This document shows positions 1 through 64,000 of a DNA stretch of 64,000 nucleotides, piece after piece. The stretch covers positions 1 through 64,000 of the forward strand of contig JAFGCD010000020.1 in the NCBI GenBank assembly GCA_016932835.1, in the 5' to 3' direction. Each line of letters starts with the position of its first letter. Position 1 is the stretch's first letter. The position numbers and the translations under genes are program-made. Below the pieces are notes generated by a model. The model did no database searches, was not told where the DNA came from, and saw only the letters and a list, made by a program, of their open reading frames with translations. Origin of the DNA: Sedimentisphaerales bacterium (GTDB lineage: Bacteria > Planctomycetota > Phycisphaerae > Sedimentisphaerales > Anaerobacaceae).

Positions 1-422
1 GCATTCACTGACATAAGGTTGTTCTTGATTGCTAACATGTCTCTTGCTCCTACAAAACTATCTTCACTATTTCTCGGCCCTGTCAAGCCCTGTCAACTTT
101 TACACGCAGCGCGCCACGGCACGCCGGGAATACACGCTTCCAGTCCCAATTTTCGAGCCGGAACAAGGAAACTTAAGGCCTTTCTTGAGCATCTGTTACG
201 ACAAAAAAGCTGGACCTGTAATACCTTCGCTGAGCATACTGATAACCGCACGGATCAATGGCCGGACGGTAAAAAAAATGCGATGTCGCCCGCATAATAT
301 CACCATGCGGCGCAGCACTTCCGCACTGTATAGCCATACTCCAAAGCCTTAACCGCATAACGACTCATAACAGATATAATGAGTCTTGCTAAGACACACC
401 CCAAGGCATATACTCCGGAGCA
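1..422. other. Intergenic region, no supported gene
   Basis: Short open frames here overlap each other on both strands and show no family motif or convincing ribosome site. The only structure I see is the dyad with an embedded TATAAT at 362-385, listed separately. This is probably the leader of the downstream glycosyltransferase gene plus the end of whatever lies before the window. Confidence 0.5.
362..385 (+). promoter_or_regulatory. Possible promoter with overlapping dyad
   Basis: GACTCAT (362-368) and ATGAGTC (379-385) form a perfect 7-bp inverted repeat with a 10-nt centre. The right half overlaps TATAAT at 375-380, a perfect -10 hexamer about 40 nt before the glycosyltransferase start. 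No good -35 hexamer lies at the expected distance, so a repressor or activator binding the dyad is a reasonable guess. It could equally be a hairpin in the leader. Confidence 0.35.
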
Positions 423-1439
423 ATGAATACGCATGACCAACAAGGGCTGAATCGCAAACGAACACTGCTCGTATTCAACTGCCATGAAGCCTGGGTGAGC
501 CAACTCGCTGTACTCGGATACCCGCTCGACATAATCGTAGGGCTAAAAGGCCAATACAAATCCACCTGGGACGAGCAAATGCGCCCAATTCCCCCGAATG
601 CCCGCCTCCTTAGCTTATCGGACGCAATTGAGTCGAATACCGATTACTACTGCATCGTTACCCACAATATGAGCGACCTGCTCGACATAAAGTCGAGATC
701 GGAACCCCGATTAATGATAATCCACTCCACCCTTGAAGGTCGCGCCCTTGAAGAGAAATCCGACGTTCAACCCGACCAAATCAAGGCAATGCTGCACAAG
801 TACATCGAATTGATCGGCGGCCATGTCGTAGCCGTATCGAGGCTAAAGGGCAAATCCTGGGGCTTTACCGAGGATATCGTGCCTTTCTGCGTGGACCCCG
901 CGGACTATCCGCAGTACTCAGGCAGCCAACCTGCGGGCCTGCGAATATGCAACTTCGTTCAGAGCCGAAAAGGAATTCTATTATGGGACCTCCATGAGAA
1001 GGCCTTCGCAGGCCTGGACGTCCGCATCGTCGGGCATAACCCTGCCTTGCCCGGTGTCTCGGCGGCACGCAACTGGTCACATCTAAAGGAGTTGCTGCAA
1101 TCCCACCGATTCTACATCCACACAGCACATCCACAAATGGAAGACGGATACAACATGGCAACCGTCGAAGCGATGGCTGCAGGAATGCCGATCCTCGGCA
1201 ACAGGCACCCGGGCTCCCCAGTCCGGCACGGCGTCAGCGGCTTTCTCAGTGACGACCCGGCCGAGCTGCGAAAATTCGCTCAGATGCTCCTTGAGAACCA
1301 GGCATTGGCCATCGCAATGGGCCGACAGGCCAAAAAAACCGCTATTGAGAGATTCTCACAGGCCGCTTTCAACGAAGCCTTCCGCCAGTCGATAGAAACC
1401 GCACGGCACAAGAGAAACAGCCTGAAAATCGCACTCTGA
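423..1439 (+). CDS. GT4-type glycosyltransferase
   Basis: Predicted cytoplasmic glycosyltransferase of the GT-B fold (family GT4/glycosyl transferases group 1), 338 aa. The C-terminal half carries the family's nucleotide-sugar site: EDGYNMATVEAMAAGMPIL, an E-x7-E type motif, at about residues 240-258. It is followed by a typical helix-rich tail. The N-terminal acceptor domain is short and not recognisable. The gene stands alone, converging on fliK 75 bp downstream, and is separated from the main glycosylation island by 18 kb. GGAG lies only 2 nt before the ATG, an unusually tight spacing. The substrate is unknown; flagellar glycosylation is plausible only from position. Confidence 0.75.
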   Translation: MNTHDQQGLNRKRTLLVFNCHEAWVSQLAVLGYPLDIIVGLKGQYKSTWDEQMRPIPPNARLLSLSDAIESNTDYYCIVTHNMSDLLDIKSRSEPRLMIIHSTLEGRALEEKSDVQPDQIKAMLHKYIELIGGHVVAVSRLKGKSWGFTEDIVPFCVDPADYPQYSGSQPAGLRICNFVQSRKGILLWDLHEKAFAGLDVRIVGHNPALPGVSAARNWSHLKELLQSHRFYIHTAHPQMEDGYNMATVEAMAAGMPILGNRHPGSPVRHGVSGFLSDDPAELRKFAQMLLENQALAIAMGRQAKKTAIERFSQAAFNEAFRQSIETARHKRNSLKIAL

Positions 1440-1514
1440 GCCGTCTTGACAGGATAGAAATCGCGCCGCCCACTCGGATATGCAAAGCCCTTGAGAATCC
1501 TTCCGCAAGTTGTC

Positions 1515-3323
1515 TCAGGCGAACATGTCTATCGATTTATCCGTAACAAATGTTCCGCTGCCTCCCACAAATTCCGTGAAAGACCCGCTGTCTGTCAGGA
1601 ATTCATTAACCGATGCGCTTGGCGTATCCGGATGGGGGTATGGCGCGCCATGCTGAGAGACCCAACTGCCCTGTTGCGGCGTTGCAGACTGGCCGTTGAA
1701 CGCTTGATGCTCCGGTTCACTGGTCATCACTACCTCGAGACGCCGGATATGAACACCCAATTCCTGGAGATTCCGGGTTATTTCGGGCAATACCTGCTGT
1801 ATCTCGACCCTTGTCTGAGCCTTGCTGACCTCTAAAAGTCCGGTGAGTTGGTCTTCCTGTTCCTGAAACCTGACGACAACCTTACCCAGCTCCGGCGGAT
1901 TCAGGCTAATCGTGATCTGCCGCTCGGCCCCGCCTACAGAACCCCTGATGGACTCCTGTATCTGCTCACTGACACTCGCAGACGTATTAGGCGCAGAATG
2001 ACTGCCGCCGGTCCCTGGCGTCTGGGAAACATTGACCGCCTGCTCCAGGACAGATGTCTGGTGGCTGGTGGCTGGAACAGCCTGGTTGGCCTCTGATGTC
2101 GAGCCGCTATCGGGCTTGGCAGTGCTGTTGCCATTGGCCGCTCCGGCAGAGACCTGAACCTGAACTGCCTTGACTTTTTGAAGAATAGAGTCGCCTGGGA
2201 GAGTCTCTTCGCCGAGGTTGGCTTCCTTGCCTGTACCGTCAGGCGACTCTAAACCTGCCTCGCTCTGCCGGGCGGATTTGACCTGTCCGTCCGGTTGTCC
2301 CGAGGCAATTGTGGGCATTTGGATATCAGACCCTTCTGGCCCGGCCTGAATTCCGGCAGACTGGCCCTTCGCAGCTAATTGATTCTCCTGGAATCCCTGT
2401 GCACCGTTCGGCGCTGCCTTGCCGCCTATCTGGGTTGGTTCTCCATCCGATACGGTCGGCTTGGTATCGTCAGTAAGCGATTCAGCCACAGTCTTCCTCG
2501 TAGTCCCTTCCACAACGTTTGCTTGCTGAACTTTATTGGCGCTATCGGACGAACTGCTTTGCTCGCTTGTCTTGCGCCCGGTCGGCACTCTCGCAGTCTC
2601 TCTGCCACCGCTGGCAGCCGCCCCAACACCGCCAAGGCTGTCAATGATACCGTCTTTCGCGATTTGCTCTCCCCCCACACCAGAAACAGCTCGAACAACC
2701 GTCCTGGAATCGCTTTGGCCATGCTCAGCATTCGGCGGTGCAGCCCCCACCGCTAATACAGCTTTCGGAGCGGCTTGCCCGGATGCCTTCGCCGCAGCCT
2801 TGCCCGGCGCCTTCACCGTGAGGTCCGGAAGCTGCAAAATCTCAGAACCTTTGAGCAGGTCTTTCGCATCTGTAACAATCTCTGCCTTGCCCGGCTGTCG
2901 AGTTGAATTAGCCGTTGCCGTAGCGCCTTTACCCGACTCGACGGTCACAGCAGCCGATTTCTCAGTCGAAGCCGGCTGTGATTCACCTGTCGTCCCTGTC
3001 GTCGGCTGCTTGGCAACTTGCAACATCTCGGCCGGGGCCTCCGTCGCGGATTCAGCAGTATCCGTAGTTTTCTCCGGCTTCTCCGCTTGAATTCGCTCGT
3101 TGAGCGTTTCCCCAAAATCCTTGCTCCGCTTGACGCCACGCGGCTCACCGGTTTCAATTCGCGTATTATCGGTCGTTACCTCCCCCGCCTCAACAGCCAT
3201 CGACGGCTGCTCCGGCAGATCCAAAGCACAGCGCCTTGTATTCGGCAATTCAGGGGACCCGCAGAGCCCTGGAACCACCCCAACACTTGCCGCCAACGTA
3301 TTTGCCAACGAACCGGTATCCAT
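1515..3323 (-). CDS. fliK: Flagellar hook-length control protein FliK
   Basis: FliK is the secreted ruler that sets hook length and switches FlhB export specificity. The long middle is low-complexity (Ala/Thr/Gly/Ser/Gln rich), as usual for FliK. The C-terminal quarter is the Flg_hook domain, with ISLNPPELGKVVVRF followed by helices ending QELGVHIRRLEVVM. The first ATG (3323) gives 602 aa, but a perfect sigma-54 promoter at 3337-3352 would start transcription near 3327, leaving almost no leader. An internal ATG at 3200 (residue 42) is preceded by GGAG at 9-nt spacing and may be the true start, giving 561 aa. The gene diverges from flgB. Confidence 0.88.
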   Translation of the reverse strand: MDTGSLANTLAASVGVVPGLCGSPELPNTRRCALDLPEQPSMAVEAGEVTTDNTRIETGEPRGVKRSKDFGETLNERIQAEKPEKTTDTAESATEAPAEMLQVAKQPTTGTTGESQPASTEKSAAVTVESGKGATATANSTRQPGKAEIVTDAKDLLKGSEILQLPDLTVKAPGKAAAKASGQAAPKAVLAVGAAPPNAEHGQSDSRTVVRAVSGVGGEQIAKDGIIDSLGGVGAAASGGRETARVPTGRKTSEQSSSSDSANKVQQANVVEGTTRKTVAESLTDDTKPTVSDGEPTQIGGKAAPNGAQGFQENQLAAKGQSAGIQAGPEGSDIQMPTIASGQPDGQVKSARQSEAGLESPDGTGKEANLGEETLPGDSILQKVKAVQVQVSAGAANGNSTAKPDSGSTSEANQAVPATSHQTSVLEQAVNVSQTPGTGGSHSAPNTSASVSEQIQESIRGSVGGAERQITISLNPPELGKVVVRFQEQEDQLTGLLEVSKAQTRVEIQQVLPEITRNLQELGVHIRRLEVVMTSEPEHQAFNGQSATPQQGSWVSQHGAPYPHPDTPSASVNEFLTDSGSFTEFVGGSGTFVTDKSIDMFA

Positions 3324-3336
3324 ATATCAGTTATTT

Positions 3337-3352
3337 AGCAACCCTCGTGCCA
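3337..3352 (-). promoter_or_regulatory. Sigma-54 promoter of fliK
   Basis: Read on the minus strand: TGGCACG-AGGG-TTGCT. GG and GC are separated by exactly 10 nt, matching the -24/-12 consensus at all fixed positions. It faces fliK, and initiation is expected near 3327. Its closeness to the fliK ATG at 3323 argues for a leaderless message or the downstream start at 3200. Confidence 0.85.
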
Positions 3353-3685
3353 GCTCCGGATTCCGCAGACCAATACGAACGTAAAGCCTTGCAAACACAG
3401 AATTTACATACAAACAAGGACGCACGCCGCACATGGCAATTAAAGACGCCGCCGACAAAGCCGGAGAAATCTTCCACAACCGAGGCAAGAACTTCCGCCT
3501 TGAACGATCATCGGGCCTCCCCGCGTAAACCTCAGTGTATTTGCACAGATGTAAAAAAACACGCCGGCCTGTATAGAATCCTGACGAATGGGACTACACG
3601 AGGAAGGCACATCGAACACCCTTTTTAGCCGTTTTTGGGCCAAATTCGCCGGTTGACCCCGCGAAATGAAAGCGACCGGCACAAC
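3353..3685. other. Regulatory region between divergent fliK and flgB
   Basis: There is no gene here that I can support. The stretch separates two outward-facing sigma-54 promoters and so should hold activator sites. A candidate is TGTATAGAATCCTGACG at 3570-3586, about 100 bp before the flgB -24 element. It resembles words found upstream of other sigma-54 promoters in this window. Confidence 0.4.
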
Positions 3686-3701
3686 TGGCACGCTTATTGC
3701 T
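3686..3701 (+). promoter_or_regulatory. Sigma-54 promoter of the flgB operon
   Basis: TGGCACG-CTTA-TTGCT, with GG (3687-3688) and GC (3699-3700) 10 nt apart: a full match to the -24/-12 consensus. It lies 54 nt before the flgB ATG and should drive the rod/MS-ring/export/stator operon to 12979. Confidence 0.92.
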
Positions 3702-3754
3702 CATTACCCTTCGGCAAAAAATGTTTGTGCAAAGATAATCCAGGAAGACCAAAA

Positions 3755-4114
3755 ATGGCCGAGGTAAGCAACATCGTCGATTTCCTCGAGGCCGGCATAA
3801 AAGTCGAAAGCCTCCGACAGAAGACAATCGCCAACAACGTCGCCAACCTTCAGACACCGGGTTACCGCAGGATTGATGTCAAATTCGAGCAGTTGCTCGC
3901 CAAAGCCATCGCTTCCGACGGGACAGCGGACCTCGACACAATAGAAGCCGAGGTCTATCAGCCTAAACAGACGCCGTTGAAGCCAAACGGCAATGACGTG
4001 AGCCTGGAAGCAGAAGTCGGCGAGATGGTGAAGAACTCCCTTCGCCACAAGGCCTATGTCAGGCTGCTGAACAAAAAGTTTGAGCAAATAACAGCAGCAA
4101 TCAACGTGAGGTAA
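3755..4114 (+). CDS. flgB: Flagellar basal-body rod protein FlgB
   Basis: Proximal rod subunit, 119 aa from the ATG at 3755 (an upstream in-frame ATG at 3635 lies before the sigma-54 promoter and cannot be the start). The N-terminus carries the flg_bb_rod signature: LRQKTIANNVANLQTPGYRR at about residues 22-41, the secretion and rod-assembly motif shared by rod proteins. The C-terminus has the matching amphipathic helix (LLNKKFEQITAAINVR). It is the first gene of the operon, followed by flgC and fliE in the classical order. Confidence 0.95.
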   Translation: MAEVSNIVDFLEAGIKVESLRQKTIANNVANLQTPGYRRIDVKFEQLLAKAIASDGTADLDTIEAEVYQPKQTPLKPNGNDVSLEAEVGEMVKNSLRHKAYVRLLNKKFEQITAAINVR

Positions 4115-4199
4115 GTCGTATATCTTCGGGGCGTCGCAGCTATCGCCGAACCAGGCCGCTTAGGCAAAAAGAAAACTGAAGATGAACAGGAACAGGCAG

Positions 4200-4607
4200 A
4201 TGGAAATCAGTAACAGTTTCGGCCCAATAGACATAGCGATCTCCGGTATGCGGGCGCAAAACAAAAACATAGGCATGATTTCATCCAACGTCGCAAACGC
4301 ACAGTCAACCGACAACGGCGACGGGACACCATACCGAAGGCTCGAAGCAATATTCAAGACCGCCGGAGAAGACGGAATCGGCGGTGTGACCCTTGACGAA
4401 ATAGCCGCCGATATGAGCGAACTGCCCAGAATCCTCAAACCAGGACACCCGGACGCCGACGAGCAGGGATATGTGACAATGCCAAATGTCGATTTGCCCG
4501 TCGAAATGGTCAACCTGGCGGTGGCGACCCGCTCCTACCAGGCAAACGTCGCCGTAATGAAACGATACCAACGCATGGTCGAGAGCACGCTCGAATTACT
4601 GCGATAA
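4200..4607 (+). CDS. flgC: Flagellar basal-body rod protein FlgC
   Basis: Rod subunit, 135 aa from the ATG at 4200, which has AGGA about 8 nt upstream. The in-frame ATG at 4182 would add six residues and has no better ribosome site. The rod signature MISSNVANAQ is near residue 24, and the C-terminal helix (NLAVATRSYQANVAVMKRYQ) matches the FlgC pattern. It acts in the periplasm after export by the flagellar type III apparatus. It lies between flgB and fliE. Confidence 0.94.
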   Translation: MEISNSFGPIDIAISGMRAQNKNIGMISSNVANAQSTDNGDGTPYRRLEAIFKTAGEDGIGGVTLDEIAADMSELPRILKPGHPDADEQGYVTMPNVDLPVEMVNLAVATRSYQANVAVMKRYQRMVESTLELLR

Positions 4608-4623
4608 CTGAGGAAGCAAGGTA

Positions 4624-4947
4624 ATGATCAATCTCAATGCCAATATAAGCTCGACAACCCCGAAGCTCAATCCCGCAGCGGTTGGAATCGGCAAGGTCGG
4701 AAATACCGACGCAAACAATGCGGCTTTTTCAAAAACAATAAAGGCAGCCGGTGAATATCTTTCAAAGGTCGATGACCTTCAGCAATCATCAGATATGTCT
4801 ATAAAAGATATGCTGACCGGCAAAAACCCTGATATTACCTCGGTAGTCTCAGCAGTGGCCAAGGCGGATATGAGCTTCAAACTGCTCGTCGGTGTAAGAA
4901 ATAAACTGATCGAAGCCTATAAGCAAACCATGAATATGCAATTGTAA
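4624..4947 (+). CDS. fliE: Flagellar hook-basal body complex protein FliE
   Basis: FliE joins the MS ring to the rod. At 107 aa it has the usual length, a disordered N-terminus and the conserved C-terminal block (SFKLLVGVRNKLIEAYKQTM), which is diagnostic for FliE. AGGAAG lies 7 nt before the ATG. The flgB-flgC-fliE order supports the call. Confidence 0.94.
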   Translation: MINLNANISSTTPKLNPAAVGIGKVGNTDANNAAFSKTIKAAGEYLSKVDDLQQSSDMSIKDMLTGKNPDITSVVSAVAKADMSFKLLVGVRNKLIEAYKQTMNMQL

Positions 4948-5014
4948 CTGATTCGGCCCGGCGGCCTCTGTAGCAATCGTTGAGCAAACCGCCAACTAAA
5001 ACAAAAAAATATAA

Positions 5015-6529
5015 ATGGATTTCTTTCAAAAAATTCGAGCGATATGGGAAAACGTCAGCCTGGTCCAGCGAGCCTTGCTCGTTGCCGTCGTCTTGACACT
5101 CGGAACAGTCACCGTGCTGCTTATCCAATGGGCGAGAAAGCCGGATATGCGCATGCTCTATCAGCAACTGTTGCCGGAAGAAGCCTCGAAAATTACAGAG
5201 AAAATCAGCGAAAAGAGCATCGCTTACGAATTACGAAACGGCGGGACGACAATCTACGCCCCGAAAGAACATATCTATCAGCTTCGTCTGGATATGGCTA
5301 AGGAAGGACTCCCCGCCGGGCAGCAAGGCGGTTACAGCATCTTCGATAAAGAGAAAGTGGGCGCCAGTCCGTTTGCTCAAGAGGTAAACTACAAGCGGGC
5401 ACTCCAGGAAGAACTCGCAAAGAGTATTCAAATGGTGGACGGCGTCGATTATGCACGCGTTCATATAGTCAATACAGAGAAAAGTATTTTCGCATCCAAA
5501 GCCGCCGAGACAACGGCCTCGGTCGTTCTTCGACTGCGACCGGGCTATACGTTGAGCGCCCTGAACATAGCAGCGATTACGAACCTCGTCGCAGGCAGCG
5601 TGGACGGACTCGCATCCGACAGCGTGACCTTGATAGACAGTCAGGGAAGGCTCCTTTCAGGCGAATCCGGCCAGGCCGGTGCTCAAAGGGCAGGAACCGT
5701 CCAGGCCTATAAGGAGAGAGTCGAGCAGAGCCTTGAAAAGAAGGTCGAGGACATGCTCACAACTGTACTGGGGCCGGGCCGAGCCGCGGTAAAGGTCAGC
5801 GCTGTGATCGACATGAACAGCGTCAGCACCGTCAAGGAAATCTATGAGTCCAAGGGAATTGTCTCAAAAGAGGAAATCCAAAAGAACGAAGAGAAGGACC
5901 CTGTCGCAGCATCGGGCGGCAATGCAGCCGCTGCGGCCGGCAGCAAGAAAGATGAAACAATCACAACTGAATATGTGAACCCAAGAACTGTCGAACAGAA
6001 GGAAATTTTACCCGGCAGAGTAGTATCGCTATCGGTCTCGGCCATTGTTGACTTATCAGTATCCGACGCCAATGAAGCCGGCTCGGGCGCCGCAAATGCC
6101 AAGATAATGCAGGTAGCGGACGTGGAAAAGCTCATCCGAAACGCCCTCGGACTCGACCCGCTCGACACTGACTCACTCACTGTGGTCGATGCAAAGTTTC
6201 CTCGTCAGCAGGAGGCCCTGATAGATGTCGAACCCTCCAGCTGGCCTCGGTATATGGCGATCGTTCGCCATGCTTCTCTGGGAATTATGGCGATATGTGC
6301 CCTGCTGGTGCTTCGCATTTTCAGAGGAGCAAAGAAAAAGGCGGGCAAGAAGGGCGCCACGGAAGAGCTGCCGGCCGCCGACACAGCCGGAACCGCAGGC
6401 TTGCTGCCTGCAGGAACTATAGGGACTGATTCATTGGCGCTGAGAAGGCAGATAACAGGAGCCCTGCGCCAGAATCCCGAACACGTAAAACAAGTATTTG
6501 CAGGCTGGATTGAAGAAAGGCAGGCCTAA
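5015..6529 (+). CDS. fliF: Flagellar MS-ring protein FliF
   Basis: Builds the MS ring in the inner membrane, 504 aa. One membrane segment lies near residues 20-40 (ALLVAVVLTLGTVTVLLIQWA). The YscJ/FliF ring-building domain follows (MRMLYQQLLPEEASKI... GGYSIFDKEKVG... VNYKRALQEELAKSI), then a periplasmic stretch with Ala/Gly-rich linker. A second membrane segment lies near 413-432, and a cytoplasmic C-terminal FliG-binding tail ends NPEHVKQVFAGWIEER. It is somewhat short for FliF. The stop is directly followed by the GTG of fliG with no gap. Confidence 0.96.
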   Translation: MDFFQKIRAIWENVSLVQRALLVAVVLTLGTVTVLLIQWARKPDMRMLYQQLLPEEASKITEKISEKSIAYELRNGGTTIYAPKEHIYQLRLDMAKEGLPAGQQGGYSIFDKEKVGASPFAQEVNYKRALQEELAKSIQMVDGVDYARVHIVNTEKSIFASKAAETTASVVLRLRPGYTLSALNIAAITNLVAGSVDGLASDSVTLIDSQGRLLSGESGQAGAQRAGTVQAYKERVEQSLEKKVEDMLTTVLGPGRAAVKVSAVIDMNSVSTVKEIYESKGIVSKEEIQKNEEKDPVAASGGNAAAAAGSKKDETITTEYVNPRTVEQKEILPGRVVSLSVSAIVDLSVSDANEAGSGAANAKIMQVADVEKLIRNALGLDPLDTDSLTVVDAKFPRQQEALIDVEPSSWPRYMAIVRHASLGIMAICALLVLRIFRGAKKKAGKKGATEELPAADTAGTAGLLPAGTIGTDSLALRRQITGALRQNPEHVKQVFAGWIEERQA

Positions 6530-7525
6530 GTGACGCTGACCGGCAAACAAAAAGCTGCGATGCTGCTGATGAGTCTCGATGCAGCAACGGCATCGGAACT
6601 GCTAAAGGGAGTCGATGCACGCGTGGTCCAGGAATTGGCCGTGGAACTGGCATACCTCGATGCCGCGGGCCACAGAAGCAGCAGGACAACTGCGGAAGTC
6701 GCGCAACAGTTCTGCAATTCACTGCAGTCGCAGGACATATTTCAAATCGACACTTTCCTGAACCAAATGCTCAAGAATACGGTAGGCAGCGACAAGGCCG
6801 AGGACATCCAGTCGCAGATAGAACAATTGCTGCGAAAACGGGACCCTTTCATACCTATTCGCTCCGCGGATTCCCGGACAATAGCAGCGGTGCTGGAGCA
6901 GGAGCATCCCCAGGCTGCCGCAGTGGTCCTCTCCGAACTTCCTGCAAAAAAAAGCTCCGAGGTCATCGGCCTTCTGGGAGAAAGCATTCGTTTGACAGCC
7001 GTCAGCAGAATCACAACCTGCGAAACGGTGACAAGAGAAGCAAAAACGCGAATCGCCGAGGCGGTTGTCAAGCGGCTTGAAACATTCGCGTCCACCAGCG
7101 GTGCGGCGCAGGCCGGCCCCGACCAGTCTCTCAGAAAAGTGGCGGTAATCCTGCGAAACCTCGAACCGGAACTTCGCGAAGGTCTGCTCGGCGCCATAAA
7201 GGGAGCCGACGAAGATGCCGCCGCGAAAGTCACGGACCTAATGATAATTTGGGAGGACATCCCTCAAATATCCGACAGGCCGCTTCAGGAAGGACTCAGG
7301 GGAATCGACGCCAAACAACTGGCCCTGGCGCTGTTCAAGGCCGACCAACTTATCGTCGAGAAAATCAAATCCAATATATCTGAAAGGGCCTCCGCAACAC
7401 TGGACGAAGAAGCATCGCTGATGTCGGCCCCCAAGGAAGCTGAGATCAAAGAAGCCAGAGGACAAGTCATAGCCGCACTGCGAGAGTTGGATGCTAAAGG
7501 CGAACTGACATTTACAGAAGAATAG
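6530..7525 (+). CDS. fliG: Flagellar motor switch protein FliG
   Basis: C-ring protein that receives torque from the stator, 331 aa. GTG start abutting the fliF stop, with AAGG/AGG upstream. The N-terminal domain begins with the family motif LTGKQKAAMLLMSL. The middle domain has EHPQAAAVVLSELPA, the EHPQT-like motif. The C-terminal domain contains the charged torque helix (KSNISERASATLDEEASLM) followed by the usual EAEIKEARGQVIAALREL helix. Confidence 0.96.
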   Translation: MTLTGKQKAAMLLMSLDAATASELLKGVDARVVQELAVELAYLDAAGHRSSRTTAEVAQQFCNSLQSQDIFQIDTFLNQMLKNTVGSDKAEDIQSQIEQLLRKRDPFIPIRSADSRTIAAVLEQEHPQAAAVVLSELPAKKSSEVIGLLGESIRLTAVSRITTCETVTREAKTRIAEAVVKRLETFASTSGAAQAGPDQSLRKVAVILRNLEPELREGLLGAIKGADEDAAAKVTDLMIIWEDIPQISDRPLQEGLRGIDAKQLALALFKADQLIVEKIKSNISERASATLDEEASLMSAPKEAEIKEARGQVIAALRELDAKGELTFTEE

Positions 7526-7529
7526 AAAA

Positions 7530-8126
7530 ATGCCGCCCACACTAACAATGAGTCTCACCCGGCCAATCAAATCAGCGGTCTTGCTGGATCGCGGCCCGGC
7601 TTCTTCACTCGACGGCCCTTCGCCTCAAACAACACCCGGAAGCCCCGACGATGCTGAACTGGAATCCGACCGGGCCCCAAGCCGGAATCTCGATTCCCAC
7701 AAAACCGAGTTCGCCAGGATCAACGCAGTCCTTCAGAACCTTGCGGACAGGCTTAACGAATTCTGCAGCGACGCCTTTGCCGCCCACAAAGAGGAAATCG
7801 CAAAGCTCTCACTGGAAATCGCCCGGAAGATACTGGCTCAGAAAATTAGCGACGCCGATTACGAAATCGAATCCATCGTCAAAGAAGCTCTGGGCAAGGC
7901 ACCGGTGCTGAAAAACGTCGTAGTGCACTTGAATCCCGATGACCTCACCGCATACCGGAAACTCCAGCAGGACCAGTCATGCGAAGACATAGCGGACGTC
8001 ACGTTTGTCCCCGATGCCGACATCGGACTCGCAGAGTGCCTGATCGAAACACCTAAAGGAATCATCGAATCGCTGATTGACCAGAGGCTGGAACAAGTCG
8101 GCAACGCTCTAAAAAAGGTAAGATAA
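7530..8126 (+). CDS. fliH: Flagellar assembly protein FliH
   Basis: Regulator of the FliI export ATPase, 198 aa, predicted cytoplasmic. The N-terminus is disordered. A central helix (ISLEIARKIL-like: KLSLEIARKILAQKI) and a C-terminal domain ending IETPKGIIESLIDQRLEQV match the FliH/HrpE/V-ATPase E-subunit pattern. The neighbours fliG and fliI fit. A start at the in-frame ATG at 7548 is also possible. Confidence 0.9.
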   Translation: MPPTLTMSLTRPIKSAVLLDRGPASSLDGPSPQTTPGSPDDAELESDRAPSRNLDSHKTEFARINAVLQNLADRLNEFCSDAFAAHKEEIAKLSLEIARKILAQKISDADYEIESIVKEALGKAPVLKNVVVHLNPDDLTAYRKLQQDQSCEDIADVTFVPDADIGLAECLIETPKGIIESLIDQRLEQVGNALKKVR

Positions 8127-8129
8127 GCT

Positions 8130-9545
8130 ATGCCAGGAACAAAAACCGGGACGCCACGAGCCGGCAGGATGCTTTGTGACGATCCCGAAGACAATGTCAA
8201 ACACTTTCAAAAGCTGCACTCGGCTCTTAATGAGTTGAACTTGCTTAGTTGCCGCGGCTCGGTGGTCCGCGTGGCCGGTCTGCGGGTCGAATCCAACGGA
8301 CCCGCAGTGGGGCTCGGAGAGTTGTGCGGAATTCACATTCGAGACGGCCGCAGGGTACTCGCAGAAGTAGTAGGTTTCCACAACGACCATCTAATCCTGT
8401 TGCCGCTCGAACACATCGAAGGAATTTCACCCGGTGATCCGGTAACCACACGCACCACGCCCAGATTCATCGCACTGAGCGAAAGCATCCTGGGGAGAGT
8501 CATAAACGGGCTCGCAGAGCCGATAGACAACAAAGGGCCGTTGACCGGAACGGAAAAGAGAGCCTTGGACGCCGGCAGTCCCCCAGTCCTGACCAGGAAG
8601 AAAATTTCCGAACCTCTCGCACTGGGAATCAGATCCCTGGACGGCCTGCTGACATGCGGCAAGGGGCAAAGGCTTGGCATTTTCGCAGGCAGCGGCGTCG
8701 GCAAAAGCGTCCTCCTCGGCGACATCGCGAATTCCAGCGACGCATCCGTAAATGTCGTCGCATTGATAGGAGAACGAGGACGCGAGGTCCGAGAGTTCCT
8801 GGAAGGGGACCTCGGAACCGAAGGACTGGCCCGCAGTGTCGTGGTGGTTGCGTCATCGGATTCACCCCCGATTCAACGGGTAAAGGCCGCATTCGTAGCC
8901 GTCACAATCGCAGAATACTTCAGGGACAAAGGCAAAAACGTCCTCTTCATGATGGACTCGCTTACACGTTTCGCACAGGCGCAGAGAGAAATAGGTCTCG
9001 CCGCAGGTGAGCCGCCAGCGGCAAAAGGATACTGCCCAAGTGTATTCGCACTCATGCCGAGACTTATCGAAAGGCTGGGATGCAGTGATAATGGAAGCAT
9101 AACCGGAATTCTGACGGTCCTGGTCGAAACCGACGACTTAAGCGATCCCGTAGCCGACAGTGCCAGAAGTCTGCTTGACGGGCATATTGTCCTTTCAAGA
9201 AAGCTTGCTGATCGAGGACACTACCCCGCTGTCGATATCCTCGGCAGCGTAAGTCGATTGATGCCCGCCGTAACAACCGATGCGCACAGGGCGGCCGCAC
9301 AAAAACTCAGAGAAATATGTGCTATCTACAACGATGCCGAAGACCTCATAAATATCGGAGCATTCTCACCGGGAAGTAACAGGCGAATCGACGGAGCCGT
9401 CAGCCTGATAGACAAAATCAATGATTTCCTGACCCAGCCGATTCGAGACAAAACCCCTTACGAAAAAACGCTGGAACAATTGACGGCCATTACTGAATCC
9501 TGGGGCAGGCTACTCAGCCCCGGCCCAAATGAAACTGAAAAATAG
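8130..9545 (+). CDS. fliI: Flagellar export ATPase FliI
   Basis: Hexameric ATPase of the flagellar type III export apparatus, 471 aa. Walker A is GSGVGKS at about residues 187-193 and Walker B is VLFMMDSLTRFAQAQREI. The export-ATPase signature GEPPAAKGYCPSVFALMPRL is complete. The N-terminus has the beta-barrel domain seen in F1-type ATPases. It overlaps no neighbour and lies 4 nt after fliH. Confidence 0.97.
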   Translation: MPGTKTGTPRAGRMLCDDPEDNVKHFQKLHSALNELNLLSCRGSVVRVAGLRVESNGPAVGLGELCGIHIRDGRRVLAEVVGFHNDHLILLPLEHIEGISPGDPVTTRTTPRFIALSESILGRVINGLAEPIDNKGPLTGTEKRALDAGSPPVLTRKKISEPLALGIRSLDGLLTCGKGQRLGIFAGSGVGKSVLLGDIANSSDASVNVVALIGERGREVREFLEGDLGTEGLARSVVVVASSDSPPIQRVKAAFVAVTIAEYFRDKGKNVLFMMDSLTRFAQAQREIGLAAGEPPAAKGYCPSVFALMPRLIERLGCSDNGSITGILTVLVETDDLSDPVADSARSLLDGHIVLSRKLADRGHYPAVDILGSVSRLMPAVTTDAHRAAAQKLREICAIYNDAEDLINIGAFSPGSNRRIDGAVSLIDKINDFLTQPIRDKTPYEKTLEQLTAITESWGRLLSPGPNETEK

Positions 9546-9553
9546 AAAAACAC

Positions 9554-10009
9554 ATGAAACGCTTCGTATGGAGATTGCAGCGCGTCCTTGACGTTAAAAC
9601 GAAAGAGGAACAAATAGCCAAAATCAAACTTCTCAAACTGACCGAGAAGCTGACCCAGAAACGTAGTGAACTGCTCATCCAAAAAAGATTACTCCAGGAC
9701 ATAATCGCCGGCTTGACCGATATGAATGCTCGAAAGCGACTCAGTGAACAAGAGTTCTTCCTGAAACATTCGACCACAACAGACGAATTGATCAGGCAGC
9801 TCGAAGAAAACATCAAAAACCTCGAAACACAACAGAAAGAAAAAATCGCCGAGCTTCTGAAGTTAAGACGCTTCAGGGAAGGGTTGCAGAAGTTGAGAGA
9901 AAAAGCAAAAGCCGAATTCATAGAAGAACAGGAAAAACTCGAACAAAAAGAACTCGACGAAATGGCCGCCATTCGCTTCGCCCGAAAAGCGGACCCCGCC
10001 CTGAGATGA
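9554..10009 (+). CDS. fliJ: Flagellar export protein FliJ
   Basis: Export-apparatus central stalk/chaperone escort, 151 aa, almost entirely coiled coil and very rich in Lys, Glu, Gln and Leu. The start MKRFVWRLQRVLDVKTKEEQ is typical of FliJ. Identification rests on size, coiled-coil character and position directly after fliI, since the family is weakly conserved. Confidence 0.88.
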   Translation: MKRFVWRLQRVLDVKTKEEQIAKIKLLKLTEKLTQKRSELLIQKRLLQDIIAGLTDMNARKRLSEQEFFLKHSTTTDELIRQLEENIKNLETQQKEKIAELLKLRRFREGLQKLREKAKAEFIEEQEKLEQKELDEMAAIRFARKADPALR

Positions 10010-10079
10010 ACTTCATTCCGGGCCTCGATAAGCCGCCGTCTCGATGCAAAGGAAAGCACGAAACAGTTGGAGATAATCA

Positions 10080-10769
10080 ATGAAAAAGAAACTTATACTA
10101 ATGACCGCAGCGGGACTGCTTACCTTCGCAGCGGCATTTGCCGCTGCCTGGCTCACCGCCAAAACACCGGCAGCCGCCAACGCAGAGCAGTCCGCCAAGG
10201 CGGAAATTAACCCCGGACCGACCCTGCCGAAACCACAGGCGCTCGCTGAGAACATCGACCAGGCGGCTCAGGACCAGATCAGAAAAGCTATGACCGAAAA
10301 ACAACTCAAAAGCCTCGTTTACGAAGTCAGAGAGAAAATCCAGGAATATGAAAATAAGCTCCGAGGGCTAAAATCACGGGAACAGCGGCTGCAAACCGCC
10401 CATGCCGAACTCAAAAAGGACCTCGAGGAACTCGACAACATGAGAGTCGAACTCGCTTCGACGATTGCCGGCCTAAAAGATGAGAGAGACAAACTGCAGA
10501 AAACGCGAGTCGAAATCGAAAAGACCGAACTGGCAAACCTCATGGCTATGGCCGCGACCTACGACAAAATGGATCCGGCCAGCGCAAGCACGATTATGAC
10601 GAATATGACAAAGGCGCAGGAAGGAGCCGCACCCAACGACGCCGTAAAAATCCTCTACTACATGACAGACAGAACCAAGGCCAACCTCCTGGCTGAACTG
10701 GCCAATACCGAACCGGCCCTCGCAGCATACTTCTGTCAGAAACTGAAATACATGGTCGAGAAGAAATAG
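10080..10769 (+). CDS. MotE-like flagellar protein (MgtE N-domain-like)
   Basis: 229 aa with an N-terminal membrane anchor (residues 4-24, rich in Leu/Ala), a long coiled coil at about 70-150, and a C-terminal MgtE-intracellular-domain-like region: YDKMDPASASTIMTNM followed by KILYYMTDRTKANLLAEL. This architecture is that of MotE/FlbB-type proteins. In other bacteria these are encoded beside fliJ and help stabilise or recruit the stator in the periplasm. Its position between fliJ and motA fits. TTGGAG lies 8 nt before the ATG. Confidence 0.8.
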   Translation: MKKKLILMTAAGLLTFAAAFAAAWLTAKTPAAANAEQSAKAEINPGPTLPKPQALAENIDQAAQDQIRKAMTEKQLKSLVYEVREKIQEYENKLRGLKSREQRLQTAHAELKKDLEELDNMRVELASTIAGLKDERDKLQKTRVEIEKTELANLMAMAATYDKMDPASASTIMTNMTKAQEGAAPNDAVKILYYMTDRTKANLLAELANTEPALAAYFCQKLKYMVEKK

Positions 10770-10773
10770 TCTT

Positions 10774-11544
10774 ATGGACATCGCAACAATAGTTGGTGTA
10801 TTCCTTGGCTTCATGGTCGTCGTCGGAAGTATCGTCGCCGGCGGCGGGTGGCAGTCCTTTATCCACATCCCTTCGTTGGCACTGACCATTGGCGGGATGC
10901 TCTGCGCAACCCTTATACACTTCTCGCTGCCGCAGTTCCTCGCCATATTCTCGATAATAAAGAAAACTATCGTGGCTAAAATACCCTCACAGGCCGAGCT
11001 TATACAACGAATGGTCAACTACGCCACAATCAACAGACGCGACGGAGCAATTGCGCTCGAACAGGAAATTCGAAACCTCGACAATATGTTCTTCGTAAAG
11101 GGGCTCCAGATGGTCGTAGATGGGCAGGAATCGGAGAACATCAGAGACTACATGGACCTCGAAATCCAATATCTCCAAGACCGACATTCAACGGGCAAGA
11201 AAATACTCGAATTCATGGGAGCCGCCGCCCCGGCATTCGGAATGATTGGAACGCTCATCGGTCTGGTCCAGATGCTCAGAAACCTCTCCTCGCCCGACCA
11301 GATTGGAGCCGGTATGGCGGTCGCACTGCTGACAACTTTCTATGGAGCACTGACCGCAAACCTTGTTTTCATCCCACTCGCCGGAAAACTCGGAATATAC
11401 TCCAAGGCCGAGACTACAGCTATGGAAATGATTACAGAAGGCATATGCGCAATCGCACAGGGTGAAAACCCAACCGCCGTAAGAGAAAAAATGCAGGCCT
11501 TCGTTTCCCAGGGCAGGCGGGAAGAAGTAAAGGCGACAGTATAA
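10774..11544 (+). CDS. motA: Flagellar motor stator protein MotA (PomA-like)
   Basis: Inner-membrane stator subunit, 256 aa, with four membrane segments. The cytoplasmic loop has the conserved charges in RRDGAIALEQEI (equivalents of Arg90 and Glu98) that touch FliG. The third and fourth segments read APAFGMIGTLIGLVQML and GMAVALLTTFYGALTAN, closely resembling sodium-type PomA and including the Thr residues of that type. Sodium drive is therefore likely but unproven. The stop overlaps the next ATG by one base (TAATG). Confidence 0.94.
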   Translation: MDIATIVGVFLGFMVVVGSIVAGGGWQSFIHIPSLALTIGGMLCATLIHFSLPQFLAIFSIIKKTIVAKIPSQAELIQRMVNYATINRRDGAIALEQEIRNLDNMFFVKGLQMVVDGQESENIRDYMDLEIQYLQDRHSTGKKILEFMGAAAPAFGMIGTLIGLVQMLRNLSSPDQIGAGMAVALLTTFYGALTANLVFIPLAGKLGIYSKAETTAMEMITEGICAIAQGENPTAVREKMQAFVSQGRREEVKATV

Positions 11545-12248
11545 TGGCTCGCCGAGAACAGAAACCCGAACCACAGCATGCAGACGGAGCGCCTGAATGG
11601 ATGGTAACCTTCAGCGACTGCATGACCCTGCTGCTGACATTTTTCGTGCTCTTGCTCAGTTTTTCATCCTTTGACGAAAGAGTCTTCTGGAAACTCAGGA
11701 TCATATACTCCAGGGGCCTGTCAACAATCACCCCGATAACTCGAAGCAACAGAGACGCTTTCACTCGCGAGAAAGAACTCATTACCGCAGTCCAGGAACT
11801 CAGCAAAGGCAGCGAGCAGGCCACCCCCGAAAAGGGAAATGACGAAAACATGATGAAACAAGGGGGCAATATCGACCTGGACGGGGGAAAGGTCATCTTG
11901 ATACCGTCGCAGAGTATCTTCTGGGGACACGGTGAAACAATCTCGTCCGCTGGGTGTGAGACGCTCTCAATCCTGGGAAAATTCCTCGCAAAAGTGCCTA
12001 ATCGAATAGTCATAAGCGAGCACGGCCCCCCTGCGGAACCGCAGAACGACCATTTCGGCCTGCCACGCGCCTGGGCAGTATCCGAATACCTCATCCGAAC
12101 ACACGGCATCAATGATAAACGTCTTAATATATCCGCAGCCGGAACCGCACGCCCAAATGAGCCAGAGGACAGCAAACGGAATTCACCCAATGCGGAAAAC
12201 CAGCGTCAAATCGAGATACTTTTACTCGACAGGAGCATTCACGATTGA
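11544..12248 (+). CDS. motB: MotB-type stator protein, first copy
   Basis: Peptidoglycan-anchoring stator subunit, 234 aa. It has a short cytoplasmic N-terminus and one membrane helix carrying the ion-binding Asp in FSDCMTLLLTFFVLLLSF (near residues 25-42), a PomB-like sequence. A C-terminal OmpA/MotB domain (SAGCETLSILGKFLAK... LPRAWAVSEYLI) follows. It is translationally coupled to motA and overlaps the next motB by four bases. Two motB genes behind one motA is unusual. Confidence 0.9.
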   Translation: MARREQKPEPQHADGAPEWMVTFSDCMTLLLTFFVLLLSFSSFDERVFWKLRIIYSRGLSTITPITRSNRDAFTREKELITAVQELSKGSEQATPEKGNDENMMKQGGNIDLDGGKVILIPSQSIFWGHGETISSAGCETLSILGKFLAKVPNRIVISEHGPPAEPQNDHFGLPRAWAVSEYLIRTHGINDKRLNISAAGTARPNEPEDSKRNSPNAENQRQIEILLLDRSIHD

Positions 12249-12979
12249 GCCGCAAAAATTCAACACCTGAGATATTGCCCCCAAAGGTGCCGGGCTATAT
12301 CGTCACTTTTTCCGATATGGTGACGCTACTGCTGACATTCTTCGTAATGCTCCTGACCCTCGCAAACGACCAGGACCCGGAACTGTTCAACAAGGGAAGA
12401 GACAGCTTCATAAAGTCGATTAACTACATCGGCCTTGGAATGTTCTTCGGCAGACAGGATATGCCCGTCCTCGGCGAACTTAAAACAAGGCACTACATCG
12501 CTGAAGATGAAGACGCCGAAAACAGAAGAATCATTGATGCAGAGAGGGAAAAAGTCCAGCGGATCATCAGGCGGATTGCACAATTCGCAGTCATAACACC
12601 ATCCGAAATGAAGGCGGACAGAACCAGGTTCCTGGTCGCCAATGTGCGCTTCGCCGCCTCCAGCGCGGAACTCGATAAGCAGAGCACTGATTATCTTGAC
12701 GAATTCAGTAACACAATGCGTAGCATAGGAGGCATCGAAAATATCAAGATCTACGTCCTCGGGCTGGCCCCCGAAGAGCCGACTCCAGCCAAACAGTGGC
12801 AGCTCTCGGCCCGCCGAGCCAAGGTCGTCGCAGACTGCCTCAACAAAACCCTGGGACCGTATCTTCATCGGCCTGTTTATTCCTGGGGAGCCGGGCCTGG
12901 AGGCAACTGGGTGCACGGCTACAGCTCAATATCCGAAAAATCGCATATTCTCGTTGCGCTGCTGAAATCAGACGAGTAA
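12245..12979 (+). CDS. motB: MotB-type stator protein, second copy
   Basis: Second MotB paralogue, 244 aa, starting at TTG inside TTGA with AGGAG about 9 nt upstream. The membrane helix also keeps the essential Asp (TFSDMVTLLLTFFVMLLTL). The OmpA-like domain is present (VRFAASSAELDKQSTDYLDE; QLSARRAKVVADCLNK). Apart from the membrane helix it differs strongly from the first copy, so this is not a recent duplication. Both keep the ion-binding residue. They may form mixed or alternative stators with the single MotA. A hairpin follows at 12988-13028. Confidence 0.88.
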   Translation: MSRKNSTPEILPPKVPGYIVTFSDMVTLLLTFFVMLLTLANDQDPELFNKGRDSFIKSINYIGLGMFFGRQDMPVLGELKTRHYIAEDEDAENRRIIDAEREKVQRIIRRIAQFAVITPSEMKADRTRFLVANVRFAASSAELDKQSTDYLDEFSNTMRSIGGIENIKIYVLGLAPEEPTPAKQWQLSARRAKVVADCLNKTLGPYLHRPVYSWGAGPGGNWVHGYSSISEKSHILVALLKSDE

Positions 12980-12987
12980 ACGCCGCC

Positions 12988-13028
12988 ACAGGCGCATAAA
13001 ATGACTCGCTGCAGGCCTGCGCGCCTGT
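12988..13028. terminator. Stem-loop after the stator genes, possible terminator
   Basis: ACAGGCGC (12988-12995) pairs perfectly with GCGCCTGT (13021-13028), and the loop contains the 10-bp palindrome GCAGGCCTGC (13011-13020). There is no T-run, so this is not a classic intrinsic terminator. Its place between two sigma-54 operons suggests termination or mRNA end protection. Confidence 0.4.
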
Positions 13029-13033
13029 AAGGC

Positions 13034-13050
13034 TGTCAATATTCTCGACA
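13034..13050. promoter_or_regulatory. Candidate activator site upstream of fliO
   Basis: TGTC-AATATTCTC-GACA, a short dyad 76 nt before the -24 element of the fliO promoter. Its core AATATTCT..GACA recurs upstream of the 53128 promoter. This is a candidate enhancer for one of the two sigma-54 activators, based only on pattern. Confidence 0.3.
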
Positions 13051-13125
13051 ACCTGTACTGTTATCATACCATCTCCGCACGCTAAAATCGCCGCTCACGG
13101 CCTGCAAACGCTGCTTTGGGCGTTT

Positions 13126-13141
13126 CGGCACGCCATTTGCA
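13126..13141 (+). promoter_or_regulatory. Sigma-54 promoter of the fliO operon
   Basis: CGGCACG-CCAT-TTGCA, with GG (13127-13128) and GC (13139-13140) 10 nt apart. Only the first base departs from the consensus. It is 45 nt before the fliO GTG and should drive fliOPQR-flhB. Confidence 0.87.
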
Positions 13142-13186
13142 CTCCATACAACTAAAGAGCATAAAGACACAGGTATATTTCGTATC

Positions 13187-13834
13187 GTGGCAGTGTATAG
13201 ACTACAACTCGTTGCGTGCCTGATAACCGCTTGCTTCGCCGGGGCAGGTGCAGCACAGCCTCCGCAGACCCCGAACCTGGCGGTCGCCTCGACAGAACAC
13301 AGTCAACCAGGCAGCACGGTTACGACTCCGCAGGACGCCGGAGCGAAAACCACCCCCTTCTCAGACGAAAAACAAACATCGAAAACCCTGTTTTCAACCG
13401 GCGCAAACGACCCCAATTTCTCGCCCCTGCAGAACACCTCGCAAACGCGAGAAATGTTCTTCAAAATGATGGCATCGCTCCTAATCGTCGTCGCCCTCGG
13501 AGCAGCGGTGATTTACGCCTCGAAGAAGCTCGTGGGCAGGATTTCCAACCTGCCGGGCAGGAAAATCAAAATCGTCGAAACCGCGCACCTCGGACCGCGA
13601 AAGGCTGTGCATCTGCTCAGGATAGGTGACCGCTCTATTCTGATAGGAAGTACGAATGAAAGCATAACAAAGCTCGCCGATTTGACCGCCGAGGTAATAA
13701 TAAACACCCGGGCCTTCGGCGAGGATCCAACTGCCGAAGGAAGCCATGAGTTCGCAACCGCCGCAGCATTCGGCCTGCAAGTCGAACCGGCCGACCATCC
13801 GGAAAACATGGCAGACAAGTACACGGAGTCGTAA
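13187..13834 (+). CDS. fliO: Flagellar biosynthesis protein FliO
   Basis: Small membrane protein that assists assembly of the FliP export gate, 215 aa. GTG start. A cleavable signal-like N-terminus (LQLVACLITACFAGAGAA) is followed by a low-complexity exported stretch. One membrane helix lies near residues 90-108 (MMASLLIVVALGAAVIYAS), and the cytoplasmic FliO domain has the typical VETAHLGPRKAVHLLRIGDR motif. It sits directly before fliP. The stop is immediately followed by the fliP TTG. Confidence 0.88.
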   Translation: MAVYRLQLVACLITACFAGAGAAQPPQTPNLAVASTEHSQPGSTVTTPQDAGAKTTPFSDEKQTSKTLFSTGANDPNFSPLQNTSQTREMFFKMMASLLIVVALGAAVIYASKKLVGRISNLPGRKIKIVETAHLGPRKAVHLLRIGDRSILIGSTNESITKLADLTAEVIINTRAFGEDPTAEGSHEFATAAAFGLQVEPADHPENMADKYTES

Positions 13835-14692
13835 TTGAACACCAAAATGTCACCAAAGCGAACTGCAATTATTATCTTCATGTTCATAGTATTGTCCGCC
13901 GGCGGCGCATGCCTCGGACAAGCGGATAACGACATCGAACCGATAGTAATGCCCGCGCTTGGCGAAGATATTACCGGCGAGAATACTAATCAGCAATCAG
14001 CCCCGAGCATCGGCGACCTTATGACCCTCGTCGATAAGGCAACCACCACCGAAGACCAGGAAAAAAACTGGTCAACGCCGGTAAAGCTCGTAATCATCTT
14101 CGGCGGACTGGCAATATTGCCGAGCCTGCTCATAATGATGACCTCCTTCACGAGAATTGTGATAGTCCTTTCATTTGTTCGTCGCGCGCTGACAACACAG
14201 ACCATACCTCCTACAATTGCGATAATAGGACTGGGCCTCTTCCTCACGCTCTACACCATGACCCCGACATTCACAAAACTAAACGCCCTCAGCATCCAGC
14301 CCTATATCGCAGACGAAATTGACTTCAAAACCGCGGGAACCAGAGCCGCACAGTGCATGAAGGAATTCATGCTGAAACAGAGCCGCGAAACGGACCTGGC
14401 GCTGTTTGTCCAGATGGCCAAAACAGAACCGCCAAATGACCCAATGAAGCTCGGCCTCAACATAGTCGTCCCGGCATTTATCATAAGTGAATTTCGCACC
14501 GCCTTTGAGATCGGGTGCCTGTTGTTTATTCCGTTTCTCCTGATCGACCTGGTCATAGCAAGCGTCCTGCTAAGCGCCGGAATGATGCTCCTGCCACCCG
14601 TGATGATCTCACTGCCCTTCAAGCTCATACTCTTCATCCTTGTTGACGGATGGGGATTACTGGCAAAGAGCCTCAGTCTGGGTTTCAACTGA
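13835..14692 (+). CDS. fliP: Flagellar export gate protein FliP
   Basis: Core of the FliPQR export gate, 285 aa. TTG start with GGAG 6 nt upstream; an ATG at 13847 is an alternative. A signal-like N-terminal helix is followed by a periplasmic stretch and the conserved FliP block: PSLLIMMTSFTRIVIVLSFV, then TIPPTIAIIGLGLFLT, and the C-terminal PFLLIDLVIASVLLSAGMMM-like segment. All FliP signatures are visible. Confidence 0.96.
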   Translation: MNTKMSPKRTAIIIFMFIVLSAGGACLGQADNDIEPIVMPALGEDITGENTNQQSAPSIGDLMTLVDKATTTEDQEKNWSTPVKLVIIFGGLAILPSLLIMMTSFTRIVIVLSFVRRALTTQTIPPTIAIIGLGLFLTLYTMTPTFTKLNALSIQPYIADEIDFKTAGTRAAQCMKEFMLKQSRETDLALFVQMAKTEPPNDPMKLGLNIVVPAFIISEFRTAFEIGCLLFIPFLLIDLVIASVLLSAGMMLLPPVMISLPFKLILFILVDGWGLLAKSLSLGFN

Positions 14693-14758
14693 CGTATTAT
14701 GGCCGAAAACGTGAGAAAAGGCGTTTGCGAACATTGACTTATTGAATGGATATATCGA

Positions 14759-15028
14759 ATGACCAGCAATTTCATACTCTATCTCGGCCGGCACACGCTC
14801 GAAACAGCATTGCTTCTGGCGACCCCTATACTGTTGACGTGCTTGGTCGTAGGCGTTGCGGTGACCCTGTTCCAGGCCGTCACCTCGATACGCGACATGA
14901 CCCTCACAATCGTGCCGAAACTCCTCGCGGTCGGACTGGTAACATTGATCTTCGGAGGCTGGATGCTCGCCGTCCTGATAAGATTCTTCAACGAGATATT
15001 CAGCCACATCCAGAATGTCGGACCCTGA
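14759..15028 (+). CDS. fliQ: Flagellar export gate protein FliQ
   Basis: 89 aa with two membrane helices, the FliQ size and shape. The motif LVVGVAVTLFQAVTSIRDMT with the following KLLAVGLVTLIFGGWML matches the family. It joins FliP and FliR in the gate. It is spaced 66 nt after fliP and 3 nt before fliR. Confidence 0.95.
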   Translation: MTSNFILYLGRHTLETALLLATPILLTCLVVGVAVTLFQAVTSIRDMTLTIVPKLLAVGLVTLIFGGWMLAVLIRFFNEIFSHIQNVGP

Positions 15029-15031
15029 CTT

Positions 15032-15793
15032 ATGGATCTTGTAACCGGCAAATTGCTCGTTTTTGCGATGGTACTGACCAGAATCTCGGCATTCTTTCTT
15101 GTGCTGCCCGTCTTCGGCTGGAAAATCCTGCCCATGAGAATTAAGGTCGCTTTGACGGTACTGATAAGCATCTTCTTCACGTTTACAGCGCCCCTTTCCG
15201 CTGCATCAATTAACGGTGCACATATCCCGACTGTGAAAATGATACTGATGATGAGCAATGAAGCAATATACGGATTGTGCATGGGAATCATCGCCGCCAG
15301 CGTATTCACCGCCGTCAAATTCTGCGGACGAATCGCAGAACGCCAAATGGGAATGGCAATGTCACAGATACTCGATCCCCTCACCGGCGAGCAGGCCCAG
15401 CCACTCGCAATGCTCCTGGAGATGATATTCATAATTATGTTCCTCAGCGCAAACGGCCACCATCTCTTCCTGCTGACTATCGGCAAAAGCTATGAAGCCT
15501 TCGAGGCAGGGACCATACCAACATTGCCGATTATGGTCGGGGGGATAGTAAAGGCCGGCTCCACACTCCTGATGGCAGGACTGAGACTCGCAGCCCCAAT
15601 GCTCGCAGCATTCCTGTTGCTGATGGTGGTCCTTGGAGTCGTCGCAAGAATAGCGCCCGAAACTAACATCCTTTTCATCTCTCTGCCGCTCCGCGTCGGA
15701 CTCGGATTGATGCTCGCCGGGATGTTCATACCATTCATATACGGCTTCGTAGGCGAATTCGCCGGATGGATGCAAAAACTGCTGCCTTTGTAA
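15032..15793 (+). CDS. fliR: Flagellar export gate protein FliR
   Basis: 253 aa with six predicted membrane helices. Family features: RISAFFLVLPVFGWKILPMR near the N-terminus, the GRIAERQMGMAMSQILDP region, and FISLPLRVGLGLMLAGMFIP near the C-terminus. Completes the FliPQR gate. It follows fliQ by 3 nt. Confidence 0.95.
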   Translation: MDLVTGKLLVFAMVLTRISAFFLVLPVFGWKILPMRIKVALTVLISIFFTFTAPLSAASINGAHIPTVKMILMMSNEAIYGLCMGIIAASVFTAVKFCGRIAERQMGMAMSQILDPLTGEQAQPLAMLLEMIFIIMFLSANGHHLFLLTIGKSYEAFEAGTIPTLPIMVGGIVKAGSTLLMAGLRLAAPMLAAFLLLMVVLGVVARIAPETNILFISLPLRVGLGLMLAGMFIPFIYGFVGEFAGWMQKLLPL

Positions 15794-15822
15794 GGCTTTG
15801 CAAACAATAAGGGAAAGCAACA

Positions 15823-16887
15823 GTGCCCGACAAACCAGCCAGCGAAAGGACAGAACAGCCTACCACAAAAAGGCTATTGAAGGCCAAGACAGAAGGCCAA
15901 ATCCCACAAAGCCAGGAATTGACCTCGTTCATGTCGATTCTGATCCTGGTCGCAATGGTGACGTTCCTGGCGCCGAGCTTGACGCGGTGGTGCATTAAGC
16001 AGTTGCAGCAGGGAATGGTCTGCGATACATCCCCATTTGCAGGCAGCAAAGCATTCCTAAGTTTCATCAACGACAAGATCGCAAGTCTGATGATACTCAG
16101 TCTGCCGATTTATGCGGCGCTTTGCGTCGGAGCCATAGTCGGCAATATCGTTGTCGCAGGGCTCAATTACTCACCCAAAGCCATACGTCTGAATCTCGGC
16201 GCGGTAAGCCCCGTCAAAGGCTTTGGCAAGCTCGTGAACATGCGATCCATGGTTCGTCTTATAGCATCGATCTTCAAGCTCATCTTCGTCTCGGCAATCT
16301 CCTGGTACTACCTTCAGGACAAGCTCGATACTATCGCAGCCCTTCGCTGGGCATGGTCCTTCGCTCTGCTCGCCGCAATTGCAAAGCTCATCCTAGGCCT
16401 CATGATACGGATATGTATTGCACTGCTTATTATCGCACTCGCCGACACCGCCTTCCAGAAATGGAAACACATCCAGGACCTCAAGATGACAAAACAGCAG
16501 GTCAAGGAGGAACGCAGGCAGACCGAAGGTTCCCCGGAGGTTCGAGGAAGAATCCGCAGAATACAGATTGAAATGGCCATGAAGCGTATGCTGCAGGAAG
16601 TGCCAAAGGCCACCGTCGTGCTGACCAACCCGACCCATGTCGCCGTCGCACTGCGATACGACGCAAAGGCCGGACAGGCCCCCGTCCTGCTCGCAAAAGG
16701 AGCCGACCACATGGCCGAGAAGATAAGAGAGATTGCCAGGGCTTACGGCGTGCCAATCATCCGAAGGCCCGAACTGGCAAGAACAATATACTCGACCGTA
16801 GAACTCAACGCCACGATACCGGAGACCCTCTACGTCGCCGTAGCCGAAGTCCTCGCAATGATTTATCGGCTCCGGCACAGAAGATAA
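15823..16887 (+). CDS. flhB: Flagellar export switch protein FlhB
   Basis: Export-gate protein whose self-cleavage, triggered with FliK, switches substrate class. 354 aa, GTG start with AAGGGAAAG upstream. The N-terminus has the family pattern SERTEQPTTKRLLKAKTEGQ. Four membrane helices follow. The cytoplasmic domain contains the cleavage motif NPTH at about residues 269-272, followed by VAVALRYD. Last gene of the export-gate operon, convergent with fliD 84 bp away. Confidence 0.96.
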   Translation: MPDKPASERTEQPTTKRLLKAKTEGQIPQSQELTSFMSILILVAMVTFLAPSLTRWCIKQLQQGMVCDTSPFAGSKAFLSFINDKIASLMILSLPIYAALCVGAIVGNIVVAGLNYSPKAIRLNLGAVSPVKGFGKLVNMRSMVRLIASIFKLIFVSAISWYYLQDKLDTIAALRWAWSFALLAAIAKLILGLMIRICIALLIIALADTAFQKWKHIQDLKMTKQQVKEERRQTEGSPEVRGRIRRIQIEMAMKRMLQEVPKATVVLTNPTHVAVALRYDAKAGQAPVLLAKGADHMAEKIREIARAYGVPIIRRPELARTIYSTVELNATIPETLYVAVAEVLAMIYRLRHRR

Positions 16888-16971
16888 CAGGATCTCCGAA
16901 TCGAAAATCGAAGCTATCGTTGAAGATTCCCCCGCAAACCGGCTATTCCAACTCCAATCACCGCAGCCCCC

Positions 16972-19350
16972 TCAGAAACTCATATTCAGAACTCCGGCCG
17001 CGGCCATCTGGTTCTGAAGCAATGCCAGCACTTTTTCCAGGTGAGCGAATTTTCGTATCAGCCTGCTTTCTCTCTGCGTCAGGCGATATTCTTCGGTTTC
17101 GATCTTCTCGTCGAGTTCCTCTATCTGGTCCTCGGCCCTCTGCTGGTCGATCACGAGCGACCCGGTAGTAGCCTTCAGCATTCTGTCGATCTGATCTTCG
17201 ATCTTGCCTGTAAAGCCCTGCTTGACACGAACAGTTGCCGTATGTACGCCGTCAGTGCTCAAATCGACGCTCAATTGAAGTGAGTTCTCGGCATAGAGCG
17301 GTTCGCCATTCGAATCGAAGGTGCTGTTGCCCGTGACCGTATTGCCGCTGTAAGTGGCATCGCGCCAGGTCGATTCGTCTGAGAGCTTGATCTGCGCCGC
17401 TGTTATAACCCCGCCGCTGACCGTCACCCGAACGTCATACTCACCGGCGGTAGTATAATCAGAGTGGGCGTCGCTGAACTCGATAACGTCGCTCGTGCTG
17501 CTGCCGCTCTTATCCGCACCGATAACCGCCAGAACACCCATGTAGTCCTCGGCTATCGCCTCATCGAACTTGTTCGTCTCAAAGCTCAGAACCCCGTCTT
17601 TGTCCACATCCAGGCCTATATGCAGCGGAGTAAGGAACGAATCCACATCCTCGATGAATCCCGCGGTTTGCTCGATCAGCGGCTCGCGAAATTTATAACG
17701 GATTGTCGATACGACATAGTCGCCCATCAGCACCCCGGCCGTCTGGTTGACGTCATTGTAGCCGGTCTTTTCCTTGATGAAATCCATCGCGGCGTTATAC
17801 GCAGTGACAAGCGACGTAAGCTTATCCTTGACCGATTGAATATCCCTGGTCAGCGTCAATTCCTCGCCGCCGGCATCGGTCGTGTCGTGCAGATGCAGAG
17901 TAACGCCGTAGATAACGTCATCGACGGTATTCGAACTTCGGCTGATGTAAGCCGGCACGCCTTTCGTCGTTTCCACTACCGGAATGGGTTGTGTACTGGG
18001 TCCCAGATCAGTTCCGTCACCCGAAATCATGCTGACGTCGCCCAGAGTATCGCTGAATGTGAATGTTACGTCTCCGTCTGCCAGACCGTCGGCGCCGCCG
18101 GCGACTGTTATATCTCCTGCGTTCACTGTTGAAAGCGATTCCAGTGCCGCCTGGATAACCTCAGGAGCAGCATTGTAAGCAATCGCAGCCGTTGTCTGCC
18201 CTTCGTAAGTCAGCGTATAGGTGCCGTTGCCCGGATCGGGGCTGCGACTGATAGTCTGCACCTCCGAAGTCCCCGAACCCGCAGGATACCCGTCAACCTT
18301 AATCAGAGAGTCCCGCGCCGACTGGGTCTGAGTGAAATCGGATGCAGCGAACCCCGAAAGACTCGCAGCCGTCGCGCCGCCCTCGCTCGTTACGGACGCA
18401 TCGAGACCTGTCAGAGTGGTTGCCCCCGACCCTCCGTCGTAGGTCAGCGTGAATGAAAGACCGCTCGTCCCCGCCGCCTTGTCGGTCAGGACAATCTTGC
18501 CGTTATCGAGTGTCGCCTTGGCTATTCCGTCAAAGGCATCGTTAATCTCGGCAATTATATGGCTCAGTTTCGTGTTGCTGTTCACACTGAGATTCACCTG
18601 CGTAATGGTATTGCCGAGGTGATCCGTGCCCGTTATCTGAATCTGCTCGTCGCCAGAAAACGCGGTGTCGCCGTTCCACGCGAACTGATCCAGTTCCGTA
18701 ATCTTTGTTGTCAGCGTCGCGTTGTCACTGCCTACAGTCAGTGCAGAATCCGTCTTCCAGACCTCGGTGCTGCTGGCATTGACTGATATCCTGTAGTCCG
18801 AGCCGGCATCGTTGCCGTTGAGCACAAGGTGATACGCGTTATTGTAATACAACATGCTCGCCGTAACGCCCGGATTGTTTGCATCGTTGTTAATCAGGCC
18901 TACAAGGTCCTGAAGAGTCGTCGTCGCAGTCGTAGTGATACTCGTTTCAGTGTTATTGTACGAATAGATGAAAGTGCCGGCGCCGACGTAATCCTCGGCG
19001 TACTCCATGCCCGTCGCGTGGACCCATCGCTCCGACGTCGCCAACTGGTTGATCTCAACCGTATGATTGCCCTCGAAGGCCTCGTTGGTCGCCTCTGCCG
19101 TCAGATAGTCGGTATCGCTCGAAGATACGCTGTAGGCGCGAAGCATATCGGAATTCGACAGCGCCCGAACAGCGTTTCGAAGATTGCTCAGCTTGGTTTC
19201 GAGAGTGCTCAGGGCCTCCTGTCTTTCTTCCCAGACTTCCTTGCGATCCTCCCACGTATTCAGCGTCCGGCGCTCAAGCGCCATAAGCTGTTCGACCAGC
19301 GTGCCGGTGTCGATTCCTGATTGCAGCCCAGGAAGACGTAATGAAGGCAT
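16972..19350 (-). CDS. fliD: Flagellar filament cap protein FliD
   Basis: Filament cap that assists flagellin folding at the tip, 792 aa, long for the family. The N-terminal FliD_N domain starts MPSLRLPGLQSGIDTGTLVE with the heptad-rich helix that follows. The C-terminal FliD_C domain has KDKLTSLVTAYNAAMDFI and a terminal coiled coil (LDEKIETEEYRLTQRESRL). The middle is an enlarged set of beta-rich, Gly/Thr/Ser/Asp-rich domains likely exposed on the cap. GGCAGG lies before the ATG and a sigma-28 promoter at 19437-19463. Confidence 0.93.
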   Translation of the reverse strand: MPSLRLPGLQSGIDTGTLVEQLMALERRTLNTWEDRKEVWEERQEALSTLETKLSNLRNAVRALSNSDMLRAYSVSSSDTDYLTAEATNEAFEGNHTVEINQLATSERWVHATGMEYAEDYVGAGTFIYSYNNTETSITTTATTTLQDLVGLINNDANNPGVTASMLYYNNAYHLVLNGNDAGSDYRISVNASSTEVWKTDSALTVGSDNATLTTKITELDQFAWNGDTAFSGDEQIQITGTDHLGNTITQVNLSVNSNTKLSHIIAEINDAFDGIAKATLDNGKIVLTDKAAGTSGLSFTLTYDGGSGATTLTGLDASVTSEGGATAASLSGFAASDFTQTQSARDSLIKVDGYPAGSGTSEVQTISRSPDPGNGTYTLTYEGQTTAAIAYNAAPEVIQAALESLSTVNAGDITVAGGADGLADGDVTFTFSDTLGDVSMISGDGTDLGPSTQPIPVVETTKGVPAYISRSSNTVDDVIYGVTLHLHDTTDAGGEELTLTRDIQSVKDKLTSLVTAYNAAMDFIKEKTGYNDVNQTAGVLMGDYVVSTIRYKFREPLIEQTAGFIEDVDSFLTPLHIGLDVDKDGVLSFETNKFDEAIAEDYMGVLAVIGADKSGSSTSDVIEFSDAHSDYTTAGEYDVRVTVSGGVITAAQIKLSDESTWRDATYSGNTVTGNSTFDSNGEPLYAENSLQLSVDLSTDGVHTATVRVKQGFTGKIEDQIDRMLKATTGSLVIDQQRAEDQIEELDEKIETEEYRLTQRESRLIRKFAHLEKVLALLQNQMAAAGVLNMSF

Positions 19351-19436
19351 CTTTGCCTGCCTTTCTTTATAATATCAATGCTATACTGGAAAAATTTCGA
19401 TAGCGCCGGACCTCGGACCCGGCACTCTATCTTATA

Positions 19437-19463
19437 TTATCGCCTGAAATCACCTTCACTTAA
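19437..19463 (-). promoter_or_regulatory. Sigma-28 (FliA) promoter of fliD
   Basis: On the minus strand: TTAAGTGA, 11-nt spacer, GGCGATAA. The -10 matches GCCGATAA at 7 of 8 and the -35 matches TAAAGTTT at 5 of 8, with the exact 11-nt spacing. Start expected near 19430, about 80 nt before the fliD ATG. fliA itself is in this window (62704). Confidence 0.7.
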
Positions 19464-19536
19464 CGATACGCCCTGCATTTGCCCGCAACATTCCCGGTTT
19501 TTTATGCCGAGTCCAACCAGCCGCACACAAAAAGTC

Positions 19537-22290
19537 TCATAATGCGCCTGTGGGCTCGGCAGCTATATTCGATTGACTCATGTCCGGTAATTTTCGCCTG
19601 TAATAATCTCCATACTCTCTGAAGTACTCGCCGTATTTCACCATCCCGCCTTCGGCATGTCTGTAGAAAGTCCGCATCAAATACTGCACATACTCCCGCT
19701 CTTTCACGCCGGAATTGACCCCGGCTATCTGCGGACACAGCACTTCGGGCCGATACAGCAAGACCATTTCGTTCAGCATCGCAGCCATGATCCGGTTCCT
19801 TGCCCTGAAATTATGCGAACTGCCGTCCGGCAGCCGCCTGTAGAAATACTTCGCATGCTCATCGACCCTCATAAAACGAATCTTCAGGGCATGCTTACAG
19901 AGGAACACGAAATCCTCAACCGAATCCACATCGTCGTAGCCGCCGACCCTCTCAAAAAGAGATCGTCTCTTAAGGCTGCCCGGATTCGGGATTGGGCCGT
20001 ATCCCTTATCGAAGAGAAACGCCGGCAATACTCTGTTGTCTGAAAAATCATGATAGCTCCACTGCTCTTGCGTCGCCTTGCCCGCCTCGTCAACCGGCGA
20101 CAGACTGCTCGGGTAGAAGTAATCGGCCTCGCCGTGACATTCGGCAAAGGCAACCATCTTCTCGACATAACCGGTCTCGATGAAATCATCCGAATCGACA
20201 CACAAAAGGTACTCCCCCCGTGCCTCGGAGATCGCCCGGTTCCTGGCCAACGCGCAATTCCTGTGCGGCAGGCGTATGTACCGTATCCGCTCGTCACTAT
20301 ACGACGCAACTATCTCCGCTGTCCCGTCCGTGCTGCCGTCATCCACTATCAGCAGCTCGAAATTCCGATACGTCTGGGCCAGCACCGAATCAATAGCCTG
20401 CCCGATGTGCCGCTCGGAGTTGTACGCCGTCATTTCGACAGAAACCAATGGCCTGCTCTGGCCCGCCTTGCCTTGCCCGATTAGCTTGAAGAGCTTGTCG
20501 AATTGGATGTCAACATTCGCCGCCAGCCACAGGACCGCATCCTCACGCCGCCACGCCGTAGCGCCCGCAGGCCACCTTACATTCGCCAGCATCCCGCCGG
20601 CGTACAGCTTCGTCAGTATGACGAAATACTGCTCGACGTCATCGTGCTTCGCTCTTGCCTCGGCCACCGCTCGGCCAAACAGCTCGCCGAATCCGATATT
20701 CTCACGCCCCGCCCGAACGCCGCACCGCCTCTTCAAGGCGTTTATCCTCGCCTTCACACGCGACATTATGGCGACATTGATCTTCTCCGCAGAGCGGCAA
20801 ACGGAATTAGGCCTGTCCCGATAAAGGTACATGCAGTCGTCCACGAATCTCAGCTTCGTCACTTCCTCCATCCTGTAAACGATATCAACATCCTCCGCAT
20901 AGAGAATGTTCTCGTCATACCCGCCGGTCTTCAGATAATCCCTGAGCTTGAACGTCTTGAAATGGCTGACTACATGAGCATCGAGGCTGGTCCGCCCCGC
21001 CGGAATCGCCGCGCAAAATCCGGGCCTTTTCTCGATAAGGTCCTTGTCGCAGAATGCGAATTGTGAATAGATAAACCCGCAATCCGCAAGCCTTTCATGC
21101 CATTGATACATCGTCTCTATTGCATGTGGCACAAGAGCATCGTCGCTGTCGAGGATGCCGAAATATTCCGACCGCACATTCGCAATCCCGGTCTTCAAAG
21201 CCGCTGTATAGCCCTGATTGCTCGAATGCTCAATCAGCCTTATCCGCCCGTCGCCGAGGTATGGTTCGATCACCGCTCGCGAGTTATCCGTCGAGCAGTC
21301 CTCGACAACAATCAGCTCCCAGTCCTTGAACGTCTGGTTCCGAACAGATTCTATAGCCTGCCCTATGTATGCGGCATTGTTGTAATTGGCCGTTATCACT
21401 GAGAACTCCGGCGTCCAATCGTCCGACTCATGGCCAACCGGCCCTGCCTCACTGGAATCATCGAAACACAATTCGACCTCTTGATGGCACGAATTGGGGA
21501 CAAAATCCGAATACCTCTCGACGTCGATTCTGCCTCCCTGCTCGAAAATCTGAGCCAGCCGCTCAACAGAATAGCGGCCGTCGCCGCAGACTCGGTTCTG
21601 CCAGACCGTCTGAACCATATTCACCGGCACGCAAAAGGCCGCCGACTTCTCAAAGCAAAGAAGGTTGCTTCTAAGACCCCGGTAAAGGTGAGCGTTCGCC
21701 GCCATTGTGCCTTCGAGAGTGTTCGGATTGTCGAACTCAAGCTTCCCAAGCAAGCCCAGAATGTCCACCGAGCGGTAAACAGAACTCGACACCTCAAGCG
21801 GATAACCGAAATCATACTCGCCCCACGTCCAGTCATACTTGAGTATATGATCATCGACCTGCTGGAATGCAGGAACGGCCTGCGAAGCATTCCGAGCATA
21901 ACAATACGTCGTGTTGACGCCCAGCCTGAGAGAAAAACCAATCGAATCGCTACTGCTGCGCAGGCTGCCGACAACATCCGACAGAAAAAAATCCCTTACA
22001 AACATATTGTCGTCAACTGCGAAGAGAATATGTTCGCATCCGCCGATGATGCTTAGAACCTGTTCCTTGAAATCGGCCTCTTCCACGAAACAAATGTCGT
22101 GAAACTTGGCTTTCAGTCTTTCATACTGCCGGCGATGCAATGGACTCGATGTCTTGTATAATACGTGCAGTTGTATCTGCCCGTGGTCCCGGCAGTTCAG
22201 AAGCAAAGACTCTATCGAAGCTCGAAGCTGCATTGCACGGTCCTTGCTGAATATAAGACCTGTTACGCCGTTTTGCCTGCAATCGCTCAT
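19537..22290 (-). CDS. Multi-domain GT2 glycosyltransferase
   Basis: 917 aa from the ATG at 22290 (a TTG at 22314 would add eight residues). Three GT-A-like units can be seen. Residues about 10-260 form a divergent unit (LIFSKDRAMQLRASIESLL, AVDDNMFVRDF). Two canonical GT2 domains follow: one near 300-520 (SVITANYNNAAYIGQAIESV, ILDSDDAL) and one near 610-840 (SVEMTAYNSERHIGQAIDSV, LLCVDSDDF). Both canonical domains keep the DxD-type acidic cluster. Predicted cytoplasmic, transferring sugars from nucleotide donors. It is the last gene of the island before fliD. Products are unknown; glycan assembly on a flagellar protein is inferred from location. Confidence 0.8.
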   Translation of the reverse strand: MSDCRQNGVTGLIFSKDRAMQLRASIESLLLNCRDHGQIQLHVLYKTSSPLHRRQYERLKAKFHDICFVEEADFKEQVLSIIGGCEHILFAVDDNMFVRDFFLSDVVGSLRSSSDSIGFSLRLGVNTTYCYARNASQAVPAFQQVDDHILKYDWTWGEYDFGYPLEVSSSVYRSVDILGLLGKLEFDNPNTLEGTMAANAHLYRGLRSNLLCFEKSAAFCVPVNMVQTVWQNRVCGDGRYSVERLAQIFEQGGRIDVERYSDFVPNSCHQEVELCFDDSSEAGPVGHESDDWTPEFSVITANYNNAAYIGQAIESVRNQTFKDWELIVVEDCSTDNSRAVIEPYLGDGRIRLIEHSSNQGYTAALKTGIANVRSEYFGILDSDDALVPHAIETMYQWHERLADCGFIYSQFAFCDKDLIEKRPGFCAAIPAGRTSLDAHVVSHFKTFKLRDYLKTGGYDENILYAEDVDIVYRMEEVTKLRFVDDCMYLYRDRPNSVCRSAEKINVAIMSRVKARINALKRRCGVRAGRENIGFGELFGRAVAEARAKHDDVEQYFVILTKLYAGGMLANVRWPAGATAWRREDAVLWLAANVDIQFDKLFKLIGQGKAGQSRPLVSVEMTAYNSERHIGQAIDSVLAQTYRNFELLIVDDGSTDGTAEIVASYSDERIRYIRLPHRNCALARNRAISEARGEYLLCVDSDDFIETGYVEKMVAFAECHGEADYFYPSSLSPVDEAGKATQEQWSYHDFSDNRVLPAFLFDKGYGPIPNPGSLKRRSLFERVGGYDDVDSVEDFVFLCKHALKIRFMRVDEHAKYFYRRLPDGSSHNFRARNRIMAAMLNEMVLLYRPEVLCPQIAGVNSGVKEREYVQYLMRTFYRHAEGGMVKYGEYFREYGDYYRRKLPDMSQSNIAAEPTGAL

Positions 22291-22334
22291 AACTTCCTGT
22301 TTCTCAATGTACAAAATCGTTCAGACGGTCCTGC

Positions 22335-25300
22335 TCAGACCCAGACACCGTGCTCTTGAAGATCGGACCGCCTCACCGCCCGCGCAGCTCCGCCGACAAG
22401 AATGCCTGCGCCATGTTTTCGCGCTTGCGTAAGATACCACAAAACCTGCCGATGCTCGCAGCCCGCCTCAACGGCCTTGACTAATTCCTTTTCTGCATCC
22501 GCAAACATACCCTCACCGAAAAACGCCAACCCGTGCCAGAAATGCTCGATACCCGAGTTGACCCTTTCCAGTTCCGCCGGCAGAGCAAACGCCTCGGAAA
22601 ACCCATCATTCCACTTGAGACGTCCCGGCCTGGGATTGGCCCTCGGCACAAAATCACGCCAACGCCGCTGGCAGAGTTCTATGTCCCGAGCGCTCATTTG
22701 CGCATTGACCTGCTTCTGCGCATCGAGCAGATTGTCGTGAATCACAAAACACCCGGCCAGAGGAATCAGTTGCCGCCCGTTCTGGTAGAGCTTGTAACAC
22801 AAATCCGTATCCGCACAATAGAACCGATAGGTTTGGTCGAAACCGTCGGCTTCCCTGAAGCAGTCCAGCCGCACCAGCCCGTAGTTCATCAGCAGCTTGT
22901 TGCCGTGTGTGAAATCGATACCGAATTCGATCCAGTCTTCTCTTGTCGGGTGAAGATTCTTGTAGAAGAATATCCCGCCAGCAACTTCTTCGCCTTGCCT
23001 CTCCAGTATCTTCAATCCCCGCGAAATACAGCTCGGCCCGAATACGATATCGTCACTGGCGTACATCCCCCACTTCCCACGGGCCTGCGAAAAGCCGAAG
23101 TTATACAGTTCCGGCCAGGAGTGCCTCCCCGCCCCCAGCCAGCGCGACTCATGAAAAACCTGCCCCACATTATGACGCCGAAGCACGTCGAGAGTATTGT
23201 CCGATGAATCCCCTTCGACTGCAATCACTTCATAAACAATGCCTCCTGCCGACTCTTCCAGACTGCCTAACATCCGATCCAAAAGTCTCGCTCGATCCTT
23301 CGTACACACTACGATGCTCAAGTCGCACTCCGCCTCGCCGCCCACCTGCGATGCCTCTGCCGCCACCTTGCTGCTTACCCCTTCCGAAACGCCTGCCTCT
23401 GCCTCGACCGGTATGATCTCGACCTCATCCCTCTGCTCCAGGCCTTTCCAACCGGGCCTTCCTTCCCCTCCCTGCCACAGCGAAACCCCCTGCATGAATA
23501 CGCGGGGCCTGTCTGACGGCTCCTCAAGGCTCCGGCGAACCGCCTCCCTTAAAACGCTCGACGCCAAATCCTTAACGCAATGCGAATAGGCGTATCGGCA
23601 TGCCCAGTTGCACCCGTAGCAATCCAGCGGGAGGCACACCACCGAACTCAGCGCCGAATAGGGCATGAACCGGCCGAAATGTCCCCCGCCAAGAACGATA
23701 ACGTTCGGCGTCCCAACCGCGCAACTGATATGCGCAAGACCGCTCTCGGCCCCTACCGCAACTCTGCAGCGCCGCAGAATCGACGCACACTGACGAATAC
23801 TCGTCCGCCCGCTAAGATTCACGAATCGCGCGCCGGCAGCTAAAAGATTCCGCTCGTTGATCTCGTAATCGGACCCGCCACCCAAACCGATAATCGACAA
23901 TCCCTCAGCCGCACAGACTTCGGCAACGGCATCCCCGTATCCCTCATAGACCCGGCAGTCGTACTGCGCCCCCGCAAAAAGCGCTATCGTCCCGTCCGGA
24001 TCAAGACCGTTCTCCCTGAATACATCCTCCGCGTATCTCTCATCTTCCGGCATCGTCCAGACAACAGGCCCCAGCCTCTCGGCTGCGATCCCGAGCCCGG
24101 AAAGAAAATCGAGGTGACGCTCGAGCTCGAGCTTGTGCGTGTCGTCGCTGGCAATAAGCTTGCTGTAGTGCCTGTCATGAACGGCCTTGAGTTCCGCCGC
24201 GATATTGCATAGATCCCCTTCATGTGCAATCCGCAGTCCTGCCGAGCAGTTGACTGCGAAATAGTCCGTCAGCGCCTCCCTCGAATAAACGGAATTCAGC
24301 GACACCTCCGGCTTGAACTGTTGCAGCATCCCAACGACCCTGCGACGATAGGCGTTGTCACTAAGGGCTCGTTTCCGCTCGAAAGTCACAATATTGTCAA
24401 CATGAGGGCACGCCTTGTAAAGCTCCGCGATATGCCCCTGGCAGACAACGGTAATTGCGGCATTCGCCCATTTCGCCTTGATGTAAGGCAGCATCGACGC
24501 CGACAAGACCGCATCCCCGATAGCATCCGGACGAACCCAGATGATATTTTTCACTTCGAGCGCATCGGCCTGCAATGTCGCACGCCCCGCCTCCTTGCTC
24601 TGCGCCGCTCCCGCTAAAGCGTCCCTCGAAGATGCCACCTCCGTGCCCCCAGCGCCGGTCTTTGAGTGTCTTCGGATAAACTCGCCCATTACCTCGGGAT
24701 GCGTGCCGGTAAAGACCTGTGTCCGCGACTTCATGTCACCGGTCCAGATCGGATATCGCGAGTCAATCTCCTGCCGGTTCTCCGGCGTCCATTTCGAAAA
24801 GCATTCCTCATACCACTGCTGCAGGTCAACATGCCACTGCCTGCCCCACCCGTACCTGTGATACAATTCAATCTTCTGCCTGACCTGCTTATCGAAAACA
24901 TAGCTGTAGTGATACGGCATTATCCCCATATTTCGCGTGGCCGAGCCGCTCAGAAGATGCGTCTGTTCCGTTGTCTCCCTCCGACCGGACCAGACCATCG
25001 TCGGCGGACGATGAGTCGTAAAAACCGCGCCGGTAGCGTACTTGAAAAGCCTCCGATAGTGACATTCTTCCTCGAAGAACCGCGACGAAACGAAAATATA
25101 CTCGAATCCCTTCCAAAAACTGTCCGGGATGAAATTAACCTGCGTAATCGACGGGTCGTCTCGGAGAATCCCCTTAATTTTCTCAAGGTCGTCCTTTTTG
25201 TAAACCTCGTCGCAGTCCACAAGCCATACATAGTCTCCGGTGACATACTTCAGGGCCTCGTTCTGCATCTCGCACTTCTCCGGCCACCTGCCACGGATAA

Positions 25301-25580
25301 GTCTGATCTTGCCCTGCGGATCGGGAAAAGATTCGATAAACTCAGCCGTCCCGTCTATGCTCCCCCCGTCCGCACCGGCCGCGAACATGCACTTCTCAAC
25401 CGCCCCTTCCACGATTATGATCTCGTGCGCGAAGTCGTAAATCGCCTTCAAGCTGTACTCGATCAGCGGCATCCCGTTGAGCACGATCATGACAAACGAG
25501 AACCGAGGCGCTCGGCGCTCGACACTCCGCAAGCCGGTATTGACTCCCGCAGGATTGATAGCTGTCTTATCCGTATTCAA
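22335..25580 (-). CDS. GT2-GT9-GT2 fusion glycosyltransferase
   Basis: Giant fusion, 1081 aa from a TTG at 25580 preceded by AAGGAG at 5 nt; the upstream ATG at 25670 would overlap the preceding gene and lacks a ribosome site. Domain 1 (about 25-310) is GT2-like, with VMIVLNGMPLIEYSLKAIYD and LVDCDEVY. Domain 2 (about 345-700) resembles heptosyltransferases (GT9), with IIWVRPDAIGDAVLSASMLP and VAVGAESGLAHISCAVGTP plus a Cys-rich stretch (CYGCNWACRYAYSHC). Domain 3 (about 770-990) is a second GT2 (SIVVCTKDRARLLDRMLGSL, YASDDIVF). A helical repeat tail follows. The three catalytic units could add successive sugars. Confidence 0.8.
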   Translation of the reverse strand: MNTDKTAINPAGVNTGLRSVERRAPRFSFVMIVLNGMPLIEYSLKAIYDFAHEIIIVEGAVEKCMFAAGADGGSIDGTAEFIESFPDPQGKIRLIRGRWPEKCEMQNEALKYVTGDYVWLVDCDEVYKKDDLEKIKGILRDDPSITQVNFIPDSFWKGFEYIFVSSRFFEEECHYRRLFKYATGAVFTTHRPPTMVWSGRRETTEQTHLLSGSATRNMGIMPYHYSYVFDKQVRQKIELYHRYGWGRQWHVDLQQWYEECFSKWTPENRQEIDSRYPIWTGDMKSRTQVFTGTHPEVMGEFIRRHSKTGAGGTEVASSRDALAGAAQSKEAGRATLQADALEVKNIIWVRPDAIGDAVLSASMLPYIKAKWANAAITVVCQGHIAELYKACPHVDNIVTFERKRALSDNAYRRRVVGMLQQFKPEVSLNSVYSREALTDYFAVNCSAGLRIAHEGDLCNIAAELKAVHDRHYSKLIASDDTHKLELERHLDFLSGLGIAAERLGPVVWTMPEDERYAEDVFRENGLDPDGTIALFAGAQYDCRVYEGYGDAVAEVCAAEGLSIIGLGGGSDYEINERNLLAAGARFVNLSGRTSIRQCASILRRCRVAVGAESGLAHISCAVGTPNVIVLGGGHFGRFMPYSALSSVVCLPLDCYGCNWACRYAYSHCVKDLASSVLREAVRRSLEEPSDRPRVFMQGVSLWQGGEGRPGWKGLEQRDEVEIIPVEAEAGVSEGVSSKVAAEASQVGGEAECDLSIVVCTKDRARLLDRMLGSLEESAGGIVYEVIAVEGDSSDNTLDVLRRHNVGQVFHESRWLGAGRHSWPELYNFGFSQARGKWGMYASDDIVFGPSCISRGLKILERQGEEVAGGIFFYKNLHPTREDWIEFGIDFTHGNKLLMNYGLVRLDCFREADGFDQTYRFYCADTDLCYKLYQNGRQLIPLAGCFVIHDNLLDAQKQVNAQMSARDIELCQRRWRDFVPRANPRPGRLKWNDGFSEAFALPAELERVNSGIEHFWHGLAFFGEGMFADAEKELVKAVEAGCEHRQVLWYLTQARKHGAGILVGGAARAVRRSDLQEHGVWV

Positions 25581-25626
25581 CTTGGCTCCTTTTCTCTTTA
25601 ATTGGCAAAGCCGCACCGTCCGGCTG

Positions 25627-27810
25627 TCATCCGTAAATCCCGGCTCCATGTTCGCACTCATTCGCAGCATGTTCTATTCGTTCCAGCAGTTCCGCCGCGC
25701 CGCGATTGCCCGGCTCCAGCGACAGCTCCACCCGGCAGGCCCGCCTCGCCTCCTCAATCCTGCCTGCCTGAGCGTAAGCCGCAGCCAGCGCATAATACAA
25801 GTTCGGAAGCATCATACAGCCCGTCGCAGCATCTTCGAGATACCTGATCGCCTCAGTTGCGACCCCTTCGTTCAAACATTCGATGCCTTTCCTGAGTCTC
25901 TCCGCCGCCGCGGCCTTTTGCCCCGATTCCAACGAATCGAGCAGCAACCTCGATGCATTCGGCGCACAGCCCGACACCAGCTCGCGTCGGGCCGCGGCAA
26001 TGAGCCTCGTCCACAGTTCACCGTCGATTCGTGAGTTCAACTCGACGCACTGCCTGCGAACCTCCTCCGGCATCTGCCGGTATGAACTCTCGATGCACTT
26101 GATCGCCGCCGACAGATTATCTCCCTTGAGAAATTCGTCTATCCGCCTGAGCCTTATGCCAGCAGGCGTCAGTTCCCAGTTAGCATGTGACGTATAAGCC
26201 AGCGACCGGTCGTTGCCCCCTAACTCGATATTGCGACGCTGCTCTATCCTGAAACTATCCGACTTCTTCCCTCCCGCTATATGAGAAGAATCATGATCAT
26301 GGTGAACAATCATAACCGTGCCGCTCGCATCCACAACCGCCTTACCCGCAAGAAGAGGCTCGCGAACGAGCCAGTTGTCCCATACGTCGCGCCCGAGTGA
26401 CATCGGCGGAATAGAACCCCACAACCCCTTCCTGAACGCAAAATAGTCTATGCCCGTGGGCGCATGCAGCCGGCCTCTGAGTTTTACTTCGTCGATCAGT
26501 CTTTGCCGCCAGCCCGAAACGCCGAAATCGATCCCTTCCGTAACAGAAAGATCCCACCGCTGCCCTATCATCAGAAACTCGTCGAATCGCCCGCCGGCCT
26601 GCAAGACCGCCTCGCTGAAATCGTCCATCAGTATTATGTCCGCATTGACATAAACGCATATCTCGTTCGACGCTGTCGCCTCCGCTCTAACAAACAAATC
26701 GTTCAAAAAAGGCGTGCCGAACTCGTTGCATTCCACATTCGGAACATGCCTCAGGCCGTTTTCCCGACAGAACTCCTCCACGCCGTCGTCGCTGCCTAGC
26801 AAGATAATCTCCGGACGGTCTCTCAGCCGCATCCAGCTTCCTATCGCGTTTCTCTGGATCGTCGTAAACACGCCCCTGAAGGCCTTCGGCATAGCAAACA
26901 ACGTGAACCGCCCGTCCCCCCGATGCTCGCCGACGGATATGCCGGACTCATGCGAAACAGTATTACCTTGCCCTTGCTCTGCCGGGTCCGTAAACACCAA
27001 CTGTCCCGCCGATCCTTGCCGCATTGGAATAATAAGTTCGACCCCGCCCTTCTTCTGCGTAATGTACTCCTGATGCCGCGCGAAATTGACGGCATAGGCG
27101 CGATTATAGTTTTCCGTATAGTACCCCTCGTCGAATGTCCCCTTGCTCGCGACGGTATTGACCAGGTCGAACGGAATATAGATATTCCTCTTGCCCTGCT
27201 TGAGCAGCTTTATCCCCAGATCCAGGTCGTCGCCGCATGTCGGGCAAAAAGCCGTATCGAGCCCCCCGCACAACAACAAAAGCTCCCGGCTTATGCAGAA
27301 CGGCCGCGCTATCGAGTCAACCTGCCAGACGCCAAAATCATAGCACGGCAGGTTGTGCGATGAAAAATACTCCCCCTTGTGAGGCCGGTCAATCTCGATT
27401 CTCTTCAGCCTGATCTTCTCCGTATCGGGCAGAAGTTCAACTCCCGCCAGCAGCCCCGCCGCACCGACATTCTCAACCCGCCCTAAAACTTCGCCCAGCA
27501 CCCAATCCCACTGCTCGTCATATATCCAGTTGTCGTCCTGTATGAATATGATGTAATCGCCCGACGCATATTTCAACGCCAGGTTGTTGCAGAATATCTC
27601 GTACCTGTCGTCCGCAAACAGGAAAATATAGTCCTGCCTCTTCGCCCTCAGGTACCGGTGAAGAATCTCCACCGATGCATCTTTGCAGTCGTCGAAGACA
27701 ACGATTATCTCGCATTCGTGCCGCCCGGACAGATTTTTTATCCAACTGTCCATTACCGACTCAATCGATTCGGCCTTGTTGTAAACCTGAAAGGCAAGTG
27801 TAAACTTCAT
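25627..27810 (-). CDS. GT2 glycosyltransferase with TPR-like tail
   Basis: 727 aa from the ATG at 27810, which has GGAAGGGAA upstream and overlaps the previous stop by four bases. The N-terminal GT2 domain (1-260) starts FTLAFQVYNKAESIESVMDS and has IIFIQDDNWIYD. A second nucleotide-sugar-binding-like region (about 300-520) contains CVYVNADIILMDDF and VHHDHDSSH. The C-terminal part (about 540-727) has helical repeats ending ALAAAYAQAGRIEEARRACR, TPR-like. Part of the glycan island. Confidence 0.78.
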   Translation of the reverse strand: MKFTLAFQVYNKAESIESVMDSWIKNLSGRHECEIIVVFDDCKDASVEILHRYLRAKRQDYIFLFADDRYEIFCNNLALKYASGDYIIFIQDDNWIYDEQWDWVLGEVLGRVENVGAAGLLAGVELLPDTEKIRLKRIEIDRPHKGEYFSSHNLPCYDFGVWQVDSIARPFCISRELLLLCGGLDTAFCPTCGDDLDLGIKLLKQGKRNIYIPFDLVNTVASKGTFDEGYYTENYNRAYAVNFARHQEYITQKKGGVELIIPMRQGSAGQLVFTDPAEQGQGNTVSHESGISVGEHRGDGRFTLFAMPKAFRGVFTTIQRNAIGSWMRLRDRPEIILLGSDDGVEEFCRENGLRHVPNVECNEFGTPFLNDLFVRAEATASNEICVYVNADIILMDDFSEAVLQAGGRFDEFLMIGQRWDLSVTEGIDFGVSGWRQRLIDEVKLRGRLHAPTGIDYFAFRKGLWGSIPPMSLGRDVWDNWLVREPLLAGKAVVDASGTVMIVHHDHDSSHIAGGKKSDSFRIEQRRNIELGGNDRSLAYTSHANWELTPAGIRLRRIDEFLKGDNLSAAIKCIESSYRQMPEEVRRQCVELNSRIDGELWTRLIAAARRELVSGCAPNASRLLLDSLESGQKAAAAERLRKGIECLNEGVATEAIRYLEDAATGCMMLPNLYYALAAAYAQAGRIEEARRACRVELSLEPGNRGAAELLERIEHAANECEHGAGIYG

Positions 27811-30026
27811 ACGCTGTTTCCCTTCCTGCCGGCCCTTCGAGCGAAAACGCTTATCGAATGACACGTACCGACCAACTCGAAATCAGGAGAGCCTCTCAAC
27901 TCTTCAACTAACCGCGTCGGACCGGCCCACCCGCGCGAAAAAATCTTGTCTTCCGGGTCCTTGGCCATATTGTCTTTTCTCGAATCATGGATCAGTATTC
28001 GCCCGTCCCCCGCCACAAACCGCGACCACTGCTCGAAATCCCGCCTCACATCCTCGTAGTGGTGACTGCCGTCGATAAAAAGCAAATCGATTCCCTTCTC
28101 CCACAATCTTACTGCCTCATGGCTGTATCCCTTTGTCAAATGCCAGTCCTTAAGGGCATCGTTTCGATTGCTCTTCGACAGGGCCTCCGCAACGGCATAG
28201 CGACAGTCCTGCTCGCTCGCCTGCACCCCGCCCTTCGAATCCGGAACAAAAGGATCTATCGAGTACAACTGAACGCCCGGGCCCTTATTCAGCAGCAGCA
28301 GCGTCGTCGAACCCCCGTAAGCGCAGCCGATTTCGACTATCGTACGTGCAGCCTTGCCCGCTGACTCGGCAAGAAACGGTACCTCCTCCTCCGCAAGCCA
28401 GAACGGACGAGGAAAAACAGAAGACAACGCCTCCTTGCTCATAAGATTACCGCCCGAATCACATCCCCTCCCATCCTGCAGGTCCAGAAAAGAAGCGATA
28501 AGTGCGTACTTGTTCGCCTCGCTGAAGACCCCCTTCGCAATACCCTTGCCGCTGGCCCGCAGGCGTTCTTTCAAATCGGGATTATCCAACAGTGACCTCA
28601 CAGCCCGCCACAGACCTTCGGTATCCCCCGAAGGCGCCGCCAACCCCGTCCACTTATCGTACAGGTATTCCCGGTTTCCGAGGCAATCGAAAGCAACCAG
28701 CGCGCAGCCGCAGTGCAAGGCCTCCTGCTGGGTCCGCGGGCACCCCTCACCCCAAAGCTTGTCCTTGCCCCGATTGACGCCCACGAAGATATCCACCGTC
28801 CGCATCAACTCGGCAACTTCTCTTTCATCCCCCCTTATCTCCACAAGCTCGGCCCCGCGACCGTATTCGCGCGCCCGCTTCGACAGAAAATCGAACGTCT
28901 GCCTGTCCTGCTCCGACGCATCCGGCATGCACCCTATACGTCCAGCCACCCTTGCGACCGCATCTTCATAAAACACCGACTCATCCGACCATTCGTTTAT
29001 CAAAGCAGGCCTGATCCCATAGTTGGCCATATACCAGCTCTGGATATATCGGCTGTGTGTCCCGATCTTGGCAATCTTGTCCCTGTCGAGGTAGTCAGCC
29101 AGCTTCTCTCGAAAGTGCAGCGTCCACTTCAATTCCGCATCGAAATAATAGAACTTCCCCGAACCTGCAAGCTCCTCCAGTCCCGGCGTATCCAGCCACG
29201 AAGTGACCACTCGAACCTGGTCGCCTTCTCTTTTAAAGGCTTCTGCCTCCGCATAACTTATAACCCGCTCCGGCTTGACCAGCCATTCGTCATAGCATCC
29301 GTTAACCGTCGCTATCCGGGCGTATATCCCGTGGCTTCGCAGCAGCCTACACCAGAGATTGTAAATCTTCGTCCCCCCGTTGAACCGCTTGAGCGTCCCC
29401 GAAGTCATAACCACCTTCGTAGCTTTATCCCGGCCAATGCCGCATGCCGACGGCCATTGAATCGCTCCTGCATTCGCCCCCGGAAAACACATCGCCGCTT
29501 TCAGCTCGCCCGCCAGCCGGCCCATTTCAGTATCTCCCGGAAACATCTCGACATACTTCTCGGCAAATCCCGCCGCCTTGCCCGCATCGCACGCATCCAA
29601 CGCTGCGACCGCGCAATTGTAAACCGCATCACGATCGTAAGGCTCTATCTCCAGCGACCGCAGCAGATACTCCAACCCTTCGCCTGCACGACCCTGCGAC
29701 GCAAGAAGCACGCCAAGATTCCTCAACGCCCTGTCGTGACTCCGATGTCGGCGGATAAAATCGACAAGAATCGCCTCCGCCCCCGACAAATCCCCGATCT
29801 CCGCCCTCACTTCCGCCTCTAAATTCTCAATATCGCCGCACCCTGCGTACTTCTCCCGCGCATAAGATACCGCAGCCAAAGCCTTATCCGCCAGCCCTGC
29901 CGCGCACAGCTCCTTCAACACCCCGGGCAGTCCCTCCGGGTTACAATCTATGAACTCGCGAAGATCATCCCGCAGATGATCACTCGTCATCGACGCGGCG
30001 GCATTCTTTTGCTCTGTCCAATCCAT
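27807..30026 (-). CDS. TPR - glycosyltransferase - methyltransferase fusion
   Basis: 739 aa from the ATG at 30026 (GGGGAGG 8 nt upstream; an in-frame ATG at 30086 would overlap the preceding gene). Residues 1-175 are TPR repeats (ALRNLGVLLASQGRAGEGLE). About 190-530 is a GT-B glycosyltransferase with the donor-site motif GEGCPRTQQEALHCG. About 545-735 is a class I SAM methyltransferase of the Methyltransf_24 type, with VEIGCAYGGSTT and FIDGSHHYEDVRRD. The fusion suggests a sugar is added and then methylated on a TPR-bound acceptor. That coupling is inference. Confidence 0.8.
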   Translation of the reverse strand: MDWTEQKNAAASMTSDHLRDDLREFIDCNPEGLPGVLKELCAAGLADKALAAVSYAREKYAGCGDIENLEAEVRAEIGDLSGAEAILVDFIRRHRSHDRALRNLGVLLASQGRAGEGLEYLLRSLEIEPYDRDAVYNCAVAALDACDAGKAAGFAEKYVEMFPGDTEMGRLAGELKAAMCFPGANAGAIQWPSACGIGRDKATKVVMTSGTLKRFNGGTKIYNLWCRLLRSHGIYARIATVNGCYDEWLVKPERVISYAEAEAFKREGDQVRVVTSWLDTPGLEELAGSGKFYYFDAELKWTLHFREKLADYLDRDKIAKIGTHSRYIQSWYMANYGIRPALINEWSDESVFYEDAVARVAGRIGCMPDASEQDRQTFDFLSKRAREYGRGAELVEIRGDEREVAELMRTVDIFVGVNRGKDKLWGEGCPRTQQEALHCGCALVAFDCLGNREYLYDKWTGLAAPSGDTEGLWRAVRSLLDNPDLKERLRASGKGIAKGVFSEANKYALIASFLDLQDGRGCDSGGNLMSKEALSSVFPRPFWLAEEEVPFLAESAGKAARTIVEIGCAYGGSTTLLLLNKGPGVQLYSIDPFVPDSKGGVQASEQDCRYAVAEALSKSNRNDALKDWHLTKGYSHEAVRLWEKGIDLLFIDGSHHYEDVRRDFEQWSRFVAGDGRILIHDSRKDNMAKDPEDKIFSRGWAGPTRLVEELRGSPDFELVGTCHSISVFARRAGRKGNSV

Positions 30027-30045
30027 ATTCCAGACCTCCCCGCCC

Positions 30046-31137
30046 TCAGTTTTCAACTCCGACCCCCGCCTCGACCGCTGCTTCACTTGCCGCCGAGCCG
30101 AGCATCGGATGCTCCCTGTAATCCAGAGGCACCTTCTCAGCCTTGAACACAGGCTCCAGATACTTCTCGTTGAATTCGATGCTCTCGCTCGCCAGGCAAT
30201 ACCCCGGCCTGCTCATGAAAATCTCCTGACACCACAGCCGATCCATGATTTCTTCGAGAGCCTCTTCAAGCATATTACCGAACGAGATATGTATGAAAGT
30301 ACAGGGACATACGCTGCCGTCCGGCAGAATATATATCTTCTTACGGCCGGCGGGACATTCGTACTTCTCCGCAAGAACCGTAAAATCGCTCGTTACATTC
30401 GGAAGTTTGAAATACTCACGCACCTCCCGTATCTCCGAAGGCGTAAGCAGTTCATCGTAATCACCCGTATATTCGCCGCACAACGCCGGATAATTCACAT
30501 TCACACGAATTCCCTTGCGCACCGCGAATTCGATGAGCCTCCGATATTCGCCGTTGGCAATGCTCTGGCGAGTAGGAACCACAGCAATAGAAACGCACAT
30601 CCCCGATTCGCGAGCTGAGTCTATGCTCTCCAGAGCCTTGTCAAACGCCCCCGGTTTGCACACGAAACTGTCATGGCTTTCCGCCTTGCCGCCGTTAAGG
30701 CTGAACCCGATACTGAACAGCCCCGCCTTTTTCAACTCTCGCAAATACCCCTTATCAACAAGGTAGCCGTTCGTGATAATCGTCGGCAGAATCCTCCGTT
30801 CGTGAAACTTCGAGACAATCTCACACAAATCCTTCCTCAAAGTCGTCTCGCCCCCCACCAGGCAGCACAAGAAGCAATCCATCCGCCGAAGCTGCTCGGC
30901 GACATGCTCGATTTCATCGAGGCTCATCCACTGCTTGAAATCACGCTGCTTCTGAAATTTCGATATCGAGCAATGAAGGCACTTGAAATTACATCGAGTA
31001 TCGAAGAATAATTCCGCATTCCACAAAAATTTCCTGCCCTGCCGGATATTACGCTTTCGCTTAAGCAGATTGCCGTATGCGTAGAGGTGTCCCTTGAACC
31101 AGTGGGCATTCCTGAATTTCTTTATACTGTTCAGCAT
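30046..31137 (-). CDS. Radical SAM protein with SPASM-like C-terminus
   Basis: 363 aa. The cluster-binding motif CNFKCLHC (Cys49, Cys53, Cys56; CxxxCxxC) is intact, followed by LVGGETTL (the GGE motif). The C-terminus has extra cysteines (ECPAGRKKIYILPDGSVCPC) like SPASM/Twitch domains, which bind auxiliary iron-sulfur clusters. Such enzymes modify peptides, proteins or sugars by radical chemistry. The substrate cannot be read from sequence. It sits between a methyltransferase and a glycosyltransferase fusion. Acting on a nucleotide sugar, a glycan or a flagellar protein are all possible. Confidence 0.82.
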   Translation of the reverse strand: MLNSIKKFRNAHWFKGHLYAYGNLLKRKRNIRQGRKFLWNAELFFDTRCNFKCLHCSISKFQKQRDFKQWMSLDEIEHVAEQLRRMDCFLCCLVGGETTLRKDLCEIVSKFHERRILPTIITNGYLVDKGYLRELKKAGLFSIGFSLNGGKAESHDSFVCKPGAFDKALESIDSARESGMCVSIAVVPTRQSIANGEYRRLIEFAVRKGIRVNVNYPALCGEYTGDYDELLTPSEIREVREYFKLPNVTSDFTVLAEKYECPAGRKKIYILPDGSVCPCTFIHISFGNMLEEALEEIMDRLWCQEIFMSRPGYCLASESIEFNEKYLEPVFKAEKVPLDYREHPMLGSAASEAAVEAGVGVEN

Positions 31138-31143
31138 CGGACT

Positions 31144-32001
31144 TCAACTCCCCTGGGCTTTCTTCGCCCTTACACACAAATGCCAGCCGTACCGTCGTTC
31201 CATCAGGCGGAAGATGCTCCGCGGAACATAGCGAAAATACCATACTTTCCGGTATCGGCCGGCCCTGTAATCCGCAATCCGATACGGAAAAATATGCTCC
31301 ACCTTCGTCTCCACAACATCGAATCCTTTGAGAAGATCCTTTATGCTGTCCCGCGTATAGCTGTAAGTAACCGGACAACCCGTTTGGGCTTCCGAGTATC
31401 GTGCGATCAGTTCATCCGCCTTGCCGAAGGCCCTAACGTCACGCCGAAGGCTTCTCACCAATATCCAAAACGTCTTCCACGAATACCGATGATAGACCAT
31501 CATCCGCAACTCGCTCTCGGCCCCCAGATATTTGGCAATCTCCGAAACAGCACGCCCCGGCCGCGGCGTATGGTGTATCACCCCGAAAGAATACACTAAA
31601 TCGTAACACTCGACCGGGACGACTTTCGATATCTCTTCCGCATTGGCTCTATGGAAATCAATATCCAACCCATATACTTCAGCCCGCCTTCGCGCGATAT
31701 CCAGCGACTTCTCCGAATAATCTATAGCGGTAACCTGCGCGCCGGCCCTGGCAAAATTGATCGTATCGGTTCCGATTCCGCAGCCGATCTCCAGAACCTT
31801 CTTGCCCTTCCACCGCTCGAACTGGGCAAAACCGGGTATGTGCGGCTCTACGAAGTACTTCCTCGCTTCGACATCCTCGAAGTATTCCAGGCTCCCCACT
31901 TCCCGCCGGGAATGGCGAATATTGCAGGGCCTGGCGTCCCAGAACGCCCCGACCGTCTCCATACTGACGCTGCTGAAATCTTTCACCGCGCACCTTGACA
32001 T
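31144..32001 (-). CDS. Class I SAM-dependent methyltransferase
   Basis: 285 aa. The SAM-binding motif [16 protein letters not shown] lies near residues 70-85, with [16 protein letters not shown] as motif II and [13 protein letters not shown] as the post-motif, a typical Methyltransf_11/25 layout. The start overlaps the dehydrogenase gene by 19 bp, so the two are translationally coupled. Probably methylates a small molecule or sugar of the glycan. An exact substrate cannot be given. Confidence 0.82.
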
Positions 32002-33320
32002 GTGACGCTCGCCCCCAAACCTGAACCTATGTAGTGAAACTTTCTGAACCGCCGCGACGACAGCTCGCGCCAGCTATCCAGCAAAACAGAGCCATCCTTC
32101 GCATTATTCTCAATCCGCTCCCAATCCAGTTCCCTGAACCCGGGCCATCGCGTCAGAAGAACAACGGCATCCGCGCCGCAGACGCACTCGTATGGATCGC
32201 CCCGGTACTCGACCGCCTCGCCCAATACCTCCGCCGCAGAATCCAGGGCCGCCGGGTCGTGAACCCTTACGCTGTAGCCCGCATCGACAAGTCTCTCCGC
32301 CAGCATCATCGATTGCGATTCTTCAATTATATGCGTATCCTCCTTGTAGGACAGGCCCAGCAGCGCCACGCCCCCCCCCGCCCGCACACTGGTCTTGATA
32401 TGACCGAGGAGTCTTTCCACAACCGCCTCATTGACGGCGACCGTAGCCCGGCTTATCTGCGCCTCGTGACCAACTTCCCTCGCGAAAGCCCCGAACGCAA
32501 CATTGTCGCGAGGAAAGCACGTACCCCCGAACCCAAGCCCGCCTCGAAGATAAGCCCGCCCAACACGCCTGTCGGCCCCGATTGCATCGGTAATCGCATC
32601 GACATCCGCACCCGGTATCAGCTCGCATATCGCGCTGAGCTCATTCGCGAAGCTTATCTTCGTCGTAACAAAACAATTCAGGGACAGCTTCGTTATCTCG
32701 CCGTTCAGCAGCGACATCTTAGCAATATAAGGCTCATTCTCGCATGAACTGAGATAAAGCTCTTCGACAATCTCCGCGGAATGATCGTCCGATGCGCCGA
32801 TAAGCACCATGTCGGGTCTGGAAAAATCCCGAATCACCGACCCTAAAGCTATGAACTCGGGATTGTAAACAAGCCCGAACCCCTCCCCGCAGACCTTGCC
32901 GCTCGAATCCTCTAACAGGGGCTTGAATGTCCCTTCGCACGAACCCGGCATAACCGTCGAAACAACGTCAACCACGTGAAACCCGGCCTTGGCCCCGACC
33001 TCCGGCCCGATCTCGCGCAGCACCGTCTCGACATACTCGTTCGAAAATCTTCCCTCCGGCCCGCTCGGCGTCGGAACGATAATCAGAGTTACATCCGAAT
33101 TCCGAACCGCCCGGCAAATCTCTCCTGTAACCGTCAAGTTCTCCCATGCCTCTTCCAGAAGCTCGCCCAGCCCCGTCTCCCTCACAGGACAGCGCCTCGC
33201 ATTCAACTCTTCGATAAAATGTTCGTTGGCATCGACGCCGACGACCCTGTGGCCCTTAGACGCGAAGTAAGCCGCCGTACACAGGCCCAGCTTGCCCAGT
33301 CCAACTACCGATATTTCCAT
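31983..33320 (-). CDS. UDP-glucose/GDP-mannose dehydrogenase family protein
   Basis: 445 aa, the normal length for the family. NAD-binding Rossmann motif at the N-terminus ([20 protein letters not shown]), the central domain with [15 protein letters not shown], and the catalytic cysteine Cys268 in [10 protein letters not shown]. The C-terminal UDP-binding domain has [19 protein letters not shown]. It oxidises a nucleotide sugar to the uronic acid in two steps, presumably making a uronate donor for the neighbouring glycosyltransferases. Whether the substrate is UDP-glucose, UDP-GlcNAc or another sugar is unclear. Confidence 0.88.
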
Positions 33321-33341
33321 TGCCTGCCTCGTAATAAAGCA

Positions 33342-34661
33342 TCAAATGAACTTGTACGTCATACTGTCACTCAGAATCACCTGCTCGTATATCTCATTGT
33401 GAGGCTGGTAAGTGCACCTCGGACATTCGTTGTGAACCACAATTCGGTCGTGAATGTCCCAATGCGCCCTGCTCCCCCACAACTTATTGATCTGCTCTGC
33501 GTTTTCGATATTTCTCGCCAGTTCCAGCTTCGCATCCCCCCGCCTGTCGCAGCACAGCCCGACCGTGAAAGAATCCTTCGGAGCATCCGCCCCCACAGGC
33601 GGCTCGATCACGGCAGTCATAAATATCGAATGACACCTGCTGAAATAGTTCGCACTGCCGAACTGAGAATTGAATTTGTGCGTGATCCCGTAAACGCCGA
33701 AACCTTCGTCATCCAGCTCCAGAGCCTTCGCCGCCTGCTCCTCGAACAGCAATATATCTTCTCTCGAAAAACTTATTTCACCGTCGGTGCCGAGCTTGTC
33801 CCACGTCGTGCCCGCAGGTCTGAAATGAATGTTCTTGCACCCCAGACGCTTTGCAAGCTGGGCCGCTTCATATACCTCCCCGATATTGCCCTCATAAAGA
33901 AGGTACTTGAAGCTGACGCCGTAGGCCGGGTGTTTCCACCCTAACTTGTTGTTATGCATCTTTGCATAATCGACGAGCATCGCAATATTATTCACAACGC
34001 TGTCGAACAGATCGCAATCGTCGGATAGTCCCTTCAGCTTATTGTAGGTCTGCCTTGTAGCTGCATCCACCGATACCCCGACCCACACAGCCTCGCTCAG
34101 CGGATCCACAAACCTGTCGATCATCGTACCGTTAGTCACGACCCCAACATCGATATCGTGGCCGACCACCCTGTCTATAAACCCTCCTGTCGCATTATCC
34201 AGCAGCGGCTCGCCGCCGCCTGCGATGCAAATCGCCTGCACCCCGACTTCTCCGCACCCGGTCCCCGCGCCCCACAGGGGAAGGAAATCGGCAATCTCCG
34301 TCAGCGCCTTCTCCGACAGCGAACCCCTTCGCTCTTTCCGCACAAATTCCGCATTGCACCACACGCAATTCAGATTGCAGACATTCGTCGGATCCACCGT
34401 AATCAATACAGGCGGAGGAATAGACCGCCCGCGCTTGATCTTCTTCCATCGCTCGACCTGAGCAAGAAGCTTATAGCTGTTGAAAGGATTCCATCTCTTG
34501 CTCGGATTCCATTCGCGCCGGACGGCGCCTGGCGCCCGCGCCGCACTGCCCGCAACCTCACCGGCGGCATGCGAATTCAGGGAACCACCGCTGACCTGAG
34601 GCACATACGTCACCGACCCACCGTCTGCTTCAAGCACTGCCTTCTTCTTCACAACAAACAT
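33342..34661 (-). CDS. Second radical SAM protein, SPASM-like
   Basis: 439 aa. CNLNCVWC (Cys95, Cys99, Cys102) binds the radical SAM cluster, and AGGGEPLL supplies the GGE motif. A C-terminal cysteine set (GLCCDRRGD and NECPRC) indicates an auxiliary-cluster domain. The N-terminal 80 residues are an extra, Gly/Ala/Ser-rich extension. It is distinct from the other radical SAM gene of this island. It lies after the FliT-like gene and before the sugar dehydrogenase. Function in glycan or protein modification is inferred only from context. Confidence 0.8.
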   Translation of the reverse strand: MFVVKKKAVLEADGGSVTYVPQVSGGSLNSHAAGEVAGSAARAPGAVRREWNPSKRWNPFNSYKLLAQVERWKKIKRGRSIPPPVLITVDPTNVCNLNCVWCNAEFVRKERRGSLSEKALTEIADFLPLWGAGTGCGEVGVQAICIAGGGEPLLDNATGGFIDRVVGHDIDVGVVTNGTMIDRFVDPLSEAVWVGVSVDAATRQTYNKLKGLSDDCDLFDSVVNNIAMLVDYAKMHNNKLGWKHPAYGVSFKYLLYEGNIGEVYEAAQLAKRLGCKNIHFRPAGTTWDKLGTDGEISFSREDILLFEEQAAKALELDDEGFGVYGITHKFNSQFGSANYFSRCHSIFMTAVIEPPVGADAPKDSFTVGLCCDRRGDAKLELARNIENAEQINKLWGSRAHWDIHDRIVVHNECPRCTYQPHNEIYEQVILSDSMTYKFI

Positions 34662-34685
34662 CGCCTTTTCCTTTTGCTGATATAC

Positions 34686-35012
34686 TCACTTCCTTGCTGC
34701 CTGCAGGCTGTCGCGATACACTCCGACTGTTCTCTTGCCTCTGCGAATCCGGCACAGTTCCCTGCCAACCTCGTCCAGTTGCCCGCTTAGACTCAGGTTC
34801 AACTCATGATACAACCGCTCTATGCGAACCCGTATGTCATTGAACTGCTTATCCTTCAGTATCCCCGACTTGCCGATTTCCTCGGCAATCCCTGTCGCCT
34901 CGATGCTAAGCGCCTCGATCTCGTGCACCTTGCCCTGACGCGCAAGCCGGATCTGCTCTTCCAACAGTCGCTGCAATTCGTCCGCCAGCCGCATTCGTCT
35001 GTCGTCAGCCAT
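34686..35012 (-). CDS. Small helical protein, FliT/FlgN-like chaperone candidate
   Basis: 108 aa from the ATG at 35012, which has GGGGGCAGG upstream and overlaps the previous stop by eight bases. The protein is all-helical and charged (RLADELQRLLEEQIRLARQG... RVRIERLYHELNLSLSGQLD), with the length and helix pattern of FliT/FlgN export chaperones. A separate FlgN candidate exists near flgK, so this one could serve FliD or flagellin. No diagnostic motif is present and the call is tentative. Confidence 0.5.
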   Translation of the reverse strand: MADDRRMRLADELQRLLEEQIRLARQGKVHEIEALSIEATGIAEEIGKSGILKDKQFNDIRVRIERLYHELNLSLSGQLDEVGRELCRIRRGKRTVGVYRDSLQAARK

Positions 35013-35646
35013 ACGCCCTGCCCCCATGTTGTTTTTGACCCGTCAGTCCCTGCTCTACTTCCTCCAGAAGATTCGCCGCGTCGCTGTGCGACGGCTCAAG
35101 CGCGAGTATATCCCGCAAAAGTGCGCCGGCCTGCTCCAGGCGACCCTCCTTGACATAGAGCGCCGCCAGAGAAAACATCACCGAACCGTCGCCCGGGTGC
35201 ATCCCGAGATAAACCTCCAGATAATGAATCACCTGACCGAAAGAACCCATCCGGCACGAAGTCTGAAACAGACCGAGCAAGGCCGTCAGATTATCCGTGT
35301 CGCGTTCGAGGCACTGCAGATACATATCAAACGCCTTTTGGTACTCCTTTTTTTCCTGAGCCGCCATCGCAAGACCCGCATACCCCCTCGAACAATTCGT
35401 ATCCAGCCGGCAAGCAACACGAAACGCTATCTCGGCATCCTCAAGAAGCCCCTCCTGCAAAGCTACCACACCAAGACCGACATACGGATCAGCCTCATCA
35501 GGACCGAGCGACGCAGCCTTCTCATAGGACCGCCGAGCCTGCTCCAAACTCCCGACAGAAGCATAGCAATCCCCTAACTCCAGCAGAACCTCATAACGCT
35601 GAGACGTGTTCTGATACTCCCCGATGTCATTGTGTGTTATGTCCAT
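35005..35646 (-). CDS. TPR protein
   Basis: 213 aa made almost wholly of tetratricopeptide repeats: LGDCYASVGSLEQARRSYEK, VGLGVVALQEGLLEDAEIAF, GLAMAAQEKKEYQKAFDMYL and further units with the usual Gly8/Ala20 pattern. No signal peptide or membrane segment, so cytoplasmic. It overlaps the upstream glycosyltransferase gene by 10 bp. It may be a scaffold or acceptor-binding partner for the island's enzymes, several of which carry their own TPRs. Confidence 0.8.
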   Translation of the reverse strand: MDITHNDIGEYQNTSQRYEVLLELGDCYASVGSLEQARRSYEKAASLGPDEADPYVGLGVVALQEGLLEDAEIAFRVACRLDTNCSRGYAGLAMAAQEKKEYQKAFDMYLQCLERDTDNLTALLGLFQTSCRMGSFGQVIHYLEVYLGMHPGDGSVMFSLAALYVKEGRLEQAGALLRDILALEPSHSDAANLLEEVEQGLTGQKQHGGRAYG

Positions 35647-37208
35647 ACCTTCTCTTTTCCTTCAAGTATCCACTCAGCGTCTTCCAGAAGCATTATCGCA
35701 GAGCTGAAATTCTTTTCCTTAATCCTGACCCTCGCTTCCAATAGAAGCGTATCGACTGTCGGCCTTATCTCATTGAGCCGGTGCGCCAGCTCTGCTGCCT
35801 TATCGAATTCACCGGCCTTATAGTAAGCCTCCCCGGCCAGCGCCTTTATCCATACCTCATTGCCGTACTCTGCGACGATCCGCTCGAACATCCGCGCCGA
35901 ATCAGCCCACTTCCCCTCCTTCGCCGCCGATTTGGTTTGGCACAGTAATTGGTCGAATTGAAACGGTATCTCTCCAGGATGCACGCGACGCAAAGCAATG
36001 CCGTAAGCGGCCAGTGACTCCCGAACAGGCATATCCGCAAAGCGCCGCCGGGCCTCTCGAAGATTCTCAGTCCTCAATACAGCCCCCCACGCCTCCTGCG
36101 TCGAATCTTCGAGTTCGAAGCCTTCTCCGCTTCGCCCGCTGTTAATCAGCGCATACAACGAGTCTTCGAGCCAGAATTCCCTTATAGCCAGCCCGTCCGG
36201 AACCACCGCTGCATACTCCCCCCCGCACCTCGCCAGCGCCGCATCCACGAGACCTGCCTCGGTTGCCCCCTCCGCAACCGGCACTACGACAATATTGGGC
36301 ATGCTCGTATCCAGCCTTTCGCAATCACCCTGCGAAAGAGGCAGGTACAACTCGTAAGGATAGAACGTGTGACGCCAGATCGAAGCTACCTTGCTCCCCG
36401 ACTCCCGGTTCAAATGCCTCGTAACGAAAATGATCGACACATCCTCAATCTTCGACCAAGGCTTCGCCGGCCTCGTCGTCCGAATGGCCATCACATTGCG
36501 AAGGTATTCGTTCTCATCCTGCCGACGACGCACCGAAACCCTGTCGCTCTCCCCCACAGAACTGTAGTATTCACCCGTAATTGTCGGCACGTGATAGAAA
36601 TCCGTAAAGAAGCACAGCCTTCGCGTCAAATCCCAGTCTATCAGGACATTAAGCTCTTCGTTGTAAGGACCGGCCTTCGCAAGAAGATCCCGACGGTGCA
36701 TCAGGCTAACGTGAAGCGTATGATTGAAATACAGCATCACGAATCGCTCGAAATCCCTGCTAACCTCAACAACCTTGCTCAGAACCTCCCTGACCCCGTC
36801 CTCTTTGACTCGGCAGTATGTCCTGTAAAGGTCGCTGTAGGCAGCACCGCATTCGGTTTCATTCTCAAGGGCGTTGACCAGAGTCCGAACATGATTACGG
36901 TAGTACAAATCGTCGTTGCCGAGATAGCAGATGTATTTCCCCTCGGCGCGGGACAGCCCTTCGTTAAGCGTAAACGGTATCCCTCGATTCTCGCTCCTGT
37001 CGATCAAAACGATTCGCGAATCTCCGAAAGACTCCACAACATCCCTGATCTCCTCCCCGCCGTCCCTGCACACGAGTATTTCGAGATTGTCGTAATCCTG
37101 ACGAACAACACTCGCTATTGCCGCACGCAAATACTCCCGCCGGTTATAACTCGGTATTAACACATTGACAAGCGGGCCCGATTCTGCGTCAAAGTTCTCA
37201 ACTGTCAT
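35637..37208 (-). CDS. GT2 glycosyltransferase with C-terminal TPR
   Basis: 523 aa. Canonical GT2 domain at about 10-250: VNVLIPSYNRREYLRAAIAS, YICYLGNDDLYY and LIDWDLTRRL. A middle part (250-400) looks like a degenerate second sugar-transferase fold. The last 110 residues have TPR-type helices (FERIVAEYGNEVWIKALAGE, YKAGEFDKAAELAHRL). Cytoplasmic. Sugar and acceptor are unknown. Confidence 0.8.
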   Translation of the reverse strand: MTVENFDAESGPLVNVLIPSYNRREYLRAAIASVVRQDYDNLEILVCRDGGEEIRDVVESFGDSRIVLIDRSENRGIPFTLNEGLSRAEGKYICYLGNDDLYYRNHVRTLVNALENETECGAAYSDLYRTYCRVKEDGVREVLSKVVEVSRDFERFVMLYFNHTLHVSLMHRRDLLAKAGPYNEELNVLIDWDLTRRLCFFTDFYHVPTITGEYYSSVGESDRVSVRRRQDENEYLRNVMAIRTTRPAKPWSKIEDVSIIFVTRHLNRESGSKVASIWRHTFYPYELYLPLSQGDCERLDTSMPNIVVVPVAEGATEAGLVDAALARCGGEYAAVVPDGLAIREFWLEDSLYALINSGRSGEGFELEDSTQEAWGAVLRTENLREARRRFADMPVRESLAAYGIALRRVHPGEIPFQFDQLLCQTKSAAKEGKWADSARMFERIVAEYGNEVWIKALAGEAYYKAGEFDKAAELAHRLNEIRPTVDTLLLEARVRIKEKNFSSAIMLLEDAEWILEGKEKVWT

Positions 37209-37234
37209 AGTTTTGCCACGTGTAAGTCTGTCTG

Positions 37235-38740
37235 TTAACGCTGCTCAACAGGTGCACACTGTCTTACCCCGCCGCTCGGTAAAACACTGCTTTGCTCACC
37301 CTCCCCGACGCCGCATTCTCCGGCTTCGGCATCCCCTTCGCTGTTTATCTCGGCCTCCAAATCGCTGAAAATAGCGTTGATGCGGCGCAACTGCCGTGCC
37401 AGCGAATATCGCGATTCCACGAATTCCCGGTATCGCCGAGGCTCATAACGCTCGCTAAGAACTTGATCGCAGAATTCCTCCGAGATATTGAACAGAAATT
37501 CCGACGGGAGCATCTGACCGGCCCCTAAAAAATTGTGGACTACCGGCTTGAGCCCGCAGGCCATCCCTTCCAGAATACCTACGGGATGACCCTCGCAAAT
37601 CGACGTCGAGACTATGTAGTGCTTGTCACCCAGCCAATCGGCAACATCGCTCTGCCAGCCGTCGAAGAATACCGCATCACCCAAACCAAGAACATCGACC
37701 ATCTTGCGCAGATACTGTTCCAGCACCTCGTCCTGAAAAGCGCCCCCGAAAAACAGCCGATACTCGCCGTCCATGTAATGAAGCTTCTGCATGCACTGCA
37801 GCATCAGCATCGGGTTCTTAACCAGCCTAAGGTTGCCGAGGAAAGCGATATTCTTGCCCCGGGGCTTCTCGACGAACGGAAATTTCTTGAGATTCACCCC
37901 GTTGGGCACTATTGAAATGGAAGTCTGGCTCTCCAGACCGGCAGCCCGGCCCCGAAGCGTTGCCAGCGTTACCGGATTCCCAACTGTAACCAGAATATCT
38001 ATGTTCCGCCAATTCACCTCCGCAGGCCACCGCTCATAAGCCTCATACCGGTGAAGACGAACAATATTCCGGCACACCTTCGGCTTCTTTGAGGCTGCCA
38101 CGGCAAGATTCGTGCACCATTCGAACCACGAAATGTCGCTCCACTGCATCAGTTCATACAGCTCGTCCTCCGTCTGCCCCTCAAATACGCGAACCTCGAA
38201 ACGGCGTTCCGCAAACTCGATGATCTCCCGCAGAAATGTCATCCCGTCACCCCCGCAGAAAAAAGCTATCCTCGGCCTTTTAGACCGAATCACCTGCACT
38301 ATCGGAGTAAGGACTTCCTGTCCAGGAGAAAAACTCAGAGAGCGAAGCAGCATCTCAAGCGCATTAGCCTTGTCGTTCTGCTGAAGGAAAACATTGGCGG
38401 TCCTGTTCAAAACGTCCGCACTCAATACCCCAATCTGCTCCATATCGTCGAAAAGATACATCGCCTCTTTTGCCCTGCCCCCTGCGATATACGCTTCCGA
38501 TAGATTCCAGAGTATCTCGCCGCTGTCCGACTTCAACGTTTTGGCCTTGATGAAATGCTCGATGGCCTCATCGGTTCGGCCGAGACAATGAAGTATCGCA
38601 CCTGTATCATTAAGCGCCTCGGCATCGTTAGGAGACATCCCGAGATGAAGGCGGATATGCTCGAGAGCTTCCTGGTGTCTGCCGGCCTCGGCCAATTCCA
38701 GGCCCCTGCGGTAATGATCTGACTTGATATGGCTCGTCAT
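37235..38740 (-). CDS. TPR - GT4 glycosyltransferase fusion
   Basis: 501 aa from the ATG at 38740 (GGAG 9 nt upstream). A longer frame opening at 38845 starts inside the sigma-54 element and is not credible. Residues 1-130 are TPRs (LELAEAGRHQEALEHIRLHL, LNDTGAILHCLGRTDEAIEH). About 155-470 is a GT-B fold with KNIAFLGNLRLVKNPMLMLQ and STSICEGHPVGILEGMACGL (E-x7-E donor site). The arrangement resembles TPR-bearing protein glycosyltransferases, where repeats bind the protein acceptor. First gene of the island's apparent operon. Confidence 0.82.
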   Translation of the reverse strand: MTSHIKSDHYRRGLELAEAGRHQEALEHIRLHLGMSPNDAEALNDTGAILHCLGRTDEAIEHFIKAKTLKSDSGEILWNLSEAYIAGGRAKEAMYLFDDMEQIGVLSADVLNRTANVFLQQNDKANALEMLLRSLSFSPGQEVLTPIVQVIRSKRPRIAFFCGGDGMTFLREIIEFAERRFEVRVFEGQTEDELYELMQWSDISWFEWCTNLAVAASKKPKVCRNIVRLHRYEAYERWPAEVNWRNIDILVTVGNPVTLATLRGRAAGLESQTSISIVPNGVNLKKFPFVEKPRGKNIAFLGNLRLVKNPMLMLQCMQKLHYMDGEYRLFFGGAFQDEVLEQYLRKMVDVLGLGDAVFFDGWQSDVADWLGDKHYIVSTSICEGHPVGILEGMACGLKPVVHNFLGAGQMLPSEFLFNISEEFCDQVLSERYEPRRYREFVESRYSLARQLRRINAIFSDLEAEINSEGDAEAGECGVGEGEQSSVLPSGGVRQCAPVEQR

Positions 38741-38828
38741 GACTATTGCTCCATGCTTAATTGACAATTCAGGCCAAATGGACAATGCCCGGCAGAGTCC
38801 ATCTGCGCCGACGCTTGCATATTCAATA

Positions 38829-38844
38829 CACAAATCCCGTGCCA
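38829..38844 (-). promoter_or_regulatory. Near-consensus sigma-54 promoter of the glycan island
   Basis: On the minus strand: TGGCACG-GGAT-TTGTG. The -24 box is perfect and the spacing right, but the -12 dinucleotide is GT rather than GC. Start expected near 38818, about 78 nt before the first island gene. The weakened -12 could mean a lower or more activator-dependent output, or chance. Confidence 0.5.
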
Positions 38845-39003
38845 TCCCACAATATCACGGTTTATTCGCTGTAAAACAGGGCTGGTCCGCTTGGATGTGT
38901 ATAAATATCAAACACTTATGCTGCTAAGCCGTCATTTTCGATTCACCCATCCACACCCCTGAGAATCCGGGCAATTAGCCCCCCCGTTGCCTGCCCCCAA
39001 TGT

Positions 39004-40188
39004 CTATACGATGAAGTCCAGCAGCGACATAGACATGATCTTACCCGCAACCGACAGAGACATCTGGTAAAGAACCTCACGACGAGATATATCGATGGCA
39101 ACTTGGGCAATATCGGCCTCCTGCAGCATCGTGGTCTCGTCCTCCGTACCGAACTTGATATTCTCAACAGTACCCTTAAGGTCCTCGAGGAAACCTATTT
39201 GGGAACCCAGGGAAACCGATTTCTCTGTGAGAAAGCTCCTGACTTCTTCAACAGATTCGATGGAGTTGTTCCGAATCTCCTGCAACTGGGCATCAGAAAG
39301 CCCTCTGTCGTTATTGAGAATGTCACGGATGTTGATAAGAGTACTGAAAATATCGTACGTTCCGGGCACTCGAACCATATCCACCCCAGTTGAAGATATC
39401 CCGGTCGTATCGACATACAGCACCCGCCCCGTTCGCGAATCCGTAACAGCAAGATTGGTATCGGTCCCGTCCGTATTGAACGTCGTCAGGCCGTCATCGA
39501 TAGACAGATCGTAATTGCCCGAAGAACCGGTAACAGTCAGCCAGACATCCCCCTTCACACTGGATGTTCCCGTCCCAGCCGCTGCGCCGGTGTCCCCAAA
39601 AAACTCGCAGGCGCCCCGGCTGTCCGACCGGAATATCTCGTCGCCTACCCGAAAGGCCGACGACTCAACACCAGAAGCCACCTCGATCTGGCGATTATCA
39701 TAACTGCCCTGATAACTGACGCTCGTAATCTTACCGTCCGTGCGCTGCACCGAATAAGGAGCCGAACTCGTACTGCCCCCGCCAAAAAGGTATTCGTTCA
39801 TGTGCTGAGTATTAGCCAGAGAAACCATCTGTTCAAGAGTATTGTCGATCCCCTCGGCGATCCGCTCTCGACCCTCCTGGCCGTAAACGCCGCTCGAAAT
39901 CTGTGTCAGTTGAACTTTCGCATCAGCGAACGCAGATATCATATCCTCCACTATAGTCATCGATATCTCCAGAGTGCTGACCGCCTGAGATATGTTGTCC
40001 ATATAGTTCGCCAAAGACCGCTGCTGAGAGTTGAGACCGAGAACTCGATAAGCCGTCGAGGGATCGTCGGATGTCCGATTGACCCGTGAACCCGTCGAAG
40101 CCTGCTCCTGAAGCTTCGAAAGAGCATCCGTGTGCAAACGCAACGCGTAACTCAAATCATTGTAGATATTGTTGACGGTGCCGCTCAT
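39004..40188 (-). CDS. flgL: Hook-filament junction protein FlgL
   Basis: 394 aa. Flagellin-like N-terminal helix region (YNDLSYALRLHTDALSKLQE, ASTGSRVNRTSDDPSTAYRV), a variable Gly/Thr/Ser-rich middle, and the C-terminal helix (VAIDISRREVLYQMSLSVAG) that pairs with it. Position after flgK identifies it as HAP3 rather than flagellin. Last gene of the hook operon. The gap to the glycan island is 263 bp. Confidence 0.92.
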   Translation of the reverse strand: MSGTVNNIYNDLSYALRLHTDALSKLQEQASTGSRVNRTSDDPSTAYRVLGLNSQQRSLANYMDNISQAVSTLEISMTIVEDMISAFADAKVQLTQISSGVYGQEGRERIAEGIDNTLEQMVSLANTQHMNEYLFGGGSTSSAPYSVQRTDGKITSVSYQGSYDNRQIEVASGVESSAFRVGDEIFRSDSRGACEFFGDTGAAAGTGTSSVKGDVWLTVTGSSGNYDLSIDDGLTTFNTDGTDTNLAVTDSRTGRVLYVDTTGISSTGVDMVRVPGTYDIFSTLINIRDILNNDRGLSDAQLQEIRNNSIESVEEVRSFLTEKSVSLGSQIGFLEDLKGTVENIKFGTEDETTMLQEADIAQVAIDISRREVLYQMSLSVAGKIMSMSLLDFIV

Positions 40189-40214
40189 TTCGCCCTCGAC
40201 AATTCATTAAGACC

Positions 40215-42176
40215 TTACAGCAAATCCATCAGGCTTGTCATCGAAACCTGAACAGTATTCATATACTTGGCCATCGCCTGAAACATCTGCTCGTAAACCA
40301 ACAGCTCTGCAGCCTCTTCGTTTATATCAACCCCGCTGGCCTCACTCTGACGACCGGCCAGATTCTGAACCATCTGCTTGACGTTGTCCTGGCTGATCTC
40401 TCTCATGGAAATCTTCTGCCCTATACCCGTGACGACCTTCCGATAGAACTCCCCGCAAGTCAGTGACGTCAGATCGCTGACAGCCTGGTCTTTAACCCCC
40501 GCCATCCGTATCGCGTTCCTGTTGTCTTCCATCTCGGCGCCAAGAGCGACCGCTAATCTGCCCGGCGAAGCCGATATATCCGAGCAGACCGCCATATCCA
40601 CGGCGCCGCTGCCCGAAAGAAACGTGTTGATCCCGATCGCCGCCAGAACCCTGGATGTATCGGTGTTGCCGAAAGCATCCACGGAAAACGTCTCACCGGC
40701 GTTCATGTCCCCTGTGCCAAGCGCGATCCTGATGCCGTTGCCGACCTCAAGCTTGTCCCCCGCAGCATAGCCCGAGCCTACGTTCAATGTCGCCACCGTA
40801 CTGCCCCCGCTGTCCGTTGCGACTAATTGAAGAGTCCCGTTCCCCACGGAACCCGTACCCGATACTGTAAAAGTAAACGTATCATTCGATGTGCCCGTAT
40901 ATATCCCTGATACCGAAACAGCCGGCGCAGACCCTGTCAGCGTGCTTGCCGTCGGCGACGAGAGAACAGAAGGCAGAAAATCGAATGTGTAGCCCGAATC
41001 CGCCGAAATGCTCAAGCGCGATGAGGCCACAGAAGCGCTCAGGCCTGTAATCGCGGAAATATCCGACGCTATACTCGTCAGCGAATCGGCCGAGCGGTCA
41101 ATCGTAATCGCGCTGCGGGTGACCGCACCGCTGTTGCTGTTCGTCACCCGTATGTAAATCGTACCATCGACGACGCTCGAAACCATATCGCTCAGATCCT
41201 CGCTCTCCATCCGCCGGCCCGTCAAGCCGGTGAAAGACCCCGCAGAACCTACGCCCTGAACGTGAAGCTTGTTGATTTCTTGTATTATCGCCGTCGCCAG
41301 AGAATCAAGATCAGCCTGAAGATCGGATACGTGTTCGTTTCGCAGAGAAAGTAATCCGCCGATCTGCCCACCTGAAATCCGCGTCGTATAGTTCGAAGCC
41401 CCGGCGACCGAAATACCTAATTCCCCGCTCGAATCCAGACCCGCCTCGATCCCAAGATTCGTAGTGCCCATCACAACCGGAATGCCAGCACAAACAACAT
41501 CGACAACGCCGTAAGGACGAGACTGGGTCTCGATTGATGCCAGTTCAGCCAGGTCGGATATCAGTTTGTCACGCTGATCGCGCAGATTGTTCGCCTGCCC
41601 CCCGCCCACTTCCGTCTGCTGAATCCTGCCGTTGAGTTCGGCAATCTGAGCCGTCAAAGCGTTAACTGATTCCACTGTATTGACCGTTTCAAGCCTGAGC
41701 TGGTCCTCGAGTGTGCTCAGAAAGCTGCCCATAGTCCTGAACTGGCTCGTCATGGCGCTGGCATCGCTCACCGCTTGATTCTGCCACACCGCATCTCCGG
41801 GATGAGCCGAAAGATCCTGAAGTGAATTGAAAAATTTGTCTATCGCGGCGTTAAGCCCCCCCTCTTCCGAAGAAAGCTCGCCGAGAGCGCTTTCTATCGT
41901 TCGGAGAGTTGCCAGTTCACGATCAACCTGCTCCGAAAGCGACCCCTGACGAAGAATCTCTTTCTCCAGCAGATTATCGATTATCCGCCGGACACCGTCG
42001 ATATCCACACCCGTCCCGAAAAGAAAAGCTCCTTCACGAGACGGTATGTCGGGACTCAGCTCGATTCGCTGCCGATGGTAACCTTCGGTCGCGGCATTGG
42101 CGATGTTGTTGCCTATCACATCCAGTGCCCGCTCGGCTGCGTTAAGACCGCTGATACCTATCGAGTAATTAGACAT
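40215..42176 (-). CDS. flgK: Hook-filament junction protein FlgK
   Basis: 653 aa. N-terminal rod/hook motif (ISGLNAAERALDVIGNNIAN) followed by the TEGYHRQRIEL block, a long coiled-coil and beta-domain middle, and the C-terminal helix NEEAAELLVYEQMFQAMAKY typical of FlgK. Exported by the flagellar apparatus, presumably helped by the FlgN-like protein encoded just upstream. Confidence 0.94.
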   Translation of the reverse strand: MSNYSIGISGLNAAERALDVIGNNIANAATEGYHRQRIELSPDIPSREGAFLFGTGVDIDGVRRIIDNLLEKEILRQGSLSEQVDRELATLRTIESALGELSSEEGGLNAAIDKFFNSLQDLSAHPGDAVWQNQAVSDASAMTSQFRTMGSFLSTLEDQLRLETVNTVESVNALTAQIAELNGRIQQTEVGGGQANNLRDQRDKLISDLAELASIETQSRPYGVVDVVCAGIPVVMGTTNLGIEAGLDSSGELGISVAGASNYTTRISGGQIGGLLSLRNEHVSDLQADLDSLATAIIQEINKLHVQGVGSAGSFTGLTGRRMESEDLSDMVSSVVDGTIYIRVTNSNSGAVTRSAITIDRSADSLTSIASDISAITGLSASVASSRLSISADSGYTFDFLPSVLSSPTASTLTGSAPAVSVSGIYTGTSNDTFTFTVSGTGSVGNGTLQLVATDSGGSTVATLNVGSGYAAGDKLEVGNGIRIALGTGDMNAGETFSVDAFGNTDTSRVLAAIGINTFLSGSGAVDMAVCSDISASPGRLAVALGAEMEDNRNAIRMAGVKDQAVSDLTSLTCGEFYRKVVTGIGQKISMREISQDNVKQMVQNLAGRQSEASGVDINEEAAELLVYEQMFQAMAKYMNTVQVSMTSLMDLL

Positions 42177-42205
42177 TATTCAATCCCGGCAAAAAAGCAG
42201 CTCAA

Positions 42206-42727
42206 TCACAACTGCATACTGACAAAAACAGAATCCCCCTCGACTCTCCTGGCCCCGTCCGAACTGTATGTTATCGTACCGGCCCGACCGAAATGCAGAA
42301 TCTCTCGCAACAGCACGCTGTTGAATCGAGCACAGTCGGAAAGAAGAGCAGCCGTCCTCGCGTATTCCCGCTTGAGCTGCGATGTCAGCGATTTCAATTT
42401 CGCCTTCCTGCGGCAAACCTCGATCCTGAGATCGCCGTGCACCCCAGCTTCAAGCCGGGACAGAGTAATTTCTTTGACGCTGCAGTCCATCAGCCCGGCG
42501 AACGCCCTCCGTAGAGATTGTCTCTTAGATTCGTTAACTGAATAGGCCCTCGATTCACTGCGAATAGCATCGAGAACCCGTCCAAGACCAGCTTGATCGC
42601 GCTTGACCACCAGCGCTCGTATCTCGTCGAGCCGGACCAGACTCTCCCGAACATAACGAATATCCTCGTCCAGAACCGACAGCAGTGCTCCGACGTTGTC
42701 TTCCATTTCAACGGTCATAGATTTCAT
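42206..42727 (-). CDS. flgN: Flagellar export chaperone FlgN-like
   Basis: 173 aa, all-helical, starting with a Leu/Glu-rich helix (MEDNVGALLSVLDEDIRYVR) and further long helices (EVCRRKAKLKSLTSQLKREY). Matches FlgN in length and in its place directly upstream of flgK, whose product FlgN carries to the export gate. The family is poorly conserved, so context carries much of the weight. GGTAGGAA lies before the ATG. Confidence 0.75.
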   Translation of the reverse strand: MKSMTVEMEDNVGALLSVLDEDIRYVRESLVRLDEIRALVVKRDQAGLGRVLDAIRSESRAYSVNESKRQSLRRAFAGLMDCSVKEITLSRLEAGVHGDLRIEVCRRKAKLKSLTSQLKREYARTAALLSDCARFNSVLLREILHFGRAGTITYSSDGARRVEGDSVFVSMQL

Positions 42728-42733
42728 AAATTC

Positions 42734-43072
42734 CTACCCTGCCGAGTCAACAGTGCTCGACTCAGCCAATTTGCCCGAAAGAGACTCATATATACCCTTC
42801 CACAATCCGAAACCGCCGTTCTCGCCGATGTGACGTCCGAGATACATCGAAAATATACTGTGCACCTGTTTGTTCGTCGGATCCTTCTCTAATCCCCAGT
42901 CCCCGATAGTACTCTCCATCGCATCCAGCAGCTTCGTGATTAATACCGATTCGAAATCCTTTGCAGCCTGTATCTGCTTCGCGTCCGAGCCGGCATCAAC
43001 ATTAACCCCGACCCCAAGAACGCTCGGCATCTCAACTGCTTCGGTAAGTAACGACCCTGCGGGGCTTTCCAT
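42734..43072 (-). CDS. flgJ: Rod-binding protein, FlgJ N-domain
   Basis: 112 aa. Contains the rod-binding domain of FlgJ (AAKDFESVLITKLLDAMEST, then SIFSMYLGRHIGENGGFGL), and lacks the muramidase domain found in enterobacterial FlgJ. Rod cap function is expected, with another enzyme opening the cell wall. TAGGAG 8 nt before the ATG. It lies between flgI and flgN. Confidence 0.88.
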   Translation of the reverse strand: MESPAGSLLTEAVEMPSVLGVGVNVDAGSDAKQIQAAKDFESVLITKLLDAMESTIGDWGLEKDPTNKQVHSIFSMYLGRHIGENGGFGLWKGIYESLSGKLAESSTVDSAG

Positions 43073-43082
43073 AAATCCGCTC

Positions 43083-44189
43083 CTACATTATCTCTAATTT
43101 CGCCTGCAGAGCCCCCGCCTTACGCAAGGCGTTGAATATCGCTATCAGATCACGGGGAGTAGCGCCTATAGCGTTAAGCGCCTTCGCCAGTTCCGCAACC
43201 GTAACCACACGAGGAACAGGCACCAGATAACCCTCCTTCTCCTCGATACCCATCAATGTCTCCGGCACCTTCTCCGTGGTGGCGCCTTCGCTGAACGCCG
43301 CTGTAGGCTGAGAAACCGTCTCCGTCTCCTTGATCTTAACTACAAGACCGCCCTGCGAAACAGCAACTTCAGATATCCCAACCTTCTCGCCCACAACAAT
43401 CGTACCCGTACGCTCGTTGATAACAACAATCGCAGGAACATCCACCTTGACGTCGGGTGTCATAATCTCGTCGATAAACGCCGCTATCCCCGTAGAAGCA
43501 ACATTCGAAGGTATTTTCACGCGGATTGTACCGGCATCGACAACCGATGCGGTCTCCGCAAACAACTGGTTGACGCAGACGCTTACACGCTCCGCTGTCG
43601 AGAAGTCGTTGTTCCTCAGATTCAGGTTGATGATACGCTCGTCGCCGATATTTTCGATAAAAGTCGCAATCTCTTCCTTCTCGACGATCGCGCCGCCGGG
43701 TATCCGGCCCACCGTCGGATGATTTTTCGTCACCGAAGCCTGTTTCCCAGACGCAGACCAGCCCCCGATAAATACCGCCCCGTGAGCCTCCGCATAAACC
43801 TGACCGTCAAGACCACGCAGCGGCGTCGGCAGAAGCATCGCACCCTGAAGGCTCTCGGCATCACCGATGGACGAAACGTCAACGTCGATTCGGCTGCCCT
43901 CACGAGCGAAAGGACCAAGCTCAGCAGTAACCATCACAACCGCAACATTCCCGCCGGTAAAATCGCTCGGCGAAAGAACAAGCCCGGAATTCCTGAATAT
44001 ATTCGTCAGAATCTGCTGAGACGCCAGTGTCTTGTCACCCGTATCCGCAAGACCGACAACCAAACCGATACCCGTAAGAGGATTGCTCCGAACGCCCTGA
44101 ATATCGGTAATGTCCTTTATGCGCTCGCAACGACCCAACCCCGCAATACCCAGCAAAACTGCCGAAAAAAATATCAACTGTCTTCTCAT
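43083..44189 (-). CDS. flgI: Flagellar P-ring protein FlgI
   Basis: Forms the periplasmic P ring around the rod. 368 aa from the ATG at 44189; a TTG seven codons earlier is less likely. Signal peptide at the N-terminus (LIFFSAVLLGIAGLGRC). The mature part starts ERIKDITDIQGVRSNPLTGI, a hallmark of FlgI, with GLVVGLADTGDK and the C-terminal IGATPRDLIAIFNALRKAGA. Located after flgH. Confidence 0.96.
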   Translation of the reverse strand: MRRQLIFFSAVLLGIAGLGRCERIKDITDIQGVRSNPLTGIGLVVGLADTGDKTLASQQILTNIFRNSGLVLSPSDFTGGNVAVVMVTAELGPFAREGSRIDVDVSSIGDAESLQGAMLLPTPLRGLDGQVYAEAHGAVFIGGWSASGKQASVTKNHPTVGRIPGGAIVEKEEIATFIENIGDERIINLNLRNNDFSTAERVSVCVNQLFAETASVVDAGTIRVKIPSNVASTGIAAFIDEIMTPDVKVDVPAIVVINERTGTIVVGEKVGISEVAVSQGGLVVKIKETETVSQPTAAFSEGATTEKVPETLMGIEEKEGYLVPVPRVVTVAELAKALNAIGATPRDLIAIFNALRKAGALQAKLEIM

Positions 44190-44239
44190 AGTATTTGCTC
44201 TTTCAAACAAAAACGTGACGCACTTACACGCAAATAAAC

Positions 44240-44857
44240 CTAAAAAGGCCAGATAATATCAAACAACCGCCCGAGCCAGCCCTGCCTGTTGTAAGGCTCC
44301 GCTACCCCTGAATTCTTCGTGACAACACGAAAATTCGCGATCTGTTCGCTTTTGACGGTATTACCGTACAAAATATCGCTCGGACGAACTATCCCGCTGA
44401 CTTCGATCGTCTGAATGTCACCGGCAATATTGCGGTCACGTACGCCCATAATAACAAGGTTGTTATTAGGAAGTATGTCAACAACAACAACTGAAATGCT
44501 GTCTTCGAAGCTCCGCTCGTCCTTGAAATCGGCCTTGCCTTTCAACTCGTTGCTCGAACTCGCAGACATATTGAAACCGGGAATGCTCGGCAGAATATGG
44601 TCGATCCCCAACTCGCCGTTAAAAGCTGCGGACCTGTCAGCCTCCTTCTTAAGGTCACGCTTGGCCTTGTTGTCAACTTTGCTGTCCTCGGTGATCTTAA
44701 CCGTCAGAATATCCCCTATCTGACGAGCTACGTCATCGGTGTATAGAATCCGCATGTTCTTATCTCGCTTCGCCCATATCGAGTCGCCGAAAACGCAGTC
44801 GCATAAACACAGCCCAACAAATAACAGAACAGATATCGATATTACTTTGCCTCTCAT
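44240..44857 (-). CDS. flgH: Flagellar L-ring protein FlgH
   Basis: Outer-membrane L-ring subunit, 205 aa. FlgH features include IGDILTVKITEDSKVDNKAK, NNNLVIMGVRD and IQTIEVSGIVRPSDI. The N-terminal export signal ends in LCLCDCVFGDS, with several cysteines but no clean lipobox (L-x-[GA]-C), so lipidation is doubtful. AAGGAG lies before the ATG. Adjacent to flgA and flgI. Confidence 0.93.
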   Translation of the reverse strand: MRGKVISISVLLFVGLCLCDCVFGDSIWAKRDKNMRILYTDDVARQIGDILTVKITEDSKVDNKAKRDLKKEADRSAAFNGELGIDHILPSIPGFNMSASSSNELKGKADFKDERSFEDSISVVVVDILPNNNLVIMGVRDRNIAGDIQTIEVSGIVRPSDILYGNTVKSEQIANFRVVTKNSGVAEPYNRQGWLGRLFDIIWPF

Positions 44858-44868
44858 TGTTGCTCCTT

Positions 44869-45849
44869 CTAAAATACCGGCCCGACAGTGCCGTCTTCGT
44901 GAACCTTTGCCATAATTATTCGCTGAGAATCAACATTCCGAACCTTAACGTAATCTCCCGCCCTGCCCTGCTCAACCGCCATTCCCGTCGCCGTAATAAC
45001 AAGGCCCCCAGCGTCTATCCGGATAACTACGTTCTGATTCCGCTTGACCAGAACCGGCAGCTCCGCCGGCCCGACCATCCCCTTGACCAGAACGGTATTC
45101 CGGGAAAGGCGACGCTGGGCAACAAGCCCGTAAGGCGCACGCCAGTCGGCAGGCTCGGGATAATCCGATACCACCTGCTCGATCTTCACATTGTCCCGGC
45201 TGATAACCGCACCTGCAGGTAAGTCGGATAAAGTCACAACCTGGTGACTCTTGTACTTAAAGCGAAACCTGACTTCCCGGCTCCCGATCTCCTTGCCCCC
45301 GGAAAATGCCCCGATCCGAACCCTCCCCAAACTCGCCGAGCCGCTCCTTAAAAAACGAGGAACCAGCTTCACATCCCTCGCATGACCCTCGATAACAATA
45401 TCCGAAGGACTACCCGAAAGATCCGCACGACACAAAGACGCCGAAACCGAATTTTTCGCTATGAAAGACCGAGCCAGAGCCGCCAATTCATCCACTGTGA
45501 TTACCTGACCCTTACGCCGAACCTTAACCGCCTCCGCCCCCGTCAGTTCCACCTCTGCCCCAACGATACCGTGCGATGCGAGCCTGCTCAAAACCGTCCC
45601 GCGATTGATAGTAACCTCCTGACCCGCTGTCGAAAGCAGACCCAACGGTATCGTTTCCGCCTTCTTCGCAAGACCGGAATCGCCCCGAAGAATCCCTATC
45701 TCCCCAAGCTTCGGCACATTACCGTCTATCGCAATCTCACGAGGCAAATATATCCGAAGCACCGGAGAATCAGGCCTCGCCTCCGCTCCAAATGCCGTGA
45801 CAACCGCAAGTGCCCAAAACGTAATAACTGTAACCGTCTTGCTAACCAT
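44869..45849 (-). CDS. flgA: P-ring assembly chaperone FlgA
   Basis: Periplasmic chaperone for FlgI, 326 aa. Signal peptide (TVITFWALAVVTAFGAEA), then two domains. The C-terminal SAF/FlgA part has VTLSDLPAGAVISRDNVKIE, QRRLSRNTVLVKGMV, and the ending AGDYVKVRNVDSQRIIMAKV, characteristic of FlgA. The family tends to be shorter; the N-terminal extension here is a further SAF-like or domain-1 region. Confidence 0.9.
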   Translation of the reverse strand: MVSKTVTVITFWALAVVTAFGAEARPDSPVLRIYLPREIAIDGNVPKLGEIGILRGDSGLAKKAETIPLGLLSTAGQEVTINRGTVLSRLASHGIVGAEVELTGAEAVKVRRKGQVITVDELAALARSFIAKNSVSASLCRADLSGSPSDIVIEGHARDVKLVPRFLRSGSASLGRVRIGAFSGGKEIGSREVRFRFKYKSHQVVTLSDLPAGAVISRDNVKIEQVVSDYPEPADWRAPYGLVAQRRLSRNTVLVKGMVGPAELPVLVKRNQNVVIRIDAGGLVITATGMAVEQGRAGDYVKVRNVDSQRIIMAKVHEDGTVGPVF

Positions 45850-45862
45850 CGTTACCTCAAGC

Positions 45863-46651
45863 TTAGAACTGTGCTATCTGAATAGCCTTGCGAAGCATCT
45901 CGTCAGCCGCGCGTATCGTGCGAGAACTCGTCTCGTAAGCACGCTGAGCAGTTATCAGATTCACAAGCTCAGTTATCATCTGAACATTCGCCTTCTCCAG
46001 AAAACCGGCCTGGATAGTGCCGAAACCGTCGGCGCCGGGAGTCCCGGTAACCGGCGAACCGCTCGCCTCGCTCTGCGAAAGAAGATTGTCACCCTCGCTT
46101 GACAGCCCCGAAGAATTCGGAAAACGAGCCAACTGAATATTACCAACCACCGACTGAGCACCTGCAGACGTAGTGATATTAACCCCGCCGTCGGTCCCGA
46201 TATTCACTGCTATGGCATCCGTCGGAATCGTGATTGCAGGCTCGATAAGATAACCGCTCGTCGTCACAAGCTCGCCGTTAGGACCCTGCTGAAGAGCGCC
46301 GTCGCGAGTGTACTTGATAGAACCGTCCGGCATGCTGACCTGGAAAAAACCCTCGCCCGATATGGCGATGTCCTTGTTCCTGCCCGTATTCATCAGCTCG
46401 CCCATCGAAAAAACCTTCACCGTCGATGCCGACCGAACCCCGCTGCCAACCTCCATCCCGCTCGGAGACTTCATCCCGGAAGATACCTCCGTGCCGGGCT
46501 CGCGCATCTTGACGTAAAGCAAATCCTGAAAGTCAACCTGGCTGCGCTTGAAACCGTTCGTGTTGATGTTCGCTAAATTGTTCGCCGTAACATCGACCAT
46601 CATCTGCTGGGCAGCCATCCCCGTCGCCGCAGTTGAAAATGCTCGTAACAT
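45863..46651 (-). CDS. flgG: Distal rod protein FlgG
   Basis: 262 aa, typical length. N-terminus LRAFSTAATGMAAQQMMVDV with TANNLANINTNGFKRSQVDF, and C-terminal helix EKANVQMITELVNLITAQRA. The QDLLYV after the N-motif is FlgG-type. Exported rod subunit. Adjacent paralogue flgF lies upstream. Confidence 0.95.
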   Translation of the reverse strand: MLRAFSTAATGMAAQQMMVDVTANNLANINTNGFKRSQVDFQDLLYVKMREPGTEVSSGMKSPSGMEVGSGVRSASTVKVFSMGELMNTGRNKDIAISGEGFFQVSMPDGSIKYTRDGALQQGPNGELVTTSGYLIEPAITIPTDAIAVNIGTDGGVNITTSAGAQSVVGNIQLARFPNSSGLSSEGDNLLSQSEASGSPVTGTPGADGFGTIQAGFLEKANVQMITELVNLITAQRAYETSSRTIRAADEMLRKAIQIAQF

Positions 46652-46700
46652 CTTACTATGCTCCTTATCCTGAAAATCACATTGCTGAATGCCGACAAAA

Positions 46701-47432
46701 TTAGCTCATAGCAACGTCAATAATGCTCTTCGAAACACTGCTCTTTGATGAGACAAACTGCATATTCGCCTCGTAAAGACGAGACACCATCATCATATCA
46801 ACCATCTCTTCAACCATCTGCACGTTGGAGCCTTCCTGAAATCCCTGTTTGACAATCAGGTTCTTCGGTGCTTCCGGCCGTGCATCGCCGGACGCATGGA
46901 AACAATTCATCCCCGCTGAAACAAGATCCTTCTCGTTTTCCCCGAAGTCAATCAGCCTGAACTTCCCCGCAGATACGCCGCCGGCCGTTATCGACCCGTC
47001 ACTGCTGACACTGACCTGCGATATCCCAACATTAGCAGGAATCGTGATGGGCCCGGATTCACCCGCAACAAGCCGGCCGGCCGTATCCACTATCTGACCG
47101 TTCGAGTCCAAACGAAACATCCCGTTACGAGTGTACAGAGGACCGTCAGGGGTCTCGATAACGAAGAAACCTTTCCCGACAAGCGCAAAATCAAGACTCC
47201 GATCCGTAGCCTTAACCGGACCCTGAGTAAAATCGAACACCGATTCCAAATCAACTTCCCCGTCGGTTTCAGCCTGAGAACCCGCGCCCTGAGCCACAAG
47301 CGACCGCGAAAATGTGTTGCACCTGCGCTTGTAACCAACCGTCCCCACATTTGCGAGATTATGCGCAATGATGTTGAACTCCTGTTTCAACCCACCCATC
47401 GATGATGTAATCTGAGACATAAGATCAGACAT
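46701..47432 (-). CDS. flgF: Proximal rod protein FlgF
   Basis: 243 aa. Same fold as FlgG, with the N-motif EFNIIAHNLANVGTVGYKRR, a central FVIETPDGPLYTRNGMFRLD, and the C-terminal VEEMVDMMMVSRLYEANMQF. Slightly shorter than FlgG and placed before it, as FlgF usually is. Two nucleotides separate it from the upstream PilZ gene. Confidence 0.92.
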   Translation of the reverse strand: MSDLMSQITSSMGGLKQEFNIIAHNLANVGTVGYKRRCNTFSRSLVAQGAGSQAETDGEVDLESVFDFTQGPVKATDRSLDFALVGKGFFVIETPDGPLYTRNGMFRLDSNGQIVDTAGRLVAGESGPITIPANVGISQVSVSSDGSITAGGVSAGKFRLIDFGENEKDLVSAGMNCFHASGDARPEAPKNLIVKQGFQEGSNVQMVEEMVDMMMVSRLYEANMQFVSSKSSVSKSIIDVAMS

Positions 47433-47434
47433 AT

Positions 47435-48709
47435 TTATACTCCATGCGCCGCCGAAACCCCGGCAGCCTGCTCGCCGACCGATACCGCCTCCTTCTCCTT
47501 ACCGTTCGCTCGAAAGCAAGCCGCATTAGTCGCGCGAATTAATTCATCAACATCGGACTCGCTCAAACCCGTCAATTCCACCGCCATCGAATAACCGCCT
47601 TCGACACTATTCACATGCCGAACCTCCCCGATATCTTCCGCTATCTTAACCCGCCTCGATCCGCCTTCGCCTTCTACCTCAATTGAGCCGCCGCTCGCTT
47701 CGTCATACAAACTGAATACGACCAGCACGCGCTCCCCGGCCGCAACCTCCAGCGCGGACTCGACCAAAAGCCCAGGACCAGCCAGCTCCGTGACAACTGC
47801 GGGAACGAATCGCGGAGGAGCCCACGAATCGGACCCCGCCACGCCCTCACCGGCATCCTCGCCAGCCGAACCAGCGAACGGACTAACAAACGGAAAATGA
47901 GCAAGATAAGCACGAAGCCGAACGGAAACTCGCAAAAAACGTCGCCGGTTTACGTAACGAACCTCGTCGCTGTGATCCAGAACAAGTGTATCCCCGTCAT
48001 AACTGACAACCGAACTGTCGAACTCCCAAACCGATGTCCCCGAATAGTAACGAACACACCATAGCTCCCCGAAAACGATCTTCAACGCCTCTGAAAGCCT
48101 TACTCCAAGCTCCGAAGCGCTGTTCCTTACAACCGTGCACTCAACATCGGCCGAACCGTGACCACCCTGCCGCCGCGATGCGTAGAGCTTCCTGCCTACC
48201 GGAATCTCATGCGTCGTAAGACGACCGCTCTCATCCGATGCCTTGCTCGAAGAGCCCACCTTGCTGCCGAAACCAAGCTTCTCACGAAGTAACGCTATCT
48301 CCTTCTTAAGCTCATCGCTCTGACCGCCTTTGCCGTCAACTCCATCCTTCGCCACCCGCATCGCACCGATTCCGAAAGCGCCGCTCATCGTGAATATCGA
48401 TTCCGCGCGCTTCAGACCGGCCTGCTGCGCAACCGCAAGAAGAAGTCGAACCTCCCGACGGCTCAGCCCTCGACGCCTGCTGTTCTCTGAGAAAAGCTTA
48501 TCCTTGTTCTTGCGCTCCTTCAATATCCGATTAAGGCTGACAACCAACAAAGTGCCGACCAAAACCACCAGCACAACCACACAAATCAGAATCACAAGCC
48601 GGCCGTTACCCACATCCCCCTCGAATCGCCGAGCAGCCGACCAGCGCTCCACAGGAGTCAATCCCGCCAAGACCGATTCAACAGAATTGACTATGGCTAC
48701 TGAAATCAT
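47435..48709 (-). CDS. Membrane-anchored PilZ-like protein
   Basis: 424 aa. One membrane helix near residues 37-60 (RLVILICVVVLVVLVGTLLV), a charged linker, and a YcgR-N-like part at about 160-245. A PilZ-like domain begins at about 250 with the c-di-GMP arginine motif RRRFLR. The second motif ([DN]xSxxG) is degraded to ELAGPGLLVES, so c-di-GMP binding is uncertain. YcgR-type proteins brake the motor when c-di-GMP is high. This gene lies inside the hook operon between flgE and flgF, implying a flagellar role. Confidence 0.72.
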   Translation of the reverse strand: MISVAIVNSVESVLAGLTPVERWSAARRFEGDVGNGRLVILICVVVLVVLVGTLLVVSLNRILKERKNKDKLFSENSRRRGLSRREVRLLLAVAQQAGLKRAESIFTMSGAFGIGAMRVAKDGVDGKGGQSDELKKEIALLREKLGFGSKVGSSSKASDESGRLTTHEIPVGRKLYASRRQGGHGSADVECTVVRNSASELGVRLSEALKIVFGELWCVRYYSGTSVWEFDSSVVSYDGDTLVLDHSDEVRYVNRRRFLRVSVRLRAYLAHFPFVSPFAGSAGEDAGEGVAGSDSWAPPRFVPAVVTELAGPGLLVESALEVAAGERVLVVFSLYDEASGGSIEVEGEGGSRRVKIAEDIGEVRHVNSVEGGYSMAVELTGLSESDVDELIRATNAACFRANGKEKEAVSVGEQAAGVSAAHGV

Positions 48710-48748
48710 GCTGTCATTCCAACAAAGCGATTCGCCTGACAGTCATCA

Positions 48749-50446
48749 TTACCTGATAAGACCGCTCAACTCTCGCAGTATGTCGTTAGCTACTCGGATC
48801 GTACGAGCGTTGGCCTGGAAACCGTTCTGAGCCTGAATCATATTCACAAACTCGCTCGCAACGTCCGCATTCGATTTTTCAAGAGCCGCTCCGTGAACCG
48901 AGCCGGCGCCGCCAGTCATAGCCTGGGTCGCAACAGCTTCACCGGAATTCGCCGACGGAATAAAATAACCGTTGCCCACGCTCTCCAAACCGGATGTGTT
49001 CTGGAACAACGCAATCTGAACCGTAGCGATATCCTTCTTAATGCCGTTCGAAAAAGCGCCTATCACCACACCGGCGTTGTTGACGGAAACCGTCGAAAGA
49101 CGCCCCGCTTCATAACCGTCCTGCTCCCTCGCAACAGCCGTCGAATTCCCTGCAAACTGCGTCAGACCGTTCAACTGGCCCGCCGTACCGAAAGACATCG
49201 AAATCGTCTGAGGACTCGACGTGTCATGAGCAAATGTCACTGCGAACTCAGCCGTGTCGCCCACGGTCGTGTTCAGACCCGAATACGAACCGTTCGTCGC
49301 ATCGAACTCTATGCTGCGTATCCGCCTGTTATCCGGACTGATAGAACTCACATCGCCCGAAATAGAGGTCAGCACCATGTCCCACGTGTTCGCCGTGTCC
49401 GTGCGGACAAAAACGCCGGAAAGAACATGCTTGCCGCCAAGATTGTCGAACACCGTTATATTGACATTCTTAACCTCGTCTCCGCCGACCGTCGCCAATT
49501 CGAAATACGCCGGAAGCGTCAAAGAATCCGTCCCGTCGCTCGAACCGGTATAAGACAGAGCTACGTCGGACCGACTGTAGCCCGCTGTGTCATCCGTCAC
49601 CACTATCTTGCCGTTAACTAAGCTCGCCGTAACATTGGACGCCCCAAGCTGGCTCTCTATATAGCTCAGCACATCCGCAACGGTAGTCGTCGCACTAACG
49701 TCAAGGCCGGTCGTGTCCGCAACCGCCGTCCCGTCGGGCTGATAACCCGTAACGTAAAGCTTACCGTCCGTATCGGTCGTCCCGAAAGAACCGCTGAACT
49801 GATCCAGCGACCCTATCAGCGTCGTCGTGCTCGCCGCTGTACCGCTGCTCGTAGTCAAAGCAGCGTTAGAGGTCAGCTTCTGAGTCTGCGTCGTCACGAA
49901 CGTCGCATCCGAACTCAGATTCCCCGCAAGCACAACCTCGGATGTCTCGTTCGCCGCCATTGCAACGTCGTAGGGAACCTTTACATTGCTGTCGCCGGGC
50001 GTCTGAAATCCGTCTATCTCGCCGACAGACCCTATCCGCTGAACACGATAACCCGTCGCAGGATCCACAAGATTAGAATCCGCGTCAACCGCCAAAGCGC
50101 CCGCACGCGTATAAAGGCTCTGAGAACCGTCACTCAGAACGAAGTAACCCTCCCCCTCCATCGCAAGGTCCAGAGGATTGCCCGTATTGACGATATTCCC
50201 CTGAGCCATGTTCGGCGATATGCCGGCAATGCCGACGCCGCTGCCCATCTGCTGAGGATTCGTCCCGCCGACGGTGCTCGTAGGCTGAGAAGCCTTCTTG
50301 ATCGTCTGGCTGAGCAGCTCAGAAAAAGTAATTCGACTCGACTTGAAACCCGTCGTGTTCACATTCGCAAGATTATTACCCGCTACGTCCAACATCTTCT
50401 GGTGACCCTGAAGCCCCGTTACGCCCGCTGACAATGCAAAACTCAT
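48749..50446 (-). CDS. flgE: Flagellar hook protein FlgE
   Basis: 565 aa. N-terminal motif LQGHQKMLDVAGNNLANVNT and GFKSSRITFSELLS identify the hook/rod family. A long variable middle fits an enlarged hook subunit, and the C-terminal helix EFVNMIQAQNGFQANARTIR is FlgE-type. Located after flgD, the hook cap, in the usual order. AAGGAG before the ATG. Confidence 0.95.
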   Translation of the reverse strand: MSFALSAGVTGLQGHQKMLDVAGNNLANVNTTGFKSSRITFSELLSQTIKKASQPTSTVGGTNPQQMGSGVGIAGISPNMAQGNIVNTGNPLDLAMEGEGYFVLSDGSQSLYTRAGALAVDADSNLVDPATGYRVQRIGSVGEIDGFQTPGDSNVKVPYDVAMAANETSEVVLAGNLSSDATFVTTQTQKLTSNAALTTSSGTAASTTTLIGSLDQFSGSFGTTDTDGKLYVTGYQPDGTAVADTTGLDVSATTTVADVLSYIESQLGASNVTASLVNGKIVVTDDTAGYSRSDVALSYTGSSDGTDSLTLPAYFELATVGGDEVKNVNITVFDNLGGKHVLSGVFVRTDTANTWDMVLTSISGDVSSISPDNRRIRSIEFDATNGSYSGLNTTVGDTAEFAVTFAHDTSSPQTISMSFGTAGQLNGLTQFAGNSTAVAREQDGYEAGRLSTVSVNNAGVVIGAFSNGIKKDIATVQIALFQNTSGLESVGNGYFIPSANSGEAVATQAMTGGAGSVHGAALEKSNADVASEFVNMIQAQNGFQANARTIRVANDILRELSGLIR

Positions 50447-50491
50447 TTCTGTCTCTCCTTAACCAAACACCACTGCAAAATAAACGCCGTC

Positions 50492-50869
50492 TCAGTTACT
50501 AACCGAAATTACATCCTCAAGAGCGATCTGATGACCGTCCGCCACTAAAACGATCTTCCCATCGACATCATTGAAAACCTGTTCGACAATACCGCTGCTG
50601 ATCTCACCGGAATCACTGTCACCGACAAACGATACCTCCTTGCCTATCAGAGACGCTGCATACGTCCGCTGAACCCCGCTGAGAACATCAGAAAAACTTG
50701 TGTTCATCGATTCGAGCTGTTCGAGCTGAGAAAACTGAGCCAACTGAGAAGCCATCTCGTTATTGTCCAGCGGCTCCAGCGGATTCTGGTTCTGCAATTG
50801 AGCGATCAGAAGCGTCATGTAATCCATCTGAATCTCGCTTGCCGAACTGACTGTTTCTACTGAACTCAT
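50492..50869 (-). CDS. flgD: Hook-capping protein FlgD
   Basis: 125 aa. The conserved N-terminal half is present: MTLLIAQLQNQNPLEPLDNN followed by EMASQLAQFSQLEQLESMN. The C-terminal tudor/Fn3 domains of longer FlgDs are missing or reduced to the last 50 residues, so it is a short version. First gene of the hook operon, behind a sigma-54 promoter. CAGGAAG before the ATG. Confidence 0.92.
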   Translation of the reverse strand: MSSVETVSSASEIQMDYMTLLIAQLQNQNPLEPLDNNEMASQLAQFSQLEQLESMNTSFSDVLSGVQRTYAASLIGKEVSFVGDSDSGEISSGIVEQVFNDVDGKIVLVADGHQIALEDVISVSN

Positions 50870-50947
50870 TGATCTTCCTGCCTACATGAACCAAACAACC
50901 GTCTCTTTTCAAATAAACACGCCGCAACAACCGGCCTCACTTCATTG

Positions 50948-50963
50948 AGCAACAACCGTGCCA
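50948..50963 (-). promoter_or_regulatory. Sigma-54 promoter of the flgD hook operon
   Basis: On the minus strand: TGGCACG-GTTG-TTGCT, a full -24/-12 match with GG and GC 10 nt apart. It is 79 nt before the flgD ATG and should drive flgD through flgL. Confidence 0.92.
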
Positions 50964-51104
50964 CAACAAACGACGACACGCCTCCCGCAAAACCTAAATC
51001 CTTAAAAATGAACCACTTAAAAGAAACATCAAAATCCTTCCCGCCCCCACTGCCCGCCCCTCGACCACCAACTGATCGCACTTCGAAGGGATAATACTTC
51101 CGCT

Positions 51105-51125
51105 TGACGGAAAATCCTGCCGTCA
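51105..51125. promoter_or_regulatory. Candidate activator site upstream of flgD promoter
   Basis: TGACGG-AAAATCCTG-CCGTCA, a perfect 6-bp inverted repeat. It contains AATCCTG, also found in the region before flgB (AATCCTGACG, 3577-3586). Its distance from the sigma-54 promoter, about 140 bp, suits an enhancer. Confidence 0.35.
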
Positions 51126-51422
51126 CACGCCCGATACTGCAATCTTTCAAAGAATGTAATGCAAAACCGCACGCATCCCGAACGCCGCAGCAAAAACCGT
51201 CCCATAACAAATCACCAGACCCTCACAACCCCGCTGACAGCATTGGCAAGACGTATAATACGACTCGACGCACGATTGCGTGACATATGCAAGTCCCATA
51301 AGAAAATACGTCCGAAAGCTGCGAAGACGCCGCTCGCCCGCTGCCTGACTATTCATGCCGCTTATGTCCGATAAGCCGAATAAAAACTCCTTACGCCGTT
51401 CGTCACAGCATACTCAGTGACA

Positions 51423-51441
51423 TTATTGGTCCGTCCAATAA
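51423..51441. promoter_or_regulatory. Perfect dyad upstream of the sigma-54 activator gene
   Basis: TTATTGG-TCCGT-CCAATAA: a perfect 7-bp inverted repeat with a 5-nt centre, 85 nt before the activator ATG. Such symmetry suits a dimeric regulator and may mark the activator's own control region. A hairpin role is the alternative. Confidence 0.4.
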
Positions 51442-51526
51442 AAGATTAAAGTACTCTTACACCCGCTGACGATTTAACTGGACATCTTGTACGCGTCGCA
51501 TTTGATTGATTCTTGGTTGGGGCCGG

Positions 51527-52945
51527 ATGACTCTTAACAAAACCGTTGCAGTCAGCAGAGAAACCGAAGTCCACGAATTGGCTCGGAAAGTCAGCCGTCA
51601 GGTATTCATGGCTGATAACATCGCCGAAGCATCCGAAATCATCGAAAAACGCGACCCAGACCTCATCCTCTTCGACAAAAAATTCAGCCCTGACATCCGA
51701 ACATTCCTCTCCACAGCCGATAAAATCTCCGATGCCCCAGTCGTAATAGTCGGAACAAAGGCCGAAGAGGAAGACGACATCGCAACATTCCGGCAGATGG
51801 GGGCCTACGATTACCTCCGAGGCAAAGAAGATCACGACCGCCTCAGCCAAATTGCGATTCGAATAGGCGACCAGCCGCAATACAAACCTCAGGACGAAAA
51901 AGATGACCCCTTCTTTGCCGACCAGCTCGCAGCACAAATCGCAATCGCAGGCAAAAGCCGAGCAATCACAAATACACTCAGAATAATCAGAACCGTCGCC
52001 GCCAGCCAATGCAACCCGATCCTCATTGTCGGAGAAACAGGAACAGGAAAGGAACTCGCCGCAAGGGCCGTCCACCAAATCAGAAACCCCGATCAGCCGT
52101 TTGTCGCCCTCAACTGCGCCGCACTGACTGCAACACTCCTCGAAAGCGAACTCTTCGGACATGTCAAGGGAGCATTCACCGGAGCCGACCGAGACAAAAC
52201 AGGACTGCTCGAACTCGCCGCAGAAGGAACAATCTTCCTCGACGAAATCAGCGAAATGCCGATAAACCTCCAGGCAAAACTGCTCCGTGCGCTCCAGGAG
52301 AAAACCTTCAGAAAGGTCGGAGGAACCAGTGAAATCCGCTCAAATGCGACAATAATCGCATCGAGCAATCGAAACCTGAAAAACGAAGCAAACGCAAAAC
52401 GCTTCAGGCAGGACCTGTATTACCGCCTCGCTATAGTACCGATAATGCTTGCCCCCCTCAGAGCGCACCACAGAAAACAGGACATCCCCCTCCTCGCAGA
52501 ATACTTCCTGAAAACATCTTCTATTGCCCCAGAAAAAACCGCAAAGATCACATCACTAACGAAACTCGCTATCGAAACACTCCAAAAACACGACTGGCCG
52601 GGAAATATTAGAGAACTCAAAAACGTAATAGACAGGGCAATAATATACGAAACAACCGACAAAATCGGCGTTAACAGTATTGTTATCGACCCTGAAGACT
52701 ATGATGAGTTCGCAGAAACACCCCAGGCAAGCAGATTCAGAAACTACTCCTTGGCAAAAGCAGAGAAAGAATTGATCTCGCGAGCGCTCAAGGAGACAAA
52801 CTGGCAGAAGACACGCACCGCGGCACTGCTCGGCATTACAAGGGCGACGCTCTATGCAAAGGTCAAGCAGTACAACATCGAGCAAAAAAACCAGTCAAAC
52901 TGCGGCACTGCCCCCGAAGCCGACCCCGTAACAGCCGCATTTTAG
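51527..52945 (+). CDS. Sigma-54 activator with degenerate receiver
   Basis: 472 aa from the ATG at 51527; a TTG at 51506 is an alternative. The N-terminal receiver-like domain (1-120) has a candidate Asp50 in LILFDKKF but lacks the usual acidic pair near residues 10-12, so it may not be phosphorylated normally. The AAA+ domain is complete: Walker A GETGTGKE near 168-175, GAFTGA near 215-220 (contacts sigma-54) and Walker B GTIFLDE near 234-240. The C-terminal Fis-type helix-turn-helix (NWQKTRTAALLGITRATLY) binds DNA. A flagellar master regulator like FlrA/FlrC is likely, given the five consensus-type sigma-54 promoters nearby. Confidence 0.92.
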   Translation: MTLNKTVAVSRETEVHELARKVSRQVFMADNIAEASEIIEKRDPDLILFDKKFSPDIRTFLSTADKISDAPVVIVGTKAEEEDDIATFRQMGAYDYLRGKEDHDRLSQIAIRIGDQPQYKPQDEKDDPFFADQLAAQIAIAGKSRAITNTLRIIRTVAASQCNPILIVGETGTGKELAARAVHQIRNPDQPFVALNCAALTATLLESELFGHVKGAFTGADRDKTGLLELAAEGTIFLDEISEMPINLQAKLLRALQEKTFRKVGGTSEIRSNATIIASSNRNLKNEANAKRFRQDLYYRLAIVPIMLAPLRAHHRKQDIPLLAEYFLKTSSIAPEKTAKITSLTKLAIETLQKHDWPGNIRELKNVIDRAIIYETTDKIGVNSIVIDPEDYDEFAETPQASRFRNYSLAKAEKELISRALKETNWQKTRTAALLGITRATLYAKVKQYNIEQKNQSNCGTAPEADPVTAAF

Positions 52946-52990
52946 ACGCCCAATTTCCGCGGTTACCGCAATTCAAAAATCCCTGCCCAT

Positions 52991-53027
52991 TGTCAGATAT
53001 TCCATCGGCTCGTCTAATATTCTGACA
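52991..53027. promoter_or_regulatory. Candidate activator dyad before the 53128 promoter
   Basis: TGTCAGATATT and AATATTCTGACA form a near-perfect inverted repeat (7 bp exact plus ATATT with a one-base slip) around a 14-nt centre. It lies 100-137 bp upstream of the sigma-54 promoter, the usual enhancer distance. It could also be a weak terminator for the upstream gene, but there is no T-run. Confidence 0.4.
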
Positions 53028-53127
53028 CACAGCCCCCGGGCCTTCACACTCGAAAAAACACCGCAAATCCCCTTTTCCAGGCCGCAAAGCTCGATACAAG
53101 ACCCGCCTAAAGACTTCAAACACAATC

Positions 53128-53143
53128 TGGCATAGATATTGCT
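53128..53143 (+). promoter_or_regulatory. Sigma-54 promoter of the fliL-fliA operon
   Basis: TGGCATA-GATA-TTGCT, with GG (53129-53130) and GC (53141-53142) 10 nt apart; the last two bases of the -24 box deviate. It precedes the first gene's ATG (53239) by 96 nt and rules out the earlier in-frame ATG at 53146. Confidence 0.82.
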
Positions 53144-53238
53144 GCTTGTCAATCGCTGCATGTCCGCGTCGTGCGGTCAAGGCGCCGGCGGCAAATGGCC
53201 AACCGCCGGAAAACAGAAGGCGAAAGAACGTAAATAAT

Positions 53239-55755
53239 ATGCCGACTGAAAAACAAAACGATAACCCCGAACAAAACCCGCAGGATATCCCGCAAGATGC
53301 GGATCTCTTCGCCGATGATGCACGGGAAGAGCTTACCGAACGTCAGCTCTTCGTCGGAGACGACGATTTCTACCAATCCCTGCAAAACCGCCCGGACCCC
53401 GTATCCGTACCAGCCGCACCAGCCGCGCCAGCCGCCGATGAACCACAGCCGCAGCTCCGCAAAAAAAAGCCCCTCCTCTCAAAACTCCAGAAACTACTCC
53501 TCGCCGCTATTGTCATCACCGTCGCGATGCTGACATACACACTCATTTACTCTCCAACAGACAGGCGAACCGCTGCCCCACCCGAAGCCCTACCCCTCAG
53601 CCACAACACAGACTTGCAGATAAAACCGGCAGACACCCAAACTCCCCGCCCCAACGCCCCATCCTTCAACAGCCAATACGCCGACCTGACAAAACCAGGG
53701 GACAATCAGCCCGCCTCACTCAAACTCGCACACCACTTCTTCCAACAGAAAGACTACGACAGGGCATACGACACCTACGCAAGGCTCTTGAAGAGCATCC
53801 CGCAGAATGAACAAAACAACAGGGACTTCCTGAATCTGAAAATGGCCCTCTGCAGGTTCAAGTCGCAACGCTGCGAAGAAGCGGACACCATATTCAACAC
53901 CACCGCCGCCAGTGCCTCACCCATCGTAAGGCTAATGACAAATTATCACCGCATCTCTCTCGACATGCAGAGAAAGCAGTATTTGAACGCCAGAAAAAGA
54001 GCGTATCTGGCAATCGCACTCATCGCCGCCGTGGATATCGACGCCAAAACCGCATCGGCATTGAGAAGCAATTGTTACTTCCTGATTGCCGAAGCGATGA
54101 CCAGAAATCTCCTCTCGCTAACAGACAAAGACGCCCAACTGCCAGGAAATCTCTGGAGCGTCGCAGAGCAAATAGACCCCTTCGAAGGCCTCGATAACGA
54201 CAGCCTCGACAAACTACTCGACTCCGGCGCCGATTACCTCGGCGCAGCCCTGCTCAGCCCCCAAATCCGAAAAATCAAACACGAAGACGGCTCCATTCTC
54301 TGGGCCGCTGTCTGCAACGGAGCGCCAATAGAAGAGCTGCTCGCCAGGTTCGCCGCAAACGCACAACTCGACGTCTCATGGATATTCACAAAAACCGAAA
54401 ACCGCCGGCAGACAACAGACATCGCACACACAAGGCCAGTCGTCCTATACATGCCTGTCGCATCACAACAGCAGCTAATCGCCGCAGCCGCTGGACAGGT
54501 CGGATTGCTCGCAAGCCTGAACAATGAAAATACGATAAACGTCTATAGACCCGACAAGTTCTCTTCGTTGTCACAGCACATCGACCTGCTCTCCAATGAA
54601 ACCGTCGCCCTCTGGCAAAAATTCCTCCTCACATTCCAGGCCGACAAAAGAACACCGAACGCACACTTCGCCCTGGCGCTGCTATACGCCGCAGACGAAA
54701 ATATCCCCGATGCAATCGCGGAATACAAACTCGTCGCAAACCGATTCGCATGGTCATCGCTCGCACCTTACGCCCTCCTAAACTCCGGTAAACTGAAAAG
54801 CAGCCCTAACGTCAAAGACTATACGGGAGCGAAATACGACCTCGAACAACTCGTAACACAGTATCCCGACTCCGAAGTGACTACATACGCATACCGCCAC
54901 CTCGCCGAATACACCGAAAAAGCCGGACTCATCGACGACGCTGCAAAAATCTACCAAAAAGTCTATAACCTCGGCCTCTCCCAAAAATCACAGTCAATCG
55001 CAGCACTCGGAGCCGGAAAATGCTGCTTCCAGGTCCGGGACTACCAGGCCGCCGCAAAATGGCTGACACTCCACATCGACCTAATACAAAACCAGAAAAG
55101 CCCCGAAGCATGCTCGGCGTACTCACTCCTCGGCAAAACCTATCTCCGAATGGATAAACCGCAGCAGGCATGTCTGGCATTCCAGCATGCCCTCGACGGA
55201 CCACTCCCAAGGGAGCAATACGTCGAAACCGTCTCAGCTTTAATACAGGGATACGTTGATCAGGGACAGTTCATCAGAGCGCTGAACACAATCGAAAACG
55301 TGGACTTCTGGCAGTTCTCCCAAACCGAATCCGTCAAAGTCCTGCTCCTGAAAAGCAAAATCCTGCGGGATATGGGCCTGACCGATAATGCCGTCACACT
55401 GCTCAGAGACCAGGCCGAGTACATCTCCGACTCACAACTCAAAGCCGAAATCACCTTCGAAATTGCAAATTGCTACATCACCCAGGACCGCCTCCAGCTC
55501 GCAAGAGAGGAACTCACAAACCTCCTTCCCATCCTCCGCCCGGGACCCCTGGCATACGAAACCGCAATCACGCTCGCAGACGTCTGTGAAAGCCTCGGAC
55601 GCGACGAACAGGTCGTCTCCGTCTGTTCCCAACTCCTCAACTCAGACCTCCCGGAGCAAACAAGAAACCGCGCCGCCACAATGCTCGCGATGGCATACAG
55701 CCGCCGCAGAGACTACGACAACGCAGCCTTGGCCCTGCTGGACAAAAAGAACTGA
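53239..55755 (+). CDS. Membrane-anchored TPR protein, possible flagellar scaffold
   Basis: 838 aa, not a recognised family. An acidic/Gln-rich cytoplasmic N-terminus (1-80) is followed by one membrane helix near 84-104 (KLLLAAIVITVAMLTYTLIY), so the remaining 730 residues should be outside the cytoplasm. TPR repeats begin near 150 (AHHFFQQKDYDRAYDTYARL) and occupy most of 430-838 (FALALLYAADENIPDAIAEY; LGKTYLRMDKPQQACLAFQH). An insert near 345-440 looks like the short secretin/TonB N-terminal (STN) fold (PVVLYMPVASQQQLIAAAAG). First gene of the fliL-fliM-fliN-flhA-fliA operon, so a structural motor role is plausible. Confidence 0.75.
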   Translation: MPTEKQNDNPEQNPQDIPQDADLFADDAREELTERQLFVGDDDFYQSLQNRPDPVSVPAAPAAPAADEPQPQLRKKKPLLSKLQKLLLAAIVITVAMLTYTLIYSPTDRRTAAPPEALPLSHNTDLQIKPADTQTPRPNAPSFNSQYADLTKPGDNQPASLKLAHHFFQQKDYDRAYDTYARLLKSIPQNEQNNRDFLNLKMALCRFKSQRCEEADTIFNTTAASASPIVRLMTNYHRISLDMQRKQYLNARKRAYLAIALIAAVDIDAKTASALRSNCYFLIAEAMTRNLLSLTDKDAQLPGNLWSVAEQIDPFEGLDNDSLDKLLDSGADYLGAALLSPQIRKIKHEDGSILWAAVCNGAPIEELLARFAANAQLDVSWIFTKTENRRQTTDIAHTRPVVLYMPVASQQQLIAAAAGQVGLLASLNNENTINVYRPDKFSSLSQHIDLLSNETVALWQKFLLTFQADKRTPNAHFALALLYAADENIPDAIAEYKLVANRFAWSSLAPYALLNSGKLKSSPNVKDYTGAKYDLEQLVTQYPDSEVTTYAYRHLAEYTEKAGLIDDAAKIYQKVYNLGLSQKSQSIAALGAGKCCFQVRDYQAAAKWLTLHIDLIQNQKSPEACSAYSLLGKTYLRMDKPQQACLAFQHALDGPLPREQYVETVSALIQGYVDQGQFIRALNTIENVDFWQFSQTESVKVLLLKSKILRDMGLTDNAVTLLRDQAEYISDSQLKAEITFEIANCYITQDRLQLAREELTNLLPILRPGPLAYETAITLADVCESLGRDEQVVSVCSQLLNSDLPEQTRNRAATMLAMAYSRRRDYDNAALALLDKKN

Positions 55756-55756
55756 T

Positions 55757-56806
55757 ATGAATACCGATAACAAAAATACAAACCGCCCCGGCGACTCCGA
55801 ACACCGCCGCCGTCAAATCCCGCTGTCCCCTCGCCGCCGCGGCAAGCTCGCCGCAGCCTGCATGATCTTAGCAATCTTAACGGCATTCCCGCCCGCAGCC
55901 ATCTCAGCACAACTATCAGACCCGAACACCGCATCCCAGACCAGCCGAACCAGCCGAACCGGCGACTCGAATACGCCGAACGAAATCGAAAATACCACCC
56001 CCGCAAATCCGATAGCCGAGCCGCCTTCCAGAATCCTGAGAACCGCAGGAGCGGATATACGGCGTGAGCCGAACAATAAGACCGCAAACCTCGGAAGATT
56101 GATCTGGAACGACAGAATCACAATCCCCAAAGACCAGAACGACAGCAATATCAAGGAAGAATTGAACCGGATAATACGCCAGATTGAGTCCCTCGAATTC
56201 AAAACAGAAGAGGTGATCGAGCCAATCGTAATCGTCGAGCCTTTCCCGCAAATAGAACCCAACTTCACGGCAATCGAACTGGCCGACCAAAACCAGACAC
56301 AGCCGGAGAAAACGCAAATCAAACCCGAACCCCTCGAAGCAGTGCCGGGAGCAATCTCTCAGGAAACGCTCAAAACGCTTACCGACCGACTGCAGCACCC
56401 GGAAAAAATACGAAACCCACTTGAAATGGCCGAAATCCTCTTCAACAACGGAAACCTAAAAGAAGCGGCGATATGTTACCGTCAGGCGCTCGACCGAATA
56501 GACCCCAATCAACCCGACAGTATCGAGCAGACCCCATGGATACTATTCCAATTGGGAAACTCGCTCAGAAATGAAAACCCACAACAGGCACGCGAGGCAT
56601 ACGCACGCCTAATCAGCGAATACGCCGGTTCATTGTGGACCGACATCGCAAAGGCCAGAACCAGGCTCATTACATGGTATCAGCAGGAGAACCCAAGAAC
56701 ACTCATCGAGCAGAACAAACGCCCAACCGTAAAGCAAAGCACCCCGCCGGACTATATATTGACGACAAAACTGCAACCCGCTATGGAGCAATCGAAAGGT
56801 GGATAA
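55757..56806 (+). CDS. Exported TPR protein
   Basis: 349 aa from the ATG at 55757, just after the previous stop. A basic N-terminus (HRRRQIPLSPRRRGK) is followed by a signal-type helix (LAAACMILAILTAFPPAAIS), predicting export or a membrane anchor. A disordered Asn/Thr/Glu-rich middle follows. The C-terminal 110 residues hold TPR-like helices (MAEILFNNGNLKEAAICYRQ, LFQLGNSLRNENPQQAREAY). Unknown family. Co-transcribed with the large TPR protein and overlapping the next regulator gene by eight bases; the two TPR proteins may work together at the motor. Confidence 0.7.
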   Translation: MNTDNKNTNRPGDSEHRRRQIPLSPRRRGKLAAACMILAILTAFPPAAISAQLSDPNTASQTSRTSRTGDSNTPNEIENTTPANPIAEPPSRILRTAGADIRREPNNKTANLGRLIWNDRITIPKDQNDSNIKEELNRIIRQIESLEFKTEEVIEPIVIVEPFPQIEPNFTAIELADQNQTQPEKTQIKPEPLEAVPGAISQETLKTLTDRLQHPEKIRNPLEMAEILFNNGNLKEAAICYRQALDRIDPNQPDSIEQTPWILFQLGNSLRNENPQQAREAYARLISEYAGSLWTDIAKARTRLITWYQQENPRTLIEQNKRPTVKQSTPPDYILTTKLQPAMEQSKGG

Positions 56807-58271
56807 AATCCTGCAAAAACAAAACCACAACCTAAGGGCAAACGCAATCGCAAACGTGCTCATAATCGACGACGACCCAGCACTGACCCGACTCATACTC
56901 GAAGCATGCGCGAAAAAGGCAATCAGGGGAATCATCGCCGACAACACGGACACCGCAATCGACTATCTCGAAAAAGATGACTACGACCTCCTGTTCGCAG
57001 CCGACCTGCTCCCGAAAAAACACGGCCTCGAACCACACCCGCAAAACATCTTCCACCTGATAACCGCTGCAAAGAGGAATTCCCCTGAAATGCCTATGGT
57101 AATGATGGCAAATCAGGATAAAAACAACCTGCCGGACAGCCAGCAAATCGCCGATGCCGCCGTAAAAGCCGTCAATGCAGGATGCTGCAAATTCCTCGTC
57201 AAACCGCCGCAACCCAAGCAAATAGAGAACATCCTCGATGAAATACTCACAAACCACAACATAACAAACTGCGAAGCAGCCCACCAGGGAATCAAAACCC
57301 TCTACCAGATCGTCGGAAAAAGCGAAAACCTCCGGCAAACGATAACGCTCGCAAAAACAATAGCCCCGACATCCGTCCCGGTGCTCATCAGCGGTGAGAG
57401 CGGAACGGGAAAGGAATTGATTTCATATCTCATACACCACAACAGCAAAAGAGCGAACGCACCATACATCAGGGTCAACTGCGCCGCACTCAGTGAATCG
57501 CTGCTCGAAAGCGAACTCTTCGGACACGAAAAGGGAGCATTCACCGGAGCACACGCACAAAGAAAAGGAAGATTCGAATTGGCTCACGGCGGAACGCTCC
57601 TCCTCGACGAAATCACTGAAACACCCCTGAGATTCCAGGCAAAATTACTAAGAGTCCTCGAACAGCAGGATTTCGAGAGAGTCGGAGGAAACGACAATAT
57701 AAGAGTGGACGTCAGAATAATAAGCACCACTAACAAAAACCTCGCCGAAGAAGTCGAAAACGGAACCTTCAGAAAAGACCTGTACTACCGGCTGAACGGA
57801 GTAAGGCTGATAGCCTGTCCCCTCAGAGACAGAACAGAGGACCTTGAAGACCTAATCTGGCACTTCCTTAACCTCTACGCACGCCAAAGCCCCAGAACGA
57901 TAACAAGCCTCGACCCCGTAATGATGCAAATATTCGCCAGGTACAACTGGCCCGGAAATATCAGGCAGCTCAGAAACGTCGTCCTCACATCACTGATCTT
58001 CGGAGTCGGATCAACTCTCTCCCTCGCAGACGTCTCATGGCTTTTTGATGAACTCCAGCCAAGACCGCAGGAAAATCAAGAACAAATACAAACCGGAGCA
58101 CTCGCCGGAATCCCGCTCGTACAGGTCGAAAAGCAGGCAATCATGGAAACACTCCGCCAGACATCGGGAAACAAAACCAAAGCCGCAAAAGTGCTCGGTA
58201 TCAGCGACAGAACTCTCAGAGAAAAAGTACGCCGCTATCGAACCCAGCAAAAACTCCAGACCATTAAATGA
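56799..58271 (+). CDS. Sigma-54 response regulator (FlrC/NtrC type)
   Basis: 490 aa, GTG start with GGAG about 10 nt upstream. Receiver domain with acidic cluster Asp24-26 (LIIDDDPAL), likely phospho-acceptor Asp69 in FAADLLP, and conserved Lys in FLVKPP. AAA+ domain complete: GESGTGKE near 199-206, GAFTGA near 246-251, GTLLLDE near 265-271. Fis-type helix-turn-helix at the end (NKTKAAKVLGISDRTLREKV). Unlike the activator at 51527 its receiver looks functional, so a sensor kinase elsewhere should control it. The stop overlaps a frame of fliL. Confidence 0.93.
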   Translation: MDKILQKQNHNLRANAIANVLIIDDDPALTRLILEACAKKAIRGIIADNTDTAIDYLEKDDYDLLFAADLLPKKHGLEPHPQNIFHLITAAKRNSPEMPMVMMANQDKNNLPDSQQIADAAVKAVNAGCCKFLVKPPQPKQIENILDEILTNHNITNCEAAHQGIKTLYQIVGKSENLRQTITLAKTIAPTSVPVLISGESGTGKELISYLIHHNSKRANAPYIRVNCAALSESLLESELFGHEKGAFTGAHAQRKGRFELAHGGTLLLDEITETPLRFQAKLLRVLEQQDFERVGGNDNIRVDVRIISTTNKNLAEEVENGTFRKDLYYRLNGVRLIACPLRDRTEDLEDLIWHFLNLYARQSPRTITSLDPVMMQIFARYNWPGNIRQLRNVVLTSLIFGVGSTLSLADVSWLFDELQPRPQENQEQIQTGALAGIPLVQVEKQAIMETLRQTSGNKTKAAKVLGISDRTLREKVRRYRTQQKLQTIK

Positions 58272-58303
58272 CAGAACCCATGCAGCGCCGGGAGGTGCGA
58301 AAA

Positions 58304-58846
58304 ATGCCGGACGAAGAAAACGAACAAATACAAGAAGAAACAAAAGAAAAACCAAAGAAGCCCATCTTGCAATGGGCGATTACCGGCGTGGTAGTCATGA
58401 TCTGCGCATCCGCAGGATTCTTCCTCGCAAGATCCTTAAAAGGCGCAGTAGCGCCCGCAACTGTCGCCGCATCGCAGGAAGATGCCGACACGGAACCGGA
58501 TGACCTCCTGCCAGACGACGGAAAAACCTGGTTCCACGACCTCGAACCGGTCGTAGCAAATCTCAACGACCCAGGTGTCATGAGATATGTCAGTGCCGCT
58601 CTCACACTCGAAATGTCTGCCGCCGCGGCCCAGGGTAAAACCGTAAAACTCTTCGAAGAAAAAATGCCGATCCTCACAAACTGGCTCACAATCTACCTCG
58701 CAAGCCTCAGTCTCGAAGATATCCGAGGAGACAAAAACCTAAAAAGAATCCAGGCCCAAATACTCGATGCCTTCAATCAAGAACTCTTCCCGAACGAAAA
58801 ACCCAAAATCAAACACATCCTATTCAAAGGATTCGCCATACAATGA
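58304..58846 (+). CDS. fliL: Flagellar basal-body protein FliL
   Basis: Stator-associated membrane protein, 180 aa from the ATG at 58304, which has GGGAGG 8 nt upstream; the upstream ATG at 58268 overlaps the regulator stop. Acidic/Lys-rich cytoplasmic N-terminus, one membrane helix (ILQWAITGVVVMICASAGFF), then the FliL periplasmic domain (DLEPVVANLNDPGVMRYVSA, ending FNQELFPNEKPKIKHILFKG). In the usual place before fliM. Confidence 0.9.
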   Translation: MPDEENEQIQEETKEKPKKPILQWAITGVVVMICASAGFFLARSLKGAVAPATVAASQEDADTEPDDLLPDDGKTWFHDLEPVVANLNDPGVMRYVSAALTLEMSAAAAQGKTVKLFEEKMPILTNWLTIYLASLSLEDIRGDKNLKRIQAQILDAFNQELFPNEKPKIKHILFKGFAIQ

Positions 58847-59820
58847 GTCAAAGATCGGCTGAAATGCTAAATGCGGAAAAACTCAAACAGCTCCTCGAAG
58901 CCGTCCGAAGCGAGTCACTCAACGACGAAAGACAAAACGCAGAAGCCTTCGACCACGACTGGCGACAGCCCAGACATTTCGGCAGAAAACAACTCGCCGA
59001 ACTCAAAACTTTCGCAGAAACCGTCGCCGCAGCAGCATCGACAGCATTCACCCGATTCTACCAGGCCCCCTTTAAAATCGCAGCCGATTCCACATCACAG
59101 CATTTCCTCAGCGATTGCATCCGGCAGACCGCAGACAACTTCTTTCTCGCATTCGGAGCACCCGACCGGACGACCGAAGATATCCAGCCATGGGGTATCG
59201 TCGGAATACCTAAGAAAACCGCATTGGCATGGACCACCAAATCGCTCGGGCAAGCAGGCGCCGATGAGAATACCGAAAGAAATCTTTCCCAACTGGAAAG
59301 TTCCCTCCTGCTCGATATCGCTGCACTGCTCGTCGAAGCCGTCGCTGAAGCATACGGCAGCAACGCGGTCAGCGCCATCGGCAATATCGTCGCCGGACAG
59401 CTCCCGCTCGACCTGCAGGATACCAGCGAACTCTGCAAAATAACCTTCGCCACTGAAAACGACGACTCCCAAAGCGACCCCGATAAAGCATTTCTAATGA
59501 TGCTTTGCGACAAGCTCGAACCTGTCACAAAAACAGCAGCTCAAAACCCGGAAAACACCTCCCCCGAAAATGCATCCCGGACGATAACTAAGCATTTGCA
59601 CCGCTTGCCGGTCCTCCTCACTGCTCGGCTGGGATCTGCCTCAATCACATTCGCAGACCTTATGAATCTCGCGCCGAACGATATATTACTACTCGATAAG
59701 AAAGTCAACGAACCGCTAACACTGATTGTCGATGGACTCGAACTCTTCCGAGGCCGACCCGCAAAAGCACGCGGAAGATACGCCGTCGCAATCACAGAAC
59801 CCGCTCTCGCAAACAACTAA
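58843..59820 (+). CDS. fliM: Flagellar motor switch protein FliM
   Basis: C-ring subunit, 325 aa, overlapping fliL by four bases (ATGA). The N-terminal CheY-docking segment reads LNAEKLKQLLEAV, altered from the usual LSQDEIDALL with Lys at two normally acidic positions. The middle CheC-like domain is divergent but has LLLDIAALLVEAVAEAYG, and the C-terminal SpoA part reads DILLLDKKVNEPLTLIVDGL and GRPAKARGRYAVAI. Placement before fliN supports the call despite low similarity. Confidence 0.88.
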   Translation: MSQRSAEMLNAEKLKQLLEAVRSESLNDERQNAEAFDHDWRQPRHFGRKQLAELKTFAETVAAAASTAFTRFYQAPFKIAADSTSQHFLSDCIRQTADNFFLAFGAPDRTTEDIQPWGIVGIPKKTALAWTTKSLGQAGADENTERNLSQLESSLLLDIAALLVEAVAEAYGSNAVSAIGNIVAGQLPLDLQDTSELCKITFATENDDSQSDPDKAFLMMLCDKLEPVTKTAAQNPENTSPENASRTITKHLHRLPVLLTARLGSASITFADLMNLAPNDILLLDKKVNEPLTLIVDGLELFRGRPAKARGRYAVAITEPALANN

Positions 59821-59871
59821 CTGAATTACAAAATATGCCCTGAAAAAAATAACCGCAAAGGAAACTGAAAT

Positions 59872-60255
59872 ATGGCAGACGCAGCACAAGTCATCGAACA
59901 GCAAGATGAGCAGACGCCCCCGCAGGACGACCAGAAACAGGCACAGGACGTCGAACTCTCAGAGGCCGCCGATACCGAAAATACAACGCAGAGCACGAGT
60001 ATAGATGTCCTGCTCGACCTCAACGTCCCCGTTACGGCAGTTATCGACAAAGTCGAAATCTCCATCCAGCGACTCTTGCAGCTCGGACCTGGATCGGTCC
60101 TGAGACTCCGAAAAACCGTCGACGCGCCGATAGACCTGTACCTCAAAGACGTCAAATTCGCAACCGCAACCGTCGTCGTAATAGACGACACCTTCGCCGT
60201 CAGAATAAAGGAAATACTTAACCCGGGCGCCACAGCAGCAACGCAGAAAAACTGA
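59872..60255 (+). CDS. fliN: Flagellar motor switch protein FliN
   Basis: 127 aa. Acidic, disordered N-terminus and a clear SpoA domain at the end: VLLDLNVPVTAVIDKVEISI, LLQLGPGSVLRLRKTVDAPI and ATVVVIDDTFAVRIKEIL, diagnostic for FliN. Forms the lower C-ring with FliM and docks FliH. AAGGAAA before the ATG. Confidence 0.95.
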   Translation: MADAAQVIEQQDEQTPPQDDQKQAQDVELSEAADTENTTQSTSIDVLLDLNVPVTAVIDKVEISIQRLLQLGPGSVLRLRKTVDAPIDLYLKDVKFATATVVVIDDTFAVRIKEILNPGATAATQKN

Positions 60256-60293
60256 GCCGATACCGCAAAAACTATGCCGATGGAAAAAACCAA

Positions 60294-62426
60294 ATGGCGC
60301 TGACAAATAAATCTTCTTTCCAACCAATCGATACCGCAGGCCCCGCTTTCGGCTCACGCAGCAACGTTATACTCGCTCTGGCCCTCGTTACCATCCTGGC
60401 CACACTGCTGATCCCACTGCCCACAATACTCCTCGATATGCTGATCGCCGCCAGCATCTCGCTCGCAATTGCGGTTCTAATCGTCACCCTCTCGTCGAAA
60501 GAAGCACTCGAATTATCAACCTTCCCATCGCTGCTCCTCTTCGTAACCCTCTTCCGACTCTCCCTGAATGTCGCTTCCACAAGGCTCATACTCCTCTACG
60601 GAAACGCCGGAAAAATCATCCAGACATTCGGAGACTTCGTCGCTGGAGGCAGCTTCGTCGTAGGACTCGTAATATTCCTCATACTGGTCGTAATACAATT
60701 CATCGTAATTACAAAAGGCGCCGAAAGAATCAGCGAAGTCTCCGCAAGATTCACCCTCGACGCTATGCCAGGAAAACAAATGGCCATCGACGCCGACCTA
60801 AATGCCGGAATGATTACCGAGACCCAGGCAAACGAAAGAAGAACGAAAATCGTCAAGGAAAGCGAATTCTACGGAGCTATGGATGGAGCCAGCAAGTTCA
60901 TAAGAGGAGATGCCAAGGCGGGCATCATCATCACCGCTATAAACATCATCGGAGGAATTGCAATGGGCTATTCCAGAGGAATGCCCGTCGCCGCCGCTAT
61001 GAGAACATACTCGATCCTCTCAATCGGAGACGGACTCGTCAGCCAGATACCTTCAATGATTATCTCGATAAGCTCCGGCTTCCTCGTTACGAAAATCTCA
61101 TCAAAGCACAGCGTCGGACAGGACCTCGAAAAACAGTTCCTAAAAGCCGGTGAACCCCTCATAATAGCATCGTTCGTAATCGCGGCAATGGCATTCGTAC
61201 CAGGACTGCCCGCAATACCCTTCGTAATGCTCGCCGCAGGAACCGCAGCAGCCGCAAGAATCGCCGCAAATACAAAAAAAGCACAACTGACTAAAAAAAA
61301 CGCAGCCGAACAACACCAGAGAACGGATAAAAAACCCGTAGAAGAACTACTCGACATCGACAGAATCTCCGTACAGGTCGGAGTAAGACTCATCACACTC
61401 GTTGACCCAAGAAAAGACAGCAGAATCTTTGACAGAATAGGAGCCCTCAGAAGAAAATTCGCGCAGGAATTCGGAGTTATCATGCCGCTCGTCAGACTCC
61501 GGGACAACATTAACCTCCAGCCGACTACTTATGAAATCAAAATCTTCGACCATACAATCGCAACAGGAAGCCTCGAACCTAATATGTTCCTCGCAATGGA
61601 CGCCGGAAATGTCCGCGAAAAGATCGGCGGAATAGAAACCGCCGAACCCGTTTACCGGCTGCCAGCCCTTTGGATAGCCCCAAACGACAAGGAAAAAGCC
61701 GAAATAAACGGATACACCGTCATCGACCCTGAATCGGTATTCATAACCCACCTCTCGGAAACACTCAAAAAACACGCAGACGAACTCCTTACAAGGGAAG
61801 ATGTCCAGTCGCTCGTGGACAGGCTCCGAAAAACACAACCCTCACTCGTCGGAGAAGTCGTCGGAGAACTGGTCCCAATAGGAATGCTCCAGAGAGTCCT
61901 GAAAAACCTCCTCAAAGACAGAATCCCGATCAGACAACTCAGCACAATACTCGAAGCCCTCGGAGAGCACGCCGCAAAAACAAAGAATACCGATGTCCTG
62001 ACCGAACTCGTAAGAAAAGCAATCAGCAGAACCATCACCGAACAGCACAAGGACAACGCCGGAAAAATCCACGCCATTACATTTGAACCAGTCCTCGAAC
62101 ACCAGATCAGCGCAGCACTGAAACAGGAAGCCGACCACCTCACACTCGCACTGCCCACAGACACCGCAATGCACATAAGCAAGCAGATCGCTCAGGCATG
62201 GAAATCTGCTATGGACAAGGGCATGGAAAAAATCGCACTCCTCTGCGATTCCAGGCTCAGAGGACCGCTGGCCAATATGATCTCACGAACGGTACCGCCC
62301 CTCTCGGTCATCGCGTATGACGAAATCGTACTCGGAACGGAAATAGAACCCATCGAAGTGGTCGCAATGCCGCAAACAATGCAAAACGAACAACAAACAG
62401 CCGAACTCGTCGGAGCCCTGGCGTGA
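60294..62426 (+). CDS. flhA: Flagellar export gate protein FlhA
   Basis: Main energy-coupling component of the export gate, 710 aa. Eight membrane helices in the first 330 residues, with the FHIPEP signature region (FRLSLNVASTRLILLYG; RFTLDAMPGKQMAIDADLNA) and the cytoplasmic loop KESEFYGAMDGASKFIRGDA. The C-terminal cytoplasmic domain has VSSL-type substructures, with DVQSLVDRLRKTQPSLVGEV and IRQLSTILEALGEHA. It is separated from flhB by 43 kb, an unusual split. Confidence 0.97.
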   Translation: MALTNKSSFQPIDTAGPAFGSRSNVILALALVTILATLLIPLPTILLDMLIAASISLAIAVLIVTLSSKEALELSTFPSLLLFVTLFRLSLNVASTRLILLYGNAGKIIQTFGDFVAGGSFVVGLVIFLILVVIQFIVITKGAERISEVSARFTLDAMPGKQMAIDADLNAGMITETQANERRTKIVKESEFYGAMDGASKFIRGDAKAGIIITAINIIGGIAMGYSRGMPVAAAMRTYSILSIGDGLVSQIPSMIISISSGFLVTKISSKHSVGQDLEKQFLKAGEPLIIASFVIAAMAFVPGLPAIPFVMLAAGTAAAARIAANTKKAQLTKKNAAEQHQRTDKKPVEELLDIDRISVQVGVRLITLVDPRKDSRIFDRIGALRRKFAQEFGVIMPLVRLRDNINLQPTTYEIKIFDHTIATGSLEPNMFLAMDAGNVREKIGGIETAEPVYRLPALWIAPNDKEKAEINGYTVIDPESVFITHLSETLKKHADELLTREDVQSLVDRLRKTQPSLVGEVVGELVPIGMLQRVLKNLLKDRIPIRQLSTILEALGEHAAKTKNTDVLTELVRKAISRTITEQHKDNAGKIHAITFEPVLEHQISAALKQEADHLTLALPTDTAMHISKQIAQAWKSAMDKGMEKIALLCDSRLRGPLANMISRTVPPLSVIAYDEIVLGTEIEPIEVVAMPQTMQNEQQTAELVGALA

Positions 62427-62474
62427 CCCAACGCCGAAAATAACGCCCTGTGAAATGGAAAGGAAAAATACGTT

Positions 62475-62720
62475 ATGCCGCTGAACCAGAAGTCAATCGC
62501 AGTTAGCTTTGCTGTCGCATCCTTTTTCGCCGTCAGTATCGTTGCCTGGCTCAGCGGCCTTACGCCCTTCGTCTGCTGCAAAAGAGCGATCACCGCCGCA
62601 ATCATCGCATACCTCGCCGCAGCACTCGCTGTAAAAGCTGCGAATGCCATCGTAATCAGCGCAATGGCCCAGAGCCAAATCAGACAACACAAGGAACGAA
62701 ACAGTGGCACTGCAAACTAA
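62475..62720 (+). CDS. Small membrane protein of unknown function
   Basis: 81 aa. Two hydrophobic helices (IAVSFAVASFFAVSIVAWLS; AAIIAYLAAALAVKAANAIV) with a CC pair between them (FVCCKRA) and a polar C-terminus. No family recognised. AAGGAAAAATACGTT precedes the ATG, and the end overlaps the fliA GTG by 17 bp, so translational coupling with fliA is likely. Sits between flhA and fliA, where flhF/flhG often lie in other bacteria, but bears no resemblance to them. Confidence 0.65.
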   Translation: MPLNQKSIAVSFAVASFFAVSIVAWLSGLTPFVCCKRAITAAIIAYLAAALAVKAANAIVISAMAQSQIRQHKERNSGTAN

Positions 62721-63507
62721 GAAAACTTCTGAAGAAAGCATCGACCAGGACAGCCGAGCCCACTTCAGAACCGCCGCGCGCAGGGCATACAAAGACCAGA
62801 AAAAACACCAAATTGACAATCAGCAGATTGCCGAAATGCTCCCCCTTGTTCACAAAGTCGTCCAGAGAGTCATAATATATATAAAACCCCCCCTCTCAAA
62901 AGAGGACCTCGTCTCAGCTGGAACACTCGGACTCGTCAGAGCCGCAAGAGACTACGACCCCGCACACAAAGTACGCTTCTCAACCTATGCATACATCAGA
63001 ATCAGAGGAGCAATACTCGACGAACTCAGAAAATGGTCCTTCGTCCCGCCAAGCGTCGATAAGCAGATCGGACGCGCACTCCAGGCCGGAATGGAAATCG
63101 CCGAGCAAACCGGACTCCAGCCGACCGATACCCAGCTCGCAGAAAAACTGGATATACCGCTGAACAAGCTATACGCAATATTCGAAAACACAAGAGCAAA
63201 ACAATTCGTCTCCATAGACACCGCACAGCCGGACGACCTGCCCCTGACAGAATCACTCGCCGAACCGAATACGAATACCCCGCTCGACCAGGCCCAGAAA
63301 AAGGAGCTTGTCGCCGAACTGGCGGCCGCGATCACACAACTGGAACAAAAACAACGACGGATCATAATACTTTATTACCAGCAGCAGTTGACCATGAAGC
63401 AGATAGCAGAGGTCTTCGAAATAACAGAACCTCGCGTCAGCCAGTTGCACGCCTCTGCGTTGTTCAATTTGTCCCTGAAATTAAGGCAGTTCAAAGATGG
63501 AAAATAA
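62704..63507 (+). CDS. fliA: Sigma-28 factor FliA
   Basis: RNA polymerase sigma factor for late flagellar genes, 267 aa, GTG start with AAGGAACGAAACA upstream. Region 2 has LPLVHKVVQRVIIYIKPPLS, DLVSAGTLGLVRAARDYDP and VRFSTYAYIRIRGAILDELR, all characteristic of FliA. Region 4 ends with the helix-turn-helix MKQIAEVFEITEPRVSQLHA. The target promoter before fliD lies in this window. Presumably held in check by an anti-sigma factor (FlgM), which I did not find here. Confidence 0.95.
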   Translation: MALQTKKTSEESIDQDSRAHFRTAARRAYKDQKKHQIDNQQIAEMLPLVHKVVQRVIIYIKPPLSKEDLVSAGTLGLVRAARDYDPAHKVRFSTYAYIRIRGAILDELRKWSFVPPSVDKQIGRALQAGMEIAEQTGLQPTDTQLAEKLDIPLNKLYAIFENTRAKQFVSIDTAQPDDLPLTESLAEPNTNTPLDQAQKKELVAELAAAITQLEQKQRRIIILYYQQQLTMKQIAEVFEITEPRVSQLHASALFNLSLKLRQFKDGK

Positions 63508-63721
63508 CAGTTACAGCAGAATACAACCGGTCGAAACCCTCAAGCACGTCGCAGGCCTGACCCCGGTAAAGGAAAGAGACAGAAGAAACAGAAAACGCCG
63601 CCGGCAGCAAAAACACGATGAACATCAACGGCAGCAGCCGCAAAATACCATTGAAAATAACCATGACCATGAAACCGGCGGAAACAAAACGAATACAAAC
63701 TCTATCGATTACTGCGCCTGA
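63497..63721 (+). CDS. Small basic, Gln/His/Asn-rich protein, unknown
   Basis: 74 aa, starting ATG inside the end of fliA (11-bp overlap). The first 30 residues (SYSRIQPVETLKHVAGLTPV) look structured, then a very basic run (KERDRRNRKRRRQQK) and a polar tail. Unknown family. Likely co-translated with fliA; low complexity and small size leave doubt. Confidence 0.5.
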   Translation: MENNSYSRIQPVETLKHVAGLTPVKERDRRNRKRRRQQKHDEHQRQQPQNTIENNHDHETGGNKTNTNSIDYCA

Positions 63722-63772
63722 CCTAAGCGCCTTCGCCGGCAAAAAGCAGCATAACAGGAGTAACACATAAAA

Positions 63773-64000
63773 ATGAAAAACACCCAGGGAAACATCCTAA
63801 AGAGCGCAGAAGTCACAGTCAGTGGCAGTTTCAAACTCGACGCCGCCCAGCCGACACACGCTATCCCCCCACAACAAACAAAAAAGCATAACGTCCCGCC
63901 AAACGCCCGCATCATCGAAAACACCCCTGAATATGCCGTCATCGAAATCACTTGCCCCTGTGGCGAAAAAACACATCTGAAATGCGATTACGAAAACAAC
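63773..64000 (+). CDS. Unknown protein, cut by the window end
   Basis: 76 residues visible from the ATG at 63773 (AGGAG about 12 nt upstream), open at the window edge. The first 50 residues are polar and disordered. Near the end TCPCGEKTHLKC gives a CxC...H..C pattern, possibly metal-binding. No family assigned. It follows the fliA operon in the same direction. Confidence 0.55.
   Translation, partial: MKNTQGNILKSAEVTVSGSFKLDAAQPTHAIPPQQTKKHNVPPNARIIENTPEYAVIEITCPCGEKTHLKCDYENN

Follow-up and report, generated by a model that had tools for sequence, protein, structure and literature searches.

The interval between flgL and fliD of a Sedimentisphaerales bacterium, lying within the 64,000-nucleotide stretch analysed here (hereafter, the window), encodes four neighbouring giant fusion proteins, which we call P1 to P4, embedded in an island rich in glycosyltransferase (GT) genes. 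The feature is real, well conserved, and larger than the first-pass annotation of this DNA had stated. The same enzymes recur in the same order in related genomes, differently split and fused, which suggests that a sugar chain on a flagellar protein is their joint product. We put at about 0.68 the probability that the island serves to extend and methylate, in the cytoplasm, an O-glycan carried by flagellin or a different filament protein, by means of GT modules tethered to each other.

Features of the flagellar glycan island, in positions of the window (module limits in P1 follow the numbering of the 1,111-aa frame)
Feature	Position	Strand	Domains and remarks	Evidence
FliD filament cap	16972..19350	minus	downstream island border	Pfam/NCBIfam
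P4	19537..22314	minus	GTj without family (~6-295, conserved VDDN), GT2k, GT2l; adjoins fliD	Pfam, motifs
P1	22335..25580	minus	GT2a ~50-345, GT9 heptosyltransferase-type 370-765, GT2c 771-1095	Pfam/NCBIfam, motifs, AF2 model
P2	25627..27864	minus	GT2d, GTe without family (~311-585), C-terminal TPR	Pfam, hhalign
P3	27807..30086	minus	TPR, GT4 (PF00534), Methyltransf_24 (PF13578, 6.1e-17)	Pfam
Radical SAM/SPASM protein	30046..31137	minus	within gene run	Pfam
SAM-dependent methyltransferase	31144..32001	minus	Methyltransf_25/11	Pfam
Nucleotide-sugar dehydrogenase	31983..33320	minus		TIGR03026 over cut-off
Second radical SAM protein	33342..34661	minus	retained in several relatives' islands	
TPR protein	35005..35646	minus		
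GT2-TPR protein (GT2m)	35637..37208	minus	retained in most relatives' islands	
TPR-GT4 protein (GT4n)	37235..38845	minus	FlmG/OGT-type domain order; retained in most relatives' islands	
FlgL (hook-filament junction protein)	39004..40188	minus	upstream island border	TIGR02550, 170 bits vs cut-off 127.2

The first-pass annotation had described three consecutive fused proteins, and P1, P2 and P3 do follow each other in a row, their genes overlapping or nearly so. The first was called a GT2-GT9-GT2 fusion of 1,081 aa, and this is borne out: Pfam finds two significant PF00535 (GT2) stretches flanking PF01075 (GT9, residues 540-687; 54.9 bits, 1.1e-14), and residues 376-712 yield an NCBIfam heptosyltransferase II match, the GT9 module scoring below every NCBIfam equivalog cut-off. 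The length of 1,081 aa corresponds to a TTG start at 25580, which is preceded by AAAAGGAGCCAAG and, with AAAAGGAGCC closely upstream, has a good Shine-Dalgarno sequence, while the first in-frame ATG, at 25670, opens a longer frame of 1,111 aa. For P2, proposed as a GT2 protein with a second nucleotide-sugar-like domain plus repeats, Pfam recovered the GT2 domain (residues 27-119) and the C-terminal TPR; the second domain, GTe, had no Pfam match and is left unassigned, the nucleotide-sugar-like label resting on a conserved VNxD motif and on its similarity (hhalign 95%) to a module of relatives, X, which likewise lacks a Pfam family. GTe (P2 residues 311-585) and X (L045:6319-7308) are related modules sharing the VNxD motif, and may be regarded as a candidate new glycosyltransferase family. 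The TPR-GT-methyltransferase fusion was recovered by Pfam as P3, with a GT4 in the middle. P4, a further multi-module fusion and the next gene after P1, had been missed, as had the two TPR-linked GTs of the island, GT2m and GT4n. GTj of P4 belongs to no Pfam family, and a PDB search with it gave nothing useful. Overall, the run of genes encodes up to about 11 GT modules, nine of them Pfam-supported and two (GTe and GTj) candidates.

Module-wise alignments with relatives show intact catalytic motifs. GT2a keeps DCD/DSD, GT2c keeps ASDD and ADTD, GT2k keeps LDSDD and AED, and GT2l keeps VDSDD and VED, all of them DxD-type pairs, and in the GT9 module of P1 the Asp of IGD (Asp386) is conserved along with His647. 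The reading as inactive remnants was rejected, as the catalytic motifs are kept; a genuinely degenerate copy does exist in the relative G015, where the first GT2a has DPV in place of DSD and has lost the His. The AlphaFold model of P1 was moderate overall (mean pLDDT 54), with GT-A-like and GT-B parts, of which the GT9 part is confident and the first GT2 part usable, while the C-terminal GT2 (GT2c) was poorly modelled, as was P2 (pLDDT 44) outside its TPR part, which alone is confident. Foldseek searches with P1 returned GT9 and WaaF/WaaC structures in the top ranks (3tov, 1psw, WaaC), a result informative mainly for the GT9 part.

The GT9 module of P1 combines a GT-B fold, the PF01075 signature and the motif Asp and His, and resembles the WaaC/WaaF heptosyltransferases in sequence, fold and these family-motif residues; unlike them, it is embedded between two GT2 domains and carries a conserved CxxCxxxCx6C near its end (P1 residues 684-698). 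The cysteine motif is present in nearly all relatives, among them a Telmatospirillum MAG whose GT9 stands alone; it is a possible metal site. RfaE domain II was detected over cut-off in the window's genome, marking an ADP-heptose synthesis gene, which makes a supply of ADP-heptose plausible, and the GT9 module may add heptose.

With flgK-flgL on one side and fliD on the other, and every gene on the minus strand, the island is a cluster of GT and sugar-modifying genes amid flagellar ones. Genes for FlgH, FlgI, FlgK and FlgL lie upstream on the same strand, and those for FlhB, FliR and FliP lie beyond FliD on the opposite strand. The protein at 39004-40188 could be taken for a flagellin, since Pfam calls a flagellin N-terminal domain there, but NCBIfam identifies it as FlgL over cut-off. 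Two radical SAM proteins (30046-31137 and 33342-34661) are encoded inside the island, and two long TPR proteins lie side by side at 53146-56806, after a sigma-54 activator gene. The island proteins that were scanned include neither a polymerase nor a flippase, and an ABC exporter and an initiating phosphoglycosyl transferase are likewise missing from them. The window's genome has no match to Maf (PF01973), and Maf-type initiation was rejected on that ground.

True flagellins (~260-278 aa) are encoded outside the island, on another contig (C46) of the window's own genome, G000, which is a draft assembly of 157 contigs. Two short flagellin genes are followed there by genes for a TPR-GT41 protein (OGT-like; L071:2655-4529), a Gfo/Idh oxidoreductase, a hexapeptide transferase and a DegT aminotransferase, and this arrangement probably represents a second flagellin glycosylation locus. 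The order of a TPR followed by a GT-B domain, as in OGT and FlmG, is thus found in the protein at 37235-38845, in P3 and in the TPR-GT41 near flagellin. In G000, G015 and G024 the flagellin genes have a TPR-GT41 gene as neighbour, whereas the f7 genomes tested encode no GT41; the initiating enzyme may therefore differ between lineages.

At no fewer than 18 Planctomycetota loci, including the window, a GT-rich island was found that ends at fliD, which directly follows the last GT ORF; Verrucomicrobia L027, with fliD on a different contig, and G421 were excluded from this count. Those relatives that have a name are MAGs of Planctomycetota (two belong to Sedimentisphaerales), with weaker matches in Verrucomicrobia and a Telmatospirillum MAG. 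The order of orthologous modules is invariant, with 142 module pairs in order and none out, while the ORF boundaries move: of five boundaries counted, three are fused in some relatives and split in others, and the fused/split counts are 8/1 for GT2a/GT9, 4/2 for GT9/GT2c, 5/6 for GT2c/GTj and 9/0 for GTj/GT2l. Island ORFs reach 2,008 (G001), 2,071 (G019), 2,184 (G024) and 2,396 aa (G050 and G054), the longest having 2,435 (G004), 2,622 (L026) and 3,085 aa (L028). Pfam searches on tiles revealed extra modules between the orthologous ones, namely GT4, GT2, Methyltransf_24, Methyltransf_11/23, FkbM and TPRs, and methyltransferases stand between GTs in arrangements such as GT2-MT24-GT9 and GT2c-FkbM-GTj. 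In a distant family of the phylum, ORFs measuring 2,492-2,736 aa also contain GT9 and GT2c modules, and in G304 these ORFs lie directly beside flgK-flgI-flgH. When all GT2 ORFs of three whole genomes were compared, multi-GT2 ORFs made up 5 of the 8 inside the island and none of the 35 outside it (Fisher p 5.8e-5, to be read as descriptive, the three genomes being related). Since multi-GT2 ORFs are confined to the island in the three genomes checked, the GT2 fusions found there are not due to chance.

Further multi-domain GT ORFs were seen, of 2,309 aa at L042:4281-11207 (G024 C89) and of 1,341 aa at L043 (G001 C233). In the Verrucomicrobia MAG, an ORF no shorter than 3,128 aa (L027:14194-23577) carries a GT2, a GT4, a TPR stretch of roughly 1,000 residues, two GT4 and a GT2, and adjoins a GT2a-MT24-GT9 ORF, without fliD linkage.

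The flagellar position, the lack of Maf, the lack of lipid-carrier and export functions among the scanned island proteins, and the TPR-GT proteins of FlmG-like order together point to cytoplasmic O-glycosylation of a filament protein. The chain is probably started by a soluble TPR-type GT, either the island TPR-GT4 or the TPR-GT41 encoded next to the flagellin genes, which would attach a sugar to Ser/Thr of flagellin, or of a different filament protein, ahead of export. P3, P2, P1 and P4, with their several GT modules, would then lengthen the chain by one sugar per step, with methyltransferase modules adding methyls to residues along the way. Fusion of the GTs, together with the TPRs, would hold glycoprotein and enzymes together, raising the local concentration and yielding a fuller chain prior to secretion. 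In Caulobacter, FlmG binds flagellin through its TPR domain (PMC7591256). The acceptor, the identities of the sugars, the order of their addition and the hand-over of substrates are as we infer them. The first-pass annotation had read the fusions as a sign of successive sugar addition and capping by methylation on a bound acceptor. The fusions, their intact motifs and their flagellar setting are borne out, and the module order that relatives keep across shifting boundaries fits physically coupled, successive addition. As to capping, methyltransferases are indeed present, but methylation is probably more than a final cap, because in relatives such modules lie between GTs.

How far the coupling goes is a separate matter. 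Fusion and TPRs make physical coupling of the modules likely, while a strict assembly line, in which TPR arms hold the acceptor and pass it along the GT and methyltransferase modules in their encoded order, so that module order equals sugar order, is possible only, and on balance we think it quite unlikely. It would explain why module order is unchanged although gene boundaries move, why methyltransferases are interleaved with GTs and why TPRs occur inside or beside the giant proteins; but the order might merely be inherited, as conservation of this kind can be due to shared descent, splits at GT9/GT2c and GT2c/GTj are tolerated, and neither a docking nor a carrier domain is recognised in the modules, the TPRs being of a generic kind. 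The boldest form of this idea, that glycan megasynthases of up to ~3,100 aa decorate Planctomycetota flagella, their GT and methyltransferase modules working, in the order in which they are encoded, on a flagellar protein held by TPRs, whereby gene order could reveal the glycan, strikes us as more doubtful still. At the other extreme, fusion could be a product of drift, in which adjacent operon genes are easily joined via overlapping stop and start codons without functional coupling. Neighbouring genes do overlap or nearly so, and boundaries vary among relatives, but restriction of the GT2 fusions to the island in the three genomes checked (5/8 vs 0/35) and recurrence of giants in a number of families, and again in a second lineage, make this account unlikely.

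A different product altogether, a lipid-linked polysaccharide such as O-antigen or capsule made by an island whose flagellar position is incidental, has some appeal, given that GT9 is the LPS heptosyltransferase family and that O-antigen clusters are known to encode multi-module GT and methyltransferase proteins (PMC11231755). The polymerase, flippase, exporter and initiating functions missing from the scanned proteins, and linkage to fliD at no fewer than 18 loci, argue to the contrary, and we regard such a product as very improbable. Of the Klebsiella/E. coli enzymes in question, WbbB, WbdA and ORF6-O7 also carry several GT modules per polypeptide, partly with a methyltransferase, and the division of modules over polypeptides varies by serotype (PMC11231755). 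The WbbB/WbdA type, however, is a lipid-linked polymerase-terminator with a coiled-coil ruler and an ABC exporter, whereas the present system has TPRs and a flagellar locus.

Among flagellar systems, the closest comparison to the cytoplasmic O-glycan extension that we favour is with P. aeruginosa PAO1 PA1088-PA1091 and C. difficile cd0240-cd0244, which are likewise flagellar glycosylation genes with a participating methyltransferase (PMC11833859). PA1091/FgtA is a GT2 joined to a phosphotransferase, the latter being a separate gene in C. difficile (PMC11833859); PA1091 vs cd0240/cd0244, together with the Klebsiella O-antigen enzymes, thus provides a precedent for fusing and splitting such modules. 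Those systems have one fused protein with one GT, as opposed to the four neighbouring fused proteins described here, with about nine supported GT modules including GT9 and GT4, and an FgtA-type phosphotransferase was not found in the island. Caulobacter FlmG, which performs O-glycosylation in the cytoplasm before export (PMC7591256), shares its TPR-GT domain order with P3 and the protein at 37235-38845; the likeness is one of domain order, and FlmG itself adds pseudaminic acid to flagellin and is no multi-GT fusion. The first-pass annotation knew of no standard flagellar enzyme with the GT2-GT9-GT2 layout, and this agrees with the papers searched, although fused flagellar glycosylation enzymes as such do exist, as FgtA illustrates (PMC11833859). 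No account of fused proteins like these in flagellar clusters turned up in our literature searches, and flagellar glycosylation in Planctomycetota is apparently undescribed in the papers searched.

The natural pairs of split and fused proteins, with the same modules in the same order, constitute a comparative set with which to ask whether tethering of GTs controls the completeness or the order of a glycan, and the methyltransferases located between GT modules predict that the glycan would contain internally methylated residues.
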